A stretch of 64,000 nt of DNA from contig JEMY01000044.1 of assembly GCA_000585075.1 (NCBI GenBank), positions 101,446 through 165,445 of the forward strand. The letters run 5' to 3'. The translations under genes and the position numbers were made by a program. The stretch is from Candidatus Accumulibacter regalis. Lineage in GTDB: Bacteria; Pseudomonadota; Gammaproteobacteria; Burkholderiales; Rhodocyclaceae. The notes under the pieces are model-generated. The model searched no databases, had not been told where the DNA came from, and saw nothing but the letters and a program-made list of their open reading frames with translations. Positions 1 through 64,000 of this stretch are shown here, in pieces (the first letter of the stretch is position 1; every line of letters starts with the position of its first letter).

Positions 1-686
1 TTGAGCGGGGACGGCGCAGCCTTGGGCTCGCGTGCGGCGAACTCTGCTTTGCTCGGCACTTCTTTCGTTACCATTGCCGTCTGGAAAGCCGCTTGCCCGG
101 CGACCTGCTGCGCGTCGGGATAGTGCGTGAGCACGAGTTGGGTGCCGATTGCCGCCAACAGGCAAGCCAGCGCGGCCAGACGCAGATCGAACCAGCGAAA
201 GCCGAGGAAGGCGCGTTTCTCGACGGCGGGCGATGGCGGGGCGGGCTGGGCCGGCGCCACGGCGGCTGCCTGCGCGCGCAGCCATTCTTCGCTCGCGGGC
301 GCAATCGCGGTGCCCAGCAGGGCCTGCGGGCTTCCCCCTTTGGCGGCGCCGGTCAGGACGGCCTCGCGCCGGGGCGCCTGCGCAGAGTCAATGCGCGCCG
401 CCATCTTCAGGAAGCTGGCTTCCAGACTCGCGGGCGGTTCAAAAGCCGACGCGATGGCCTCGCAAGGCGCGGCTCCTGGCGCGGTAGGACGCGTGGTCGA
501 TTCCGTTTGCGTGGCAGCAGCGGCAGTCTGCGTCGCCATGCGCGCGCCCTGTGCAGCCTGTGCGGCACGTGCCGCGCGCGCAAAAGCGGCCTCGAATTCG
601 GCCGAGGGGCTGTAGACGGGCAGCTCGCAAAGCAAGCGGGCCAGGCGGTCTTCGCCGTGCAGGAACTTCTCGAAGGCCTGGCTCAC
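1..686 (-). CDS. Probable membrane-anchored anti-sigma factor, partial (C-terminus beyond window)
   Basis: The frame opens with GTG at 686, whose GTGA overlaps the stop of the ECF sigma gene, so the two are translationally coupled. About 228 codons are visible before the window edge cuts it. The N-terminal half is Ala-rich and hydrophilic; a single hydrophobic segment (LRLAALACLLAAIGTQLVL, roughly residues 168-187) is followed by a putative periplasmic part. A cytoplasmic N-terminus, one membrane span and a position directly after an ECF sigma gene fit an anti-sigma factor that holds the sigma factor at the membrane. No zinc-binding (ZAS) HxxxCxxC motif was recognised, so the assignment rests on context and topology. 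Confidence 0.6.
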   Translation of the reverse strand, partial: MSQAFEKFLHGEDRLARLLCELPVYSPSAEFEAAFARAARAAQAAQGARMATQTAAAATQTESTTRPTAPGAAPCEAIASAFEPPASLEASFLKMAARIDSAQAPRREAVLTGAAKGGSPQALLGTAIAPASEEWLRAQAAAVAPAQPAPPSPAVEKRAFLGFRWFDLRLAALACLLAAIGTQLVLTHYPDAQQVAGQAAFQTAMVTKEVPSKAEFAAREPKAAPSPL

Positions 687-1255
687 GCCTGAGTCTCCAG
701 TTCTCGGCGCAGGCGCGTGAAAGCGTAGCGCAGCCGGCTTCTTACGGTTTCGAAACCTTCGCCGACGGTGTGGGCGATTTCTTCCAGACTCATTTCGCTG
801 AAAAAACGCAGCACCACCACTTCGCGCTGGTTGGCGGGAAGGGCGAGCAAGGCCTGGTGCACCCGGTCGAGGTTCTGGCGCAGGGCGAGTTCGGCTTCCG
901 GCGCAAGATCCTCGCTGGGCGTTTCCGGGCGGGTTTCGTCGACCTCGGCGCGCCGGCTTTCGGGCGAAGAGCGGCGCAGGTCGAGCCACAGGTTGCGGGC
1001 AATCTGGAAGAGGAAGGTTCTGAAGGCCGCTCGCGGTTGGTAATCGGCGCAGCGCGTCATGAGCTTCTCCCAGGCGCGCTGGGCGATGTCTTCGGCCTGG
1101 GCCGTATTGCCCTGGCACAGCCAGGCGATGAAGTTGAAGAGCGCCCGGTTGTGGCGGCGGAAGAGCTCGGTGGCGGGCTTCTCGACGAGGCCGTTGGCGA
1201 CCAGCAGCATCAGGTCTTCGTCGGGCAGCGCGGCAAGTTCGGCGGCAGTGTTCAT
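683..1255 (-). CDS. RNA polymerase sigma factor, ECF subfamily
   Basis: The 190-residue product has the size and two-domain layout of ECF sigma factors. Region 2 lies at about residues 35-75 (AEDIAQRAWEKLM, core binding and -10 recognition). A charged linker follows, then region 4 at about 135-185 (LPANQREVVVLRFF and SLEEIAHTVGEGFETVRSRL), a helix-turn-helix for -35 recognition. It lies downstream of the VWA lipoprotein gene and overlaps the putative anti-sigma gene by 4 bp, so the three probably form one operon. The inducing signal and target promoters cannot be read from this sequence. Confidence 0.9.
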   Translation of the reverse strand: MNTAAELAALPDEDLMLLVANGLVEKPATELFRRHNRALFNFIAWLCQGNTAQAEDIAQRAWEKLMTRCADYQPRAAFRTFLFQIARNLWLDLRRSSPESRRAEVDETRPETPSEDLAPEAELALRQNLDRVHQALLALPANQREVVVLRFFSEMSLEEIAHTVGEGFETVRSRLRYAFTRLRRELETQA

Positions 1256-1383
1256 GGCGCGCAGTATAGACCGGCGGCCCCGCCCGGGGGGCCGCTGCCC
1301 CCGTCCCCGCCTGCCGGTGGAGTGCGCGCGGAGCGGGGGAAAACTGGAGCCAACGGCGGCGAGGCCCGGGCCGACGACGCGGC

Positions 1384-3180
1384 TCAGCGCCCGGGTCTGG
1401 TCGCCAGGGCTGCCGCCAGGTCGACCAGGCGCAGGAACTCTCCGCGGTAGCCGTACCTGTCGCTGCCGGTGTTGGCCAGCGCCAGCTTGTGGACGTCGCC
1501 ATAGCCCCAGCTGCCGGTGTATTTGCCGCCGCGCAGAAGCTGGCCGTAAGCGGCGACGGCGGTGGCGAAGCGAAATTCGCTGCTCGCCGCGTCGAGCGGT
1601 TTGATCGCCTGGCGTCGCAGAGTGAAGTCGATGAGCTGGCTGGCGCTGGCTTCGGGCTCTTTGTAGCGTAGCTTGAGGTGGCCGAGTTCATCGCCGCGCG
1701 GGCTTTCACCGCCGCTATGCGAGGCATAACGCAGCGGGTCGACGCTGGCCTTGCTGCCGGCCAGGGTCAGCTCGTAGAGCGCGGTGACGGTGTGGCCTGC
1801 GCCGATATCGCCGGCATCGACCTGATCGTTGTTGAAATCCTCGCGCGCCAACTGGCGGTTCTCGTAGCCGATCAGGCGATACTCCTTGACCACGGCGGGG
1901 TTGAATTCAATTTGCACTTTCACGTCGCGGGCGATGGTCGCCAGGGTGGAAGTCATCTCATTGACCAGTACCTTGTGGCCTTCCATCAGGTTGTCGATGT
2001 ACGAATAGGCGCCGTCGCCGACGTCGGCAATCTGCTCCATCATCGCTTCGTTGTAGTTGCCTGTACCGAAGCCGAGGGTCGACAGCGAGATGCCGGACTT
2101 GCGCTTCTCTTCGATCATGCTCTTGAGCTCGCGCGTGTCGGCGATGCCGACGTTGAAATCGCCATCGGTGGCCAGCAGGATGCGGTTGATGCCTCCCTTG
2201 ATAAAACTTTGCTGTGCGGCGGCGTAGGCCAGTTGTATCCCGGAGGCTCCGGCCGTGCTGCCGCCGGCCCGCAGGGCGTCGATCGCGGCACTGATGGTGG
2301 CTTTTTCGGTGCCTGGCGTCGGTGGCAGGATGACCCGCGTCCCCGAGGCGTAGGTCACCAGCGAGATCCGATCCTGCGCGCGCATCTCGGCGACCAGCAA
2401 CTTGATCGACGATTTGAGCAGCGGCAGCTTGTCAGCGCTGTTCATCGAGCCGGAGACGTCAACCAGGAAAACCACGTTGGCCGGAGGCAGCGCTTGCTTG
2501 GCGACGTCCTGCCCCTTGATGCCAACGCGCAGCAGCACGCGATCGGCGTTCCACGGCGCGGGTGCCATCTCGGTATGCACGGCAAACGGACGACCGTCCT
2601 TCGGCAGCGCGTAGTCGTACGGGAAGTAGTTGATCAACTCCTCGACGCGTACCGCGTCGGCGGGCGGCAAATGGCCGGCGTTGAGCATGCGCCGTACGTT
2701 GCTGTAGCTGCCGGTATCGACGTCGATGCTGAAGGTGGACGCCGGCGCTTCGGCGACCTGCTTGACCGGGTTGTCGGTGAGCTGCGTGTAGCGCTCGCGT
2801 GCCTCCGGCGGCATGGGTGGAAGCGGATAGGCAGTCGGCTGCTGCAGCACGGCGGCGGACATGGTGTCGGCGGCCACCCTGGTGTTTGCCTCGCGCTTCG
2901 CCTCGTTCTTCCCGATCGCCGCGCCGGGCGGGGCGTTTGCCGCCGTCGTCTCGGCGATTGGTGGCGCTACCTTGGCCAGCGTCCGGGGCTCTGTCGGGGC
3001 GCCTGCGGCGGCTTGCGCGGTCGGGCGAGTTTCGCTCTCGGCTACGCGTCCGGGCACAGCCTGATCGCTGCGTGGCTGTGATTGCTGCGCGGGCGTGCCG
3101 TCGTGTTGCGTCGGTGAGCAGGCGGCGAGCAGGCCGGCCAGCAGGATGGCAAGCAGGCGGGATGGGGTGCGATGGTTCAT
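1384..3180 (-). CDS. VWA-domain lipoprotein, YfbK-like
   Basis: A start at 3180 is preferred because an AGGAG ribosome site lies 8 bases upstream and translation begins with a lipoprotein signal (MNHRTPSRLLAILLAGLLAAC, lipobox Cys21). A Pro/Ala-rich linker follows, then a segment typical of the YfbK N-terminal domain (FSIDVDTGSYSNVRRML), and a von Willebrand A domain with MIDAS motif DVSGS (Asp241, Ser243, Ser245) and the TDGD loop near Thr338. The last ~170 residues match the DUF3520 C-terminal region of the YfbK family. The product should be a membrane-tethered metal-dependent adhesion-type protein. Function in the family is poorly known; the ECF sigma/anti-sigma pair downstream suggests an envelope-related role, which is inference. 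Confidence 0.88.
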   Translation of the reverse strand: MNHRTPSRLLAILLAGLLAACSPTQHDGTPAQQSQPRSDQAVPGRVAESETRPTAQAAAGAPTEPRTLAKVAPPIAETTAANAPPGAAIGKNEAKREANTRVAADTMSAAVLQQPTAYPLPPMPPEARERYTQLTDNPVKQVAEAPASTFSIDVDTGSYSNVRRMLNAGHLPPADAVRVEELINYFPYDYALPKDGRPFAVHTEMAPAPWNADRVLLRVGIKGQDVAKQALPPANVVFLVDVSGSMNSADKLPLLKSSIKLLVAEMRAQDRISLVTYASGTRVILPPTPGTEKATISAAIDALRAGGSTAGASGIQLAYAAAQQSFIKGGINRILLATDGDFNVGIADTRELKSMIEEKRKSGISLSTLGFGTGNYNEAMMEQIADVGDGAYSYIDNLMEGHKVLVNEMTSTLATIARDVKVQIEFNPAVVKEYRLIGYENRQLAREDFNNDQVDAGDIGAGHTVTALYELTLAGSKASVDPLRYASHSGGESPRGDELGHLKLRYKEPEASASQLIDFTLRRQAIKPLDAASSEFRFATAVAAYGQLLRGGKYTGSWGYGDVHKLALANTGSDRYGYRGEFLRLVDLAAALATRPGR

Positions 3181-3511
3181 GATCAGGCTCCTGTATCCGG
3201 GTCCAAGTTTCGGTGCGCATCGAGGCGCGATCTCTTGACGCATTCCCGCTCTTTTGTTGACGCAAGAGGCGGATGCGTGAGAGTGAAACGGACGAGAAAA
3301 GAAAACCGGGTCAAGTCGGGCTGGGTTTCTTTGTCGGTCGACAAGTTGGCTGCTGCACGGGCTCGGGAAGCGAGAGGCTGCCTTTCAGCTGCGGGTCTTG
3401 GGAGGTCAGCTACGTGCAAAGGCCAGTGAACGAGAGATATCGCCCGTGTCGGCGGCGGGCAGGGCCGCTATGCTGCCAGGCGCGGCCGTAGTGGCCGGAG
3501 CGCACCGGCGT
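3181..3511. other. Intergenic region upstream of the VWA lipoprotein gene
   Basis: About 330 bases without a supported gene. It must hold the minus-strand promoter for the VWA-sigma-anti-sigma group, but no clear -35/-10 pair could be picked out. Short reading frames here lack ribosome sites and coding character. Confidence 0.5.
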
Positions 3512-3691
3512 TCAGTGGCTGGTGAAGGCCTCGATCGGCGGGAAGGTGGCCGCGTGGCGTGTGATCCACTCCAGCGCGGCGGTATCGTCGTCGAGTACCC
3601 GTCCTTCGACGAGCAGCACTTCCTGGCGATAGTGCTTGATATGCTGGACCTGCTCGACCATGCGAGTGGCAAATGCGGCTTCGGTTTCCAT
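3512..3691 (-). CDS. Small hypothetical protein, 59 aa
   Basis: ATG at 3691 has a good AGGAG ribosome site a few bases upstream. The product begins METEAAFATRMVEQVQHIKH and ends PPIEAFTSH; it is acidic and probably helical, with no signal peptide or membrane segment. No family was recognised. It stands alone on the minus strand between the VWA gene and the heat-shock block. The well-placed ribosome site and sensible composition support a real gene. Confidence 0.55.
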   Translation of the reverse strand: METEAAFATRMVEQVQHIKHYRQEVLLVEGRVLDDDTAALEWITRHAATFPPIEAFTSH

Positions 3692-4023
3692 GTGGCTCCT
3701 ACCTTTGCGAATGCTCCACGCGGGTATCGTTAGCAAGATCCGAGCCGAAGCTGTATGTGTGAATAAAAACAGTGTGTTAGGGATTTTTGCCGAGAAAGGG
3801 CGGGAAAATATGTAAAGAACGTCGACAGCTGTCGGCGACGCCGCCGTTGCGGCGGGCGACGACCCTTGTCGCAAGGCGGGGGCGGCCCCCGGCGCCCAAG
3901 CCGGGGTCTGCGCAGCCCTCCCTGGCTGCCGGTTCCGTCGAACGCCGTAGCGTTGCCTGCATGCACCGCTACGCACGTGTCGTTCGTCGCCGGGGCGGGG
4001 GCGAGAACCCCCGCCCGCGAGGG
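3692..4023. other. Intergenic region with GC-rich hairpins downstream of the hsp20 genes
   Basis: No gene is supported in these ~330 bases. They contain the strong hairpin at 3993-4016 and a second one near 3893-3912 (CCCCGGC, 6-base loop, GCCGGGG). The part next to 3691 should hold the promoter of the 59-aa small gene. Confidence 0.45.
3993..4016 (-). terminator. Perfect 9-bp GC hairpin after the hsp20 pair
   Basis: GGGCGGGGG and CCCCCGCCC pair perfectly around a 6-base loop, 8 bases beyond the stop codon of the distal hsp20 gene. No T-run follows on the minus strand, so it may act as an mRNA 3' stabiliser or a Rho-assisted end rather than a classic intrinsic terminator. Confidence 0.5.
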
Positions 4024-4398
4024 TTACAAGACCTTGACCTGCACCTTGCGCGGTTGCGCGTGCTCGGCCTTGGGGATGCTGAGCTTGAGGACGCCGTTCT
4101 TGAACTCGGCGCCGACCTTGCTCGAGTCGAGTTCCTTGGACAGGGTGAACACACGCCGGTAGCGCGCCAGGCTGACTTCGGCGTGGTTACTCTCCATCCC
4201 CGCCGGTATCTCCAGGTCGACATCGCCTTCGATGGTCAGAGCGTCGCCTTCGACGTGCAGATGCAGCTTGTCTTTCGGGACCCCGGCGAGATCGGCGTAG
4301 AGGGTGATTCCCGAGGCATCCTCGATGACGTCGACGGGCGGCAGCAGCGCGGCGTCGTCACGGGTGTCGGGTTTGCTGACCGCAGTGTTTTCGGACAT
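4024..4398 (-). CDS. Small heat shock protein, Hsp20/alpha-crystallin family
   Basis: The 124-residue product is almost entirely an alpha-crystallin domain (about 20-115): a PPVDVIEDASGITLYADLAG entry strand, a DLEIPAG loop, and the conserved final-strand motif in which NGVLKLSIPK stands for GVLxLxxPK. It ends with basic residues. These proteins are ATP-independent cytoplasmic holdases that bind unfolding proteins. It is the second gene of a tandem hsp20 pair (11-bp gap) and so probably heat-induced from the sigma32-like promoter upstream of the first gene. Its short N-terminal arm differs from its neighbour, so the two may form mixed oligomers. Confidence 0.93.
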   Translation of the reverse strand: MSENTAVSKPDTRDDAALLPPVDVIEDASGITLYADLAGVPKDKLHLHVEGDALTIEGDVDLEIPAGMESNHAEVSLARYRRVFTLSKELDSSKVGAEFKNGVLKLSIPKAEHAQPRKVQVKVL

Positions 4399-4409
4399 TT
4401 CGATCCTCC

Positions 4410-4850
4410 TTACTGAATGGTGATGCGGCGTGGTTGGGCGTCGGCCTTGCGGGCGATGGTGATGCGCAGCACGCCGTCGCGGTACTTTGCTTCGACGGCG
4501 TTAGGGTCAATGTCGTCGGGCAGGGTGACGACGCGGCGGAAACGGCCGGCGAAACGCTCGTCGATATGCACGGTTGCCTTTTCGCCGGGTGGCTCGAGCC
4601 TGCGCTCGCCGGCCACCGTCAGCACGCTTTTTTCGATTTGCACGTCGAGTGTCGCCGGGTCGATTCCCGGGGCGAAAGCATAGATTTCGACGGACTTGGC
4701 GGTGCCGCCGACGTTCATCGCCGGGAAACCGCCGCGGGCTATGCCGCGGATGCTCGGGGAAAGGTGCAGACCCTGCTGCATCTCACGTTGCAGCCGATCG
4801 AGTTCCGATAACACATCGCGGGGAAACAGAGAGCGGTACATCATCTTCAA
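4410..4850 (-). CDS. Small heat shock protein, Hsp20/alpha-crystallin family
   Basis: 146 residues, with an N-terminal arm (MMYRSLFPRDVLSELDRLQR) typical of class A small heat shock proteins and an alpha-crystallin domain from about residue 45. The conserved YRDGVLRITIAR final-strand motif and a C-terminal I-T-I motif (RRITIQ), similar to the IxI oligomerisation motif, are visible. A GGAGG ribosome site precedes ATG 4850. It is the promoter-proximal gene of the tandem pair and diverges from cbpA. The product should prevent aggregation and hand clients to DnaK/DnaJ. Confidence 0.94.
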   Translation of the reverse strand: MKMMYRSLFPRDVLSELDRLQREMQQGLHLSPSIRGIARGGFPAMNVGGTAKSVEIYAFAPGIDPATLDVQIEKSVLTVAGERRLEPPGEKATVHIDERFAGRFRRVVTLPDDIDPNAVEAKYRDGVLRITIARKADAQPRRITIQ

Positions 4851-4874
4851 TCCTCCATACGATTGCTTCTAGGG

Positions 4875-4890
4875 CGCCGGGTTCGGCGCT
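4875..4890 (-). promoter_or_regulatory. Hairpin in the hsp20 5' leader
   Basis: GCGCCG and CGGCGC pair perfectly around a 4-base loop (AACC on the mRNA strand) between the sigma32-like promoter and the hsp20 ribosome site. Leader hairpins of small heat shock genes are often RNA thermometers (ROSE type), but the Shine-Dalgarno is not visibly paired in it, so that role is only a possibility. Confidence 0.3.
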
Positions 4891-4898
4891 TCCCCACC

Positions 4899-4926
4899 TA
4901 ACTGGGGATTTTTCCGCGCACTTCAA
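4899..4926 (-). promoter_or_regulatory. Sigma32-type heat-shock promoter for the hsp20 pair
   Basis: Read on the minus strand, TTGAAG (4926-4921), a 13-base spacer and CCCCAGTTA (4907-4899) match the sigma32 consensus CTTGAAA / CCCCATnT. It ends about 50 bases before the hsp20 start. Confidence 0.6.
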
Positions 4927-4929
4927 TAG

Positions 4930-4958
4930 CTTGATTTCGGCGCAAATCGCCTCCATTT
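4930..4958 (+). promoter_or_regulatory. Sigma32-type heat-shock promoter for cbpA-cbpM
   Basis: CTTGATT (4930-4936), a 14-base spacer and CTCCATTT (4951-4958) match the sigma32 consensus with one mismatch in the -10. The predicted start lies about 35 bases before the cbpA ATG. Together with the opposite promoter it makes a compact divergent heat-shock control region. Confidence 0.55.
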
Positions 4959-4999
4959 GCTATCGTTATCCGACCACCGCTGCAGATCGAGGAACAGGT

Positions 5000-5953
5000 A
5001 TGGAATTCAAGGACTATTACAAGATTCTCGGCGTTTCGCGCGATGCGACGGCTGACGAGATCAAGAAGGCGTACCGAAAACTGGCGCGCAAGTACCACCC
5101 CGACGTTTCCAAGGAAGCCGACGCCGAAGCGCACATGAAAGAGGTCAACGAGGCGAATGCGGTGCTTTCGGACCCCGAGAAGCGCGTGGCCTACGATCAG
5201 TTGGGACGTGGTTACCAGCCGGGCCAGGATTTTCGTCCGCCACCGGACTGGGATGCCGGTTTCGAGTTCTCGGGACGCGGTGCTTCGCCGGGAGAAGCCG
5301 CCGATTTCTCCGACTTCTTCGCCGAGCTGTTTGGCCGCATGGGCGGTGCACGGGGCTTCGCTGGCGGTCAGCGGACGCAATTCCAGGCCCGCGGCGAAGA
5401 CCATCACGCCAAGGTGCTACTGGATATCGAAGACGCCTTCAGCGGTGCCACGCGGCAGATCTCGCTGCGCGCGCCGAAGAGCGACGCGCAGGGTCGGGTG
5501 ACGCTGGAAACGCGGACGCTGAACGTCAGAATCCCGCAAGGCGTGCATGCCGGCCAGATCATTCGTTTGGCGGGGCAGGGCGAGCCGGGATTCGGCGGAG
5601 CGCCCGCCGGCGACCTGATGCTGGAGGTGCAGTTTCGACCCCATCCGCGTTTCCGCGCGCAGGGGCGCGACCTTCACCTGAGCTTGCCGGTTGCGCCCTG
5701 GGAGGCGGCCTTGGGAGCGGTGGTGCAGGTCGACCTCCCGCAAGGTGGCGTCAAAGTGCGCATTCCCGAAGGGACGCAGAGCGGACGGCAGTTGCGGGTG
5801 CGCGGCAAGGGAATTCCCGGCACGTCACCGGGTGATCTGCTGCTCGACATCCAGGTGCTGCTGCCGCCCGCCGACACCGCCAAGGCACGGGAAATCTATC
5901 AAACCATGGCGCGGGAGCTGGCCTTCGACCCGCGTTCGCAGCGGAGGACATGA
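5000..5953 (+). CDS. cbpA: DnaJ-family co-chaperone CbpA
   Basis: The start at 5000 is set by a GAGG site and by MEFKDYYKILGVSRDATADE, the standard J-domain opening. The HPD motif that stimulates DnaK ATPase is at residues 33-35. A Gly/Phe-rich segment (about 75-125) follows, then the C-terminal client-binding domain without zinc-finger CxxCxGxG repeats, as expected for CbpA rather than DnaJ. At 317 residues it is close to E. coli CbpA. The cbpM gene follows after 3 bases, so this is the usual cbpA-cbpM unit, probably heat-inducible. Confidence 0.95.
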   Translation: MEFKDYYKILGVSRDATADEIKKAYRKLARKYHPDVSKEADAEAHMKEVNEANAVLSDPEKRVAYDQLGRGYQPGQDFRPPPDWDAGFEFSGRGASPGEAADFSDFFAELFGRMGGARGFAGGQRTQFQARGEDHHAKVLLDIEDAFSGATRQISLRAPKSDAQGRVTLETRTLNVRIPQGVHAGQIIRLAGQGEPGFGGAPAGDLMLEVQFRPHPRFRAQGRDLHLSLPVAPWEAALGAVVQVDLPQGGVKVRIPEGTQSGRQLRVRGKGIPGTSPGDLLLDIQVLLPPADTAKAREIYQTMARELAFDPRSQRRT

Positions 5954-5956
5954 GCA

Positions 5957-6265
5957 ATGCGTGACGACGAGATCCTGACTGGAAGCCCGCTTGAAGAGAG
6001 CTGGCTGACGCTAGAACAACTTGCCGCCGCGTGCCCCGTCGAACCCGCCTGGCTGCGCCACCATCTCGAGGAAGGGCTGATTCCGCACGCCGGGAGTGTC
6101 GCCGGCGTATGGTGTTTTACGAGCACCAGCCTGGTGCGGGCAAGGCGCATGCGGCAACTGGAACGCGACTTCGACGCGGTTCCCGAGTTGGCGGCACTGG
6201 TTGCCGACCTGCTCGAGGAACTCGACGAACTGCGCGCCCGCGTCGGCAGCGCCGGTCCGGTGTGA
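5957..6265 (+). CDS. cbpM: Chaperone modulator CbpM
   Basis: The 102-residue protein is of the CbpM size and has a MerR-like N-terminal helix-turn-helix (LTLEQLAAACPVEPAWLRHH) followed by a helical C-terminus (ELAALVADLLEELDELRARV). CbpM binds the J-domain of CbpA and blocks its action on DnaK. Its position directly behind cbpA makes the assignment secure. Confidence 0.9.
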   Translation: MRDDEILTGSPLEESWLTLEQLAAACPVEPAWLRHHLEEGLIPHAGSVAGVWCFTSTSLVRARRMRQLERDFDAVPELAALVADLLEELDELRARVGSAGPV

Positions 6266-6435
6266 TCTGGTGGCGACACGCCGTTAGCAACCGACTGCGA
6301 ACCGTTGCTGCTGCTTGCCACCGTGCTGGCCGAAGGCGCTGCTAGCGCGAAGGCTGCTGGAGCTGATGGCAAGCCCCCGGCCGGCTTCGCCTTCCGGTTC
6401 ATGAGCACGATTTGCCGGAGTAAGGAGGAAGGTGA

Positions 6436-6999
6436 ATGAAGGGAATCACCGGGAACGACGAGGTCCGGCGTGCTGGCGCCGTAGGCCAGGGTTCTGCCTG
6501 GCAGCCGCTTGCCGGCTGGCAGGTGATCGCCGTCGTCGTCTTCGGGGTGCTGATCCTTTACCTGGGCAATACCGGCGAGCGCTGGATTCCCGTCCTCGAC
6601 TCGGCCAACCTTGCTTTTCACGAGGCCGGGCACCCGCTCTTCTGGCTGCTCAACAGCCGTCTGGGTGTCTACGGCGGGACGCTCGGCCAACTCGCGCTGC
6701 CGCTGCTCGTGGCGGCGAGCTTTTGGCGCCGTGGCGACGCCTTCGCCACCTCGTTCGCGCTGCTCTGGCTGTTCCAGAACTTTTTCAACATCGCGCGATA
6801 CATGGCTGATGCACGCGCGCAGATGCTGCCGCTGGTCGGCGGCGATCACGACTGGACCGAGATCTTCACGCGCTGGCAGGTGCTTCATCTCGATACCCGC
6901 CTGGCCGCACTGGTCAGTCTGCTTGGGTGGGCTGGCGTTCTTCTCGTCTGTGGTGCGCTGGCGCGAATCTGGTGGCGGGGGCGCGGCCAGGGCTCCTAA
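6436..6999 (+). CDS. Integral membrane protein with HExxH motif
   Basis: A strong AAGGAGGAA site precedes ATG 6436. The 187-residue product has about four or five membrane segments (VIAVVVFGVLILYL near residue 35, LGQLALPLLVAASFW near 90, FALLWLFQNFFNI near 110, and two at the C-terminus). HEAGH in AFHEAGHPLFWLL fits the HExxH zinc site of membrane metalloproteases, and the downstream Asn/Asp-containing QNFFNIARYMADAR could supply further ligands. It is smaller than typical site-2 proteases and no PDZ domain is present. Protease activity is a hypothesis. Confidence 0.65.
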   Translation: MKGITGNDEVRRAGAVGQGSAWQPLAGWQVIAVVVFGVLILYLGNTGERWIPVLDSANLAFHEAGHPLFWLLNSRLGVYGGTLGQLALPLLVAASFWRRGDAFATSFALLWLFQNFFNIARYMADARAQMLPLVGGDHDWTEIFTRWQVLHLDTRLAALVSLLGWAGVLLVCGALARIWWRGRGQGS

Positions 7000-7124
7000 G
7001 ACTGAATTAAGGATGCCACTCTAGACTGGCGCCCGCGCTTGCCGGTCTGGCACGCAGGCCGTTGCAGGCCGCAAGCAGCGGCTTCTTCCGAAAATCCGAC
7101 AATTCCTATCGAGAGATCAAGCGT

Positions 7125-7454
7125 ATGAAAAAGCCTATCGCGTTGTCCGCCGCCGCCCTGGTGGCGATTTTCAGCACCTTCTCCGGCGCTGCAACGGCCG
7201 CCGACACCGCCAGTCCGGCCCCGGCAGCCGTGCCGATGAGCACCGGCACGCGCGCACCGGCGACTGAGATCAGCAAGGAGCAGGCGGTCGAGATGGCCCT
7301 AAAGGCGCATCCGGGCGAAGTCACCAAGGTCTACCAGGACACCAAGAAAGGCAAGAAGACCTGGGAGGTGAAGGTCCTCGGCAAGGATGGCAAGAGGTGG
7401 GAGCTGCACTACGAGATCAAGAGCGGCGCGCTGGTGTCCGAAGAAAGCAAGTAG
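7125..7454 (+). CDS. Secreted PepSY-domain protein
   Basis: ATG 7125 begins a clear signal peptide (MKKPIALSAAALVAIFSTF, cleavage near AATAA-D). After a Pro/Ala linker, residues ~48-108 form a PepSY domain (ISKEQAVEMALKAHPGEVTK, then KTWEVKVLGKDGKRWELHYE). PepSY proteins are periplasmic and often accompany membrane cytochromes or redox sensors. The cytochrome b561-like gene starts 72 bases downstream on the same strand, so the two probably act together. Confidence 0.85.
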   Translation: MKKPIALSAAALVAIFSTFSGAATAADTASPAPAAVPMSTGTRAPATEISKEQAVEMALKAHPGEVTKVYQDTKKGKKTWEVKVLGKDGKRWELHYEIKSGALVSEESK

Positions 7455-7526
7455 GCGACCCGCGATCGCTTGCGCCATGCACAACCACTCGCCTGCCGTC
7501 GGCAGGCTTGCCACGGGGGTAGCCAC

Positions 7527-8138
7527 ATGCGGGCCATGAAGGCGAAAGAAATCAAGGTCTGGGATCCCTTGCTGCGGCTGTTTCACTGGACCTTGCTCGG
7601 CAGCTTCTGTGCTGCCTGGTTTTCGCAAGGCGAATTGTTCGAAAGCCTCCAGGACCGCCTGAGCGGCGAGTTGCTGCAGGAGGTGCACGTCTGGGCCGGC
7701 TATGCGATCGCCGCGCTCCTGCTCTTTCGCCTGTTTTGGGGCTTCGTCGGTCCGCGTTACGCGCGTTTCAGTGACTTCGTGCGCCGCCCGGGGGAGACTC
7801 TCGCGTATCTCAAAGCGGTGCTGTCCTGGCGTGCGCCGCGCCACCTCGGCCACAATCCGGCGGGCGGCGCGATGATCGTCATTCTCTTGCTCAGCCTGTC
7901 GCTGACCATCGTTTCGGGGCTGGCGCTGTACGGTGCCGACAAGGGGCTCGGACCCCTCGCCGGCTGGCTCGCCGACGCCGGCGAGGGGATGATCGACGCC
8001 ATCAAGGAGACGCACGAGCTGGCGACAAACTTCACCCTGTTGCTGGTGGTCGGACACCTGCTCGGCGTCGTCTGGGAAAGCCTGTTGCACCGCGAGAACC
8101 TCGTCCGGGCGATGCTTACCGGGCGCAAGCGCGCCTGA
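7527..8138 (+). CDS. Cytochrome b561-type di-heme membrane protein
   Basis: KVWDPLLRLFHWTLLGSF opens the bacterial cytochrome b561 domain (PF01292). Four membrane helices carry candidate heme histidines (FHW, QEVHVW, HNPAGG, KETHE, VGHLLG). ATG 7527 is chosen because GGGGG lies about 7 bases upstream; ATG 7536 is an alternative. Members move electrons from quinol or the periplasm to soluble cytochromes or hydrogenase-like partners. The actual partner here is unknown; the preceding PepSY protein is the best candidate. Confidence 0.88.
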   Translation: MRAMKAKEIKVWDPLLRLFHWTLLGSFCAAWFSQGELFESLQDRLSGELLQEVHVWAGYAIAALLLFRLFWGFVGPRYARFSDFVRRPGETLAYLKAVLSWRAPRHLGHNPAGGAMIVILLLSLSLTIVSGLALYGADKGLGPLAGWLADAGEGMIDAIKETHELATNFTLLLVVGHLLGVVWESLLHRENLVRAMLTGRKRA

Positions 8139-8626
8139 AACGCGTCGTCGCATTCGCTCTGGATGCCGGCGCGCGCATTTGCGGGCAGGGCGCTATTTGA
8201 CTTCCCCTGCCGCTTGCGTGGATACTCGCACGGGTACCGTTCAAGCTTCGCTGGCCGCCTGAGCGCGGGATCGAATCGGCCGTAGACGTCGATCGATTGT
8301 CGAGTCCTCGATTAGCCGGCGGCGACGCTTGCCGATGACGGCAGGCGCTGACGACGATGTCGCAGCGAGGCGCCGCGGCAGAAAGGGGAAAACACGAGCC
8401 GCTGTGGGAGCCTCCGCGAGGCATGGGTTCATGTTCTCGGCGCAAGGCTTGTGCCATTTCCGCAGGGCTTCGCTCGGCAGGGTGAACATTCCGCCCATCT
8501 GGCCAGCGTGCTGGCGCCAGAGTTCGTTGGCAAAGCCCGCTCGCCGCCGGTTGGTGGTCGGCTGGTCGTCGGCATTTGTCACGGCGTTTCTTCGCGCCAA
8601 ATAATCAACGAGATCGGGGTTCAATC
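8139..8626. other. Intergenic region, 488 bp, no gene supported
   Basis: Open frames on the minus strand (about 8241-8624) have no ribosome site and an implausible Arg/Pro/Cys composition. The stretch may contain a dispersed genomic repeat, but only one copy is seen in this window. The promoter of the downstream hydrolase should lie near the right end. Confidence 0.4.
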
Positions 8627-9562
8627 ATGGTGATACTCAAGGAATTCGACGAACTGCTCGTCACATCGCGACCCGGGCAATCCGGCGGCGTGCGCGTAAA
8701 CGAGATGCGCGAGAAGGCGGTGCGTTGTCTTGGGCCGCATGGCCTGCATACGATGGCCTATACCGAGTGGGGCGATGCGGCCAATCCGCGCGTCCTGGTC
8801 TGCGTCCACGGTCTGACCCGCAACGGGCGCGATTTCGACGTCCTGGCCAACGCCCTGGCCAGCGACTACCGGGTGATCTGTCCGGACATCGTCGGCCGCG
8901 GGCGCAGCGATCGTCTCTTCTTTCCCGACGACTACGCCTTGCCTACCTACGCCAATGACATCGTCACGCTGATTGCTCGCCTCGGTGTCGAGTCCGTGCA
9001 CTGGCTCGGGACGTCGATGGGCGGGCTGATCGGAATGTTCCTGGCGAGCCTGCCGGGTTCGCCGATCGCGCGCATGGTGCTCAACGACGTCGGGCCGCTG
9101 ATCGCCCTCGATGCGTTGCAACGCATCGGCGAGTATCTCGGCAAGGCCCCCGACTTTGCCAATCTCGGCGAGGCGGAAGCGTACGTGCGTACCGTCTGCG
9201 CGCCCTTCGGCAAGCTTTCCGACGCGCAGTGGCGGTACATGACCGTCGTCGGCACGCGTCCGAAAGCGGAGGGCGGTTTCGAGATGAACTACGACCGTGC
9301 GCTTGCGCAGCCGTACCAGAAGGCTTTCCTCGAAGCCAAGGAAATCAGCCTGTGGCCGATGTATGATGCCATTCGCTGCCCGACGCTGGTGCTGCGCGGC
9401 GCTCAATCGGACATCCTGCTGCACGACACGGCGGTCGAGATGACCCTGCGTGGACCCAAGGCAAAGCTCGTCGAAGTGCCTGACGTTGGCCATGCGCCGA
9501 TGTTTCTCGACGAACCGCAGGTACGTGCCGTCCAGGACTTCCTCCTCGCCGATCGAGGCTGA
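8627..9562 (+). CDS. Alpha/beta hydrolase
   Basis: Conserved alpha/beta-hydrolase sequence begins with MREKAVRCLGPHG (ATG 8705). An in-frame ATG at 8627 would add 26 residues of no clear homology, so the true start may be 8705. HGLTRNGRDFD is the oxyanion loop, LGTSMGG carries the nucleophile serine, and DVGHAPMFLDEP carries the catalytic histidine; the acid is probably in the RGAQSDIL segment. The substrate is unknown. The acyl-CoA ligase and SDR genes follow on the same strand. Confidence 0.88.
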   Translation: MVILKEFDELLVTSRPGQSGGVRVNEMREKAVRCLGPHGLHTMAYTEWGDAANPRVLVCVHGLTRNGRDFDVLANALASDYRVICPDIVGRGRSDRLFFPDDYALPTYANDIVTLIARLGVESVHWLGTSMGGLIGMFLASLPGSPIARMVLNDVGPLIALDALQRIGEYLGKAPDFANLGEAEAYVRTVCAPFGKLSDAQWRYMTVVGTRPKAEGGFEMNYDRALAQPYQKAFLEAKEISLWPMYDAIRCPTLVLRGAQSDILLHDTAVEMTLRGPKAKLVEVPDVGHAPMFLDEPQVRAVQDFLLADRG

Positions 9563-9590
9563 CGCGCCGGCCGTGTAGCGTTTCCCGGCG

Positions 9591-11141
9591 ATGAATCTCG
9601 CTCACCTGCTTGCCCGCACGGCGCGCGTTTTTCCGCAGCGCAACGCGGTTACGCTCGCCGAGCGCGAGCTCTGGTCTTACGGTGAGTTGTCCCGGCGCGC
9701 GGCGGCGATCGCCGGCTCGCTGCGCGGCGTTCACGGCCTGCAGGCGGGTGACCGGGTCGCCCTGTGCATGGCCAATTGCCCGCAGTACCTCGAATTGCTC
9801 TACGGCGTCTGGCACGCCGGGCTCGTCGCCGTGCCGATCAACCACAAGCTGCACCCGCGCGAAGTCGCCTTCATTGTCGACAATTCGGCGGCGTCGCTGC
9901 TTGTTGTCGCCGGCGATCCGGGTGGGCCGGACGGCGATCGGGCATTTTGCGCCGACGGCAGGGGTGGGCCGCGTGTTCTGTCAATCGACTCGCGCGAATA
10001 CCGGCAACTTGCCGACGGCGAGACGATCGACGTCGTTGCGCGCGCGCCCGACGATCTGGCCTGGTTGTTCTACACCTCGGGAACCACCGGCCAGCCAAAA
10101 GGGGTGATGCTTTCACAGCGCAACCTGCTGGCCATGACCCTCTGCTATTTCACCGATGTGGACCAGGCCACGGCAGCGGACAGCATCCTCTACGCGGCGC
10201 CGATGTCGCACGGCGCCGGGATGTACAACTTCGCGCACGTGCTGGTCGGCGCGCGGCACGTCGTTCCCGGGTCGGGTGGCTTTGACGTCGGCGAGATCGC
10301 GTCGCTGGCGCAGCACTTTGGCCAGGTTTCGCTGTTCGCCGCGCCGACGATGCTGCGGCGACTGGTCGAGCACGTCGCCGCGCGCGGCGCCGACTGCAGC
10401 GGCATCAAGACCATCGTCTACGGGGGTGGGCCGATGTATCTCGAGGACATCCGGCGCGCGCTCGACGTGCTCGGCGATCGGCTGGTGCAGATCTACGGCC
10501 AGGGCGAGAGCCCGATGACGATCACCGCGCTGGCCCGGCGGCACCTCGCCGATCGCACCCATCCCCGCTATCTGGAACGTATTGTCTCGGTCGGTGTTGC
10601 GCACAGCGTCGTCGAAGTCGTCGTCGCCGATGGCGACGGTCAACCGCTTCCCGCTGGCGTCGCCGGTGAAGTGCTGGTGCGCGGCGAAACCGTGATGCAG
10701 GGCTACTGGCAAAACCCCGAAGCGACAGCAGCGACGCTGCGCGACGGCTGGCTACATACCGGCGACGTTGGCGTTCTCGATGACGACGGCTTCCTGACGC
10801 TCAAGGACCGCTCGAAGGACGTGATCATCAGCGGCGGGTCGAACATTTATCCGCGCGAGGTAGAGGAAGTGCTGCTGCAGCACGCGGCAGTCGACGAGGT
10901 GTCGGTGGTCGGGCGGCCGAGCGCCGAGTGGGGCGAGGAGGTCGTCGCTTTCGTCGTCTGCCGGCCGGGGCTGGCTGCGCCAGAGGTGGATCTCGATCGG
11001 TTGTGCCGGCAATCGATAGCGCGCTTCAAGCGACCGAAGGACTACGTTTTTGTCGCCGCCTTGCCGAAAAACAACTACGGCAAGGTGCTGAAGACCGAGC
11101 TGCGACGCCACTGGGCGGAACAAGGGGAGGAAGGAAAATGA
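9591..11141 (+). CDS. AMP-dependent acyl-CoA synthetase/ligase
   Basis: The 516-residue protein has the full adenylate-forming layout: the phosphate-binding loop YTSGTTGQPKGVML (about 161-174), the YGQGESP adenine motif, the GWLHTGDVGVLDDDG motif with the conserved Asp, the hinge KDRSKDVIISGG, and the C-terminal catalytic lysine segment PKNNYGKVLK. It should activate a carboxylic acid to its CoA thioester in the cytoplasm. Medium- or long-chain fatty acids or aryl acids are possible. It overlaps the SDR gene by 4 bp, so ligation and reduction/oxidation of the same acyl substrate are likely coupled. Confidence 0.92.
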   Translation: MNLAHLLARTARVFPQRNAVTLAERELWSYGELSRRAAAIAGSLRGVHGLQAGDRVALCMANCPQYLELLYGVWHAGLVAVPINHKLHPREVAFIVDNSAASLLVVAGDPGGPDGDRAFCADGRGGPRVLSIDSREYRQLADGETIDVVARAPDDLAWLFYTSGTTGQPKGVMLSQRNLLAMTLCYFTDVDQATAADSILYAAPMSHGAGMYNFAHVLVGARHVVPGSGGFDVGEIASLAQHFGQVSLFAAPTMLRRLVEHVAARGADCSGIKTIVYGGGPMYLEDIRRALDVLGDRLVQIYGQGESPMTITALARRHLADRTHPRYLERIVSVGVAHSVVEVVVADGDGQPLPAGVAGEVLVRGETVMQGYWQNPEATAATLRDGWLHTGDVGVLDDDGFLTLKDRSKDVIISGGSNIYPREVEEVLLQHAAVDEVSVVGRPSAEWGEEVVAFVVCRPGLAAPEVDLDRLCRQSIARFKRPKDYVFVAALPKNNYGKVLKTELRRHWAEQGEEGK

Positions 11142-11941
11142 GCGGACGTTTGCAGGGCAAGGTGGCGATCGTCACCGGTAGCGGCTCGGTCGGGCCGGGT
11201 TGGGGCAACGGCAAGGCGATTTCGGTGCTCTTCGCGCGCGAAGGCGCGAAGGTCGTTGGCGCCGACATCGACGCCGACGCTGCCGCGGCGACGCAGGCGA
11301 TGATCCGCGACGAAGGCGGTGAAAGCATTGCCGTGGTTGCCGACGTGAGCCTTGCCGCCGACGTCGAGCGGCTGGTCGCGGCCGCCCTGGACGCCTACGG
11401 GCGCATCGACATCCTGATCAACAACGTTGGCATGGCCATCGTTGGCGGGCCGGCCGAACTCGACGAGGCGACCTGGGACCGGGTGATGGCGGTCAATAGC
11501 AAGAGCGCCTACCTCACCTGCCATCACGTCCTGCCGGTGATGATGCGCCAGAAGTCGGGAGCCATCGTCAACAACGCCTCGGTCGCGGTGCGCGGCTGGG
11601 CGGGCGTCAATTACGGTTTCTACGCCGCCAGCAAGGGGGCGATGGTGGCCATGACGCGGACCATGGCCATCCGCCACGCGCCCGAAGGCATCCGCGCCAA
11701 TTGCGTACTGCCGGGGTTGATGAACACGCCGCTGGTGCATGCCGCGCTGACCCGCGTCTATGGCGAGGAAGGCGATATCCCGAACCTGATCCGTACGCGT
11801 GACGCGCAGTGCCCGATGGGCCACATGGGTGACGCCTGGGATACCGCGTATGCGACGCTGTTTCTGGCCTCCGACGAGGCCAAGTACATTACCGCCACCG
11901 AACTTCTCGTCGATGGCGGCTTGTCGGCGCGCTTTGCCTGA
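11138..11941 (+). CDS. Short-chain dehydrogenase/reductase (SDR)
   Basis: ATG 11138 overlaps the ligase stop (ATGA) and has GGGGAGG upstream. The Rossmann motif is a longer variant of TGxxxGxG (TGSGSVGPGWGNGKA), seen in some SDRs acting on acyl or steroid substrates. NNVGMA replaces the NNAG motif, and the catalytic YAASK has Tyr162 and Lys166. At 267 residues it is classical SDR length. NAD(P)-dependent oxidoreduction of a hydroxy/keto-acyl intermediate is likely, given the co-transcribed ligase; the substrate is not known. Confidence 0.9.
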   Translation: MSGRLQGKVAIVTGSGSVGPGWGNGKAISVLFAREGAKVVGADIDADAAAATQAMIRDEGGESIAVVADVSLAADVERLVAAALDAYGRIDILINNVGMAIVGGPAELDEATWDRVMAVNSKSAYLTCHHVLPVMMRQKSGAIVNNASVAVRGWAGVNYGFYAASKGAMVAMTRTMAIRHAPEGIRANCVLPGLMNTPLVHAALTRVYGEEGDIPNLIRTRDAQCPMGHMGDAWDTAYATLFLASDEAKYITATELLVDGGLSARFA

Positions 11942-11995
11942 GCGCGCTTCACACCTCGAGTTCCGCCGACTGCCGCCGGCGCGAGCAGCGGATGT

Positions 11996-12250
11996 TCAGG
12001 CGAAGGGAACGATCAGCTTGTCCCAGCCCGAACCGTTCCCTTCAAGGCGATCGCCCTGCTGGCGAATGGCGGCCGCGACGCGCCTCTCGAGTTCGCTGAT
12101 CAAGGCTTCGCCGTCGACGCTTCTGCGGCGCTCGGCATTGTGGCGTCGGTCACTGCCGGCACGTCGATCAGGCACCGACCGGCGATCAGCCACTCCCAGC
12201 GACGGTAGTGCCGCTTTATGGCGAAGCTCTGGCCGGCTGTTGGTGACCAT
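11996..12250 (-). CDS. Small basic protein with DRR repeats, 84 aa
   Basis: ATG 12250 has AAGGAG eight bases upstream. The central part repeats the DRR triplet (ADRRSVPDRRAGSDRRHNAE), followed by an amphipathic helix (EALISELERRVAAAIRQQ) and a WDKLIVPFA tail. Arg-rich repeats of this kind occur in small uncharacterised proteobacterial proteins, sometimes linked to nucleic-acid or membrane contact. Function is unknown. Confidence 0.6.
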   Translation of the reverse strand: MVTNSRPELRHKAALPSLGVADRRSVPDRRAGSDRRHNAERRRSVDGEALISELERRVAAAIRQQGDRLEGNGSGWDKLIVPFA

Positions 12251-12363
12251 GGGGTATCTCCTTGAATTCTGGCGGCCTGGACAGGTCGGCATGCCGTCAT
12301 TCTGCCATGGGGACGCTGCTTGCGCCGCTGGCAGAAACTCTTTCAGGGAGAGTGCTCCAGGCG

Positions 12364-12642
12364 TCAGAACGTCGACCAGTTGGGAAATCCGGTGTGCCAC
12401 CATGATCCATCGGACCTTTGCTTGTTGGCGTCGAAGAGTGGGTCGTCCGCGGGCTCTGGCTGCCGCTGGCCAATGGGCTGGCCTGAATGGCCTTGGTCGA
12501 GGCCGGAAAACAGGAGCCTGAGACGAGGGACGTCGGCGAACGGTCGCTGGCGACCGGGTTTCCTCGGCGTACCGCACATCAGGTAGTCGAGGGTGCGCCA
12601 AGCCTTCAGCTTGCGAGGTGCCGGAAACCGCAATGTGCTCAT
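12364..12642 (-). CDS. Hypothetical protein, 92 aa
   Basis: ATG 12642 has GAGG at proper spacing. The product starts MSTLRFPAPRKLKAWRTLDY, has plausible protein composition and ends with a Trp-rich tail (GSWWHTGFPNWSTF). No signal peptide, membrane span or known family was recognised. It lies between the DRR protein and the PstS-like gene on the same strand. Confidence 0.5.
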   Translation of the reverse strand: MSTLRFPAPRKLKAWRTLDYLMCGTPRKPGRQRPFADVPRLRLLFSGLDQGHSGQPIGQRQPEPADDPLFDANKQRSDGSWWHTGFPNWSTF

Positions 12643-12824
12643 GTGAAACCTCGGAAGTGGTCATCAAGAAGGCGATTGACGGTGTCCATGGTAAATAGCA
12701 GCCGTCAGCCGCACAACAAGCGTTACACAGCTTTTACAAATCGCTGTGACCTATTTCACGAGGTCGCTTTTCTTGCCCAGCCAGGTCACGGTGAGCGTGC
12801 GCAAGGACGCGTTGTTGTCGCGGC

Positions 12825-13460
12825 TCAGCGCGTCAGCAGCCCGGCGGGTGCGAGCACCTTTTCGCCGGGCTGCGCGCAGCGGATCTGTGCCGGGTCGGCC
12901 GTGGCCCTCTCGGCCCGAACCGGTTTCGCCTGCCGGGAAGCGGGCGCGCTCGCACGTGCGGACTGCGTGGGGATGGTAAAAGCCGGGACGATCTCGACCC
13001 TGATCACGCGTACCGTTTCATCCACCTCGCTGGCCCTCAGGTAGCCAATCGCGCCGGGCGTCGAAGCAACTCGGCGCAGCATCTCCTGTGCCGAAGCCAG
13101 CTGCTCGGGGTAGGCACTGTTGCCGGACAGGACGCCGCGCTCCCAGGCGTGGCGCAACTGATGCGGAAAGACCCGGAGCACACCCTTGCTGAACTGACGA
13201 TGGTCGACCGTGCCGTCGGCCAGAACGAAAACCTTGACCGGTGTGCCGTCTGGCCATTTTCGCTGGACCATACCGAAGATGGCGCGCAGAGTGGTCAGTG
13301 AAATCGTCGCTTCGCTGGTCGCAGGGAAGCCGATGGCGACCATCTCCGGCTGGCCAGGCGCTGCATGAGCAGTGCCGGTCAGGAGGGCAAGCGCGAGCAT
13401 GCAAAGCGCAAAGGCTTGCGCAAGGGAGGTTCCGAAGTTGCCGGCTGCAGGCTTGTTCAT
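12825..13460 (-). CDS. Periplasmic PstS-like (phosphate-binding-like) domain protein
   Basis: From ATG 13460 there is a signal peptide (LAQAFALCMLALALLTGTAH, cleavage after AHA). The mature part has features of the short PBP-like domains related to PstS: LTTLRAIFGMVQRKWPDGTP, RHAWERGVLSG and STPGAIGYLRASEVDETVRV. The last ~45 residues are an Ala/Arg linker. Such single-domain proteins (about 150 residues) are too short for a full PstS and often sit alone or near sensors. Phosphate binding is not established. Confidence 0.72.
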   Translation of the reverse strand: MNKPAAGNFGTSLAQAFALCMLALALLTGTAHAAPGQPEMVAIGFPATSEATISLTTLRAIFGMVQRKWPDGTPVKVFVLADGTVDHRQFSKGVLRVFPHQLRHAWERGVLSGNSAYPEQLASAQEMLRRVASTPGAIGYLRASEVDETVRVIRVEIVPAFTIPTQSARASAPASRQAKPVRAERATADPAQIRCAQPGEKVLAPAGLLTR

Positions 13461-13651
13461 TGGGGCGTATCCCGAGGGATAGCGTGGCTGCGAAAACACT
13501 CTTGTTTGGCGGCCGGAGGCACGGCCTCGGTGCCGTAGCCATGTGCAGCGGAAGCGATGAGCGTGCTGGTGCGAGCCGGTCCATGACCGTGCTCGCGATC
13601 AGGCGGTATCATGGGGACATCCAGGGAGTGGGTCCTTGGCCAGGTTTTGAT

Positions 13652-13663
13652 TGATGATCATCA
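13652..13663. promoter_or_regulatory. 12-bp perfect palindrome upstream of egtD
   Basis: TGATGATCATCA lies in the ~300-bp divergent gap between the PstS-like gene and egtD, about 100 bases before the egtD start. A perfect palindrome here could be an operator for either gene, but no regulator is identified and chance is not excluded. Confidence 0.3.
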
Positions 13664-13759
13664 TAGGGAGCGGCGCCAGCGCCAGCCAAGAACCGTGATC
13701 AGGCTTTTACGATCCATCCGCTATGGTATTGCGGTGAGCACTCGCAAGCGGCAGGCGCG

Positions 13760-14728
13760 GTGGGGGTGCTGACGGTGCGCTCGCCGCGACTGATCGATAT
13801 CGATCGGCAGGAGTCGACGACTGCGGTTCGCGGCGACTTGTTGCGCGGACTGTCGGCATGTCCGGCTCGCGTCTCGCCGAAGTACTTCTACGACGAGCTT
13901 GGTTCAAGTCTCTTCGCCGCGATCACCCGCTTGCCCGAGTACTACCCGACGCGCACCGAAGCGGCGATCTTCGCGCGCCATGTCGATGACATTGGCGCCC
14001 AGCTTGCGCAGGGCTTGACGCTGGTCGACATTGGAGCGGGAAATTGCGAAAAAGCCGCCGCTCTCCTGATTCCGTTGCGGGTGGGCCGCTACGTGGCCGT
14101 CGATATCTCGGTGGACTTTCTGGGTGATTCGTTGACCCGCTTGCAGCTGCAGCACCCGCAACTGCCAATGCTCGGCGTCGGCACCGACTTTTCGCAGCGG
14201 CTGCTTTTGCCAGCGGAGGTCGGTGACGGACAGCGCCTGCTTTTCTATCCGGGTTCGAGTATCGGTAACTTCACGCCAGCGCAGGCGCTCGACTTCCTGC
14301 GCCAGCTCCGCGACGCGGCGCAGGGTGGTGTGTTGTTGATCGGGGTCGACCTGTGCAAACCGGTCGCGGTGCTCGAAGCGGCTTACGACGATCCCCTCGG
14401 GGTCACCGCCGCGTTCAACCGCAATCTGTTGCGTAACCTCAATCAACTGATCGGCAGCGATTTTTTCCTGGCCGATTGGCGGCATGTGGCCTTCTTCGAC
14501 GAGGCACAGTCACGTATCGAGATGCACCTCGAAGCGCTGCGCCCGCTCTGCGTGCGCTGGCCTGGTGGCGAGCGGGCGTTCGCGGCCGGCGAACGCATTC
14601 ATACGGAGAATTCCTACAAGTGGCGTGTCGACGACTTCACGGCCCTGCTCGGCGAGGCGGGTTTTTCGGAAATCCGGCAGTGGACCGACGAGCGATGCTG
14701 GTTTGCCGTTTTTCTGGCGCAGGCGTAG
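13760..14728 (+). CDS. egtD: L-histidine N-alpha-methyltransferase EgtD
   Basis: The 322-residue product is a SAM-dependent methyltransferase of the EgtD family: SPKYFYDELGSSLFAAITRL, EYYPTRTEAAIF, the SAM loop VDIGAGNCEKA, FYPGSSIGNF, and the C-terminal GERIHTENSYKW that closes the histidine pocket. EgtD trimethylates histidine to hercynine, the shared precursor of ergothioneine and selenoneine. GTG 13760 is the furthest plausible start; the site upstream is weak. It converges on senA, and no egtC or egtE gene is seen nearby. Confidence 0.92.
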   Translation: MGVLTVRSPRLIDIDRQESTTAVRGDLLRGLSACPARVSPKYFYDELGSSLFAAITRLPEYYPTRTEAAIFARHVDDIGAQLAQGLTLVDIGAGNCEKAAALLIPLRVGRYVAVDISVDFLGDSLTRLQLQHPQLPMLGVGTDFSQRLLLPAEVGDGQRLLFYPGSSIGNFTPAQALDFLRQLRDAAQGGVLLIGVDLCKPVAVLEAAYDDPLGVTAAFNRNLLRNLNQLIGSDFFLADWRHVAFFDEAQSRIEMHLEALRPLCVRWPGGERAFAAGERIHTENSYKWRVDDFTALLGEAGFSEIRQWTDERCWFAVFLAQA

Positions 14729-14854
14729 GGAGCGGCGGTGGTCGAGCATGGCCATGAGCCGTCAGCTGGCGAGCATCCTGCCGGCGTTCGCCGCCTTGGG
14801 CCGGGCTCGGCGGGCGAGAGAGCGGCACCCCCGATAGCGCTTGGCCAACCGCGC

Positions 14855-16150
14855 TCAGCCGGCGATCGCGCAGCTACGGAAGCCGCTGAATATGTCGTTG
14901 CGTTCCGGCGTGAAATAGTTGCGGTAGCGTGGGTGTACCATTTCCGGCGCCGTCGCCAGGCTGGCGCCGCGCAGCACCTGGTGGCTGTCGAACCACGGCG
15001 CCGAGTAGTCGCGGTAGGGGTGGGCGCGAAAAGCGGGGAACGGCAGGAAGGGACTGGCCGTCCATTCCCAGACCTGGCCCCATTCGTAGCGGCCGTTGCC
15101 CGCGGTAGCGAGCGGGGCGGTGGTGACGAGCTCCGGAAATTCGGTCAGCGCTGCGCACTCCCATTCGGCTTCCGTTGGCAGCCGCCGTCCTGCCCAGCGA
15201 CACCAGGCATCGGCCTCGAAGTAGCTGAGATGAACGGCCGGGGCAGCGATCGACAGCGGCCGCCAGTGACCGAAACGGCGCTGCTGCCACTCTCCGCCGC
15301 GCTGGCGCAGATAACGCGGTGCGGCGAAATCCCCGGCTTCGCGCCAGCGCCAGCCGGCGGTCGACCAGTGACGCGCGTCACGGTAGCCACCGGCGGCTAC
15401 GAAGGGCAGGTAGCGCTCCCAGGTGACCGGCCGGGCGTCGATCTCGAACGCCGGCAAGCAGACAGCATGCGCTGCCAGCTCATTGTCAAAGGCAAAGCCT
15501 GGCCGCTCGTAGCCCAACAGCCACGCGCCACCCGGCAGGTGCAGCGGCGGCGCCTCCTGCGCTCGCCTCGCGGCGCGTGGCAAGCCACTGCGCACCGCGC
15601 CTGGCAGCGCCGCCGGCAGTGCGATTCCAAGCGCCTGCGCCATGTAGGTCGCCGCTTCGGCGTGCATCTGTTCGTGGAACAGGGCCAGGCGGAAGAAGTA
15701 CAGATCGGCCGCGGCCGCAGTGGTCTGCGCCAGCAGCACCAGGGTCTCCCGCAGACCTTCCTCGAGGTAGGCTCGGGTCGCGGTCAGATCGGGCAGTGGC
15801 AGCTGCCAGCGCGTCGGCTGGGCGACGAGGCTGGAGTTGTAGAGCGCGTCTGCTTCGGGCAGGCGCCCGGCTGGGCGGGGCGCATCGCCATCGGCTCGAT
15901 CGCCGAGCGGGCGCTGCGCGTTGCGCGCGATCCAGTAGTCCTGAAACCAGCCAATATGTCCGACTTCCCACAGCGGTGGATTCAGCTGCGGCGAGAATGG
16001 GACCTGCAGCGCCGGGCCCAGCGCCTGTTCGTAGGCGGTCAACAAGGCCAGGGTGCGCTGACGCGCCGCCAGCAAAGCCGCGAACAGCGGCTGCCGATCG
16101 CCTTCGCGGGCGGCGTCGGCCGCTGCCCACTGCCCGGCTGGTTTCATCAT
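14855..16150 (-). CDS. senA: SenA/EgtB-type non-heme iron selenoneine (sulfoxide) synthase
   Basis: The N-terminal DinB-like domain carries the iron-binding HX3HXE motif (His159, His163, Glu165 in ALFHEQMHAEA). The C-terminal half is an FGE-sulfatase-like domain (PVTWERYLPFVAAGGY, RLPTEAEWECAALTEFPE, YEWGQVWEWTASPF, RNDIFSGFRSC). EgtB-type enzymes join a thiol to hercynine with O2; the SenA branch uses selenoglucose to make selenoneine. The adjacent senB and senC genes favour SenA over EgtB. The gene runs opposite to senB, and the two starts are only 14 bases apart. Confidence 0.85.
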   Translation of the reverse strand: MMKPAGQWAAADAAREGDRQPLFAALLAARQRTLALLTAYEQALGPALQVPFSPQLNPPLWEVGHIGWFQDYWIARNAQRPLGDRADGDAPRPAGRLPEADALYNSSLVAQPTRWQLPLPDLTATRAYLEEGLRETLVLLAQTTAAAADLYFFRLALFHEQMHAEAATYMAQALGIALPAALPGAVRSGLPRAARRAQEAPPLHLPGGAWLLGYERPGFAFDNELAAHAVCLPAFEIDARPVTWERYLPFVAAGGYRDARHWSTAGWRWREAGDFAAPRYLRQRGGEWQQRRFGHWRPLSIAAPAVHLSYFEADAWCRWAGRRLPTEAEWECAALTEFPELVTTAPLATAGNGRYEWGQVWEWTASPFLPFPAFRAHPYRDYSAPWFDSHQVLRGASLATAPEMVHPRYRNYFTPERNDIFSGFRSCAIAG

Positions 16151-16164
16151 CCTGGTTCGCCTCG

Positions 16165-17160
16165 GTGAAAGAAGACAGGTCGCAGCAACTTTCCCAGGTG
16201 GTCATTGTGAGCCCGGCGCTCGCCGCTGCCAACAACGGCAACTGGCGGACGGCGCGGCGCTGGCAGCGCTTTCTGTCCTGGCCGCCGCGGATCATCGAGC
16301 AATGGCCGGACGAGTTTTCCGATCGGGATCGCGTCATGCTCGCCTTGCATGCGCGCCGCTCGTCGCCGTCGATTATCGCCTGGCGGGAAATGCGTCGCTC
16401 AGCGGGTCTGGCCGTGATCCTGACCGGCACCGACCTCTACCGCGACATCGGCAGTGACGTCGGCGCGCAGCGCTCGCTGCACCTGGCCGATGCGCTGGTG
16501 GTGTTGCAGGAACGCGGTCCCTTGGCCTTGCCCGGCGCATTGCACGCCAAGACGCGGGTGATCTTCCAATCGACGAGCCGGCGGAAAACTCAGGCGAAGA
16601 GCCAAAGGCGCCTGCGGGCGCTGATGGTCGGCCACCTGCGTGCCGAGAAGGATCCCGAAACGCTCTTCGCCGCCGCCCGCCTGCTCGCCGGGCGCGACGA
16701 CATCCGCATCGATCACATCGGAGACCCACTCGAGCCGCGGCTCGGCGAAGCGGCAAGGGCGACGATGGCCGCGTCGGCCAGCTATCGCTGGCTTGGCGGT
16801 CAGCCGCACGCGGCCACCCGGCAGCGCATCCAGCGCGCCGACCTGCTGATTCAAGCCAGCCGCATGGAAGGCGGCGCGCACGTGGTGATGGAAGCGGTGT
16901 GCAGTGGCACACCGGTGATCGCGTCGGCGATCGACGGCAACATCGGCATGCTCGGCGATGCCTATGCGGGCTATTTTTGCTGCGGCGACGCGCCGGGCCT
17001 GGTTGAACTGCTCGTCCGCTGTCGGGCCAGCCAGGGACGCAGCGACGGTCTTCTGGCCCGTCTCGCCGACCAGTGCCGGGAGCGCGCCGCCCTGTTTGCG
17101 CCGGCTGCCGAACGCGCCGCCGTGCGACGACTGGTCGCCGACCTTATCGCCATAGCCTAG
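16165..17160 (+). CDS. senB: Selenosugar synthase SenB (glycosyltransferase-like)
   Basis: The protein starts with VVIVSPALAAANNGNWRTA, the hallmark opening of the SenB family (TIGR04348), and continues with glycosyltransferase group-1 features: RALMVGHLRAEKDPETLF, LLIQASRMEGGAHVVMEAV and GTPVIASAIDGNIGMLG. SenB transfers selenium from selenophosphate to UDP-sugar to give a selenosugar. There is no in-frame ATG at the proper place; GTG 16165 is used, with GTG 16198, just before VIVSP, an equally good choice. senC follows after 15 bases, so the two are co-transcribed. Confidence 0.87.
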   Translation: MKEDRSQQLSQVVIVSPALAAANNGNWRTARRWQRFLSWPPRIIEQWPDEFSDRDRVMLALHARRSSPSIIAWREMRRSAGLAVILTGTDLYRDIGSDVGAQRSLHLADALVVLQERGPLALPGALHAKTRVIFQSTSRRKTQAKSQRRLRALMVGHLRAEKDPETLFAAARLLAGRDDIRIDHIGDPLEPRLGEAARATMAASASYRWLGGQPHAATRQRIQRADLLIQASRMEGGAHVVMEAVCSGTPVIASAIDGNIGMLGDAYAGYFCCGDAPGLVELLVRCRASQGRSDGLLARLADQCRERAALFAPAAERAAVRRLVADLIAIA

Positions 17161-17175
17161 AACGGAGTCTTCGCG

Positions 17176-19458
17176 ATGCATTCTGCCGACCAAGCGGTGT
17201 TCAGGGATATCGTCCTCGTCGGCGGGGGACACAGCCACGTCGTGGTGCTCCGGCGCTTTGCCATGCGACCCTTGCCCGGTGTTCGCCTGACAGTGATCTG
17301 CAGCGATACCCACACCCCGTATTCGGGCATGCTGCCGGGTTACATCGCCGGTCATTACAGCCATGACGAAGTGCACATCGATCTGCGCCGCCTGGCCGAG
17401 TTCGCGGGCGCACGCTATTTTCGTGAGCAGGTGATCGGTCTCGATCGGGTGCAGCGCAAGGTGCTCTGCGCGCGTCGCCCGCCGGTCGCTTACGACCGCT
17501 TGTCGATCAACATCGGCTCGATGCCGGCGGTGAACCAGGTCGAAGGTGCGGCCGAGCACGCCATTCCGGTCAAGCCGATCCGTCGTTTCAACGAGCACTG
17601 GCTGGCCTTGCTGGAGCGCGTTCGCCAGCACCGCGGGGCGAAGACCATCGCCATCGTCGGCGCCGGTGCGGGTGGTGTCGAGCTGTCGCTGGCGATGCAC
17701 CATCGCCTGCGCAACGAGCTTCGCCGGCTCGGGCGCGACCCCGGCGAACTGCGCTTTCACCTCTTTTCCGCCGAGCCCGAGATTCTGCCGACGCACAATG
17801 CCCGTGTGCGGCGCGCCTTCGAGCAGGTGCTGGCCGAGCGCGCCGTCGTCGTCCACCGTGACGCCAAAGTGAGCGCGGTGGCGAGCGGGCAACTGCGCAC
17901 CGCCGGCGGCGAAACGCTGGCCGTCGACGAGATCGTCTGGGTGACGCAGGCCGGTGGTGCGGATTGGTTGCGCGACACCGGCCTGGCGCTCGACGATCGT
18001 GGCTTCATCCAGGTGCGCGACAGTCTGCAGACGGTGAGCGACGCGCACATCTTCGCGGCTGGCGACTGCGCTTCGATGATCGATCGAGCGCTGGAGAAGG
18101 CCGGCGTTTTTGCCGTTCGCCAGGGTCGACCTCTGGCCGACAACCTGCGGCGCTCGGTGCTCGGGCAGCCGCTGCGCGCCTACCACCCGCAAGCGCGCTG
18201 GCTGGCCTTGATCAGCACCGGCGACCGCTATGCCATTGCCTCGCGCGGCGGCCTGCATACGGCAGGCGCCTGGGTATGGCGCTGGAAGGACTGGATCGAC
18301 CGTCGCTTCATGGCCAGGTTCAACGATCTGCCGGCGCAGCGCATGGCGATCGCCCGGCCGCAGGGCGAGGAAAGTGCCGTCCCGCTTGACGAGGCCGAAT
18401 CGGCGCAAGCTATTTCCGCGCTGGCCATGCGTTGCGGCGGCTGTGGTGCCAAGGTCGGTGCGACGGTGCTGTCGCGCGCGCTGGCGAGCGTGCACCCGGT
18501 CGAGCGCGATGACGTGCTCATCGGCTTGCACGCTCCCGACGACGCCGCCGTCGTGCGCGTGCCGCCGGGCAGGGCGATGGTGCACACGGTCGATTTCTTC
18601 CGTGCTCTTATCGACGACCCCTGGCTGTTCGGCCGCATCGCCGCCAACCACGCGCTCGGCGACATCTTCGCCATGGGCGGCGAAGCGCAGTCGGCGACGG
18701 CGATCGCCACCGTGCCGCCGGGGCTCGAAAGCCAGGTTGAGGAGACGCTGTTGCAGATGATGGCGGGTGCCGTCGAAGTGCTCAATGAAGCCGGCTGCGC
18801 GCTGGTCGGCGGTCACAGCGGCGAGGGCCGCGAGCTGGCGCTGGGTTTTGCCATCAATGGCCTGATCGACGAAGGGCTGGCGGGCGTGATGTGCAAAGGG
18901 GGAATGCGCCCCGGCGACCAGCTGATTCTCGGCAAGCCGATCGGCACCGGCACACTGCTCGCCGCGCACGCCCGCCTGCAGGCAAAGGGCCGCTGGATCG
19001 ACGATGTCCTGGCGTCGATGGAGCAATCTAATCGGCTTGCCGCCAGTTGCCTGCGCGAGCACGGTGCGACGGCGTGCACCGATCTCACCGGCTTTGGCCT
19101 GCTCGGTCACCTGGTTGAGATGACCCGTGCTTCCGGCGTCGACGCCGAGATCGATCTGGCCGCCTTGCCGGTTCTCGAGGGTGCCGCCGAAACCAGCGCG
19201 GCGGGAATCCTCAGTTCGCTGCAGCCGGCAAACCTGCGCCTGCGCCGCGCCCTGCGTGGCACGGAGTCGGCACGCAGTCATCCGAACTACGCGCTGCTTT
19301 TCGATCCGCAAACCGCGGGCGGGTTGCTGGCCAGTGTGCCGGCAGAGCGGGCGGCGGCCTGCATTGCTGCTCTGCGCTCGCTGGGCTACGGAAAAGCCGC
19401 GTGCATTGGTCGGGTTCTACCGCCCGCTGACGATCTGGCGCCGATTCACCTGAAATGA
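17176..19458 (+). CDS. senC: Fused FAD/NAD(P) oxidoreductase and selenide,water dikinase (SelD/SenC)
   Basis: Residues 1 to ~395 are a pyridine-nucleotide-disulfide-type oxidoreductase: FAD loop LVGGGHSHVVVLRRF, second nucleotide loop AIVGAGAGGVELSLAMHH, and HIFAAGDCASM. Residues ~410-760 are selenide,water dikinase: RCGGCGAKVG supplies Cys423 and Lys426, equivalent to the catalytic Cys17/Lys20 of E. coli SelD, followed by PDDAAVV, VDFFRALIDDPWLFGRIAAN and the GGHSGEGREL loop. SelD makes selenophosphate from selenide and ATP. Directly behind senB it can serve selenoneine synthesis; the oxidoreductase half may deliver reduced selenium, which is inference. It could also supply selenoprotein or selenouridine synthesis. 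Confidence 0.93.
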   Translation: MHSADQAVFRDIVLVGGGHSHVVVLRRFAMRPLPGVRLTVICSDTHTPYSGMLPGYIAGHYSHDEVHIDLRRLAEFAGARYFREQVIGLDRVQRKVLCARRPPVAYDRLSINIGSMPAVNQVEGAAEHAIPVKPIRRFNEHWLALLERVRQHRGAKTIAIVGAGAGGVELSLAMHHRLRNELRRLGRDPGELRFHLFSAEPEILPTHNARVRRAFEQVLAERAVVVHRDAKVSAVASGQLRTAGGETLAVDEIVWVTQAGGADWLRDTGLALDDRGFIQVRDSLQTVSDAHIFAAGDCASMIDRALEKAGVFAVRQGRPLADNLRRSVLGQPLRAYHPQARWLALISTGDRYAIASRGGLHTAGAWVWRWKDWIDRRFMARFNDLPAQRMAIARPQGEESAVPLDEAESAQAISALAMRCGGCGAKVGATVLSRALASVHPVERDDVLIGLHAPDDAAVVRVPPGRAMVHTVDFFRALIDDPWLFGRIAANHALGDIFAMGGEAQSATAIATVPPGLESQVEETLLQMMAGAVEVLNEAGCALVGGHSGEGRELALGFAINGLIDEGLAGVMCKGGMRPGDQLILGKPIGTGTLLAAHARLQAKGRWIDDVLASMEQSNRLAASCLREHGATACTDLTGFGLLGHLVEMTRASGVDAEIDLAALPVLEGAAETSAAGILSSLQPANLRLRRALRGTESARSHPNYALLFDPQTAGGLLASVPAERAAACIAALRSLGYGKAACIGRVLPPADDLAPIHLK

Positions 19459-19779
19459 TAGGGCTGCTGCGGCAGCCCGGTGTCCGCGCTGAGGCCGCCA
19501 CCGTGGCCTATCGATGGCGCGCGGGCTAAGCGTTGCAGAGCATCGCCGGCGGCTGGCCGCGATCTTCGGCTGGTGAGGGATGGGTTCATTTTCCCTGCAC
19601 TGCGGGTTGCCGCTCATCCTTCGCTGTGCCTTTGATTTGTTGCGGAAAACCAAGCTGTGGGCAGTACGCCATTTGGGAGAACCTGTGCGCAACGCCGTAT
19701 CGTGATGGCAAATCGCTGATTCCTGGAGGGCTGGGATTTACCATGCGAAACGTATAATAACCGGCGGGTTGACGGCCTC
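19459..19779. other. Intergenic region downstream of senC
   Basis: A hairpin (GGGCTGC, loop TGCG, GCAGCCC at 19461-19478) follows the senC stop and could end the senBC mRNA, though no T-run follows. No gene is supported between here and the promoter and RNA elements upstream of satP. Confidence 0.45.
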
Positions 19780-19807
19780 TTGTGCGGCCACGGCGAGCGT
19801 ATATAAT
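19780..19807 (+). promoter_or_regulatory. Sigma70-type promoter upstream of satP
   Basis: TTGTGC (19780-19785), a 16-base spacer and a consensus TATAAT (19802-19807) predict a start near 19814. A second TATAAT at 19753-19758 lacks a good -35. An apparent TTGACG at 19769 is too far (27 bases) from the TATAAT. Confidence 0.5.
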
Positions 19808-19813
19808 CCCGCC

Positions 19814-19909
19814 CGGTTGCCATCGCTGGGCGCGCGGCGTTGCCAACGGCATGGCACGACAGGCTTCTTATAGCGAGCGGTCGGGTGGCAGACCCGACCG
19901 CCTTTTCTT
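19814..19909 (+). ncRNA. Candidate structured leader RNA or small RNA ending in an intrinsic terminator
   Basis: From the predicted start, about 95 nt can fold: TGCCAT (19818-19823) pairs with ATGGCA (19851-19856), enclosing a small CGTT/AACG hairpin (19838-19848), followed by the terminator hairpin at 19877-19901 and a U-rich tail. The element lies between promoter and satP ATG, so it could be a free small RNA or a termination-antitermination leader of satP. No known riboswitch or RNA family was recognised. Confidence 0.45.
19877..19909 (+). terminator. Intrinsic terminator in the satP leader
   Basis: GCGGTCGGGT and ACCCGACCGC form a perfect 10-bp stem (19877-19886 with 19892-19901) around loop GGCAG, followed by CTTTTCTT. 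It ends 23 bases before the satP start, so it either attenuates satP or ends an upstream transcript. Confidence 0.75.
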
Positions 19910-19932
19910 AGGTCTTTTCAGGGGGGTGGGGT

Positions 19933-20496
19933 ATGGCGGAGCAGAAGCTGGGCAATCCAGCGGTTGTCGGTCTGGCGGGGTTTGGGTTGACGACCATGAT
20001 CTTGCAGTTTCACAACGTTGGCTGGATGGGCCTGGGCCCGGTGATCTGGTTGGGGCTCATTTTCGGTGGCCTGGCGCAAATGATTGCCGGGCTGCAGGAG
20101 ATGAAGACCGGGAATAATTTCGGCTATTGCGCGTTTACCGCCTACGGTTGTTTCTGGCTTGCCCTGACCCTGCTCCTGATCGGTAACCACTACGATATCT
20201 ATACTTCCAGCAAGACCGACATCGGCTGGTTTCTCGTCGCCTGGACAGCGTTCACGGCCATCCTGTGGGTTGGGTCGATGCGCATTCACGGCGCGTTGGC
20301 ACTGACCTTCACGCTCCTCTTGATCGGCTTCATCCTGCTCGATCTCGCGCACTTCGGTTATCCGGCCCTGACCGTTGTCGCCGGCTACGAGCTGATGGCG
20401 ACGGCAGCGATGGCGTGGTACATCATGGCGCACATCATCTATGCGGACGTCTTTGGCCGGGATATCCTTCCGGTTGGCAAGCCCTGGATCAACTGA
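19933..20496 (+). CDS. satP: Acetate/succinate uptake transporter, SatP/YaaH (GPR1/FUN34/YaaH) family
   Basis: 187 residues with six membrane helices. The family signature NPAVVGLAGFGLTTMILQF (canonical NPAPLGL) is at residues 8-26, and YCAFTAYGCFWLAL holds the conserved aromatic constriction. These proteins import acetate with protons or form acetate-permeable channels in the inner membrane. A GGGGGGTGGGG stretch precedes ATG 19933. In polyphosphate-accumulating bacteria fast acetate uptake is central to carbon storage. A secreted Cache-domain protein follows 85 bases downstream. Confidence 0.93.
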   Translation: MAEQKLGNPAVVGLAGFGLTTMILQFHNVGWMGLGPVIWLGLIFGGLAQMIAGLQEMKTGNNFGYCAFTAYGCFWLALTLLLIGNHYDIYTSSKTDIGWFLVAWTAFTAILWVGSMRIHGALALTFTLLLIGFILLDLAHFGYPALTVVAGYELMATAAMAWYIMAHIIYADVFGRDILPVGKPWIN

Positions 20497-20581
20497 AACC
20501 CGCGCGGCTGCTCTCTGGCACGACGATTCGGTCAGAGCAGCGCTGCGCACCCGAGCAAAACTGACGACGGAGCAAGATGTT

Positions 20582-21139
20582 ATGAATAGAGCTGGGAAGA
20601 CGATTGGCTGGCTGGTGGTCCTGCTTGCCTGTGGCACTGGCCGCGTAGCGATGGCGGCAGAATCAGGTACGGCTACCGCCGAAGAAGCAATCAGCAAGGT
20701 GCGGGCGGCAGCGCGCTTTCTGCACAACAAGGGAACTTCCGGCTATGCCGAGTTCAACAACCGGGACGGCAACTGGGTGTGGAAGGATAGTTATGTCTTT
20801 GTCTATGATTGCCGGCAAGACAGGATGATTGCCCACCCGATGCGACCGGATCTGGTCGGCAAGCCGATCATGCAGATTACCGATAACTCGGGCAAGTACA
20901 TCTTCAAGGAACTGTGCAAGGCGGGCAGCGAACCGCATGGAAACTGGGTGGAGTACGCGTGGTCGAAGCCGGGCGCGGGCGCGCTGTCGCGGAAAATCTC
21001 CTATGCACTGGCCGCGGATATCACCTTCGCCAGTGGCATTCAGGTAAGCGCCGGGATCTATGACGAGACAATGACCCTCAAGCAATTGGACGCGGTCCTG
21101 GAAAAGATGTCCGATCCGTCGAGGTATCAGGCGCTCTGA
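20582..21139 (+). CDS. Secreted single-Cache-domain protein
   Basis: ATG 20582 begins a signal peptide (MNRAGKTIGWLVVLLACGTG, cleavage near AMAA-E). The mature protein is a single Cache 2 domain: AEEAISKVRAAARFLHN, SYVFVYDCRQDRMIAHPM, PDLVGKPIMQITDNSGKYIF, WVEYAWSKPGAGALSRKISY, and a final ASGIQVSAGIYDE strand. Cache domains bind small organic acids. No transmembrane or output domain is present, so it could act as a free binding protein beside satP, perhaps for acetate; that ligand is a guess from the neighbour. Confidence 0.85.
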   Translation: MNRAGKTIGWLVVLLACGTGRVAMAAESGTATAEEAISKVRAAARFLHNKGTSGYAEFNNRDGNWVWKDSYVFVYDCRQDRMIAHPMRPDLVGKPIMQITDNSGKYIFKELCKAGSEPHGNWVEYAWSKPGAGALSRKISYALAADITFASGIQVSAGIYDETMTLKQLDAVLEKMSDPSRYQAL

Positions 21140-21218
21140 CCGCCTGGCTGGCCGAGGGTGACGGGTGACGGTCGCGTCTGCCTGAAGGAAACCACGCTGT
21201 CCGTGCCTTGAACGCGGG

Positions 21219-21242
21219 CAGCGCGGCAGCGCGGCAGCGTCG
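21219..21242. repeat. Short tandem repeat, about three copies of an 8-mer
   Basis: The 8-mer GCGGCAGC and close variants repeat about three times in the gap between the convergent Cache and potI genes. No other element is visible in this ~210-bp gap. Confidence 0.4.
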
Positions 21243-21352
21243 CGCGCGGCGATGATGAGGCGCGTTTGATCGCGCGGAACTCGCGGGGCGGGGATTTCAA
21301 GAGGCCCTGACGGTTCCGGAGGTGGTTCCCGCACCATCAACGGTCCAGTTGA

Positions 21353-22192
21353 TCAGTCCGAGCCAAGCGCCAGTTGCATGTCCCGCTGACGTGCGCGGTC
21401 TCGGTGCAGCATCACGAATCCGGCGATGAGTACGCCCAGCGTGACCAGCGAAACCATGATCGTCGCCAGGGCGTTGATGTCCGGGCTGACGCCCAGGCGG
21501 ACTTTCGAGAAGATTACCATCGGCAAGGTGCTGGACCCCGGTCCGGAGACGAAACTGGCGATCACCAGGTCGTCGAGCGAAATGGTGAACGCCAGCAGCC
21601 AGCCCGAGACCAGGGCGGGCGAGATGATCGGCAGGGTGATCAGGAGAAACACTTTGGCGGGGCGCGCGCCGAGGTCCATGGCCGCTTCCTCGAGTGAGAC
21701 GTCGAGCGACGACAGCCGCGATTGCACGATCACCGCCACGTAGGACAGGGTCAGCGTGATGTGCGCGATGGTGATGGTGCTGACGCCGCGGCCCTCGGGC
21801 CAGCCGAAGGCGTGTTCGCTGGCGACGAACAGCAAGAGCAGCGACAAGCCGGTGATGACTTCGGGCATCACCAGCGGGGCCGTGATCATGCCGGCGAATA
21901 GGGTGCGTCCGCGGAAGCGGCCAAAGCGCGCCAGCGCCAGACCGGCCAGGGTGCCCAGAATTGTCGCGCCGGTGGCATTGATCGCCGCGATGCGCAGCGA
22001 CAGCCACGCGGCATCGAGAATCTGCGTGTTCTCGAACAGTCGGCCGTACCACTCGGTCGAGAAGCCTCCCCAGACGGTCACCAGGCGCGATTTGTTGAAG
22101 GAGTAGAAGACCAGCGACAGGATCGGGATGTACAGGAAGGCAAAGCCGAACACCAGGAACGACAGCCTGACCAGCGAGCGCTTTCCGTTCAT
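21353..22192 (-). CDS. potI: Putrescine/spermidine ABC transporter permease PotI
   Basis: ATG 22192 overlaps the potH stop (ATGA). Six membrane helices are visible, with the ABC permease EAA loop EEAAMDLGARPAKVFLLITL and LPMVIFSKVRLGVSPDINA near the C-terminus, as in PotI/PotC. It pairs with PotH in the inner membrane and is the last gene of potFGHI. A start at 22321 would lie inside potH and is not needed. Confidence 0.92.
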   Translation of the reverse strand: MNGKRSLVRLSFLVFGFAFLYIPILSLVFYSFNKSRLVTVWGGFSTEWYGRLFENTQILDAAWLSLRIAAINATGATILGTLAGLALARFGRFRGRTLFAGMITAPLVMPEVITGLSLLLLFVASEHAFGWPEGRGVSTITIAHITLTLSYVAVIVQSRLSSLDVSLEEAAMDLGARPAKVFLLITLPIISPALVSGWLLAFTISLDDLVIASFVSGPGSSTLPMVIFSKVRLGVSPDINALATIMVSLVTLGVLIAGFVMLHRDRARQRDMQLALGSD

Positions 22193-23202
22193 CGGCGACC
22201 GCCACTTTCGCGTCCCTGTGCGCGCTGGAAATACATGATCGGTGCGACCAGGATGAGCAGCAGGACGATGGCCACCGCGCTCGCCACGGGCCAGTCGCGG
22301 TTGTTGAAGAACTCGGTCCATAGCACCTTGCCGATCATCAGCGAATCGGATGGCCCGAGCAAGGCGGGAATGACGTACTCGCCGACGGCGGGAATGAAGA
22401 CCAGCATGCAGCCGGCAACGACGCCAGGCAGGGAAAGGGGCAGGGTGATGCTGGCGAAGGCGCGCAACGGCCGGCAGCCGAGGTCTTCGGCGGCTTCGAG
22501 CAGGGTCACGTCCATCTTCTCCAGATTGGCGTAGAGCGGCATGACCATGAACGGCAGGTAGCAGTAAACGATACCCAGATAGGTGGCGAAATCGGTCTGC
22601 AGCATGACGATCGGCTGATCGATGACGCCCAGCCAGAGCAGGAAGTTGTTGAGCAGGCCGTTGTTCTTGAGAATGCCGATCCAGGCGTAGACGCGCAGCA
22701 GGAAGGACGTCCAGAAGGGCAGAATCACCAGCATCAGCAGAATCCCGCGCCAGCGGGGATCACTGCGGGCGATGGCGTAGGCCAGAGGATAGCCGATCAA
22801 CAGCGCCAGCAGGGTGGACACGGTTGCCACCTGCAGCGAATTGACCAAGGCGAGCAGATAGAGGCGGTCTTCGAACAGATACAGGAAATTGCCGAAATTG
22901 ACGTTCAGCCGGATATCGGCCAGCCGCTCGCCAGCCCATTGCAGCAAGGGCTGATAAGGCGGCATGGCGATCTGCGTTTCCGAAAAGGAAATCTTCAGCA
23001 CGATGACGAAGGGGATGACAAAGAAGAGCAGCAGCCACAGGTAAGGCAGGGCAATGACTGCCGTGCGACCGCTCATTCCCCACCTCGTCAGACGCTCTTG
23101 CGTCCGGCGGCAGAGCGGCAGCCCGCCAATTGCGGCGAGCAAGCGGCGGCTACGGCCAGCGAATCGCCCTGCCGCGGATGGCGTCGCATCGCCCGAGCGC
23201 AT
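22189..23202 (-). CDS. potH: Putrescine/spermidine ABC transporter permease PotH
   Basis: ATG 23202 follows the potG stop by 8 bases with AGGA upstream; longer starts would run into potG. After a ~40-residue basic N-terminus come six helices (LPYLWLLLFFVIPFVIVLKI first) and the EAA loop EAAEDLGCRPLRAFASITLP. GDLI-like permease features and operon position identify it as PotH. Confidence 0.92.
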   Translation of the reverse strand: MRSGDATPSAAGRFAGRSRRLLAAIGGLPLCRRTQERLTRWGMSGRTAVIALPYLWLLLFFVIPFVIVLKISFSETQIAMPPYQPLLQWAGERLADIRLNVNFGNFLYLFEDRLYLLALVNSLQVATVSTLLALLIGYPLAYAIARSDPRWRGILLMLVILPFWTSFLLRVYAWIGILKNNGLLNNFLLWLGVIDQPIVMLQTDFATYLGIVYCYLPFMVMPLYANLEKMDVTLLEAAEDLGCRPLRAFASITLPLSLPGVVAGCMLVFIPAVGEYVIPALLGPSDSLMIGKVLWTEFFNNRDWPVASAVAIVLLLILVAPIMYFQRAQGRESGGRR

Positions 23203-23210
23203 GTCCTGCT

Positions 23211-24365
23211 TCAGGCGCTGACGACGAGCGGACTGCTGGCGTGCCAATGCAGGTAGACCTCCTGTTCCCAGGTGATGCTCTCTTCTTCGTGACGCCAGAC
23301 GTTGGGACGGGTGACGCGGACGGTCTTGCCCGACGGCAGCCGAATCAGGAGTACCGACAGATTTCCCTGGTAAGCGATCTCCTTCACCAGTCCGCGCGTC
23401 CAGTTGGCCGCTGCTTGTGGCGGTTGCACGGAGAGCTGGATCTTTTCCGGGCGGATCGCCACCCAGAGCGCCGTTAGTGGCGCGGCAACGGAGCTCTCGT
23501 CTACGTCTACATGGACGGGTTGTTCGAGTTCCGGGCAGGTGATGCGCAGGCGATCGGGCTCGCTGGCCGTCAGCTGGCCGGCGAAGAGATTCACGGAGCC
23601 GACGAATTCGGCGACGAAGCGGCTGCGCGGGGACTCATAGATCTCCTGCGGTGTCCCCACCTGCACGATCTTGCCGTGGTCCATGACCCCGATGCGCGAG
23701 GAGAGAGTCATGGCCTCTTCCTGGTCGTGGGTGACGACGACGAAGGTGACGCCGAGATCTTCCTGCAGATTGACCAGTTCGAACTGGGTGTGCTCGCGCA
23801 GCTTCCTGTCCAGCGCGCCCAGCGGTTCGTCGAGCAGGAGCAGTTTGGGTTGCTTGATCAGCGCCCGCGCCAGCGCGACTCGCTGACGCTGCCCGCCCGA
23901 TAGCTGGTCCGGCTTGCGTTTGCCGAACTCGGAGAGGCGCACCAGCTTCAGCATGTGCGCCACGCGGTCGGCGATCTCGGAGCGGGAACGGTTCTCCATC
24001 TGCAAGCCGAAACCGACGTTCTGGTCGACGGTCATGTGCGGGAAGAGGGCGTACGACTGAAACATCATGTTGACCGGCCGTTCGTACGGCGGGATGCCGC
24101 TCATGTCCAGGCCGTCGATGAAGATCTTGCCGCTGCTCGGTTCCTCGAATCCGGCGAGCATGCGCAGCAGCGTCGTCTTGCCGCAACCCGAGCCACCAAG
24201 CAGGCAAAACAGTTCGCTGCGATAGATGTTCAGCGAGACGTCATCAACGGCAACGAAGTCGGCGAAGCTCTTGCTTACCCGCTCGATGCGGATGTAGGGT
24301 TCGGCTGCGGGATCGTTCCACGGTCGACCCGGGCCGGCTGACTCAAGGGCAGATGAAGAAGCCAT
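23211..24365 (-). CDS. potG: Polyamine ABC transporter ATP-binding protein PotG
   Basis: 384 residues with Walker A GGSGCGKT, Q-loop FQSYALFPHM, signature LSGGQRQR, Walker B LLLLDEP and the switch histidine in VVVTHDQEEAM. The last ~110 residues form a TOBE-type regulatory domain (ALWVAIRPEKIQLSV). It powers polyamine import through PotH/PotI. Confidence 0.95.
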   Translation of the reverse strand: MASSSALESAGPGRPWNDPAAEPYIRIERVSKSFADFVAVDDVSLNIYRSELFCLLGGSGCGKTTLLRMLAGFEEPSSGKIFIDGLDMSGIPPYERPVNMMFQSYALFPHMTVDQNVGFGLQMENRSRSEIADRVAHMLKLVRLSEFGKRKPDQLSGGQRQRVALARALIKQPKLLLLDEPLGALDRKLREHTQFELVNLQEDLGVTFVVVTHDQEEAMTLSSRIGVMDHGKIVQVGTPQEIYESPRSRFVAEFVGSVNLFAGQLTASEPDRLRITCPELEQPVHVDVDESSVAAPLTALWVAIRPEKIQLSVQPPQAAANWTRGLVKEIAYQGNLSVLLIRLPSGKTVRVTRPNVWRHEEESITWEQEVYLHWHASSPLVVSA

Positions 24366-24463
24366 TCAGAGTCCCGCTTGAAGGGTCCCGAAAAGGCGAG
24401 CAGGCGCGCGCGAAAGAGGCTGGCGAAGGGGCCGGCAAGCGGTCGGCGGCCATTTCCCCTGCC

Positions 24464-25636
24464 TCATTGGCCGGTCTGGAAGCGCGTCCAGGTACGTGTC
24501 AGCAGGCGGTTGTAATCGTCACCCACTGCCAGTTCAGGCGACAGCTTGCCCTTCACTTCGGCGCCGGGGAAGACGCTCGGGTCATTCCTTACCTCGGGGT
24601 TGATGAATTGCTCTGAAGCAAGATTGCCGTTCGGGTAGTGCACCGCGTTCGAGTTGTTCGCCGCCACCTGCGGCTGCATCAGGTAGTCGATGAACAGATG
24701 CGCGTTACGGGGATGCCTGGCGTCGGCGGGGATGACCATCATGTCGAACCAGATGATGCTGCCTTCCTTCGGCAAGGAATAGGCCACCTGCACGCCCTTG
24801 CCGGCTTCCCTGGCGCGATCGCGTGCTTGCAACACATCGCCGCTGTAACCGACGGCAATGCACAGGTCGCCGTTGGCCAGGTCTTCGATGTATTGCGATG
24901 AATTGACCTTGCGTACGTAGGGCCGGATTTTCATCAGCTGCTCTTCGACCCGCTTCAGATCGTCGGCGTCCTGGCTGTTGGGATCCTTGCCGAGGTAGAT
25001 GAGGACAATGCTGCGAATGTCGGACGCCGCATCGAGGATCGAGATGCCGCAATCCTTGAATTTGGCGGCGACCTTCGGATCGAGCACCAGGGCCCAGGAA
25101 TCCAGCGGCGCGTCGGGCATGATTTGCCTGACCTGGTCGACGTTGTAGCCGATGCCATCGGTCCCCCACATATAGGGAATGGCGTGCTCGTTGTTCGGAT
25201 CGTGCAGGGCGACGCGCTGCATGATCGACGGATCCATGTTGCCGAGATTGCTCAGCAAGGCCTTGTCCAGCTTCTGGAACACGCCGGCCTTGATCTGACG
25301 TTCCATGAACTGTGCCGAGGGCATCACCAGGTCGTAGCCGGTATTTCCTGCCAGCAGCTTGGTTTCGACGACTTCGTTGGCATCGAAGACGTCGTAGTTG
25401 ACCTTGATGCCGTACCGGGCCTCGAAGTTCTTGACTGTCTCCGGGTCTATGTAGTCCGACCAGTTGTAGACATTGAGTACCTTTTCGGCGTCGGTGGCGC
25501 CGGGAGCAGCGGCAACCGCTGCCGGCGGCGCGGCAACTTCCGGTTCCTTGCTGCAGGCCGCCAGCAGCAGGGTGGCGAGGCCAAGGCAGGCGATTTTGAG
25601 GCCCATGGCAGGGCGCGAAGGTGATGAGGAGAGCAT
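24464..25636 (-). CDS. potF: Polyamine-binding lipoprotein PotF/PotD
   Basis: ATG 25636 has GGAAAGG upstream and starts a lipoprotein signal (lipobox LLAAC, Cys28). The binding domain opens with VLNVYNWSDYIDPETVKNFE and contains PYMWGTDGIGYN and YSGDVLQARDRA, all typical of PotF/PotD. Lipid anchoring replaces the soluble periplasmic form of E. coli. It is the first gene of the operon, with about 100 bases separating it from both potG and pyk. Confidence 0.92.
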   Translation of the reverse strand: MLSSSPSRPAMGLKIACLGLATLLLAACSKEPEVAAPPAAVAAAPGATDAEKVLNVYNWSDYIDPETVKNFEARYGIKVNYDVFDANEVVETKLLAGNTGYDLVMPSAQFMERQIKAGVFQKLDKALLSNLGNMDPSIMQRVALHDPNNEHAIPYMWGTDGIGYNVDQVRQIMPDAPLDSWALVLDPKVAAKFKDCGISILDAASDIRSIVLIYLGKDPNSQDADDLKRVEEQLMKIRPYVRKVNSSQYIEDLANGDLCIAVGYSGDVLQARDRAREAGKGVQVAYSLPKEGSIIWFDMMVIPADARHPRNAHLFIDYLMQPQVAANNSNAVHYPNGNLASEQFINPEVRNDPSVFPGAEVKGKLSPELAVGDDYNRLLTRTWTRFQTGQ

Positions 25637-25739
25637 GGTTTGGCCTTTCCGTGCTGGGGTGGCGACAGGTGAAGCGTAACCCAGCGCCAGCGGCAGGCCA
25701 AGGCCTAGATCAAAGAGAACCGGCCCCGGCGATGGTCTC

Positions 25740-27152
25740 TCAGACGCGAACGATGCGTACGCTGTCGGTGCTGCCGGCACGCGGCCCGGTGGAACCGAAA
25801 ACGACCGCCACCAGGTCGCCATCACGAACCAGTCCCGCTGTCCGCGCCACAGCGATCGCCAGGCGCAACTGATCACCGTCGGAATGGTCGGGAAGCAGTA
25901 GCGGCTGGACGCCCCAGACCAGGCTGAGGCCGCCGAGGACTTGCGGGGCGGTCGAGATGCCGGCGATCGGCATCTTTGGACGGAAGGCGGCGACGCGATG
26001 CGCGGTCAGGCCGCTCCGTGTCGGGCAGAGGATCGCGGCGACACCGAGATCCTCTGCCGCCTGCACGGCGGCGTGCGCCACGGCCCAGGCCACGCGGTCG
26101 GCGGCAGCGGCAGAGATCGCGGCGGGATGGACATGCTCGTGCGGCGAGTCCTCGGCCGACTCGGCAACTTCGCCCATCATGCGCACGGTTTCGCAGGGGA
26201 ACAGCCCGACGGCGGTTTCTTCGGAGAGCATCAGGGCGTCGGTCCCGTCGAGAACCGCGTTGGCCACGTCGTTGACTTCGGCGCGTGTCGGCAGGGGTGA
26301 GCGAGTCATCGACTCGAGCATCTGGGTTGCCGTGATCACCGGCTTGCCGGCCATGTTGCAGGCACGGATGATCTCTTTCTGGAGCAGCGGCACGCGGCGC
26401 GCCGGCATCTGGATGCCCAGGTCGCCGCGGGCGACCATCACCGCGTCGGCAGCTTCGATGATGCCGGCCAGGTTGTCGACGGCGGCGGCGGTCTCGATCT
26501 TGGGCACCAACGCCGGGCGTAGGCCGCGCTTGGGGAGCAGCGCGCGGACGCGCTCGACGTCTTCGGCGCGGCGAACAAACGAGAGTCCGAGGAAGTCGAC
26601 TTTGGCGGCGATGGCCATTTCCAGGGCGAGAGCATCGCGGGCGGTGAATGGTTCGACGTGTGCTTCGGCGCGCGGCAGGTGCATGCCCTTGCGCGAGCGC
26701 AGGGTACCCCCGCGAACGACTTCCGTACGTACGTCCCGGCCCACCGATTCCAGCATGCGCAGGACTATCGCCCCGTCGGCGAGGTACACCTCGTCGCCGG
26801 GGCACGCCCATTGGGCAAGGTCGGGCAAGGTGGTCGACACGTGTTGGGCATTGCCCACGCTGTCGTCGCTGGCGGTGAGCACGAAGGTATCGCCGCTCGC
26901 CAGTTCCACCTCATCGCCTTCGACCAGGCCTGTACGGATCTTGGGGCCGGGCATGTCAACGAGAACGCCGACAGTGCGTCCGAGCTCACTCGCCAGTTCA
27001 CGGACCAGGCGTGCGTTGTTGCTGTGTGTCTTCATGTCCGAGTGCGCAGCGTTGAGCCGCACCACATCGACACCGGCCTCCAGGAGTCGGCGCAGCGTGC
27101 TTGGGGTCGCGGTGGCGGGGCCGATCGTGGCCACTATCTTCGTTCGGCGCAT
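25740..27152 (-). CDS. pyk: Pyruvate kinase
   Basis: ATG 27152 has AGAGGAGC upstream. MRRTKIVATIGPATATPSTL is the classical N-terminus; RLNAAHSD corresponds to RxNxSHG, KIETAAAVDNL holds the catalytic lysine region, VMVARGDLGIQMP is the metal/phosphate loop, and KPVITATQMLESM is the signature. The C-terminal regulatory domain ends with a nucleotide-type loop (VAVVFGSTGPRAG). It converts PEP and ADP to pyruvate and ATP. At 470 residues it matches type II enzymes. It is followed by potF on the same strand after a 100-base gap. Confidence 0.95.
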   Translation of the reverse strand: MRRTKIVATIGPATATPSTLRRLLEAGVDVVRLNAAHSDMKTHSNNARLVRELASELGRTVGVLVDMPGPKIRTGLVEGDEVELASGDTFVLTASDDSVGNAQHVSTTLPDLAQWACPGDEVYLADGAIVLRMLESVGRDVRTEVVRGGTLRSRKGMHLPRAEAHVEPFTARDALALEMAIAAKVDFLGLSFVRRAEDVERVRALLPKRGLRPALVPKIETAAAVDNLAGIIEAADAVMVARGDLGIQMPARRVPLLQKEIIRACNMAGKPVITATQMLESMTRSPLPTRAEVNDVANAVLDGTDALMLSEETAVGLFPCETVRMMGEVAESAEDSPHEHVHPAAISAAAADRVAWAVAHAAVQAAEDLGVAAILCPTRSGLTAHRVAAFRPKMPIAGISTAPQVLGGLSLVWGVQPLLLPDHSDGDQLRLAIAVARTAGLVRDGDLVAVVFGSTGPRAGSTDSVRIVRV

Positions 27153-27572
27153 CAGCTGCTCCTCTGTGACTTTTGACGTTCGGCCGGCAGGCCTGGACGG
27201 TAGCGGCCAGCGGCGGCAAACGCCTGGCCCGCGGCAGAGCATTCCGGGAATCGGCGGGCAGTATAGGTAGCGCTTGTGGCGCGCGTCAATCGACAAAGTG
27301 GCGGCGCGCGAGCCGTCGGGTGAAATGGCGGGCGATTGTCAGCCCGCTTCGCGGGTGAGCGCCGCACGCCGGGGAGGCGGAGTGCTGTTCAGGATGGTCG
27401 GCAGGCACCTCGGCGAGCGGCCGCATGAGCCGCCAGAACAGACTCATTTTCTTGTCCGCCACACGGCTTGCTCGCGCTAACAAGGCTTTCTGCTAAGCTG
27501 CCGACCGCAAGATCGCCGATTCGGGAAACCACCGCCGCGCCGCGCCGTGGAGCAAGCTTCTGTGGGCCGTCC
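27153..27572. other. Divergent intergenic region between pyk and the histidine kinase
   Basis: 420 bases with no supported gene. Promoters for pyk (minus) and for the two-component genes (plus) should lie here. No GGTGTAAC/GTTACACC site and no sigma54 promoter were found, so the regulator pair does not appear to control itself through the sites present in the phosphate region. Confidence 0.45.
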
Positions 27573-30200
27573 ATGTTTGACAATTTGCGAAAATACGCTG
27601 CCGCTTATTCCGTGGCCATCGGTGGAGTCCTGCTGACCTGCCTTTCCTCGTGGAACGTGCGCGAGGAGCTGCAGACCGGCCACCTCAAGGAATTCGAGTG
27701 GGCGGCTCGCGATCGTATCGAAGCCGTGCATTCGGTCGTAGACCAGGGGCTGGACGCCCTGCTCGAGCTGCGCGCGCTGCTGCACGCTGCACAGACGATC
27801 GACGAGACGGAATTCAGCATCTTCGCCGACTCGATCCTGCAGCGTCGCCCTTATATTGCCAGCCTGCTCTGGGTGCCGTTATTGCCCCTTGCGCGGCAGC
27901 AACCGTCGGCAGTGGTCAGCGAGATCGCCCAGGCAGCGGCAGCTGTTGCCGCGGCGGAAACCGACCCGGCGGCGAGTGGCAGCACGGAGTTGGCCAATCG
28001 TTCGCTCGTACGGCGTGCGTGGCGTGCGGGTTCCCGGCAGACGACCGGCGTCGAGCTGAACGCGACCAGCGAACTCACTGCCCTGTTCGAGCGCGCCAGG
28101 ACGAGCGGCAAGATCGCGGTCAGCGGACGCGTGGTCCCCCCGCGAGGCGAAAGCGTGCCGTTGATCTACGCGGCCCTGCCAGTCTATGCGTCGGGCACGG
28201 CAACGGGCGAGGTGAACAGCCGCAGGGCCGCTGATCAGGTGTCGCAGGCGCTCTTGGAGCCCCTGGGTTTCGTCGTCGGCGTCTATGACGTCGAGGAACT
28301 CGTTCATCTGGCCATCAGCGTGCTCGAGCCACGCGGCGTCGAGGTTCTGGTGCGCGACGATTCGGCCGGCGGCGACGCCGACTTCGTCCACTTCTACGCC
28401 AGCCGCCTCGAACCCGGTAGCGCGGCGACGGCCGATGGCGCCCTGCCCGAGCAGGACCAGGATCAGCCGCGGCTGGTCGCCAGGATAGCCGTCGGCGACC
28501 GCAACTGGTCGGTCACCGGAGTGGCCACGCATACCTTTCGCACGGCCGAGGCGTTCACCGAGGCGCACTGGCTGGTGATGGTCGGCGGCATCCTGTTTAC
28601 TGCCTTGCTCAGCTTCTACCTGGTGCGCAGTCGCCGCGAACTCGACAATCGCATTCGCTTGGCGCAGACGCTGTACGAGCGCGAAGAGCTGTTTCGTCAG
28701 TTGGCGGAAACGGTCGACGTCGTTTTCTGGGCCACCAACGCCAGCGCTACGCGTCTGGAGTATATCGGCCCGGCCTTCCAGCAGATTGCCGGGGAGCGGG
28801 CCTGGCTGGAACGTACTGCGCCATCCCTGTTGCTCGACGTTTTCGAGCCCGATGGCCGGCGCAAATTGAGCGCGGCGATCGCCCATCTGCAGGCCGACGG
28901 TGGGCAGTTCGCGGTCGAGCTGCCGCTGTGCTCGCCGGGCGACCAGGTGCTGCGCTGGTTGCGTGTCCGCGGCTTCCCGGTGCACGAAGCGGGTGACGAG
29001 CTGACTCGCATCGTCGGCTTTTGCCAGGACATCACCGAGCAGAAGCTGGCCGAGGACGCTCTGCGTGACTCGGAAGCGAAGCTGCGGGCGCTGTTCAACC
29101 ATTCTCCGGACATCATCTTTACGGTCGACGAGGAAGCCCGGATACTGCTTTACAACCGACCGTGGACGTACCCGGTCGGCGGCGCCGGCGAGAAGCGATC
29201 CGAATTGATTCTGCCGTCGGAGGTTCGCCAGCGTTACCTGGAGAAGCTCCGGCAAACATTCGCCAGCGGCCAGATCGAACACTGCCAATACACCACCGGC
29301 GATGCGACCTGGTGGGAAGTGCGCATGGTACCGACCGCTTCGGCGAACGCCGCCAACCTTCAGAACACGCTGATGGCCGCGATGGTGGTGATCACGGACA
29401 TCACCGAGAACCGCAAACTGCAGTGGCAGGCGATCCGGAGCGCGCGGCTGGCGTCGCTTGGCGTGCTGTCGGCGGGCATTGCCCACGAAATCAGCAACCC
29501 GAATCACGCGATCATGGCCAACGCGGCCTTGCTGGCCCGCATCTGGCAGGACGCCTTGCCGATCCTGCGCGAGTATGAGCAGGAGCAGGGGGATTTTCTG
29601 CTGGCCGGTTTGAGTCCGCGGCAGGCGCAAGAGATCGTCGCACGGGGTATGGGCGATATTGGCGAGAATGCCAAACGTATCCAGAAGATCATCGCCAATC
29701 TGAAGCACCTGGGCAAGCAGGATGGCGGGCAAATGGACGAGCTGGCGGACATCGGGCAGATTCTCAAGAGTGCGGTGACGCTGCTCGACGCGCGTATTCG
29801 CGAGCACACCGATGCCCTGATCCTCGATTTGCCGGACGGCCTGCCGGCAGTGCGCGGGAACGTCCAGCAGCTCGAGCAGGTATTCATCAATGTCATCGTC
29901 AATGCCCTGGAATCGCTGCCCGAGCGGAGCCGCTCGGTCAAGGTTTCCGGCAAGCTGGACAGCGCCGGCAGGCGGATCATTGTGCGCGTCAAGGATCGCG
30001 GCGTCGGAATGAGTGAGGAAGTCATGGCCCAGGTCGGCGAGCCCTTCTTCACCACCAAGTCCGAGAGTGGCGGCACCGGTCTGGGCCTGTCCATCTCGTC
30101 GTCGATCGTCGAAAAACACGGCGGCGTCTTGCGCTTCGCGGCGAACAAGAAGCTTGGCGCGACGGTAACCATTGATCTACCGATCAGCATGGAGAAGTGA
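27573..30200 (+). CDS. CHASE-PAS-PAS sensor histidine kinase
   Basis: ATG 27573 places a membrane segment (YSVAIGGVLLTCLSSW) at the N-terminus. A periplasmic CHASE domain follows (about 40-320; EFSIFADSILQRRPYIASLL is typical). The second span lies at ~331-350 (VMVGGILFTALLSFYLV). Two PAS domains follow (~375-495 and ~505-620), then the H-box LSAGIAHEISNPNHAIMAN with His638, and an ATPase domain with N-box VIVNALESLP, G1 DRGVGM and G2 GGTGLGLS. The insertion between H-box and ATPase domain (EQEQGDFLLAGLSPRQ) is unusual. The response regulator starts immediately after the stop. Confidence 0.9.
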   Translation: MFDNLRKYAAAYSVAIGGVLLTCLSSWNVREELQTGHLKEFEWAARDRIEAVHSVVDQGLDALLELRALLHAAQTIDETEFSIFADSILQRRPYIASLLWVPLLPLARQQPSAVVSEIAQAAAAVAAAETDPAASGSTELANRSLVRRAWRAGSRQTTGVELNATSELTALFERARTSGKIAVSGRVVPPRGESVPLIYAALPVYASGTATGEVNSRRAADQVSQALLEPLGFVVGVYDVEELVHLAISVLEPRGVEVLVRDDSAGGDADFVHFYASRLEPGSAATADGALPEQDQDQPRLVARIAVGDRNWSVTGVATHTFRTAEAFTEAHWLVMVGGILFTALLSFYLVRSRRELDNRIRLAQTLYEREELFRQLAETVDVVFWATNASATRLEYIGPAFQQIAGERAWLERTAPSLLLDVFEPDGRRKLSAAIAHLQADGGQFAVELPLCSPGDQVLRWLRVRGFPVHEAGDELTRIVGFCQDITEQKLAEDALRDSEAKLRALFNHSPDIIFTVDEEARILLYNRPWTYPVGGAGEKRSELILPSEVRQRYLEKLRQTFASGQIEHCQYTTGDATWWEVRMVPTASANAANLQNTLMAAMVVITDITENRKLQWQAIRSARLASLGVLSAGIAHEISNPNHAIMANAALLARIWQDALPILREYEQEQGDFLLAGLSPRQAQEIVARGMGDIGENAKRIQKIIANLKHLGKQDGGQMDELADIGQILKSAVTLLDARIREHTDALILDLPDGLPAVRGNVQQLEQVFINVIVNALESLPERSRSVKVSGKLDSAGRRIIVRVKDRGVGMSEEVMAQVGEPFFTTKSESGGTGLGLSISSSIVEKHGGVLRFAANKKLGATVTIDLPISMEK

Positions 30201-31631
30201 ATGAGAGAGCAATCCTTTGCCGGCTTGCCGGTCTTGGTGGTCGATGATGACCATTCAGTCCTGCACGCAACGGCGGCCGTTTTACATAGTGCCGGGGTGG
30301 CCAAGGTCCAGATGGTCGATGACAGCCGCGAACTGCTGCCGGCGCTCGAGCGGCAGCCGGCCAGCGCGGTTCTGCTTGACCTGTTCATGCCACATGTCAC
30401 GGGAAACGAGCTGCTGCCGGAGATCGTCCGCCTGTACCCCGAGTTGCCGGTGATCGTCATGACCGCCGCTCAGGATGTCGACACCGCGGTGCTCAGCATG
30501 AAGGAGGGCGCTTTCGACTACCTCGTCAAGCCAGTCGAGGAAAGTCGGCTGCTGGCGAGTGTCCGGCATGCTCTCGAAGTGCAATCGCTGCGCCGGCAGA
30601 TGGGGGCGCTCAAGCACTATCTTCTCTCCGATTGCCTGCAGAACGGCGAGGCTTTCGCCGGCATCGTTACCAACAGCCGCAAGATGCGGGCGCTGTTTCA
30701 GTATCTCGAGGCGGTTGCAGCTTCGGCGGAGCCGGTATTGATTTCCGGCGAGACCGGGGCCGGCAAGGAAATGTTCGCGCATGCCCTGCACAGGCTAAGC
30801 GGTCTGGCGGGTCAGTTTGTGCAGGTCAATGTCGCCGGCCTCGACGACACGCTGTTTTCGGATACCCTTTTCGGGCATCGCAAAGGCGCGTTCACCGGCG
30901 CGGACCAGAATCGCCCCGGCTTGATCGCGCAGGCCGGCGGCGGAACGCTGTTTCTGGACGAGATCGGCGATCTGTCTATGGCCTCGCAGGTCAAACTCCT
31001 GCGTCTGCTCCAGGAACACATGTACTTTCCTCTCGGATCAGACGTGGCGCGTCCCAGCGACGCCCGTGTCGTTTGTGCAACCAACCACAATCTCGCCCAG
31101 GCAATGCGCCAGAACCAGTTTCGTTCCGATCTCTTTTATCGTCTGTCGGTGCATCAGGTCGAGGTGCCGCCGCTGCGGGAGCACAAGGAAGACATTCCGC
31201 TTCTCCTGCAGCATTTTCTTGACGAGGCCGCCACGGCGATCAACAAGACCGGCCCCGAACCCTCGAACGAGTTGATCACGCTGCTCTCGAACTACCATTT
31301 TCCGGGCAACGTCCGCGAGCTGCGGGCAATGGTTTTCAACGCCATGGCGCTACATCGCGGTGGGTCGGTGCTGGCCATGGAGAGTTTCCGCGTGGCCATT
31401 CAGAAGCAGCAGAAGGCAAATATCGACGATTCCACGGCGGAACCGCCCGGTGGATTGCCGGTGATCATCCCGGGGCGATTTCCGACCCTTGACGAGGTCG
31501 AGGAAGCGATGGTCAAAGAAGCCTTGCGCCGAGCCGGGGGTAATCAGGGCATCGCCGCCACCCTGCTCGGACTGTCGCGTCCAGCGCTCAACCGACGCTT
31601 GGCGCGGCGCGTGCTCCAGGCCAATTGCTGA
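30201..31631 (+). CDS. NtrC-family sigma54-dependent response regulator
   Basis: The receiver domain has VVDDDHS and phospho-acceptor Asp60 (LLDLFMP), with Lys in DYLVKPVEE. The AAA+ domain has Walker A GETGAGKE, the sigma54 contact loop GAFTGA at residues 229-234, Walker B TLFLDEIG and the arginine-finger segment FRSDLFYRLSV. The C-terminal Fis-type helix-turn-helix is GNQGIAATLLGLSRPALNRR. It therefore activates sigma54 promoters when phosphorylated by the kinase encoded directly upstream (0-bp gap). Two sigma54 promoters with paired sites lie in the next 3.3 kb, which makes them the obvious targets. Confidence 0.94.
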   Translation: MREQSFAGLPVLVVDDDHSVLHATAAVLHSAGVAKVQMVDDSRELLPALERQPASAVLLDLFMPHVTGNELLPEIVRLYPELPVIVMTAAQDVDTAVLSMKEGAFDYLVKPVEESRLLASVRHALEVQSLRRQMGALKHYLLSDCLQNGEAFAGIVTNSRKMRALFQYLEAVAASAEPVLISGETGAGKEMFAHALHRLSGLAGQFVQVNVAGLDDTLFSDTLFGHRKGAFTGADQNRPGLIAQAGGGTLFLDEIGDLSMASQVKLLRLLQEHMYFPLGSDVARPSDARVVCATNHNLAQAMRQNQFRSDLFYRLSVHQVEVPPLREHKEDIPLLLQHFLDEAATAINKTGPEPSNELITLLSNYHFPGNVRELRAMVFNAMALHRGGSVLAMESFRVAIQKQQKANIDDSTAEPPGGLPVIIPGRFPTLDEVEEAMVKEALRRAGGNQGIAATLLGLSRPALNRRLARRVLQANC

Positions 31632-31803
31632 TCCGGCGAACGGGGTTTCCGCGCGCTCGAGGCGAGGTGGCACGCGCGGCCGCGCGACGCCACTCACGTT
31701 GACCTCGAATCATCCAGTGCTCCGCTCTGTCGCGGCCTGACGTCCTGCCATGGCCGATCGGCGCGGCGCGTCGTTGTCCACGGACGCTGGCAGGTTTACC
31801 GCC

Positions 31804-31811
31804 GGTGTAAC
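31804..31811 (+). promoter_or_regulatory. Putative activator site A1 (GGTGTAAC)
   Basis: GGTGTAACG here is repeated at 34682 and is the inverse of GTTACACC found 110 bases downstream at 31914. The local sequence also forms TGTAA-N10-TTACA. It is about 190 bases upstream of a sigma54 promoter, a usual distance for NtrC-type enhancer sites. Confidence 0.5.
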
Positions 31812-31910
31812 GTTGCGTCATTACAAAGCGGGCCTGGTGAGCGGCTGCGGTTCCGTTTTCATAAGCTTTTCCCGTCATTTGCAACGACTTTGACATGGCC
31901 GACAGTGCGT

Positions 31911-31923
31911 CTTGTTACACCCC
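31911..31923 (+). promoter_or_regulatory. Putative activator site B1 (CTTGTTACACCCC)
   Basis: TCTTGTTACACCC is identical over 13 bases with site B2 at 34790-34802. It lies 85 bases upstream of the first sigma54 -24 element. The core GTTACACC is the inverse of site A1. Confidence 0.55.
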
Positions 31924-31997
31924 TCATCGAGGGTGAGACGAGTCGCTTTCAAGCCCTGATTCGTGGTCTTTCCGGCTTTCCTTGGTAGTACACATTT

Positions 31998-32014
31998 CTG
32001 GCACGCAAAATGCT
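31998..32014 (+). promoter_or_regulatory. Sigma54 promoter P1 upstream of the first DUF47 gene
   Basis: CTGGCACG, 4 bases, ATGCT: the -24 GG and -12 GC are at exact consensus spacing (YTGGCACGrNNNTTGCW) with one mismatch. A start near 32025 would give a ~170-base leader before the gene at 32199. Confidence 0.65.
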
Positions 32015-32198
32015 TTCGTCGTGCTGGTCGGGGCCAGCTTAGCCGTCGTGCTGGCAGGGCTTTGTAGGGCCTGCGGCTGGTCCGCTGAACGAAGGATCTG
32101 CGCCTTGTTAGCCGCGATGCGATCAACATTGCCGTTCCGGCGTTGGTGGCGATTCAGACATTCGCGTTTGTCAATCTCTCTATTGGAAAGGCTCAATC

Positions 32199-32873
32199 AT
32201 GTCGGACTTAAGCATGGCGGCACCCTCAAGAATGGCTGCACCTTCGTTCACGCGCCGCATCCTGCACCGGGTGTTTCCGAAGGTGCCCGATTTTTTTGCG
32301 TTGCTCGTCGAGCAAAGTGCGCACGTGAATATGGCGGCCAGCCTGCTCGTCGAGTATATGGGCAGCGACAGTGCGCAGGCGACGAGCAAAATCGTCGAGG
32401 CGGAAGGTGAGGGAGATCGGCAGAAGGTTCGCAATCTGACGCTGCTGAACGAAGCTTTTTCGACGCCGATTGACCGTGAGGACCTGCACCGAGCGTTCAT
32501 CAATCTCGATGAGATCATCAACAGCTGCCACGCGATCATGGTCGACATGGAGGGCGAGGTGCAACCCTTGAAGCCGGACAAGGCGTGCCTGGAAATGGCC
32601 GTGTACCTCAAGGCCGGTGTCGAAGCCGTGGCGGCGGGCTTTGCCCGCCTGGGGAGCAATCCGCAAGCGGCCCGCGCCGACGCCGAAAAAGCCGACGTTG
32701 CCCTGAAGAGCCTGACGCGAACGCTTCGCCGGGCCTTGTCCGAGTTGTTCCAGGACAACGATTTTCACAACATCTTCAGGCGCAAGGAAATCTACACGCA
32801 GTTGAACCGGGCCGGGGAGCGCCTCAACATCTGCAACAGCACCTTGCTGGATATCGTCGTCAAGCTCTGCTGA
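32199..32873 (+). CDS. DUF47/PhoU-like protein
   Basis: 224 residues, all helical, of the DUF47 family related to PhoU: RRILHRVFPKVPDFFALLVE opens it, followed by KIVEAEGEGDRQKVRNLTLL and FIRR-like HNIFRRKEIYTQL. Four-helix PhoU-type proteins bind metals and control phosphate transporters. GGAAAGG precedes ATG 32199. It is not adjacent to a Pit gene but is followed by a CHAD protein, so it may act in polyphosphate or phosphate control. It is a distant paralogue of the DUF47 protein at 35192. Confidence 0.85.
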   Translation: MSDLSMAAPSRMAAPSFTRRILHRVFPKVPDFFALLVEQSAHVNMAASLLVEYMGSDSAQATSKIVEAEGEGDRQKVRNLTLLNEAFSTPIDREDLHRAFINLDEIINSCHAIMVDMEGEVQPLKPDKACLEMAVYLKAGVEAVAAGFARLGSNPQAARADAEKADVALKSLTRTLRRALSELFQDNDFHNIFRRKEIYTQLNRAGERLNICNSTLLDIVVKLC

Positions 32874-33147
32874 AGCAAGGCGGTCGGCAGGAGCGCGCTG
32901 GCGGAAAGGGCTTCAGCGGACGGGCGTATCTGACCTGCGGGTGCTGGCTCGGCAGCTGGTCGCGTTCCTCTTGCCGTCGGCGTGGAATGGCTGTCCCCGC
33001 GGTTGGTAGCCGATGTGCCCTTGCCGTATCGCTTCAGACGACGTTGATGGCTCACTCCTCTGCGCAGCCCGGCGTTGCGGTTGACCAGGCGAGTCGCCGA
33101 GTTGCAGCGGCACCTGGTGGCATGGGCCATTCTCGGGAGCCTGTCAG

Positions 33148-34611
33148 ATGGTCATCCAGACTGAACTCTGTCTTTCCCTGACGCCTGGGGTCGCCAATCG
33201 ACTGGCCAGGCATCCCCTGCTCAGCGACGCGACCGCTGTCCGCGAACGCATTGTCGACCTCTGTTACGACACGCCGGACCTTCGCTTGCGGCGCGAGCAG
33301 GTCCTTGTCCTATGTCGCAAGATTGGGGCCCGTTGCCTGGCCTCGGTGAGCAGGGCTGTACTGACGGATTTCGCTGCTCCGAAATGCGCCTGCCCTGCGC
33401 ACTGGGAGATCGCCAGAGAGGCTGGCGAGCCCGCCAGATTCGACTTCTCGCCGGTGACGGAAAGGCGCTTGCGCCAGTGGCTGCAGTCGCTGCACGCCGA
33501 CTTGCAGGTGACCTTCACGACCAGCTTTACCCGCAACGCCTGGCTGCTTCGACCGCACGAAGGCGTGCGCATCGAGCTGATGCTCGACCGTGGCTGGATA
33601 ATCTGTCTCGGGCGACGACAGGCGTTATGCGAGATTGGACTCAAGCTCGTTTCGGGATCGCCGAAAGACCTGTTTTCTCTTGCCAGCGAGTTGCAGACGG
33701 ACTTCTCGCTGCACCCGGAAGCGATCGCCAGGGTCGAGCGGAGCTACCGCGTTCTCGCCGACGAGTCGCTGCCGGCGGTCAAGTCGTCTCCAGTCCGGAT
33801 CGACGCCGGTACGTCCGCCACGGTCTACTTTCGGCGCATCGCGCTGGCCTGCCTGAGGCATCTGCAGAGCAATGAGCAGGGCCTGCGCCAAGGCGACGAT
33901 CCGGAGTTCGTGCATCAGGCGCGCGCGGCGATTCGTCGTCTGCGTTCGGCGATTCGAATCTGGCGGCCACTGCTTCCGAAGGATTTCGTGAGCCGTTTCG
34001 ATCCACGCTGGCGGACGCTCGCTGAACAACTCGCCGAGGCGCGTCACTGGGAGGTTTTTCTGACCGCGACCCTGCCGACGATCGCTGCGGATTTACCGGA
34101 GGGCGTGGCCAGCGCTCGCCTGGCGAACTACGCTCAACGGCGATCGGTGATCAACCGCGAGGCCGTGCGCAGCACGCTCCAGTCCGACGACTACTCGCGC
34201 TTGCTGCTCGGATTCACCGCTGCCGTGCTGGCGCTTCCCGAACGCGACGCGGCCTGCCTGGAAGCTCGTGCGCGGGCATTGCTCGACACCAGCGCCGCCG
34301 AATCGGGCCGGCTGGCGGCGCAGCTTCTTGCCGGCGATGACTCTGCCGCTGATCGTCTGCGAGCTGCGTACAAACGACTGCGTTACGCCCTGGAATTCTT
34401 CGCACCAATGTTTGCCGATCAATCTCGACGGGACGGTCGGGTCGCGGCCAATGGCCTGCCGGAACTGCTCGCGCGACTGAACGAACTGGCCCGTGCCGTT
34501 CACCTGACCGAGGAGGCGCTTCCCGGCGAGCCAGGCGAAGCCATCCGGGACGGCCTTGAACGGCGCAGGAAAGCGCTGTTGGCAGAGCTTCGCGCCGGGT
34601 CTTCTACGTGA
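33148..34611 (+). CDS. CYTH-CHAD domain protein
   Basis: The N-terminal ~205 residues are a CYTH (triphosphate tunnel) domain, with VRERIVDLCYDTPDLRLRR, CEIGLKLVSGSPKDLFSLAS and VERSYRVLAD recognisable. From ~225 the CHAD domain carries its His and basic helices (EFVHQARAAIRRLRSAIRIW, AYKRLRYALEFFAPMF). CHAD domains bind polyphosphate; CYTH domains hydrolyse or bind triphosphates. The canonical CYTH ExExK near the N-terminus appears here as QTELC, so triphosphatase activity may be lost. Lying between two DUF47 genes and beside pit, it fits a polyphosphate-granule role. Confidence 0.9.
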   Translation: MVIQTELCLSLTPGVANRLARHPLLSDATAVRERIVDLCYDTPDLRLRREQVLVLCRKIGARCLASVSRAVLTDFAAPKCACPAHWEIAREAGEPARFDFSPVTERRLRQWLQSLHADLQVTFTTSFTRNAWLLRPHEGVRIELMLDRGWIICLGRRQALCEIGLKLVSGSPKDLFSLASELQTDFSLHPEAIARVERSYRVLADESLPAVKSSPVRIDAGTSATVYFRRIALACLRHLQSNEQGLRQGDDPEFVHQARAAIRRLRSAIRIWRPLLPKDFVSRFDPRWRTLAEQLAEARHWEVFLTATLPTIAADLPEGVASARLANYAQRRSVINREAVRSTLQSDDYSRLLLGFTAAVLALPERDAACLEARARALLDTSAAESGRLAAQLLAGDDSAADRLRAAYKRLRYALEFFAPMFADQSRRDGRVAANGLPELLARLNELARAVHLTEEALPGEPGEAIRDGLERRRKALLAELRAGSST

Positions 34612-34681
34612 CTTCTGCCGTTCGCTCGTGCCGTCGCGATGCTGTCGATGACCAGGGGGTGCTGCCGCTCCCGGGCGCCCG

Positions 34682-34689
34682 GGTGTAAC
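34682..34689 (+). promoter_or_regulatory. Putative activator site A2 (GGTGTAAC)
   Basis: Same core as site A1 and similar flanks (GGTGTAACG, then a T-rich stretch ending GCCA here and GTCA at A1). It is 112 bases upstream of site B2, compared with 110 in the first copy. Confidence 0.5.
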
Positions 34690-34789
34690 GCTTTGCCACT
34701 TTGGGTAAAGCGCGCGAGAACCTTGAAGCGGACTGAATTGATTGACTAATCGCCATTGTTATTAGCCTCCCAAGGCGACGCGCCTGCTT

Positions 34790-34802
34790 TCTTGTTACAC
34801 CC
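34790..34802 (+). promoter_or_regulatory. Putative activator site B2 (TCTTGTTACACCC)
   Basis: 13 bases identical to the first copy, 87 bases upstream of the second sigma54 promoter (85 in the first). An adjoining dyad CCAGGAA-N7-TTCCTGG (34801-34821) is not shared with the first copy. Confidence 0.55.
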
Positions 34803-34879
34803 AGGAATGAGCTTTTCCTGGCGCGCTCGTCGGCCGCCAGGTGTCTGATTGGGTTCGAAAACCGAGAAAACTTTGGTGC

Positions 34880-34896
34880 CTGGCACGCAATGTGCG
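34880..34896 (+). promoter_or_regulatory. Sigma54 promoter P2 upstream of DUF47-pit
   Basis: CTGGCACG, 4 bases, GTGCG: a perfect -24 block and a -12 GC at exact spacing. A start near 34907 would give a ~285-base leader to the DUF47 gene at 35192. The sequence CTGGCACGCAA is identical to promoter P1. Confidence 0.62.
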
Positions 34897-35191
34897 TTAA
34901 GGCTCTGCGAGAAACGCTCTGCCGCGTTTGTTCGCGCCCGGCCCGGGAGTTTGCCGATAAAGGCGCGAGCGGGCGATCCGCCAGGGAAAGAATCAAGGCA
35001 GCCGGTTCGCTGGCCATTGAACAGCACTCTCGGGAACTGCGGTAACGCAGTGGTCGGGCGGCGAACCATTCGCCCTTCGCTTTTCGCGCTCGGCGTTGAT
35101 CGGAAAGATGACCTGGAGCATCAGGCAACGAAGCCGCCTGGCGGCCTAATTTTTAACGCGAGCATTTCCCCTCTCGCCAAAGGAGAAAGTA

Positions 35192-35851
35192 ATGGACAAG
35201 AGCAAGCTGCGTCTTTTTCACACCACCAAAGAAGTGGAAACGCACTTCGACTCATTTCTGGATACCGTTTCCCAAGGCGGCATCTCGTTCCGCTCCGGTC
35301 TGAACGCCTATCTGGAGTCGGCAGGGAATGGCGACATGGCCGCCAAGCTTAAGCAAATCAACGACCTGGAGCATAAAGGCGACGAGCTGCGTCGGCAGGT
35401 CGAGCATGAACTCTATACCCTGGCGTTGATCCCCGACTTTCGCGGCGACGTGTTGAGTCTGCTGGAGGATCTGGACGGCCTACTCAATGTCATGGAAGAC
35501 ACGATGGGCTCGCTCGACATCGAAAGGCCCGCTTTTCCGCAGGAGCTGCATGCTGACCTCCGGAAACTGGCCGAAAGCGTCGGCATGGCCGTCGAGACTG
35601 CGGTGATGGCGTCCCGGGCTTTCCTGCGGGACATTCAGTCGGTTCGCGACCACCTGCACAAGGTGATGTTCTACGAAAAAGAAGCGGACGGCCAATCGGA
35701 CAAGCTGAAGCGCGCCATCTTCGCTTCTTCCCTGCCACTGGCCGAAAAGTTGCACCTGCGCCGCTTTGTTGACCAAATCGACCATATTGCAGACGAAGCC
35801 GAGGACGTCGCCGACTGGCTGGCGATCTACACCATCAAGCGTTTGGACTAA
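35192..35851 (+). CDS. DUF47/PhoU-like regulator paired with Pit
   Basis: 219 residues, helical, of the TIGR00153/DUF47 family: MDKSKLRLFHTTKEVETHFD start, IKQINDLEHKGDELRRQVEH-like metal helix (KQINDLEHKGDELRRQ), and YEKEADGQSDKLKRAIF with a second acidic cluster. AAAGGAGAAAG precedes the ATG. The gene ends 21 bases before pit; DUF47-pit pairs are common, and the DUF47 partner is thought to regulate the transporter. It is expected to be expressed from sigma54 promoter P2. Confidence 0.92.
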   Translation: MDKSKLRLFHTTKEVETHFDSFLDTVSQGGISFRSGLNAYLESAGNGDMAAKLKQINDLEHKGDELRRQVEHELYTLALIPDFRGDVLSLLEDLDGLLNVMEDTMGSLDIERPAFPQELHADLRKLAESVGMAVETAVMASRAFLRDIQSVRDHLHKVMFYEKEADGQSDKLKRAIFASSLPLAEKLHLRRFVDQIDHIADEAEDVADWLAIYTIKRLD

Positions 35852-35872
35852 GACCAGGGAGACACCCAGACT

Positions 35873-37360
35873 ATGGATCCTACGATATTCCTCTATCTGT
35901 CCAGCGGCTTGTTCCTGGGCTGGTCGCTGGGAGCGAACGATGCTGCCAACGTCTTCGGCACAGCGGTCGCTTCGCGAATGGTCAAGTTCACCACCGCGGC
36001 GATCATCCTGACGATTGGCGTGATTCTCGGTGCAATCGTCAGTGGCGCGGGTGCGGCGCACACCTTGTCGAAACTCGGGTCGATCAACGCGTTGGGTGGC
36101 GCCTTCATGGTCGCCTTTTCCGCTGCCGCGGTCGTCGCCTGGATGACCATCGTCGGTCTGCCGGTGTCGACGACCCAGGCGGTCGTCGGAGCGATCATCG
36201 GCTGGAACCTGTTCACCGGTTCGGTCACCGACTACAGCGTCTTCAAGACCATTTGCGCCACCTGGATTGCCAGCCCGGTGCTCACCGGCTTCTTCAGCTA
36301 CTTCATTTACAAAGGGGTGATGAAGCTGCTCGAGAAATCGCGCATTCACATCATCCGTCTCGATGCCTTGACCCGCATCGGCCTGGTCATCGCCGGCGCG
36401 CTGGGCTCCTACTCGCTGGGCGCCAACAACATCGCCAACGTGATGGGCGTCTTCATTGGCGCCAATCCGTTCCAGGATTTCCACGCCGGCGTGTTCGAGT
36501 TCTCCGGCCTGCAGCAGTTGTTTCTGCTCGGTGGCCTGGCAATTTCGGTGGGCGTCTTCAGCTATGCCAAGAGGGTGATGTTAACCGTGGGAACGTCAAT
36601 TGCCCCGCTGACGCCGGTCGGCGCCTTTGTGGTGATCATCGCCACCTCCCTGGTGCTCTTCCTCTTCGCGTCGGAAGGCCTGGAATATGCCTTGGCGTCG
36701 ATAGGTTTGCCGACGATTCCTCTGGTGCCGGTATCGAGTTCGCAGGCGGTCGTCGGTGGCGTCATCGGCATCGGGCTGATCAAGAACGCTCGCAACATCA
36801 AGTGGAGCGTCGTCGGGCGTATCGTCGTGGCCTGGGTTCAGACGCCGCTCGTGGCGGCGCTGGTTTGCTACGTTTTCCTCTTCTTTCTGCAGAACGTTTT
36901 CGGGCAGACGGTCTACAACCCTTCGCAGTATCGTCTGGCCAAAGACGTACTCGTCCATCGCGGCGATGCCGAGGACGCCAAGGCGCTTGCCGACGTGATT
37001 GGCAAGAGCTTCCCGACCTCGGGCCAGCTGAAGAGCGCCATCGACAAGGCGTTGCCAGATCTCGACGCGAAGACCGTGCTGCAGCTTGTCGACGACTCGC
37101 TGGTCGAAGAAATCACCGTCGATCCGGCCAAATTCAAGGTCCTGGAAAAACTGAACGTGATTGAAGCGGAGCGCCTGGACGCCTTGCGCACGCTGAGCGG
37201 CAAGACCTTCACCTACCGCTGGCAACTGATCGAGGCCCTTGCCAACCAGACGCCGGAGTGGAAGCTCAAGGAAAAAACCGTCCTCAACAAGCCGTACAAC
37301 AAGGAAATCCAGAAGGACCTCGACCTGGTGATGGATGCCTACGTTGCCAAAATGAAGTAG
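35873..37360 (+). CDS. pit: Low-affinity inorganic phosphate transporter Pit
   Basis: 495 residues of the PiT/PHO-4 family with the duplicated signature: LGWSLGANDAANVFGTAVA near residue 20 and SLGANNIANVMGVFIG near 185. GLPVSTTQAVVGAIIGW and VPVSSSQAVVGGVIGIG are the paired SxxQA hairpins. About ten membrane helices end near residue 345 (VCYVFLFFLQNVFG). A ~145-residue hydrophilic tail with no membrane span follows and is absent from short Pit proteins. It carries metal-phosphate in symport with protons, and works in reverse during polyphosphate breakdown in phosphate-accumulating bacteria. Confidence 0.93.
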   Translation: MDPTIFLYLSSGLFLGWSLGANDAANVFGTAVASRMVKFTTAAIILTIGVILGAIVSGAGAAHTLSKLGSINALGGAFMVAFSAAAVVAWMTIVGLPVSTTQAVVGAIIGWNLFTGSVTDYSVFKTICATWIASPVLTGFFSYFIYKGVMKLLEKSRIHIIRLDALTRIGLVIAGALGSYSLGANNIANVMGVFIGANPFQDFHAGVFEFSGLQQLFLLGGLAISVGVFSYAKRVMLTVGTSIAPLTPVGAFVVIIATSLVLFLFASEGLEYALASIGLPTIPLVPVSSSQAVVGGVIGIGLIKNARNIKWSVVGRIVVAWVQTPLVAALVCYVFLFFLQNVFGQTVYNPSQYRLAKDVLVHRGDAEDAKALADVIGKSFPTSGQLKSAIDKALPDLDAKTVLQLVDDSLVEEITVDPAKFKVLEKLNVIEAERLDALRTLSGKTFTYRWQLIEALANQTPEWKLKEKTVLNKPYNKEIQKDLDLVMDAYVAKMK

Positions 37361-37383
37361 ATGGCGTTGGCGGACAAGAGAAA

Positions 37384-38169
37384 ATGAGCGGTCTTGCCGT
37401 GGTGCCTGCCGTCACGCCAGTCAATCGGCAGACGGCGGTCGGGAATAAGCCAGCACTGGCGGGGCTTGCCGTGCTTGCGCGCGACGGCGTGACCTCGCTG
37501 CTGTCCCCGGAGTGGTGCGCGCCGGTCGCCTGGAGTCACGAAGGGTACCGCTACGACGTGCCTGAAGCGCCGGACGAGTCGCCGGAGCGCAGGCGCCAAC
37601 GTGAAACCGCCCGGCAGCTGGTGCGGCGCTCGCGGCAGAACGGTTTGCCCTTCTCTTTCGTTTCTGTCGCTGGCGGTTACGGCCACCTGCCGTGGCTTCC
37701 GCATGCGTTGGCTAGCGAAGGCGAAACCTTTCTGCTCGAGCGGCATCCGGATCACGCCGTCTATCTCGACGATCCGACGCTGGCCGTTGCGGCTGCCCGC
37801 TTGCCGATGGTGCGCGCGTCGCTGCGCTTGCGCACCAGCGCAGCACCCACGTCGCTGATCGCCTGGACGTCCGTTCAACCGGCGGCGCAATGGCGCCGGC
37901 TGTTGATCGCGGATGCAGGGGAGGGCAGGTGCAAGCTGCGGGCCGATTATCTGACCGGGCGAGTCTGGGTCTGGGACGGAAAATCGCCTTCAGCTTGCTG
38001 CTGGCACCTCCTCGTGTGCAGGGAGATGGATGGCGAGACGCTCAGGTTCTGCTTGTCCAATGCCAGGCCTGACGCCTCCTTGCGTGATCTGGCAGAAATG
38101 CGGGCGCAGGCGATTTCGCCGAACGCTGTCGCGACCGGGTCAAGAGCACGTGTCAACTGGCTGTGGTGA
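37384..38169 (+). pseudogene. Degenerate transposase fragment (IS701-like)
   Basis: The middle part resembles the catalytic region of DDE transposases of the IS701 type: FSFVSVAGGYGHLPWLPHAL around the expected D-G-Y-G, LLERHPDHAVYLDD, and VWDGKSPSACCWHLLVCREM before a CLSNARPD step. The first expected catalytic Asp is replaced (VAGGYG rather than DxGYG) and the C-terminal third is missing, with the frame ending at RARVNWLW. It lies just after pit and ahead of the IS21 insertion. A functional transposase is unlikely. Family assignment is from motif resemblance only. Confidence 0.55.
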
Positions 38170-38970
38170 TCACCAAGAGCATGTTTTTTGCGTTTCCCGG
38201 GGAGCGTCCTTCGGCGTTGCCGTAGTGCCTGCTGGCGATCGATCGTCGCTTGCTAAGGACACGGACTTGTCTTGCGACCATCCTCGGTTTGCTGGCCGGG
38301 TGATGACCTATTTTGCGATCGCCTAAACGGTCGACCACGCCCTGCTGGTGACGGAAGCTAAGCGCTTGCCAAGGCGCTGGCGTTACGGCTGCGCTATTCC
38401 GACAAGGAACCGATGGCCATGCAGGACTAGCTGCCGTCGGGTGAGCAGTAGAGAGTTCACCTGCCGCAGGTGCTGCGTCGCTGTGTGCCGGGGCGCATCC
38501 TTAATTGTCCTCCACCGCGCGGGCGCAGGGGCGCCAGCCAGTCGCCGGCGGGGCGGCGGGGCGGCGGGCACGCCGGGGATGGCGGAACGAGCTTAAGCAA
38601 AATGCATGGTGGCGGCCGCGTCCGGCAACGCGCCTGTCCTGCGGAAATCCACAATGGCTGTTGCCACGCTGTTCGGTCAGAATCCGCCAGGAAACATAGG
38701 GGGCCAAGCACATCTGCCTTGTCGAGCAAGCTCTTCTTTCCCTTGCGGGCAGCCGCCGGCAAGGGCTTGCGGCGACGCCTTCGAGAGCGGTGGAAAAGTT
38801 GCCTTCCGTCGGGCTGAGCGCCGCAGCCGGCGTCGAGTGACGATTTTCAGGCCACCGGTGCTTGCCTTCGCGCCAGCGAACTGATTATCCTTTGCGCCGC
38901 AAGCACCAGCGCTTGTGGTACTGAAGAACGAGATATTCACACGCAGTAACTTTCCTTAGGAGGAGATCGC
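38170..38970. other. Non-coding stretch, 801 bp, upstream of the interrupted dctP
   Basis: No credible gene was found. It includes a G-rich, repeat-like segment (about 38515-38580) and a copy of GCGGAAATCCACAAT at 38641-38655 that resembles the motif ahead of the two other dctP genes, though 330 bases from this start instead of ~102. It probably mixes transposon debris with the original dctP promoter region. Confidence 0.45.
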
Positions 38971-39068
38971 ATGAAGCATATGAAGAAGATCAGCGTCGCC
39001 CTGACAGCCCTTGCCATGGCTTTTGCCGCCACGTCTGCATTGGCGAAATGTGAAAAGGGTGAAGTTGT
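38971..39068 (+). pseudogene. dctP: 5' fragment of dctP, interrupted by the IS21 element
   Basis: TAGGAGGAG precedes ATG 38971. The fragment encodes a signal peptide (MKHMKKISVALTALAMAFAA, cleavage after ALA) and the first mature residues KCEKGEVV. It runs into the insertion element and stops at a TGA (39079). Joined to 42500-43400 after removing the element and one target copy, the frame is continuous: 98 + 901 = 999 bases, 332 codons plus stop, the usual DctP length. The mature start CxxGEVVAKLSHVT is also what the family shows. Confidence 0.9.
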
Positions 39069-39109
39069 TGTTAGCGGCTGAGTCGACCCGCAGAAATCTG
39101 GCGTCGACG
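39069..39109 (+). repeat. Left terminal inverted repeat of the IS21 element
   Basis: Starts TGTTAGCGG and includes AGAAATCTGGCGTC at offset 24-37. It is flanked on the left by the target copy GTTGT (39064-39068). Confidence 0.85.
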
Positions 39110-39176
39110 TGATCGGTGTGACGTGAACGAAACAGGGGCCCGGCGGGCCCCTGCGTCTTGATGGTGTTGGGTTGGT

Positions 39177-39389
39177 TTAGAACGGCGGATCGGTGGTTTC
39201 GACGTTGCGGTCGGTCACCCGCAGCTCGCGGAAGCGGGTCTGCAAAGCGACCTCGTAGTGCGCCCAGATACGATTGCGTAAATCATCAAGCAACTCGATG
39301 ACCGCCAGCGCCTGATCCGGCGACCAGCGAGAGTCGATGAGCAAGTCGAGGCCGTCCTGCAAACCGGAAGGTGGATGATAGGGCTTCAC
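39177..39389 (-). CDS. IS21-associated small ORF, 70 aa
   Basis: A GTG start at 39389 overlaps the istB stop (GTGA). The product begins VKPYHPPSGLQDGLDLLIDS and continues with a helical QALAVIELLDDLRNRIWAHY. This small ORF recurs behind istB in one branch of IS21 elements. Its role in transposition is unknown. Confidence 0.75.
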   Translation of the reverse strand: MKPYHPPSGLQDGLDLLIDSRWSPDQALAVIELLDDLRNRIWAHYEVALQTRFRELRVTDRNVETTDPPF

Positions 39390-40138
39390 GTTGCCGCCTT
39401 CGCCGAGCGCTTCCTGGATCTGGCGGCTGCCTGTTCCTGTGCCTCCTTGCGCCGGTAGGAGTCCCCCTTGATGGCGAGAATCTCGGCGTGATGGACTAGG
39501 CGGTCGATCATCGCCACCACGCAGCTGGCGTTGGGAAACACCTCCGACCATTCCGAGAACGACTTGTTGGTGGTGATCAAAGTGCTCTTCTTCTCGTGAC
39601 GCCGATTGATCAACTCGAAGAGCAAGTCCGCGTGACGGTTCGAGTAAGACAGGTAGCCGACCTCGTCGATGACGAGAAGATCGGGCGCCGCATAGCGACG
39701 TAGCCGATAGCGCAGCGCCGAGTCACTGTCCAGGCCGGCCAGATCGCCGAGCAACTGTCCGGCGGTGGCAAACAACACCGTGCGCCCCTCCAGGACCGCC
39801 TGATGCGCAATGTTCTGAGCGATCATCGTCTTGCCCAGGCCACTGCTGCCGACCAGGAGGACGTTGGTCGTCGCCTGCAGGAAGTCCAGGGTCATCAGTT
39901 CGGCGATCGCGCGCTGATCGCATTGCTGCGGCCAGGCCCAGTCGAAATCGGCCAGCGGCTTGAAGCGTCCGATATGGGCGCAGCGCAGCCGTCGTTCGAG
40001 CGAGCGGCGCGCACGCTCGCCTTCCTCCCAAGAGAGCAAAGGATCCAGCCAGGGCTGCTCGGCACACTCGGCCCAGTGCGCGAGGAGGCCGTGCAACTGC
40101 AAAGCGGCCGCGCGTCGGCGGCGGGCATCATTCGTCAT
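39386..40138 (-). CDS. istB: IS21 transposition helper ATPase IstB
   Basis: 250 residues of the IstB/DnaC-like AAA+ family: Walker A GSSGLGKTMIAQ, Walker B LLVIDEVGYL, sensor region STLITTNKSFSEW, and a final arginine-finger-type RLVHHAEILAIKGDSYR. It assembles on target DNA and activates IstA. It overlaps istA by 11 bases, as usual. Confidence 0.96.
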   Translation of the reverse strand: MTNDARRRRAAALQLHGLLAHWAECAEQPWLDPLLSWEEGERARRSLERRLRCAHIGRFKPLADFDWAWPQQCDQRAIAELMTLDFLQATTNVLLVGSSGLGKTMIAQNIAHQAVLEGRTVLFATAGQLLGDLAGLDSDSALRYRLRRYAAPDLLVIDEVGYLSYSNRHADLLFELINRRHEKKSTLITTNKSFSEWSEVFPNASCVVAMIDRLVHHAEILAIKGDSYRRKEAQEQAAARSRKRSAKAAT

Positions 40139-41627
40139 CCGGCGTCCCTTCCATCAACTGGTCGTAGTCATCGAGCCTGTGCGGGCGCACCGGGACATCG
40201 CGCCGTTTCACATGCTCCGGCAAAGGCACCGCCAACGGCGGCGGTTCCGCCTTCGCCTGCCGGCGCTTCTCCAAGGCCAGACGAACCGCATTGGGATGCG
40301 GCACGCCGCGCCCCAGCGCGTCGGCAATCGCCACCGTCAGTTCGGCCACGCCGTAAGCTTCCAGCAGCTCGGTCAGCGCGCGCACCGTGCGTCCCAGCGG
40401 TTCGCCGCGTTCGACCGCTTGCGTCAGCAGCTCACGGCTTGTCGGCACCGCCTGCACCAGATGATCGGTGCCGCGATGCGCGGCGGCTTGATGCTTATGC
40501 GCGACCAGGGTCGCGATGTGCTCGGGGATTTCGATCTGTTGCCGGCGGTCATAACTGCGCCGATGGGTGGCGACCACGGTCTGGCCATCGAGGACGCGTA
40601 CCTGATCCAGGCTGGCGACGACGCTGAGCGTGCGCGCCACGCAGGTATGCGGGATCGAGTAGTCATTCAGGTCGAAGCGCACGTACGGCGTCTTGCCGGC
40701 GCAGACGGCCTTGACCTCGTCGGTCGGGAAGGCGTTCCCGGGTAGCGTCAGCAGGCGCGTTCGCTCCTGCTCGAAAGCCTCATGCACCGTCAGCGCCTCG
40801 TCCTCCGGGCAGCGCCGCTCCCCGGCAGGCCCGATGACCCAGGCGTCGGCCTGTGCATTCAAATCGTCCACATCCGTGAAGCGGCGGCCGGCGAAGAACG
40901 CATCGCGGATAAAACGCACGGCCCTTTCCACGCGGCCTTTCTCATTCCCCCGCGCCACTGCCACGGGGCGCGGCTCGAAGCGGTAGTGACCGGACAGGGC
41001 CAGCAGTGTCGGGTGAAAGCGGATCACCGAGCCCTGGCGCTCAAGGACCGCGCTCTTGAGATTGTCGTACAGGGCGACCCGCGGGCAGCCGCCCCAGGCG
41101 GTCAGCGCGCCGACATGGCCCCGCAGGAAGTTCTCCATGTGGGCGCCGAGGTAGAAGCGCAGGAAGATCTGCCGCGACCAGGAGAGGACGGCGACGAAGG
41201 CCATCAGGGGCCGGCGTGCCCGACCGATCTCCAGGTGGCCGAAGTGACCCCAGTCGACCTGCATCTGTTCGCCCGGCAAGGTGCGCAGCCGTAGATAGGC
41301 TTCGGCTTTCGGCCGCGGTCGGTGGCGGGCGATCAGGTGCCGGAAGTGATCCGGGCGCCCCGGATAACCGCGGCCCTTGACCATGTCGTACACGCGGGAG
41401 GCACGTAGGCGCGGAAACTGCGTCAAGGTATCGAGGATGAACGGCAGATAAGGATCGATCACCGAGGGCCGGCGAACCGGTCCGAGTGCCGGCAAGCCGG
41501 CTTGGGCGAGCACGCGGGCGACGCTGTCGCGATGCACTTGCAGTTGGGTCGCGATGGTGCCGATACGCCAGCGTTCGGCGTGGTAATAACGCAGGATCTG
41601 CGCTTCAATCTCGGGGCTGAGAGCCAT
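40128..41627 (-). CDS. istA: IS21 transposase IstA
   Basis: 499 residues. An N-terminal helix-turn-helix (ERWRIGTIATQLQVHRDSVA) is followed by the DDE integrase core: QVDWGHFG (first Asp), ALYDNLKSAVL (second Asp) and NEKGRVERAVRFIRD (Glu). A C-terminal beta-barrel/DNA-binding tail follows. Full length and intact catalytic residues indicate an active enzyme. Confidence 0.95.
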   Translation of the reverse strand: MALSPEIEAQILRYYHAERWRIGTIATQLQVHRDSVARVLAQAGLPALGPVRRPSVIDPYLPFILDTLTQFPRLRASRVYDMVKGRGYPGRPDHFRHLIARHRPRPKAEAYLRLRTLPGEQMQVDWGHFGHLEIGRARRPLMAFVAVLSWSRQIFLRFYLGAHMENFLRGHVGALTAWGGCPRVALYDNLKSAVLERQGSVIRFHPTLLALSGHYRFEPRPVAVARGNEKGRVERAVRFIRDAFFAGRRFTDVDDLNAQADAWVIGPAGERRCPEDEALTVHEAFEQERTRLLTLPGNAFPTDEVKAVCAGKTPYVRFDLNDYSIPHTCVARTLSVVASLDQVRVLDGQTVVATHRRSYDRRQQIEIPEHIATLVAHKHQAAAHRGTDHLVQAVPTSRELLTQAVERGEPLGRTVRALTELLEAYGVAELTVAIADALGRGVPHPNAVRLALEKRRQAKAEPPPLAVPLPEHVKRRDVPVRPHRLDDYDQLMEGTPDDE

Positions 41628-42024
41628 GTCTTCTCCGGTCGGGTGGGTGACGGCGAATCCGACGCTGCAAAAAGTCCTGGCGCACCCCGTCCGGCAAGGG
41701 ACGATGACAACGACAGCAGTGCCTTGGCAGAGGTGCGACCGGCAACGTCGGTTCGCAGGAGAGTTGAACAGGGGTGGCCCTGGGTGGGGAACCCTGATGC
41801 GTCACTTTCTGCTGCCGGCCCCGGTAACGGCGCTGGCGTTCGGCATGGGCGTGACGGCCGCGCAAGCTGTCTTGATAGCGGCCACCCGAGGCACGGACAG
41901 CCTGTCGGCGGGCCTGGTCGGCACAGCGCGCGGTGCAGTAGCGGTGGCCACGATCACAGTGGCTGCAAATGAGCACGGCTGTGCGGCAAGCGGCGCACAG
42001 GTAGCGTCTTCCAGAAAGATCCAT
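41605..42024 (-). CDS. IS21-associated zinc-finger-like protein
   Basis: 139 residues starting MDLSGRRYLCAACRTAVLIC. Cysteine pairs CAAC, CSHCDRGHRYC and a later CCRCHRPL suggest zinc binding. The basic middle (HAERQRRYRGRQQKVTHQG) is typical of a protein encoded ahead of istA in this IS21 branch. It overlaps istA by 23 bases. Confidence 0.75.
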   Translation of the reverse strand: MDLSGRRYLCAACRTAVLICSHCDRGHRYCTARCADQARRQAVRASGGRYQDSLRGRHAHAERQRRYRGRQQKVTHQGSPPRATPVQLSCEPTLPVAPLPRHCCRCHRPLPDGVRQDFLQRRIRRHPPDRRRHGSQPRD

Positions 42025-42453
42025 TGGCCGTCCCGGCCAATGGGAATCTGACGGCGAGCTGCGCTTCGTGAAATACTAGGCAGGCAACGTCGCCGCTATG
42101 GGGGCTACGGGGCGCGGCATCGGGTCTGGCTTGGCGGTTGGGACCGATGTCGCGCCTGCCTTTCCACCGGCCGCCGGGCTTTCTACCGCATCGGCCACAC
42201 GAACGCTACTGCCGCGCCGCTCATGCCGGGCCGCAGCTCACCTCCCGCTCAAACCCCGGGAAGTCGATACCCGACGGCGCTCAGCGATTCCTGGTTGCCC
42301 ATTCCTGCCGCGCTTCGCTTGCCAGACGACGGGTTGCTGCGCAACCCGTCCGCCGGGAGCCTAGCCGGCGGCAAACCGGAAAACCAGCATATTCATGCTT
42401 GGCTGAAAGTCAAAAACCAAAGCAAACCAACGGCTCTTCCCACTTCATCAGGC
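42025..42453. other. Leader region of the IS21 element
   Basis: About 430 bases between the zinc-finger ORF and the right terminal repeat with no supported gene. A palindromic CATTGGCCGTCCCGGCCAATG at 42023-42043 overlaps the zinc-finger start codon and could regulate the element's transcript. The plus-strand frame crosses it into dctP without a ribosome site or signal peptide. Confidence 0.5.
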
Positions 42454-42494
42454 CGTGGACGCCAGATTTCTACGGAAAGGCGACACCGTTAACA
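42454..42494 (-). repeat. Right terminal inverted repeat of the IS21 element
   Basis: Read inward on the minus strand it starts TGTTAACGG and has AGAAATCTGGCGTC at the same offset as the left end. It is flanked by the target copy GTTGT (42495-42499). Confidence 0.85.
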
Positions 42495-42499
42495 GTTGT

Positions 42500-43400
42500 T
42501 GCCAAACTCAGCCACGTGACGGGTGGATCGACGCATCCCAAGGTGGTCGCGTCCAACCGCCTGGCAGAACGTGTCAACAAGGAAATGAAGGGCAAGCTGT
42601 GCATCGAGGTATATCCCAACAGCACCTTGTTTGGCGACAGCAAGGAGCTGGAGGCGCTGCTGGTCGGTGACGTGCAGTTGCTGGCCCCCTCGCTGTCGAA
42701 GTTCGGGTCCTACACCCCGAAACTTGGCGTCTTCGATCTGCCCTTCATCTTTGTTGATATTGACCAGGCGATCCGCTTCACCAACTCGCCCGAGGGCAAG
42801 AAGCTTCTCAAGTCGATGGAGGGTGTCGGCTTCGTCGGGCTCGGGTACTGGATGTCGGGCATGAAGTATTTCTCGGCGAACAAGCCGCTGATCGCGCCAA
42901 CCGACGCCAAAGGCATGAAGTTCCGCGTGCAGACCTCTGACGTGGCCAAGGCGATGATCGAAGCGATGGGTGCCTCGCCACAGCCAATGGCCTTCGCCGA
43001 AGTCTATGGCGCGCTGCAGACCGGTGTTGTCGACGGTCAGGAAAACACTTGGTCGAACATCTATACGCAGAAGTTCTTCGAGGTTCAGAACAGCACGACG
43101 GAAACCAACCATCAGCTGCTGGCTTATATGTTGATGACTTCCGCGGAATGGCTCAACAGCCTGAAACCGGCTGTTCGCGACCAGTTCCTGAAGATCGTCG
43201 ACGAGGTCTCCAACGAAACCAACCAGCAAGTCAAGGCGGACGAAGCGGCCAACCGCGAGAACATCATCAAGGCCGGCGGAAAGGTCAACAAGCTGACTCC
43301 CGAGCAACGCAAGAAGTGGGTGGAGGCTATGACGCCGGTGTGGAAGAAGTTCGAGAAAGAGATTGGTGCAGACACAATCAAGGCTGCGGCCGGCTCATAA
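42500..43400 (+). pseudogene. dctP: 3' fragment of dctP (TRAP substrate-binding protein), separated by the IS21 element
   Basis: This encodes nearly the whole mature DctP: AKLSHVTGGSTHPKVVASNR, CIEVYPNSTLFGDSKELEAL, the conserved Arg segment KGMKFRVQTSDVAKAM and ALQTGVVDGQENTWSNIYTQ. The signal peptide lies 3.4 kb upstream on the other side of the element. The open frame extends back into the element to ATG 42138, but any product from there would lack a signal peptide. Export, and hence transport through this TRAP system, should be lost unless another DctP serves it. Confidence 0.9.
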
Positions 43401-43411
43401 CTCGCCAGATC

Positions 43412-43442
43412 GAAAAGGGCCAGTCTCAATCTGGCCCTTTTC
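43412..43442 (+). terminator. Intrinsic terminator between dctP and dctQ
   Basis: GAAAAGGGCCAG and CTGGCCCTTTTC form a perfect 12-bp stem around a 7-base loop, with a built-in T-run. Such an element lets the binding protein be made in excess over the permease. Confidence 0.8.
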
Positions 43443-43580
43443 GTTGAGCCCGCGATAACAATCGTCGTCAATCGCAGCGCTGGTTTCACCGGGTTATTCG
43501 CTCGGCGCGGCAGTGTCGAGCAGGCTCGAATCGTTTCGACTGATGGTTATTTTCTTGGAACATGAGTGGGGGTGTTTGCC

Positions 43581-44261
43581 ATGGGAGCTTACTGGTTCCA
43601 CGGTATCTTAGTTATTTTCTTGGTGATCCTCTGGGCGCTCGAAAAAAAGTTTCCGAAAGCGATGGCCAGCGCAGAGGAGTCACTTCTTGTTTTGGTGATC
43701 ACCTCGATTATGGCGGTCTCTTTCTTCCAGGTGATTGCCCGCTACGGATTCAATACCGGCTGGTCCGCGGCGCTGGAATTCAATACGACAATGTTTTCCT
43801 GGCTGATCCTTCTGGGTATGGGTTATGGCCTGAGAACCAGCCTGCACCTGGGAGTCGACATCATCATCAAGGCCGTGCCCGCACCGATGACCAAAGCACT
43901 GTCATTGTTCGGCGCAGCGTGTTGCATGCTTTATGGCCTGGTATTGCTCGATTCGTCCTGGGTTGCATTGCTCGGCGTCGATACCAAGGGCGGCGCCATC
44001 GACTACTGGCTGAAAATGTACAAGATCGGCATTGGCTCGGAAGAGCTTCATTATCCGGGATTCATACAGGACGCCTTTGGTATCCAGTCGCGGATCCATC
44101 GCTGGCTGCTGTTGCTGATTCTGCCGCTGGGCCTGGCGCTGATGGCCTTCCGGTCCTTTCAGGCTTTTGTCGATATCGCAACCGGTCGCCGTAAACTTCT
44201 CATCAGCGGCCATGAAGCAGAAGACATGGTCGAAGAGAACAAGCACATCTTGAAAGACTAA
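43581..44261 (+). CDS. dctQ: TRAP transporter small permease DctQ
   Basis: Four membrane helices with the DctQ pattern: ESLLVLVITSIMAVSFFQVI, ARYGFNTGWSAALEFNTTMF, RTSLHLGVDIII and a final LLLILPLGLALMAFRSFQAF. ATG 43581 is chosen for the GGGGG upstream; GTG 43566 is an alternative. A periplasmic stretch of about 45 residues after helix 3 is longer than usual. It bridges DctP and DctM. It is probably still transcribed even though its dctP is interrupted. Confidence 0.9.
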   Translation: MGAYWFHGILVIFLVILWALEKKFPKAMASAEESLLVLVITSIMAVSFFQVIARYGFNTGWSAALEFNTTMFSWLILLGMGYGLRTSLHLGVDIIIKAVPAPMTKALSLFGAACCMLYGLVLLDSSWVALLGVDTKGGAIDYWLKMYKIGIGSEELHYPGFIQDAFGIQSRIHRWLLLLILPLGLALMAFRSFQAFVDIATGRRKLLISGHEAEDMVEENKHILKD

Positions 44262-44279
44262 ACGACTAAGGATCCTAGG

Positions 44280-45890
44280 ATGAACTCTCTCTTTCTTTTT
44301 GCGATGGTGCTTGCGCTGCTCTTTATCGGCGTCCCGGTGGGCGTTGCCCTGGGACTGTCGTCGATTCTTTTCGTTGCTTTCTTTTCGCATGACTCGCTGT
44401 CGTCGGTGGCCATTCAGCTTTTTGGCGCCGGGCAGAACTACACGCTGCTGGCGATTCCCTTCTTCATCCTGGCCTCGGCGTTCATGTCCACAGGGGGGGT
44501 GGCGAAGCGACTGATCAACTTCGCCATCGCCAGCGTCGGCCATTTCCAGGGTGGCCTGGCCATGGCATCGGTCCTGGCCTGCATGATGTTTGCGGCGCTG
44601 TCGGGGTCATCTCCTGCAACCGTGGTGGCGATCGGTACGATCGCCATCGCCGGCATGCGTCAGGTGGGCTATTCGAAGGAGTTCGCGGCGGGCATCATCT
44701 GCAACGCCGGTACGCTGGGTATTCTGATTCCGCCGTCGATCGTGATGGTGGTCTACGCGGCTGCCACAGACGTTTCTGTCGGACGGATGTTCCTGGCTGG
44801 CGTCATTCCCGGATTGTTGGCGGGTCTGATGCTGATGTTGGCGATCTACGTTGTCGCCCGGATCAAGGGTTTGCCAAGCGAGGAATGGCGTGGTTTCGGC
44901 GCGATCCTGGAGGGTGCGAAGGAAGCGGGCTGGGGCCTTTTTCTGGTGGTGATCATCATGGGCGGCATCTATGGCGGTGTGTTTACGCCGACCGAAGCCG
45001 CTGTCGTCGCCGCTGTATACTCGATCCTCGTCGCGTTGTTTGTCTACCGTGACATGGGGCCTCTGAAGGAAACGCCCTGGGTCGCGTCCACGGACAGCCA
45101 TGCCGCGCGCATCGGTTTCAACGCCGGTGTCTACGCCGTGTCATTCTTCATGGTCTGGATGATCCTGTCTTTCTTTGCCACCGACGGAATGGAAGCCACC
45201 GGAAAGATCCGCGCGTACTGGGGGCTGGGAATGTCGCTCGCCATTTTCGTGGGCTACCTGTTCAAGGCTGGACGTGAGCATGGATCCGTCCAGCAGTGCT
45301 TCGTGGGTGGCCTCGGGATCTGGCGTCGGAACCTGGTCGTGCTGGCCAAGAACTTTTTCCCGGCGCTGTTTGGCACCGAGTCGCGGGCGACGATCCTGCA
45401 CGCGACGCGGACCACGGTGATGTTGATGTTCATCATCGCCAACGCCATGTTGTTTGCGCATACCCTGTCGGCGGAACGCATTCCGCAGGACATCACCGAA
45501 TGGATGCTGCAGGCCGGTTTCACGTGGTTCACCTTCCTCATCGCGGTCAACATTCTGTTGCTCATCGGGGGTCAGTTCATGGAGCCCTCGGGTCTGCTGG
45601 TGATCGTCGCGCCGGTGGTCTTTCCGATTGCCATGGAACTGGGAGTTGATCCGATCCACCTGGGCATCATCATGGTCGTCAACATGGAGATCGGCATGAT
45701 TACGCCGCCGATCGGGCTGAACCTCTTCGTCACCTCCGGTATTACCAACATGAGCCTGGCGACCGTGGTGAAGGCGGCGATGCCCTTTGTCGGCGTCCTG
45801 ATGATCTTCTTGATCATCGTGACCTATGTGCCGTGGCTGTCGACGGCGTTGCCTTACGCCCTGATGGGACCGGAACTGGTCATCAAGTAG
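44280..45890 (+). CDS. dctM: TRAP transporter large permease DctM, with extra insertion
   Basis: 536 residues with the DctM core: LLFIGVPVGVALGLSSILFV, LSGSSPATVVAIGTIAIAGM, GTLGILIPPSIVMVVYAAAT, IYGGVFTPTEAAVVAAVYS and NMEIGMITPPIGLNLFVTSG. Between about residues 258 and 370 there is an extra segment with two added hydrophobic stretches (SFFMVWMILSFF and YWGLGMSLAIFVGYLF) that the second DctM in this window does not have. This larger DctM type goes with the C-starting DctP family seen here. Confidence 0.93.
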   Translation: MNSLFLFAMVLALLFIGVPVGVALGLSSILFVAFFSHDSLSSVAIQLFGAGQNYTLLAIPFFILASAFMSTGGVAKRLINFAIASVGHFQGGLAMASVLACMMFAALSGSSPATVVAIGTIAIAGMRQVGYSKEFAAGIICNAGTLGILIPPSIVMVVYAAATDVSVGRMFLAGVIPGLLAGLMLMLAIYVVARIKGLPSEEWRGFGAILEGAKEAGWGLFLVVIIMGGIYGGVFTPTEAAVVAAVYSILVALFVYRDMGPLKETPWVASTDSHAARIGFNAGVYAVSFFMVWMILSFFATDGMEATGKIRAYWGLGMSLAIFVGYLFKAGREHGSVQQCFVGGLGIWRRNLVVLAKNFFPALFGTESRATILHATRTTVMLMFIIANAMLFAHTLSAERIPQDITEWMLQAGFTWFTFLIAVNILLLIGGQFMEPSGLLVIVAPVVFPIAMELGVDPIHLGIIMVVNMEIGMITPPIGLNLFVTSGITNMSLATVVKAAMPFVGVLMIFLIIVTYVPWLSTALPYALMGPELVIK

Positions 45891-45954
45891 GCAAGTCAGC
45901 AAAGTAGCATCGGGGCGCAGGCAAAAGCTCGCAGCGTCCAAATGCAGCATCCGT

Positions 45955-45996
45955 CCGCCGCTGATCTCCCGGGAGGTCAGCGGCGGTATCCTTTTT
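45955..45996 (+). terminator. Intrinsic terminator after the first TRAP cluster
   Basis: CCGCCGCTGA pairs with TCAGCGGCGG around a 12-base self-complementary loop (TCTCCCGGGAGG), followed by CTTTTT. Confidence 0.75.
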
Positions 45997-46122
45997 GCGG
46001 CGGCTTGCCACGAGACTTGTCGCTGGTGGCCGCCCTCGGTTTGCGTGGCGGCAGTGGGCCAGCCGTACAGTGGCTCGCTCGTGCGGCTCCGCTCTGGTGG
46101 CCGCCATGGGTACAATCTGCGC

Positions 46123-46740
46123 ATGACTCCCCCCTATTGGCAGCAAGCGTCGGCCGCCCTGGCGCTCTGCGATCCCGTCCTGGCCACCCTTGTCGAGCGT
46201 TTTTCGGGGACCGCGCTGGCGTCACGCGGGGACCCCTTCGCGACGCTCGTCCGTTCGATCGTCGGCCAGCAGATCTCCGTGAAAGCAGCCGACAGCGTCT
46301 GGGCGCGCTGCTTGGCGGCTGTGCCCGAGGTCACGCCTGCCGGCGTTCTGGAGAGCGGACCTGAAACCCTGCGTGCCTGCGGTCTGTCGGCACGCAAGGT
46401 CGAATACGTGCTTGACCTCGCGCGCCATTTCGACGATGGCCAGATTCAGGTGCAGCACTGGTCGTCGCTGAGTGATGCCGAGATCATTGGCGAGTTGACC
46501 GCGGTGCGCGGCGTCGGCGTGTGGACGGCGGAAATGTTCCTGATCTTCAATCAGCTGCGTCCCGATATCTTCCCGCTCGACGACATTGGCCTGCAGAAGG
46601 CGGTGGCCCTGCACTACTGCCATGGCGAGCGCCCCGGGCGTCGTTTCCTGTTGGAGCAAGGTGAACGCTGGCGTCCCTGGCGTTCGGTGGCGACCTGGTA
46701 CCTTTGGCGCAGCCTCGACCCGTTGCCCGTCGAGTACTGA
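46123..46740 (+). CDS. DNA-3-methyladenine glycosylase II (HhH-GPD family)
   Basis: 205 residues of AlkA-type fold without the extra N-terminal domain: FATLVRSIVGQQISVKAADS is the conserved glutamine helix, LTAVRGVGVWTAEMFLIF the helix-hairpin-helix, and DIFPLDDIGLQKAV holds the catalytic Asp. It removes alkylated bases from DNA. TACAAT lies 7 bases before the ATG, so a leaderless transcript is possible. The longer frame upstream lacks family similarity. Confidence 0.9.
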   Translation: MTPPYWQQASAALALCDPVLATLVERFSGTALASRGDPFATLVRSIVGQQISVKAADSVWARCLAAVPEVTPAGVLESGPETLRACGLSARKVEYVLDLARHFDDGQIQVQHWSSLSDAEIIGELTAVRGVGVWTAEMFLIFNQLRPDIFPLDDIGLQKAVALHYCHGERPGRRFLLEQGERWRPWRSVATWYLWRSLDPLPVEY

Positions 46741-46840
46741 GTTTGCCGAGTTCCTTGTTTGGAGCAAAGCCCGGCACGGTGTTTCCGGTAGAATAACGGG
46801 TTATTGAAAACCAGCATGCTTACAGATACGGTTGGGCCTG

Positions 46841-47809
46841 ATGAAAACCAGTTTCCTCGACTTCGAACAACCGATCGCCGATCTCGAAGGCAAGATTGAA
46901 GCCCTGCGCTTTGCGCAGGACGATTCGGCGGTCGATATCTCGGACGAAATCGGCCGCCTGGAGAAGAAGAGCCAGGCCCTGACCAAGGATACCTACGCCA
47001 AACTATCGGCCTGGCAGGTGTCGCAGGTGGCACGCCACCCGCAACGCCCTTACACGCTGGATTATCTTTCGCTGATCTTCACCGACTTCGAGGAACTGCA
47101 CGGCGATCGCGCCTTTGCTGACGACCATGCGATCGTCGGCGGGTTGGCCCGCTTCAACGGTGAGCCGGTGATGGTGATTGGTCACCAGAAGGGGCGTGAC
47201 ACCAAGGAGAAGATCTTCCGCAACTTCGGCATGCCGCGTCCGGAAGGTTATCGCAAGGCATTGCGCCTGATGCGACTGGCCGAGAAGTTTCGTATCCCGG
47301 TATTGACCTTCATCGATACGCCTGGCGCCTACCCGGGTATCGACGCTGAAGAGCGCGGACAGTCCGAGGCGATCGGCCGCAATCTCTACGTGATGGCCGA
47401 GCTGAAAGTGCCGATCATCGTCACAGTCATTGGGGAAGGTGGCTCGGGCGGTGCGCTGGCCATCGGGGTCGGCGACGTCGTGCAGATGCTGCAGTACTCG
47501 ACCTACTCGGTGATTTCTCCCGAGGGGTGCGCGACGATTCTCTGGAAGAGCGCCGAAAAGGCAAGCACGGCGGCAGAAATCATGGGCATCACTGCTCCCC
47601 GCCTGCAGGCGCTGGGTTTGATCGACAGCATCGTCGAAGAACCGACCGGTGGTGCGCATCGCGCTCATCAGGCGATGGGGAGAAGCCTCAAGGAGGCCTT
47701 GCAGGATGCCTTGCACAAACTGGCGTCGGTGCCTACACGCGATTTGCTCAAGACGCGCCTTGAGCGCTTGATGGCCTATGGCCGGGTCAAAGAACCGACA
47801 CGCCGCTGA
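46841..47809 (+). CDS. accA: Acetyl-CoA carboxylase carboxyltransferase subunit alpha
   Basis: [20 protein letters not shown] is the AccA start; conserved blocks are [67 protein letters not shown] and [15 protein letters not shown]. 322 residues, full length. It joins AccD to transfer CO2 from biotin to acetyl-CoA. A TTG start at 46832 would add three residues. tilS overlaps its 3' end by 32 bases. Confidence 0.97.
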
Positions 47810-49211
47810 GGCAAGCCAGGAGGAAGCTGCAGCGCCGATTCTGCACACGCTTTCGGCGTTTCTGGAGGCGCGACTGCTGCCTGGGGCCCGCCTGTGCGTC
47901 GGGTTTTCCGGTGGAGTCGACTCGGTTGTCCTGCTGCACGCGCTCGACTGCCTGCGTCGCTCCGGATTGTCGATCGATCTCTCGGCGACCCACGTTCATC
48001 ACGGTCTGAGCAGCAACGCCGATGCCTGGTCTGGCTTCTGTCGCGACTTCTGTCGCGACCACGCCGTACCGCTCGAAATTACGCGCGTCGAAGTGCCGCG
48101 TACCAGCGCCGAGGGACTGGAGGCGGCGGCACGGCGCCTGCGTCATGCGGCGTTTTCTGCGTCTCCTGCCGACTGGTTGGCGCTGGCGCATCATCGTGAC
48201 GACCAGGCCGAGACAGTTCTCTTCCGGTTGCTGCGTGGGGCGGGCGTTGCCGGTGCTGCCGGCATGCCCGCCGAGCGGCCTCAGCCCGGCGGGCCACGTC
48301 TGATTCGCCCGCTGCTCGACGTGTCGCGGTCGCAGATCATGCGCTATGCGGAGACGCATTCTCTGGCCTGGGTCGAGGACGAGAGCAACGCCGATTCTCA
48401 CTATCGCCGCAACCACCTGCGGCGCGAAGTCATGCCGCGCCTTGAGGGGCATTTTCCCGGCGCGGTTCGGGCGCTTGCGCGTGCCGCGCGCCATTTCGCC
48501 GAGGCGGCAGAGCTTGTCGAGGAGTTGGCGAAGGCCGATCGGGCGACTATGGCGGGTGATGGCGGGCGCATCGATGTGGCGCGTTTCAACGCACTTTCCC
48601 CGGCGCGGGCGCGTAACCTGTTGCGCTCGGAGTTGCGGGCGAATGGTTTTCGTGCCCCCGACGCACGCTGGCTTGATGAGGCGCTACGGCAGTTGAAGAC
48701 GGCAGCGGCCGCCGCGCAGACCTGTATCGCGACCGCGGACGGCGAGGTGCATGTCTATCGCGGCGAGTTGTACGCCTTGGCTCAGCGCCCGGCCGCTGCA
48801 AGTCTTGCGCTGAGCTGGAATGGCGAGTCGGCGTTGCCGTGGGGCGAGGGCCGGGTGCGCTTTGTTGAGCGCACGGGAAAAGGCATCACTCGCCGCATGC
48901 TTGCCGGTGCTCGGGTTTTTCTCCGGGTCAGGCAAGGCGGTGAGCGCTTGCGGCCTGACGCACGGCGGCCGGCAAGGACCTTGCGCAACCTCTTGCAGGA
49001 AGCTGCCGTACCCCCCTGGGAGCGGGCTCGCTTGCCACTGCTGTGGTGTGGCGAGCGACTGGCGTGGGTTGGCGGGCTTGGCGTTGATGCCGCCTTCGCC
49101 TGCGCCCCAGGTGAGCAGGGTGTCGAGCTGCTGTGGGAGACAGGTGACGGTCGTCCGCTTGCTGGCTACGCCCGGTTGGGGAAGCAGGCTGCCGGCACTA
49201 CCACGCCATGA
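47778..49211 (+). CDS. tilS: tRNA(Ile)-lysidine synthase
   Basis: PP-loop [14 protein letters not shown] (SGGVDS at 44-49), [34 protein letters not shown] and [13 protein letters not shown] are characteristic. The C-terminal TilS domain ends with [20 protein letters not shown]. It modifies C34 of tRNA-Ile(CAU) to lysidine with ATP. It follows accA in many betaproteobacteria. The stop lies 12 bases from the convergent dctR stop, with no room for a separate terminator. Confidence 0.96.
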
Positions 49212-49223
49212 TCGTTGTTCTGC

Positions 49224-49823
49224 TCAGCGCTTGCCGGCCAGCAGCTGCGCGAGCTCGACGGCCGTCCGCACCCCCATTTTCTCGAACAGATTGGCGCGAT
49301 GTACTTCGACCGTGCGCATGCTGATCTGCAGTTCGTCGGCGATCACCTTGTTGAGGGTGCCGGCGAGAACCAGTTCCATGACCTGTTTTTCGCGCGTCGT
49401 GAGTCGGCTCGTCAAGCTGCTGACCGAAACGGCATCGGAGGCGGCGAGGCGCTGGTGTTCATCGAGCTGCAGGGCCTCAATGACGCGATTGACCAGCTCG
49501 TTGTCGTTGCAGGGCTTTTCGACGAAGTCGAAAGCGCCTTGCTTGAGGGCAGAGACGGCCATTGGCACGTCGCCGTGGCCGGTCAGAAAGATCACCGGCA
49601 GCGTGCTGCCACGCTCGCACAAGACGTCAAAAAGCTCGGGGCCACTCATCCCGTCCATGCGGATGTCGAGGAGAATGCAGCCAGCAAGCGTGGGTTCCCA
49701 CGCGGCCAGAAAGTCTTCAGCCGAGGGGTAGCTCCGGCAGGGAACACCGCGTGACTCGAGCAGCCAGCCGAGTGAGTCACGGATGGCGTCGTCGTCGTCG
49801 ACGAGGTAGGCATGTGGGGTCAT
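49224..49823 (-). CDS. dctR: DctR-type response regulator (FixJ/LuxR family)
   Basis: 199 residues: receiver domain with LVDDDDAIRD, phospho-acceptor Asp53 (LLDIRMDGMSG) and the VEKPCND lysine; then a LuxR/FixJ helix-turn-helix (LTTREKQVMELVLAGTLNKV, ISMRTVEVHRANLFEKMG). It has no AAA+ domain, so it works with sigma70-type polymerase, unlike DctD. It overlaps the kinase gene by 4 bp and lies opposite the second TRAP operon, whose promoters are its likely targets. Confidence 0.92.
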   Translation of the reverse strand: MTPHAYLVDDDDAIRDSLGWLLESRGVPCRSYPSAEDFLAAWEPTLAGCILLDIRMDGMSGPELFDVLCERGSTLPVIFLTGHGDVPMAVSALKQGAFDFVEKPCNDNELVNRVIEALQLDEHQRLAASDAVSVSSLTSRLTTREKQVMELVLAGTLNKVIADELQISMRTVEVHRANLFEKMGVRTAVELAQLLAGKR

Positions 49824-51814
49824 TGCTGGACAATCGGAAGGGTGATGATGAAAATCGAGCCGCCATCCGGGTTGGCTTCAACCCACAGGCGGCCGTGGTG
49901 GACCTCGATGATCGAGCGGCAGATGTTCAGGCCCATGCCCATGCCCTCGGCCTTGGTCGAGAAAAGGGGGGTGAATAGCTTTTCTTCGACCTCGGGTGGA
50001 ATGCCGGGACCGCGATCGACGACCCGGATCTCCATTTGCTGTCTGTCGAGCTGGCTGAGCTTGACGGTCAGCCGGCGCTGCTCGGATGGCGTGTGGCGCA
50101 TCGCTTCGATGCCGTTGCGCATCAAATTGAGCAGCACCTGTTCGAGCATCACGGGGTCGGCCAGGAGTTCGGGGCGCATGCCCTGAATCTCGCGGACGAT
50201 ACGCACGCCGCGTGCCTTGGCTGCTCCTTCGATGAAGCCGATGCTGTCATCGATCACTTCGGCGAGGTCGCAGGGCACTCGCTTGGGTTCACTCTTGCGC
50301 ACGAAGTCGTGTACCCGCCGGATGATGTGGCCGGCACGTTGCGCCTGGACGGCGAGCTTTTCGAGTGCTTCCTTGAGCTGTTCAGCGCTGAAGTTGCCTG
50401 ACTCCAGCTTGTTCAGGCAGCCAGTGTTGTAGCTGGTGATCGCTGCCAGCGGCTGATTGAGTTCGTGCGCCAGGGTCGAAGCCATTTCGCCCATGGTCAC
50501 CAGCCGTGCCGTGACCTGCAGTTTCTCCTGCTGTTGCTGGGCGAGTTCCTCGGCGTGTTTGCGGGCGGTGACGTCGATGATCGACGCCATCCAGCCCGTT
50601 TGCTCGCCGTCCGCGTCAATCAGAGGCGCTTCGTAGACGAGGGCGTCGAAGCGGCTGCCATTCTTGTGCATCAAGCGGATTTCGAACCCCTCGTGCGGGG
50701 CCTTGCCTTCGCGAACGTCGTTATGCAGTTGCAGCGTTCTTTCCATTTCTTCTGGTGCCCAGTAGGGCATTGGTGGCGCCAGGCCGATCAGCTCGTCGGC
50801 ACTGAAGCCGACCATCTGCAGGAAAGCCGGGTTGACGTAACTTACCCGGCCTTCCATGTCGCGCGCGCGCATGCCAACCATCAACGAGTCTTCCATCGCC
50901 TTGCGGAAGGCGTACTCCGAGCGCAGCGCCTGTTCGGCGTCGATCCGCCTCTGGATCAAACCGCGTACAGCCCACAAACTCCAGAAAACGGCTGCTGCAA
51001 GAACTACGATCAGCGCGGCGATCAGCGTTTGCGCAAGATTGCCGGCAGCACGATAAGCGGTCACCTGCAGCACCATGCCGAAACCCGGAGGGTCGAAAAT
51101 CACCGGGTAGCTGAGCGTTGTCGAGGCGGCATCGATCTTCGACTTGCTGGCCAGGAGATTGCCGTTGGCGTCGAGAACGCGTACTTGATACTTTGCAGCG
51201 AACCACCAGGGAACCTGCTGCTTGAGCAGGCGAGGCAGCGAGTAGACGGCGAGTAGTGTGCCGCGATGCTCGCCTTCGTCGAAGATGGGTACGTAGACTT
51301 CGAACTGCGCGACGTCGTCGACCCAGTAGGCATCGCTGTAGGTTGGCTTGCCAAGCTGGGCGAGTTCGATCGAGCGATTGACCGGGTCCTGGCCCGAAGC
51401 GTCCTTGCCGTGTCGTGGCAGGCTTCGCGTTGGCATGCCGTGCACGGCTTTGGCAGCGGCATCAAGCCAGAGCAGTTGCAGGAGTTCAGAGTTGTTCTTG
51501 AGGATGTGTCGTGCACGCAGAATGAAGAGCGCGTCTGGATCGGTTGTCCGGGTCAGATCGAGGGCCAGTTGCCGTAGCTGTTCGGAATTCCCCTCAAGGT
51601 GAAAACGGACGCTTTGCTCGAGCCAGAGGACGTCGGCGATAAGGGTCGAGCGCTGCTCGTCGATGTCGTTCTGGCGTAGCAGCCAGAGCAGGGCGATGAG
51701 CAGGATGAGAAGCAGACCCACCGCCCCTTTCAGAATCGAGAGATACCACTGCGACCAGTTCAGCGACGCCGGCCGGGGCAGCGCATTCTGGTGCAGGAGG
51801 GGGGCGTCTTTCAT
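49820..51814 (-). CDS. dctS: DctS-type sensor histidine kinase
   Basis: 664 residues. Membrane helix GAVGLLLILLIALLWLL, a ~200-residue periplasmic Cache-like sensor ending at IAALIVVLAAAVFWSLWAV, a PAS domain (MVGMRARDMEGRVSYVNPAF), H-box STLAHELNQPLAAITSYNTG and ATPase domain with LNLMRNGIEAM, DRGPGIPPEVEEKLF and GMGMGLNICRSI. This is the layout of C4-dicarboxylate sensors. It diverges from dctP at 52115. Confidence 0.93.
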   Translation of the reverse strand: MKDAPLLHQNALPRPASLNWSQWYLSILKGAVGLLLILLIALLWLLRQNDIDEQRSTLIADVLWLEQSVRFHLEGNSEQLRQLALDLTRTTDPDALFILRARHILKNNSELLQLLWLDAAAKAVHGMPTRSLPRHGKDASGQDPVNRSIELAQLGKPTYSDAYWVDDVAQFEVYVPIFDEGEHRGTLLAVYSLPRLLKQQVPWWFAAKYQVRVLDANGNLLASKSKIDAASTTLSYPVIFDPPGFGMVLQVTAYRAAGNLAQTLIAALIVVLAAAVFWSLWAVRGLIQRRIDAEQALRSEYAFRKAMEDSLMVGMRARDMEGRVSYVNPAFLQMVGFSADELIGLAPPMPYWAPEEMERTLQLHNDVREGKAPHEGFEIRLMHKNGSRFDALVYEAPLIDADGEQTGWMASIIDVTARKHAEELAQQQQEKLQVTARLVTMGEMASTLAHELNQPLAAITSYNTGCLNKLESGNFSAEQLKEALEKLAVQAQRAGHIIRRVHDFVRKSEPKRVPCDLAEVIDDSIGFIEGAAKARGVRIVREIQGMRPELLADPVMLEQVLLNLMRNGIEAMRHTPSEQRRLTVKLSQLDRQQMEIRVVDRGPGIPPEVEEKLFTPLFSTKAEGMGMGLNICRSIIEVHHGRLWVEANPDGGSIFIITLPIVQQ

Positions 51815-52114
51815 GGCGCTTCATCTTACGCAAGTTATCGCCCGCGGGGTGTGCATAAATCCCCGCATCCGGGGCAGACCGTACGCCCCGCAGGGGCTGC
51901 GTTGGCGACCGAGATCCCGCTTGTCGCGGTGTCGATCGCAGCTTCCCGAAGGGTATGGCCATGCCCTGAATGGCGGCTCGCAAGCGCCGTCCTTCCTCGC
52001 TGCCGCGCGCTGTGGATTTCCACAATGTTCGCCGCCAGCAGTCTCTGTAATATACGCCCTCGCAACCGGCTAATAATTTTGTTAACGAAACGTTTTGCAC
52101 ATGAAGGAGAGACC
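51815..52114. other. Divergent control region between dctS and dctP
   Basis: 300 bases without a gene, holding promoters for both directions. It includes a GC-rich hairpin area (CCCCGCATCCGGGG, about 51861-51874) and the conserved motif at 52012-52026, listed separately. Confidence 0.5.
52012..52026 (+). promoter_or_regulatory. Putative DctR operator ahead of dctP
   Basis: GTGGATTTCCACAAT contains the perfect dyad GTGGA-TT-TCCAC. GGATTTCCACAAT recurs identically before the second dctP (55382-55396), 103 and 102 bases from the respective start codons. A third, weaker copy is at 38641-38655. Confidence 0.5.
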
Positions 52115-53128
52115 ATGAAAGTTTCAAATTTGCTGTTCGGAATGCTCGCTTGCGCCCTCTCGGCGATGCCGCTGGCGGCCTTGGCCGAAGGACCGATCGT
52201 TATCAAATTCAGCCACGTCGTGGCCAACGATACGCCCAAGGGGTTGAGCGCAGAATTCTTCGCCAAGCGCGCCAGCGAACTGACCAAGGGCAAGGTCAAG
52301 GTCGAGGTGTATGGCAACTCGACCTTGTACAAGGACAAGGAGGAACTTGAAGCGCTGCAACTTGGCGCCGTGCAGATGCTTGCGCCGTCACTTGCCAAGT
52401 TCGGGCCGCTTGGCGTCAAGGAATTCGAAGTCTTCGACTTGCCGTACATCTTCGACAACTACGCCGATCTGCATAAGGTGACGCAGGGTGCGATCGGGAA
52501 GGGTCTGCTCGCCAAGCTGGAGCCAAAGGGTGTGACCGGCCTGGCGTTCTGGGACAACGGCTTCAAGTCGTTTTCGGCGAACACGCCAATCCTGATGCCG
52601 GAGGACCTGAAGGGCAAGAAGATGCGTATTCAGTCGTCCAAGGTGCTCGAAGCGCAGATGCGTGCACTGAAGGCGATTCCTCAGGTGATGGCCTTCTCCG
52701 AAGTCTATCAGGCGCTGCAGACCGGCGTTGTCGATGGGACCGAGAACCCGATGTCGAACCTCTTTACGCAGAAGTTCTTTGAAGTTCAGAAGCATTTGGC
52801 GATTACCGATCACGGTTACCTGGGTTACGCCGTGATCGTCAACAAGAAGTTCTGGGATGGCCTGCCGGCGGATGTTCGCGCGCAGCTCGAAACAGCCATG
52901 AAGGATGCAACCGAGTACGCCAACAAGGTCGCCAAGGAGCAGAACGACAAGGATCTGGAGGCGGTCAAGAAGAGCGGCAAGACGGCGGTGCACGTACCGA
53001 CACCCGAACAGCGCAAAGCCTTCAAGAAGGCGCTTCTGCCGGTGCACGAAGAGATGGCCTCACGCATTGGAAAGGACCTTCTGCAGTCGGTCTACAAGGA
53101 AACAGGCTTCGATCCTAGCAAGCTCTAG
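52115..53128 (+). CDS. dctP: TRAP dicarboxylate transporter substrate-binding protein DctP
   Basis: AAGGAGAG precedes ATG 52115. A signal peptide (MKVSNLLFGMLACALSAMPL, cleavage after ALA-E) is followed by the DctP fold: PIVIKFSHVVANDTPKGLSA, VEVYGNSTLYKDKEELEALQ, KGKKMRIQSSKVLEAQM with the substrate-clamping Arg, and ALQTGVVDGTENPMSNLFTQ. 337 residues. It delivers C4-dicarboxylates such as succinate or malate to DctQM; the exact ligand is inferred from family and from the DctSR neighbour. Confidence 0.95.
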   Translation: MKVSNLLFGMLACALSAMPLAALAEGPIVIKFSHVVANDTPKGLSAEFFAKRASELTKGKVKVEVYGNSTLYKDKEELEALQLGAVQMLAPSLAKFGPLGVKEFEVFDLPYIFDNYADLHKVTQGAIGKGLLAKLEPKGVTGLAFWDNGFKSFSANTPILMPEDLKGKKMRIQSSKVLEAQMRALKAIPQVMAFSEVYQALQTGVVDGTENPMSNLFTQKFFEVQKHLAITDHGYLGYAVIVNKKFWDGLPADVRAQLETAMKDATEYANKVAKEQNDKDLEAVKKSGKTAVHVPTPEQRKAFKKALLPVHEEMASRIGKDLLQSVYKETGFDPSKL

Positions 53129-53207
53129 GCGACGCGGATACTGGAGGGATAGCCCGTTGGGACGCCTGGTCCAGCGGGTTTTTTTCAGGCAGTCGGGGGA
53201 CTTGCGA

Positions 53208-53912
53208 GTGAAAATACTTGATCACCTGGAGGAATGGCTGATCACCTTTCTCATGGGGGCGGCAACGACGATCATCTTTCTTTCGGTCGCGCATCGCTAC
53301 GCGGCTGGTTACCAGATTCCGATCGTGCAGGACTGGCTGCTCTCGCTGAACTTCGGCTGGGCCCAGGAACTGTGCATCATCATGTTCGTGTGGATGGCCA
53401 AGTTCGGCGCGGCCTACGGTGTACGCACCGGTATCCACGTGGGTGTGGATGTGCTGATCAACAGCTTGAGCGAAGGAAGCCGCAGCAAGTTCATTGTCTT
53501 CGGGATGTTGTCCGGCGCGCTGTTTACCGGCGTGGTCGGCTCCCTCGGGGCGGCGTTCGTGTGGGACAACGGTGCCCACTACGCGATTTTTCAGTTTCTC
53601 GGCATGGACACCGCGGACATGTTCTCGGGGCCGACGACGCCCGATCTCGAGTGGCCCACCTGGGTTGTATACAGTGCCATTCCTCTGGGTTCGTCGCTGA
53701 TGTGTTTCCGCTTTCTGCAGGTCGCAGTGAGTTTCCTCAAGACCGGCGAGCTGCCACACCACGACCACGGCCATGTTGACGGCCTCGAAGAAGAAGAGAT
53801 TCCGGAGGAGGTGCAGACCCTTGCCGTGGAAGGCAAGCTGCATCCCCATGAGCGGACTCACGAGAAGCGGCATTCGGACGATCGCTCGGGCAACGGAGAC
53901 CAGAAACCATGA
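53208..53912 (+). CDS. dctQ: TRAP transporter small permease DctQ with His-rich tail
   Basis: GTG 53208 has GGGGGA upstream. The DctQ helices are clear (WLITFLMGAATTIIFLSVAH, FGWAQELCIIMFVWMAKFGA, RTGIHVGVDVLINSL, and a final SAIPLGSSLMCFRFLQVAVS). The C-terminal ~55 residues are cytoplasmic and rich in His and acidic residues (LPHHDHGHVDGLEEEEIPEE, HPHERTHEKRH), not typical of DctQ. It ends in a 4-bp overlap with dctM. Confidence 0.9.
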   Translation: MKILDHLEEWLITFLMGAATTIIFLSVAHRYAAGYQIPIVQDWLLSLNFGWAQELCIIMFVWMAKFGAAYGVRTGIHVGVDVLINSLSEGSRSKFIVFGMLSGALFTGVVGSLGAAFVWDNGAHYAIFQFLGMDTADMFSGPTTPDLEWPTWVVYSAIPLGSSLMCFRFLQVAVSFLKTGELPHHDHGHVDGLEEEEIPEEVQTLAVEGKLHPHERTHEKRHSDDRSGNGDQKP

Positions 53913-55192
53913 ACGCCATCATCATTTTCACGATTCTCCTGTGCCTGATGCTGACCGGCATGCCGATCTCGATTTCGCTCGGCCTGACGGTGCTCAGCTT
54001 CCTGTTCCTATTTACGCAAGTGCCCTTGGAAGCCGTCGCTCTCAAGCTGTTCACCGGGATCGAAAAGTTCGAGATCATGGCCATTCCGTTCTTTATCCTG
54101 GCCGGTAACTTCTTGACCCATGGCGGGGTGGCGCGACGAATGATCCGTTTCGCGACGAGCATGGTCGGACATTGGTTCGGCGGTCTCGGTCTGGCCGGCG
54201 TTCTCGCCTGCGCGCTGTTCGCGGCTGTCTCTGGCTCGTCGCCGGCGACCGTCGTGGCCATCGGCTCGATTCTGATGCCAGCCATGGTCAAGGCTGGTTT
54301 CCCGAAGAGATTCGGTGCCGGCGTCATCACCACGTCCGGGGCATTGGGCATTCTGATTCCCCCGTCGATCGTCATGGTCATGTATTCGGTCGCCACCAAC
54401 ACCTCGGTTGGCGCTCTGTTCATGGCCGGCGTGATTCCGGGTATCGCTCTGGCCATGGTCCTCGGTGGCGTGACCTGGTATCGGGCGAGGAGCAACAACT
54501 ACCCGCGCATGGCCAGGGCATCTTTCGCCGAGCGCCTGAAGGCGTTCCGCGAGTCAGCCTGGGGTCTGCTGTTGATCGTCATCGTCATGGGCGGTATCTA
54601 CAGCGGCATGTTCACGCCGACCGAGGCGGCGGCGATGAGCGCGGTTTATGCCTTCATAGTCGCCGTCTTTGTCTACAAGGATCTTTCGCTGAGTGACGTG
54701 CCGCGGGTCTTGCTCAACTCGGCCAATATGTCGGCGATGCTGCTCTACATTATCACCAACGCCGTGCTCTTCTCGTTCATCATGACCAACGAGAACATCC
54801 CGCAAACCCTCGCTGACTGGATGTTGGGTCACGGTCTGGGCGTGATCGCCTTCCTTCTGGCGGTCAACGTGATCCTGTTGCTGGCGGGCAACTTCATGGA
54901 GCCGTCGTCGATCGTGCTGATCTTTGCGCCGATCCTTTTCCCGGTCGCGATGAAGCTGGGAATTGATCCGGTGCACTTCGGGATTTTGATGGTGGTCAAC
55001 ATGGAAGTGGGCATGTGTCATCCGCCGGTCGGCCTCAACCTCTACGTTGCTTCGGGGATCACCAAGATGGGCATTACCGAGCTGACCATCGCGGTCTGGC
55101 CATGGCTGTTGTCGATGCTGGCTTTCCTTGTGCTGATCACCTATGTGCCGATCATCTCGACCTGGTTGCCGACGAGGCTGGGCATGATGTAA
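53909..55192 (+). CDS. dctM: TRAP transporter large permease DctM
   Basis: 427 residues, the normal DctM size, with the usual blocks: MLTGMPISISLGLTVLSFLF, VSGSSPATVVAIGSILMPAM, GALGILIPPSIVMVMYSVAT, IYSGMFTPTEAAAMSAVYAF and NMEVGMCHPPVGLNLYVASG. Its start overlaps the dctQ stop. It is the sodium-coupled membrane pore of the dicarboxylate system. Confidence 0.96.
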   Translation: MNAIIIFTILLCLMLTGMPISISLGLTVLSFLFLFTQVPLEAVALKLFTGIEKFEIMAIPFFILAGNFLTHGGVARRMIRFATSMVGHWFGGLGLAGVLACALFAAVSGSSPATVVAIGSILMPAMVKAGFPKRFGAGVITTSGALGILIPPSIVMVMYSVATNTSVGALFMAGVIPGIALAMVLGGVTWYRARSNNYPRMARASFAERLKAFRESAWGLLLIVIVMGGIYSGMFTPTEAAAMSAVYAFIVAVFVYKDLSLSDVPRVLLNSANMSAMLLYIITNAVLFSFIMTNENIPQTLADWMLGHGLGVIAFLLAVNVILLLAGNFMEPSSIVLIFAPILFPVAMKLGIDPVHFGILMVVNMEVGMCHPPVGLNLYVASGITKMGITELTIAVWPWLLSMLAFLVLITYVPIISTWLPTRLGMM

Positions 55193-55222
55193 GTGAGGCA
55201 ACGGCACTCGACGTCGGGTGCG

Positions 55223-55261
55223 GGCGCGCGTACAGGCAATCTGTACGCGCGCCATTTTCTT
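55223..55261 (+). terminator. Intrinsic terminator after dctM
   Basis: GGCGCGCGTACAG and CTGTACGCGCGCC form a perfect 13-bp stem around GCAAT, followed by ATTTTCTT. It separates the dctPQM operon from the extra dctP. Confidence 0.85.
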
Positions 55262-55381
55262 GATGGTGCTCCTTGTCATCGACCTCGCGGTGGTTGCTGG
55301 CGCTCGCAAGGGGTGTGGATCGCTGGTCGGCGATGGTCGTCGCGCTGCGCAAATCGTGGGCACGCGTGGCCAGGGCGGATG

Positions 55382-55396
55382 GCGGATTTCCACAAT
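55382..55396 (+). promoter_or_regulatory. Putative DctR operator ahead of the extra dctP
   Basis: GCGGATTTCCACAAT shares 13 consecutive bases with the site at 52012-52026 and lies 102 bases before the start codon, compared with 103 there. Confidence 0.5.
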
Positions 55397-55483
55397 ACTC
55401 AGCGCCCCTGCTTTTTGTCATGTTGACGTCGCCAGCAAGGTAATAGCCCGATTGCGGGACCGCTTCTGGAACGGAGGGACGAC

Positions 55484-56497
55484 ATGACATTTCGCGATCT
55501 GCTGTTTCGGTTGCTCGCTTGCTTGCTCTCGGCGGCGCCCTTTCCGGCGCAGGCGGAAAGCCCGATCGTTATCAAGTTCAGCCACGTCGTGGCTGAGGAT
55601 ACGCCGAAGGGCCTGGGCGCGGCGTTCTTTGCCAAGCGGGCCGCAGAGCTGACCAAAGGCCAAGTCAAGGTCGAGGTCTACCCCAACTCGACGCTGTACA
55701 AGGACAAGGAGGAACTCGAAGCGCTGCAACTCGGTGCCGTTCAGGTGGTGGCGCCGTCGCTGGCCAAGTTTGGCCTGCTGGGGGTCAGGGAGTTCGAGAT
55801 CTACGACCTGCCGTACATCTTCGACAGCTATGAAGAGTTGCATAAGGTAACGTTGGGGCCGATCGGCAAGAGTCTCTTCCGGAGGCTGGAGCCGAAGGGG
55901 ATAAGGGGGCTGGCCTACTGGGATAACGGCTTCAAGTCCTTTTCAGCAAACACGCCGATCCACATGCCCGATGAGCTGAAGGGCAAGAAGATGCGCATTC
56001 AGCCGTCCAAAGTGCTCGAAGCGCAAATGCTGGCGCTTAATGCTATCCCGCGCGTGATGGCGTTTTCGGAAGTCTACCAAGCCTTGAAGATGGGCATTGT
56101 CGATGGCACGGAAAACCCGATTTCCAACCTTTACACGCAGAAGATGTTCGAGGTCCAGTCGCACCTGACGCTGACCGAGCACGGTTACCTGGGTTACGCG
56201 GTGATCGTTGACAAGAAATTCTGGGAGGCCTTACCGACGGACATTCGCGGCCAGCTCGAAATGGCGATGAAGGAGGCTACCGACTACACCAACAGGATCG
56301 CCAAGGAAAAGAACGACAGCGATCTCGAAGCGCTGCGCAGGAGCGGCAAGATCGAGATCCACGTGCCCACGCCGGAGCAGCGCCGTGCGTTCAAGAAGGT
56401 TCTCGTTCCAGTGCACAAGGAGATGGCGTCGCGTATCGGCGACGACCTTCTGCAGTCGGTTTACCGGGAGACCGGTTTCGATCCGGCGAAGCTCTAG
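55484..56497 (+). CDS. Second TRAP substrate-binding protein DctP (paralogue)
   Basis: GGAGGGACGAC precedes ATG 55484. A signal peptide (LLACLLSAAPFPAQA-E) is followed by a DctP of the same 337-residue length and closely similar throughout to the one at 52115 (PIVIKFSHVVAEDTPKGLGA, KGKKMRIQPSKVLEAQMLAL, MGIVDGTENPISNLYTQ). It has no permease genes of its own and its own terminator-bounded promoter. It may share DctQM upstream with a different substrate preference. Tandem duplication is the likely origin. Confidence 0.93.
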   Translation: MTFRDLLFRLLACLLSAAPFPAQAESPIVIKFSHVVAEDTPKGLGAAFFAKRAAELTKGQVKVEVYPNSTLYKDKEELEALQLGAVQVVAPSLAKFGLLGVREFEIYDLPYIFDSYEELHKVTLGPIGKSLFRRLEPKGIRGLAYWDNGFKSFSANTPIHMPDELKGKKMRIQPSKVLEAQMLALNAIPRVMAFSEVYQALKMGIVDGTENPISNLYTQKMFEVQSHLTLTEHGYLGYAVIVDKKFWEALPTDIRGQLEMAMKEATDYTNRIAKEKNDSDLEALRRSGKIEIHVPTPEQRRAFKKVLVPVHKEMASRIGDDLLQSVYRETGFDPAKL

Positions 56498-56766
56498 AGC
56501 AAGCGTCGGAGGAGGTCGGAACCTGGCTCGTCGGTATTCCCCGCCCGGCCGGGCGTCACCGCGCTGAGCGCGGTGGTCGGCCGTGCCTCGTCTTGCTTCC
56601 CCTTTCATGGTCACCCTGGCGCGAAGGCTGCCATCATTCTCCGCCTGCGGAAGACGCTGCACGAACGTCGCGCACATCGCCTCGCTGCGCGGGCGGGAGC
56701 GGGCGGTAAAGGGGTGCCCGTGCCCGGCTTTTCGTTTCCCGCCAGTTCGGATTTGGACCCGGGTGT
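56498..56766. other. Intergenic region with hairpins before ndk
   Basis: A perfect 8-bp stem CACCGCGC-TGA-GCGCGGTG (56557-56575) follows the extra dctP and may end its transcript, although no T-run follows. No gene is supported up to the ndk promoter. Confidence 0.45.
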
Positions 56767-56775
56767 TGGTATAAT
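56767..56775 (+). promoter_or_regulatory. Extended -10 promoter of ndk
   Basis: TGGTATAAT matches the extended -10 consensus TGnTATAAT exactly. The -35 region is weak (TTCGGA). The start would be near 56782, about 65 bases before ndk. Confidence 0.6.
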
Positions 56776-56846
56776 GCGAGGTTGTGTTTCTAGCGATATG
56801 ATTTGCTGTTGTTTTTATTGACCTATTTCCGTTTGGAGAATCATTC

Positions 56847-57275
56847 ATGGGCATCGAACGTACTCTTTCCATCATCAAGCCAGACGCCGTCGCCAAGAAC
56901 GTGATCGGCAAGATCTACTCCCGCTTTGAAACCAATGGCTTGACGGTAATTGCCGCCAAGATGGCCTGGCTGTCACCCCAGGAGGCGGGCGCCTTCTACG
57001 CGGTCCATAAGGAGCGTCCGTTCTTCAAGGATCTGGTCGCGTTCATGATCTCCGGACCGGTGATGGTGCAAGTGCTCGAAGGCGAGAGCGCGATTGCCAA
57101 GAATCGCGAGCTGATGGGCGCAACCGACCCGAAGAAGGCCGAGGCAGGAACGATTCGTGCCGATTTCGCCGAATCCATCGACGCCAACGCCGTGCATGGT
57201 TCCGATGGCGAAGAGACGGCGAAGAACGAAATCGCCTTCTTCTTCCCGGCCATGTCCGTCTATTCGGGCCGCTAG
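56847..57275 (+). CDS. ndk: Nucleoside diphosphate kinase
   Basis: 142 residues: [59 protein letters not shown] and active-site His in [17 protein letters not shown] precedes the ATG. It balances nucleoside triphosphate pools. It heads the ndk-rlmN-pilW-rodZ-ispG-hisS-yfgM-bamB run common in betaproteobacteria. Confidence 0.97.
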
Positions 57276-57297
57276 GTCGCGCTCCGCTGCTGGCAAG

Positions 57298-58413
57298 ATG
57301 ATCAATCTGCTCGATCTTGATGCCGCTGGCCTGACGGCCTTCTTCTCCGGGCACGGCGAAAAGCCTTTTCGTGCCCGGCAGGTGCTGCGCTGGATGCATC
57401 GTTTCGGGCAGGCTGATTTTGACGCCATGAGCGACATCGCCCGAAGCCTGCGCGAGAAGCTCAAGACGCTGGCCTTGGTGGCACCTCCGACGGTGGTTGC
57501 CGACCGCCTCGCCGAAGACGGTACGCGCAAGTTTCTCTTCGACGTGGGCGGCGGTAACGCCGTCGAGGCGGTGTTCATTCCCGAGGACGACCGCGGCACG
57601 CTGTGTGTCTCGACGCAGGCCGGCTGTGCGCTCGATTGTTCGTTCTGTTCTACCGGCAAGCAGGGTTTCAACCGCAACCTGACGGTGGCGGAGATCGTCG
57701 GTCAGCTGTGGCAGGTGCGCCATGCGCTTGGCGCTTACCAGCCGGCAGCAGCAGGTGTCGAGCGGGTGGTCAGCAACGTTGTGCTGATGGGCATGGGTGA
57801 GCCGCTGGCCAACCTCGACAATACCGTGATGGCCTTGCGTCTGCTCCTCGACGATAATGCCTATGGCCTGTCGCGCCGCCGGGTCACGGTTTCCACCTCG
57901 GGCCTGGTACCGGCGATGGACCGTTTGCGCGACGAGTGTCCAGTGGCCCTGGCGGTGTCCCTGCATGCGCCGAATGACCGCTTGCGCGATGAGTTGGTGC
58001 CGATCAACCGGAAATACCCCTTGCAAGAACTGATGGCGGCATGCCGCCGCTACCTGGAAAAGGCGCCGCGTGATTTCGTCACCTTCGAGTATGTGATGCT
58101 GGACGGCATCAACGACTCCGAAGCGCACGCCCGCGAGGTGCTGGCGCTGACCCGGGACGTCTCCTGCAAGTTCAACCTGATCCCCTTCAACCCGTTTCCG
58201 GGTACGTCCTATCGCCGCTCGCCAGCGCCGCGGATACGCCGTTTCGCCGAGCTTCTGATGGCCTCGGGCGTGGTGACCACGACGCGCAAAACGCGCGGTG
58301 ACGACATCGATGCCGCCTGCGGTCAGCTCGCCGGACAGGTTCTCGACCGCACGCAGCGCACGGCACGGCGCAGCTTCGTTGTCCACCAACAGCGTCAGGA
58401 GGCTTGTGGATGA
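57298..58413 (+). CDS. rlmN: 23S rRNA (A2503-C2)/tRNA (A37-C2) methyltransferase RlmN
   Basis: ATG 57298 ([20 protein letters not shown]). Radical SAM motif CALDCSFC uses Cys110, Cys114 and Cys117; [11 protein letters not shown] and the C-terminal [17 protein letters not shown] carry the remaining conserved residues, including the methyl-carrying Cys. 371 residues. It methylates C2 of A2503 and tRNA A37. Confidence 0.96.
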
Positions 58414-59222
58414 GGCGAGCCGTCCTCGGGCTCATCGCCTTGTTGAGTGTGAGTGCCTGTTCGTCGGGACTCTTCTCGTCTTCGCCAGCCACGACGACGC
58501 AGAAGGCGGCTGAGGAGGAGCCGGACTCGCGACGTCCGACGCCGCCGCGCGACAAGCGCACGCGTGCCAAACTGCATACCGAGTTGGGCTCGCTCTATCT
58601 GCAGAAGCAGAACTATTCGGTGGCACTCGAAGAGCTGACCATGGCTATCGTCGTCGATCCGGACTACGCGCCGGCCCATGGTGCGCGCGGACTGGTGCTC
58701 TACAATATCCGCGAGATGGCGCTTGCCGACCGGGACTTTCAACAGGCCCTGAATCTTGACCCCAACGATCCCGAGCTGAACAATAACTATGGCTGGTTTC
58801 TCTGTCAGGTTGGCAGGGAGAGGGAAGCGATGCCGTACCTGCAACGAGCGATGAAGAACGCCTTGTACGAGACGCCGGATCGGGCCTATCTGAATGCGGG
58901 CGCCTGTCAGGTGAAGCTCGGCGATCTGGATGCCGCCGAGGGTTTCGTGCAGCACAGCCTGCTGATCCGGCCGAACAATGCGCAGGCGTTGCTGCAGCTC
59001 GCAGAAATCAATTACCGCCGCGGTCAGCTGGAGCTTGCCAGTCAGCAGCTTTCGGATCTGCTGCGCAAGGCGGAGCCAAATGCCGAGGCGCTCTGGTTGG
59101 TCGTGCGGGTGGAGCGGAAGCGGGGCGATCGCCTGGCTGAAGCCCGCTATAGCGCCCAGTTGAAGCGAAAATTCCCGCTTTCACCCGAGGCTCAGGAACT
59201 GCTGAAAGGCAACTTCGAATGA
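58410..59222 (+). CDS. pilW: Type IV pilus biogenesis lipoprotein PilW/PilF (TPR)
   Basis: ATG 58410 overlaps the rlmN stop, with AGGAGG upstream. Lipoprotein signal with Cys17 ([10 protein letters not shown]). TPR repeats from about residue 50: [60 protein letters not shown], and more. PilW/PilF assists secretin (PilQ) assembly in the outer membrane. Its position between rlmN and rodZ is the usual one. Confidence 0.93.
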
Positions 59223-60229
59223 GTGAACAATCTGTGTTTTCCAATAGTAGCGAGGCGAGTTTGCCCGCAGTGAATTCCTCCCGGGAGTTGTTGGCTGACG
59301 CCGGTGGCGTCGGTCAACAACTGCGCTCTGCGCGCGAAGCCAGAAATATTACCCTGGCCGAGGCGGCCCAGTCCCTGAAACTGGCGCCCAGGCAGGTGGC
59401 GGCGATCGAAAGCGAGGACTGGGCATCGTTGCCCGGCAACACGATGATTCGCGGTTTCGTCCGCAATTACGCGCGAGTGCTCAATCTGGACGCCGATGCG
59501 CTGATGCGCGCGCTCGATGCGACACGCATGCAGCGGACCCTGCAACTGGAGGCGTCCGCGGGAACCAGTTCGCACCTGCCGCAGGCCAGCAACCAGGCTG
59601 AAAGACGTGACTATCTGGCAGTCATCGGGGGGCTGGTGCTGCTGGTCCTGGCACTGCTGGCGTATTTCTATGTTCCGCAGAACTTCTGGCAGGAGCAGTT
59701 GGCGGCGCTCACGGGTAGCGAGCCTTCGCAAACTGCTGCCGAGGCGCAGACCGTGGTTAGTGAGCCTGCCGCGACACCCTCGGCACCGGTGACGGTGGTT
59801 GGCACAGTTGCCCCGACCGAAGGGAGTGCTGTGGCGAAGCTGACAGCCCCCCCCGTGCCAAGCGCGACGGCACCTGCTGGGCCGGCACCCGCGGTTGTAG
59901 CGCCCGCTGCGGTGAAGCCCGACGGCAAGCAGGAAGCCACGCCGGCGGCCACGCTGGAGACGGCAACGGAAGCCAAGAAGGAAGCCAAGGCGGCGGACGT
60001 CCTCAAGCTCAGTTTCACCCAGGCGGCTTGGGTAGAGGTGCGTGATGCGGCTGGCGAAGTCGTCGCTTTCGGCGTCAAGCCGGCGAACAGTCAGCAGGAA
60101 ATCAAGGGGCAGCCGCCGTTCTCGCTTGTCCTCGGCAACGCCAGGTACGTGACGGTGGAGTACAAAGGCAAGCCTGTCGATCTCGAACCGCACACCACCA
60201 AGGGCGTGGCGCGGCTCTCGGTCAAATGA
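59219..60229 (+). CDS. rodZ: Cytoskeleton protein RodZ
   Basis: 336 residues. An N-terminal helix-turn-helix ([35 protein letters not shown]) binds MreB; one membrane span ([16 protein letters not shown], about 141-156); a Pro/Ala linker of about 100 residues; and a DUF4115 beta domain ([20 protein letters not shown]). It couples MreB to the cell-wall machinery. It overlaps pilW by 4 bp. Confidence 0.93.
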
Positions 60230-60254
60230 CGATCTGGCAAGCGGTGGTCCCGCT

Positions 60255-61499
60255 GTGAGCAATTCGCTGTCCGCGATGGCGCGGCGACGGACGCGCGCCG
60301 TCCGCGTTGGCCCGGTTACCGTCGGCGGTGACTCGCCGGTGGTCGTCCAGTCGATGACCAATACCGATACCGTAGACGTCGTGCGCACCGCGATCCAGTG
60401 TGCCGAACTGGCGGGCGCCGGGTCGGAACTGGTGCGGATTACGGTCAATACACCCGAGGCTGCCGCCGCGGTGCCGGCGATTTGCGCGCAGCTCGAGCGG
60501 ATGGGTGTCGCTGTGCCGCTGATCGGCGACTTTCACTATAACGGTCACCGCCTGCTTGCGGAGCAGCCCGACTGCGCCCGCCTCCTGGCCAAATATCGGA
60601 TCAATCCGGGCAATGTCGGTCATGGCCGGAAGCGTGACGAGCAGTTCGCGCAGATGATCGAGACCGCCTGTCGCTACGACAAGCCGGTGCGCATCGGTGT
60701 GAACTGGGGCAGTCTCGATCAGGATCTGCTGGCGCGGATCATGGACCAGAATGCTCGCCGTGCCGAGCCGCGTGATGCCATCGAGGTGATGCGCGAGGCA
60801 ATGGTGGCCTCGGCGCTGGAGTCGGCCGCGCGCGCCGAAGCCATCGGTCTGCCGGGTGACCGGATCATCCTCTCGTGCAAGGTGTCGGGCGTCCAGGACC
60901 TGGTCGCCATCTATCGCGCGCTGTCGCAGCGTTGCGATTATCCCTTGCATCTCGGCTTGACCGAGGCCGGTATGGGTTCCAAAGGCATCGTCGCGTCTAC
61001 CGCGGCGATGGCGGTTCTGCTCCAGGAGGGCATCGGCGATACCATCCGCGTTTCCTTGACCCCGGAGCCTGGCGGCAAGCGCACGCAGGAGGTGATCGTC
61101 GCCCAGGAAATGCTGCAGACCATGGGTCTGCGGGCTTTCAGCCCGATGGTCGTCGCCTGTCCTGGTTGCGGCCGTACGACCAGCAGCTTTTTTCAGGAGT
61201 TGGCGCAGTCGATCCAGGAGCACGTCCGCGAACGCATGCCGCACTGGCGCGGCGAGTATGACGGCGTCGAAAACATGACCCTGGCGGTGATGGGCTGCGT
61301 GGTCAACGGGCCGGGCGAGAGCAAGCATGCCAACATCGGCATCAGCCTGCCCGGCACCGGAGAAACGCCGGCAGCGCCAGTATTCGAGGACGGGGCCAAG
61401 ACGGTTACCTTGCGCGGCGAGCATATTGCCGCCGAGTTCACCGCCATTGTCGATGCCTACGTGGCACGCAGCTACCAGAGGAAGTGTGTCGCGAAATGA
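60255..61499 (+). CDS. ispG: 4-hydroxy-3-methylbut-2-enyl diphosphate synthase IspG
   Basis: 414 residues: [74 protein letters not shown], and iron-sulfur ligands in ACPGCGRT and [10 protein letters not shown]. It makes HMBPP from MEcPP in the MEP isoprenoid pathway. GTG 60255 is used; ATG 60276 is possible. It overlaps hisS by 4 bp. Confidence 0.96.
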
Positions 61500-62794
61500 T
61501 CAGTCAGAAGATTCAGTCCGTTCGCGGCATGAACGACATCCTTCCGGACGAGGCCGAATTCTGGGACCTGTTCGACGAGACCATCCGTTCGTGGCTGAAG
61601 AGCTACGGCTATCGTCCGTTGCGCCTGCCGATCGTCGAGCCGACGCCACTCTTCAAGCGCGCCATCGGCGAAGTCACCGACATCGTCGAGAAGGAGATGT
61701 ATTCGTTTGTTGACAGTCTCAATGGCGAGCCGCTGACGCTGCGTCCGGAGGGAACAGCGGGCTGCGTGCGTGCTGTCATTGAGCACAATCTGATTGCCCA
61801 GCAGCCACAGCGCCTGTACTACATGGGTCCGATGTTTCGTCACGAAAGGCCACAGAAAGGCCGCTATCGCCAGTTTCACCAGGTCGGCGTCGAAGCACTG
61901 GGGTTTCCCGGACCGGACATCGACGCCGAGCAGATCCTTATGGGCGCTCGCCTGTGGGATGATCTTGGGCTTGACGGCATCAGCCTGCAACTCAACACCC
62001 TGGGACAGTTTGCCGAGCGGGCCAGCCATCGTGCCGAACTGATCACCTATTTCGAGCGGCACAGCGAGTCACTCGACGCCGACGCCACGAGGCGCCTGCA
62101 CAGCAACCCCTTGCGCATCCTCGACAGCAAGAACCCCGCGCTGGAGGAACTGATTCATGGTGCGCCGAAGCTGATCGATTACCTGGGTGCCGAGTCGATG
62201 GCTCACTTTGAAGGCGTGCAGAGGGTCCTGCGCGATGCCGGGCTGCCGTTCGAGATCAACCCGCGCCTGGTGCGCGGACTCGACTACTATAATCTGACGG
62301 TTTTCGAGTGGGTGACCGATCGCCTGGGGGCGCAGGGGACGGTCTGCGCCGGTGGTCGCTACGATGGTCTGGTGCAGCAGTTGGGTGGCAAGCCGGCGCC
62401 GGCCTGCGGTTTCGCGATGGGAGTCGAGCGCTTGATTTCGCTGATTCGCGACGCCGGGGGCGAGGTCAGGGCGGCGGCAGTCGATGTGTACCTCGTGCAC
62501 CAGGGTATTGCGGCGTCGCGTCTGGCGGCTCGGGTTGCCGAGGGTTTGCGTGACCGCGGTATCGATGTGCTTTTTCACTGCGGTGGCGGCAGTTTCAAGT
62601 CGCAGATGAAGAAGGCCGATGCATCGGGTGCCGGCTTTGCAGTGATTGTCGGCGACGACGAGGCCGCGGCCGGCGCGGTGACGCTCAAGCCACTGCGTGC
62701 GACCGGCGAACAGCCGAACCCACAAAAGCGGGTCAGCGTCGATGCTGTCGCCGACGAAATCATGAGTTCTATTTTGGATTGGGACGAAACGTAA
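61496..62794 (+). CDS. hisS: Histidyl-tRNA synthetase
   Basis: ATG 61496 ([20 protein letters not shown]) overlaps the ispG stop. Class II motifs: [19 protein letters not shown] and [13 protein letters not shown] (motif 1/2 region), [20 protein letters not shown] (motif 2), the HisA motif [15 protein letters not shown] and [15 protein letters not shown], and motif 3 [13 protein letters not shown]-terminal anticodon-binding domain completes it. Confidence 0.97.
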
Positions 62795-63477
62795 TGGCTA
62801 CCTATGACCTCGAAGAACAGGAACAGATCGCCGAGATCAAGGCCTGGTGGAAACAGTATGGCAATCTGGTGGTGGCCATCGTCACCGCAGCTTCGATCGG
62901 GGTTATCGCCTGGCAAGGCTGGAACTGGTATCAACGCGGTCAGGCGGCCAAGGCGTCGATGGTCTACGGAGTCCTGCAGAAAGCGGTCGCTGATCAGGAC
63001 CTACAGCGGGTCAAGGCGGCGAGCGGTGAACTGCTGGAGAAGTTCGGAGGCACGGCTTACGCGCCGTTGGCTGCACTGTCAGCGGCGAAGGTGATGTTCG
63101 ACGCGGGGGATGCGAAAACTGCCAAGTTGCAGCTACTGTGGGTGGTCGACCACGGCGAGCATGAGCTGCGCGATCTGGCACGTTTGCGGGTGGCGGCGGT
63201 GCTCCTTGATGAAAAGGCCTACGATGAAGCGCTGCGCCAACTCGAAGGGGGGGCCGGCGCCGGCTTCTCGACCCTGTACCTGAACATGCGGGGTGACCTG
63301 TTCAGCGCTCAGGGCAAGAAAAGCGAGGCCCGTGAAGCCTATCAGGGCGCCCTGGCCAGACTCGATCAGGGTGACGCTGGCGGCAAGGGGAAAAATACCC
63401 TGCAGGCGTCGCAGGCCAACGCCGCCTACCGCGAAGTGCTGCAGCTGAAGCTCGATGCACTCGGGGAGGGCAGCTGA
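62794..63477 (+). CDS. yfgM: YfgM-type membrane-anchored TPR protein
   Basis: ATG 62794 ([20 protein letters not shown]) shares one base with the hisS stop. One membrane helix (NLVVAIVTAASIGVIAWQGW, about 23-42) anchors a periplasmic TPR-like domain (DUF2133): GGTAYAPLAALSAAKVMFDA, AAVLLDEKAYDEALRQLEGG. E. coli YfgM links the Sec translocon to periplasmic chaperones and is also encoded just before bamB. Confidence 0.9.
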   Translation: MATYDLEEQEQIAEIKAWWKQYGNLVVAIVTAASIGVIAWQGWNWYQRGQAAKASMVYGVLQKAVADQDLQRVKAASGELLEKFGGTAYAPLAALSAAKVMFDAGDAKTAKLQLLWVVDHGEHELRDLARLRVAAVLLDEKAYDEALRQLEGGAGAGFSTLYLNMRGDLFSAQGKKSEAREAYQGALARLDQGDAGGKGKNTLQASQANAAYREVLQLKLDALGEGS

Positions 63478-64000
63478 TGACGCGCGTTCTGTTCGCGGCC
63501 TTGTTGCCCGTATTGCTGGCGGGCTGCTCGACGTTCGACGCGCTGAATCCGTTTGCCAGCAGCGGACCAAAAATGGCCGAGTTGCAGCCGATACAGGCGA
63601 CAGCTCGGGCGCGCGTGGTCTGGCAGGACGGAGTCGGCAAAGGCGATCCCTATACCTTCTCTCCCGCGGTCGTCGGTTCCACCGTATACGCTGCAGCGCG
63701 TGACGGCACGGTCGTTCGCTTCGACGATGGCCGGCCAGTGTGGCGGATCAAGGCCGAGAAACAGCTTGCGGGGGGCGTGGGCGCGGATCAGCGTCTGCTT
63801 GCGGTGGGCACTGCCAAGGGGGAGGTTCTGGCCTTTGACACCACCGACGGCAAGCTGCTATGGGAGGCCAAGGCGAGCAGCGAGGTGTTGGCGCCGCCGG
63901 CGGTTGCCGGCGGGCTGGTGATCGTGCGCAGTGGCGATCATCGCCTGGCTGCCTACGCGGCGGCCGATGGCAGCCGCAAGTGGATCTACCAGCGCCCGAC
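63477..64000 (+). CDS. bamB: Outer membrane protein assembly factor BamB, partial
   Basis: ATG 63477 shares a base with the yfgM stop. Lipoprotein signal MTRVLFAALLPVLLAGC (Cys17), then WD-like beta-propeller (PQQ) repeats: DPYTFSPAVVGSTVYAAARD, GTVVRFDDGRPVWRIKA, AFDTTDGKLLWEAKAS, LAAYAAADGSRKWIYQR. It scaffolds the BAM complex. The window edge removes the rest, somewhat more than half of a typical ~380-residue protein. Confidence 0.93.
   Translation, partial: MTRVLFAALLPVLLAGCSTFDALNPFASSGPKMAELQPIQATARARVVWQDGVGKGDPYTFSPAVVGSTVYAAARDGTVVRFDDGRPVWRIKAEKQLAGGVGADQRLLAVGTAKGEVLAFDTTDGKLLWEAKASSEVLAPPAVAGGLVIVRSGDHRLAAYAAADGSRKWIYQRP

What the first reader, a model, noticed from the sequence alone, without database searches (positions are those of the whole stretch)
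31804..34896. Duplicated sigma54 promoter architecture controlling two DUF47/polyphosphate gene groups next to an NtrC-type two-component system
Two regions 2.9 kb apart share GGTGTAACG (31804; 34682), then TCTTGTTACACCC 110 or 112 bases on, then a sigma54 promoter CTGGCACGCAA...GC 85 or 87 bases further (31998; 34880). The two upstream sites are inverse copies of each other. The genes below are DUF47 and CYTH-CHAD from the first promoter region, and DUF47 and pit from the second. Immediately upstream of the first region is a histidine kinase and an NtrC-type regulator with intact GAFTGA. This suggests a dedicated sigma54 regulon for phosphate uptake and polyphosphate handling, separate from PhoB. 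I know of no described case, but cannot search for one.
Basis: partly seen in the sequence, partly recalled or inferred. Interest (0 to 1): 0.85.

Follow-up and report, generated by a model that had tools for sequence, protein, structure and literature searches.

The report
Sigma-54 phosphate-transport regulon in Accumulibacter
Bacteria that remove phosphorus from wastewater carry a sensor and regulator pair beside a conserved set of DNA switches placed in front of phosphate-transport and polyphosphate genes, which points to a dedicated and so far untested control system for phosphate storage.

Summary
The window comes from a Candidatus Accumulibacter-type genome. A looser search found one more copy in the genome, before a SulP permease and beside a remnant of the regulator gene. 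The module occurs 38 times in 20 of 22 Accumulibacter-type sequences, with near-fixed geometry, heading operons for Pit, DUF47-like, CHAD and SulP proteins. It heads none of 46 operon-internal genes and appears in none of 9300 reversed control windows. IHF-like elements recur about 43 bp after each site. Gammaproteobacterial loci with the regulator's 57-66% homologue and the same recognition helix have the module in 9 of 12 cases, mostly before a Na+/Pi cotransporter. It appeared in none of 368 other class genomes, and in 1 of 146 other-genus family genomes (probably chance). Best explanation: a dedicated CHASE-kinase/NtrC-type sigma54 regulon for high-capacity phosphate transport and polyphosphate handling, with IHF-shaped promoters. 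Binding, signal, transcription starts and independence from PhoB are untested. I found no description of it in the open-access listings and passages I saw.

The parts
27468..30200 (+). sensor histidine kinase: CHASE extracytoplasmic domain, PAS domains, H-box AHEI, HATPase (start codon uncertain)
   Evidence: Pfam CHASE, PAS_4, HATPase_c; H-box at residue 672, TM-like stretch 366-384
30201..31631 (+). NtrC-type response regulator: receiver, sigma54-activating AAA+ with GAFTGA, Fis-type HTH
   Evidence: Pfam Response_reg, Sigma54_activat, HTH_8; GAFTGA at residue 229, Walker A 183, SRPALNRR at 459
31804..31811 (+). module A, site 1 GGTGTAAC
   Evidence: conserved in relatives
31914..31921 (-). 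module A, site 2 GTTACACC (inverted copy)
31956..31961 (-). module A, weak IHF-like CTGATT, about 8 bp out of the usual register
   Evidence: offset 35; usual offset about 42-44
31999..32014 (+). module A, sigma54 -24/-12 element TGGCACGCAAAATGCT
32199..32873 (+). DUF47/PhoU_div protein (DUF47a)
   Evidence: PF01865 E 7e-8
33148..34611 (+). CHAD-domain protein
   Evidence: PF05235 E 2e-36; no CYTH hit
34682..34689 (+). module B, site 1 GGTGTAAC
34794..34801 (-). module B, site 2 GTTACACC
34845..34850 (-). module B, IHF-like CTGATT in the usual register
   Evidence: offset 44
34881..34896 (+). module B, sigma54 -24/-12 element TGGCACGCAATGTGCG
35192..35851 (+). DUF47/PhoU_div protein (DUF47b)
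   Evidence: PF01865 E 4e-22
35873..37360 (+). Pit-type phosphate transporter (PHO4) with a C-terminal extension
   Evidence: PF01384 E 9e-58, best stretch residues 20-331 of 495

Best explanation
A dedicated two-component sigma54 regulon. The CHASE/PAS histidine kinase senses an extracytoplasmic cue (inferred; probably tied to phosphate-replete or anaerobic/aerobic cycling conditions) and phosphorylates the NtrC-type regulator. Regulator dimers bind site 1 and the inverted site 2, about 111 bp apart. IHF bends the DNA near the middle of the site1-site2 interval and again near the middle of the site2-promoter interval, folding both sites onto sigma54 RNA polymerase at the -24/-12 element. The AAA+ ring then opens the promoter. 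Targets are high-capacity phosphate transport and polyphosphate-associated genes: DUF47a, DUF47b-pit and a remote SulP permease in this genome; also Pit2-DUF47a, CHAD and a DUF47-like/SulP operon in relatives; and a Na+/Pi cotransporter in gammaproteobacteria. Shown by sequence: the modules, their geometry, the genes behind them, and their occurrence with the regulator. Inferred: binding by this regulator, IHF action, positive control, and the signal.
For: Found without a sigma54 criterion, 33 of 33 site pairs read towards their target gene have their best sigma54-like element 83-96 bp downstream, score 31-34; the same 33 pairs read on the other strand score 22-29 at mostly scattered distances. 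Operon heads: DUF47b 7 of 7, DUF47a when first 3 of 3, ORF286 9 of 9, CHAD 12 of 15 (two of the three misses have a module), Pit2 10 of 17 (9 of 15 without two repeated contigs); internal genes 0 of 46; reversed windows 0 of 9300. IHF-like elements score 8 or more of 9 in 21 of 38 and 22 of 38 intervals against 37 of 1170 random windows, mostly at one offset (motif picked after seeing the sequences). Twelve gammaproteobacterial loci whose regulator (57-66%) has SRPALNRRL have the module in 9; a Na+/Pi cotransporter follows in 6, the contig ends first in 2, and L038 has another gene. Four gammaproteobacterial loci with a different helix (L044, L047, L058, L078) have none. Regulator orthologue in 26 of 28 genus genomes and 1 of 93 others at E 1e-140. 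Three-part pattern: 2 places here, none in 368 other class genomes. Looser pattern: a third module here before SulP, next to a remnant of the regulator's last 28 codons. rpoN present.
Against: No binding or expression data. Seven of 17 Pit2 rows lack the module (L024, L025 and its repeat L147, L027-L029, and a second copy in L020); ORFc when counted first lacks it in 3 of 3, SulP when counted first in 17 of 19, mostly behind ORFc. Three other Pit genes of this genome lie on other contigs, none at a module found here. The regulator gene looks broken (frameshift or stop) in L031, L042 and L075 although their modules remain. Magnetococcales homologues sit beside DUF47-pit but show no GGTGTAAC module. 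Several with SRPALNRRL (L050, L055-L057, L061) show no module in their loci, so the helix alone does not predict it. A module in gamma genome G599 has no phosphate gene in view. One other-genus family genome, G520, matched the looser pattern with a 39% NtrC-type frame about 2.4 kb away; I take it as chance because its sites are weak and no target gene is near.
Confidence: 0.82

Rival explanations
1. The promoters are real sigma54 promoters, but a different enhancer-binding protein (not the adjacent one) binds the sites; the adjacent pair controls something else.
For: The genome has many regulator-like candidates (86 in the first look of the regulator search in G000); modules persist where the adjacent gene looks broken (L031, L042, L075).
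Against: The module directly follows the regulator gene in many species, a regulator-tail remnant accompanies the remote third module, and the same sites occur with the homologous regulator in gammaproteobacteria while no other-genus family genome had the regulator and only one doubtful site set turned up in 146 such genomes.
Confidence: 0.1
2. The paired inverted sites are the ends of a small mobile element (MITE-like) that has spread in front of these genes.
For: Short inverted ends about 117 bp apart and several copies per genome.
Against: By eye the interiors of copies are not alike beyond the IHF-like positions, each copy lies 83-96 bp before a sigma54 element in the same orientation, and copies lie at heads of one functional class of operon.
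Confidence: 0.02
3. The regulon is real, but its physiological role is anion or energy balance during carbon uptake rather than phosphate sensing; phosphate genes are targets because Pi/H+ symport supplies proton-motive force.
For: A SulP permease with a cyclic-nucleotide-binding domain appears among the targets; a CHASE kinase suggests an external small-molecule cue; Pit efflux is proposed to drive VFA uptake (PMC4930944 and PMC12604563, passages).
Against: In gammaproteobacteria the main target is a Na+/Pi cotransporter, and DUF47/PhoU-type proteins recur in most Accumulibacter target operons.
Confidence: 0.3

Closest known systems
PolS-PolR of Microlunatus phosphovorus (PMC6754071; abstract and section 16 seen)
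   Same: two-component system of a polyphosphate accumulator that binds promoters of pit, pst and polyphosphate genes
   Different: kinase and regulator related to DevS-DevR (GAF kinase, HTH regulator), actinobacterial, reported site GTTCACnnnnnGTTCaC; no sigma54 mentioned in what I read
NtrB-NtrC and other NtrC-type sigma54 activators
   Same: receiver + AAA+ with GAFTGA + Fis HTH, paired upstream sites, -24/-12 promoter, IHF-like element (the use of IHF at sigma54 promoters is recalled)
   Different: scores far below the NCBIfam NtrC, AtoC and PEP-CTERM (TIGR02915) cut-offs (331.8/558.6, 328.9/714, 296.2/502.6); sites inverted and about 111 bp apart with an IHF-like element in both intervals; phosphate genes as targets
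PhoR-PhoB Pho regulon
   Same: controls phosphate transport
   Different: PhoB is an OmpR-type activator induced by phosphate starvation (recalled); here an NtrC-type regulator and low-affinity/high-capacity transporters

Membership tests
NtrC-type (group I) bacterial enhancer-binding proteins | receiver domain, sigma54-interacting AAA+ domain with GAFTGA and Walker A, Fis-type HTH | tested here: met
NtrC-type (group I) bacterial enhancer-binding proteins | ATP-dependent activation of sigma54 RNA polymerase | not testable with these tools
   needs biochemistry or genetics
sigma54 promoters | GG at -24 and GC at -12 with fixed spacing, upstream activator sites, rpoN in the genome | tested here: met
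sigma54 promoters | transcription start about 12 bp downstream of the -12 element | not testable with these tools
   no 5'-end data
NtrC, AtoC or PEP-CTERM (PrsR) response regulator equivalogs | score over the curated NCBIfam cut-off | tested here: not met
   331.8 of 558.6; 328.9 of 714; 296.2 of 502.6 bits
PolS-PolR | GAF-domain kinase related to DevS | tested here: not met
   kinase has CHASE and PAS and no GAF hit; PolS described
Pho regulon (PhoB) | Pho boxes (7-bp direct repeats) at the promoters | not tested
   no Pho-box scan was run
Pit accessory pair (DUF47-pit operon) | PhoU_div protein adjacent to a PHO4 transporter in one operon | tested here: met
   35192-35851 and 35873-37360, gap 21 bp; co-transcription not tested

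The most novel reading that the evidence does not exclude
This is a sigma54 phosphate-surplus regulon, acquired or assembled in the ancestor of Accumulibacter and lacking in the sampled sister genera, that switches on the Pit-based reversible phosphate transport and polyphosphate handling behind the polyphosphate-accumulating lifestyle. Its promoters are a new stereotyped type: activator site - IHF - inverted activator site - IHF - sigma54 element with near-fixed spacing, folding as two similar hairpins.
Probability: 0.4. Interest if true: 0.88.

Novelty: new variant of a known kind. Interest (0 to 1): 0.75.

Why it matters
What regulates the low-affinity phosphate transporters and polyphosphate cycling of Accumulibacter, the model organism of biological phosphorus removal, is not established in the passages I read. 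Pit is discussed there as possibly essential for the PAO phenotype and was not found in the related GAO Propionivibrio aalborgensis (PMC4930944, passages). A named regulator, a predictable binding site, exact promoters and a target list across species make the question directly testable, and would extend sigma54 control to a phosphate-transport regulon that also appears in gammaproteobacteria. The near-fixed two-site/two-IHF geometry is a useful model for how looping organises sigma54 activation.

Tried and rejected
Sigma54 consensus alone: no better than chance in the window. The first sigma54 scan used a wrong spacing and was redone (corrected). Mobile-element reading: rejected, because interiors look unlike and the context is constant. 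Known RNA families in 31600-35250: none up to E 0.1. Exact pairs in 3 of 33 non-genus genomes (L003, L004, L014) have no strong sigma54 element near (best 26-29) and are judged chance, as are three odd genus hits (L144-L146, scores 20-23) and G520. Magnetococcales: GGTGTAAC module not found; TGGCAC-type elements with an atypical -12 and an IHF-like element at -34 precede DUF47-like genes in L046, L048 and L059, with TTTTCACC at -84 (and -140), -214 and -73. This was 3 of 11 promoter-like matches in six loci, with the motif chosen after looking, so I treat it as a lead only. One row (L018, minus strand) was dropped from 39 to 38 because an inverted pair reads alike on both strands. A palindromic partner of the half-site is clear in several gammaproteobacterial site 1 copies (GGTGTAAC-N10-GTTACACC) but not in Accumulibacter.
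Full report
What is in the window. The regulator at 30201-31631 is 83-91% identical (best segment) to 21 loci, of which 18 come from records labelled Accumulibacter, 2 Pseudomonadota and 1 Dechloromonas (L015-L031, L042, L052, L075, L083). The genome has 4.63 Mb in 85 contigs. The gene order is: CHASE/PAS histidine kinase, NtrC-type regulator, module A, DUF47a, CHAD, module B, DUF47b, pit. The regulator has Walker A, GAFTGA and a Fis-type HTH.

Are the paired sites more than chance? In the window the pair occurs twice and in 0 of 100 shuffles. Genome-wide, GGTGNAAC N88-116 GTTNCACC has 2 places and the backwards control none. The exact 7-mer pair was found in 10 of 28 genus genomes and 3 of 33 others; the three others have no strong sigma54 element near. 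With one free base per site, 26 of 28 genus genomes have at least one pair: 47 places against 10 in the backwards-read control. Three of the 47 that looked odd were checked and lack a sigma54 element. Adding the sigma54 element, the three-part pattern hit only this genome among 369 of the class. A looser version hit 4 of 150 family genomes: 3 of the 4 genus members in that sample, and G520. The G520 match has weak sites, no target gene nearby, but an NtrC-type frame (39%) about 2.4 kb away; I take it as chance.

A third copy. The looser pattern also found a module in this genome on contig C13. It lies upstream of a SulP-STAS-cNMP permease (91% to the L022 protein), with a 28-codon remnant of the regulator's 3' end (75%) just before it. 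In L022 and L083 the regulator, the module and SulP are contiguous, so the C13 copy looks split off from such an arrangement (inference).

Geometry. With no sigma54 criterion applied, 33 of 33 pairs read towards their target gene have their best sigma54-like element 83-96 bp after site 2, scores 31-34. Random 250-bp windows have median 26, 95th percentile 31 and 99th percentile 33. A joint scan gave 39 rows; I dropped one chance reading on the opposite strand, leaving 38 modules in 20 of the 22 sequences given (window plus 21 loci). The two without were L025 and L052; L052 ends inside the regulator gene. Outer spacing is 115-118 bp in all 38; site 2 to the -24 element is 83-87 bp in 35 and 94-96 bp in 3. 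In both intervals an IHF-like element (WATCARNNNNTTR, consensus recalled and adapted after seeing the sequences) recurs about 41-44 bases after the site. Its score is 8 or more of 9 in 21 of 38 and 22 of 38 intervals, against 37 of 1170 random 78-base windows; the first interval is somewhat longer than those windows. The best hit falls in one 5-base bin on one strand in 20 of 38 and 26 of 38. In module A of this window it is weak and about 8 bp out of register.

Targets. In 31 Accumulibacter-type sequences scored together (the window, 21 loci, 9 fetched regions), modules head DUF47b 7 of 7, DUF47a-first 3 of 3, ORF286 (DUF47-like operon) 9 of 9, CHAD 12 of 15, Pit2 10 of 17, SulP-first 2 of 19 and ORFc-first 0 of 3. 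Genes classed as internal have 0 of 46, and 9300 reversed windows have 0. 'First' and 'internal' rest on a gap rule, and most SulP genes counted first lie behind ORFc. Two of the three CHAD misses (L028, L029) do have a module; the third is this window. Pit2 lacks the module in L024, L025, L027-L029 and in a second copy in L020. ORF286 and ORFc have no Pfam match; their DUF47 kinship rests on 25-29% tblastn matches. This genome has four PHO4-family genes; only the one in the window lies behind a recognised module. A Pit2-like gene on C6 (73%) with a DUF47a-like partner (48%) has none.

Beyond the genus. Twelve gammaproteobacterial loci carry a 57-66% regulator with the helix SRPALNRRL, as in Accumulibacter. 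Nine have the module: L032, L035, L036, L037, L040, L041, L045 and L082 with 107-112 bp between site starts, and L038 with 119 bp. L033, L034 and L039 have none. Four further gammaproteobacterial loci with another helix (L044, L047, L058, L078) have none either. Behind the module a Na+/Pi cotransporter follows in six (PF02690 confirmed in L032 and L041; by similarity in L036, L040, L045, L082), usually after a small protein. The contig ends first in L035 and L037; L038 has an unrelated small protein. A search of 16 genomes behind such loci gave one place each in 7 gammaproteobacterial genomes and in the L026 genome, none in 8, and 1 backwards-control match. Two of these places (L166, L169) differ from the modules already seen in those genomes; L169 is again before a Na+/Pi cotransporter, L166 is not. 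The kinases of L017, L032, L040, L041 and L078 have CHASE domains; those of L046 and L059 showed none. Magnetococcales homologues lie beside or near DUF47/pit-like genes in L046, L059, L048, L049 and L051, with the helix SRQTLNYRL and no GGTGTAAC module; other Magnetococcales homologues with SRPALNRRL (L050, L055-L057, L061) show no module either. The Chromatiaceae locus L078 also has DUF47b and pit downstream and no module.

Distribution of the regulator: 26 of 28 genus genomes and 1 of 93 others (G052, 55%) at E 1e-140 or better. G016 (90% complete) has neither regulator nor pair.

How it most likely works: see the best explanation. The fixed distances and the IHF-like elements near the middle of both intervals suggest two DNA hairpins that stack site 1, site 2 and the promoter; this is inference from spacing. 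The sign of regulation is inferred from the sigma54 activator class. The condition is a guess supported only by a report that pitA and polyphosphate-formation transcripts are higher at high phosphate in one experiment (PMC12604563 section 24).

What is known. Nine paper searches (open-access PMC only; several listings capped, for example 12 of 82 papers shown) combined Accumulibacter with sigma-54, RpoN, Pit, response regulator or regulatory controls, and sigma54/NtrC/RpoN with Pit, PhoU, polyphosphate or phosphate transporter, and DUF47 with Pit. No listed title or abstract start described this system. I read passages only of PMC12604563 (plus section 24), PMC8407102, PMC4930944, PMC3333781, PMC12316311, PMC3162934, PMC6446978 and PMC5193443; none of the passages links sigma54 to Pit. 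In PMC6446978 rpoN serves as a reference gene and the motif described is FNR. Two papers on Accumulibacter regulation and ancestry that I looked up are not held, so prior mention there cannot be excluded. PolS-PolR of Microlunatus (abstract and one section) is the nearest functional analogue and belongs to another regulator type.

Noticed in passing
L161:1599-1682 and 1702-4315 (G000 contig C13): A remnant of the regulator's last 28 codons precedes a full module and a SulP-STAS-cNMP permease gene, suggesting a rearrangement that split an ancestral regulator-module-SulP locus.
   Followed up: partly
L031, L042, L075 (regulator gene): The regulator gene appears interrupted (frameshift or stop) in three Accumulibacter records, while modules before DUF47-pit remain; real decay or assembly error.
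   Followed up: no
L166 (gamma genome G599): A further, high-scoring module with a GGTGTAAC-N10-GTTACACC palindrome has no phosphate gene in view; the next long frame found starts about 615 bp downstream and looks like an aminotransferase (by eye).
   Followed up: partly
L040:5018-5329, L041:16318-16635, L032:11863-12168: A small (about 100 aa) membrane-type protein lies between the module and the Na+/Pi cotransporter; the L040 and L041 copies have no Pfam match, the L032 copy was not run.
   Followed up: partly
window 37258-38169 and 39386-41627: A DDE_5 transposase-like frame just behind pit (Pfam), then frames that look like an IS21-type transposase pair (by eye), so the end of the pit operon borders insertion elements.
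   Followed up: no
L046, L048, L059 upstream of DUF47b-like genes: TGGCAC-type -24 elements with an unusual -12 and an IHF-like YTGATW at exactly -34 in three Magnetococcales loci, a lead towards sigma54/IHF control of DUF47-pit there with a diverged activator site.
   Followed up: partly
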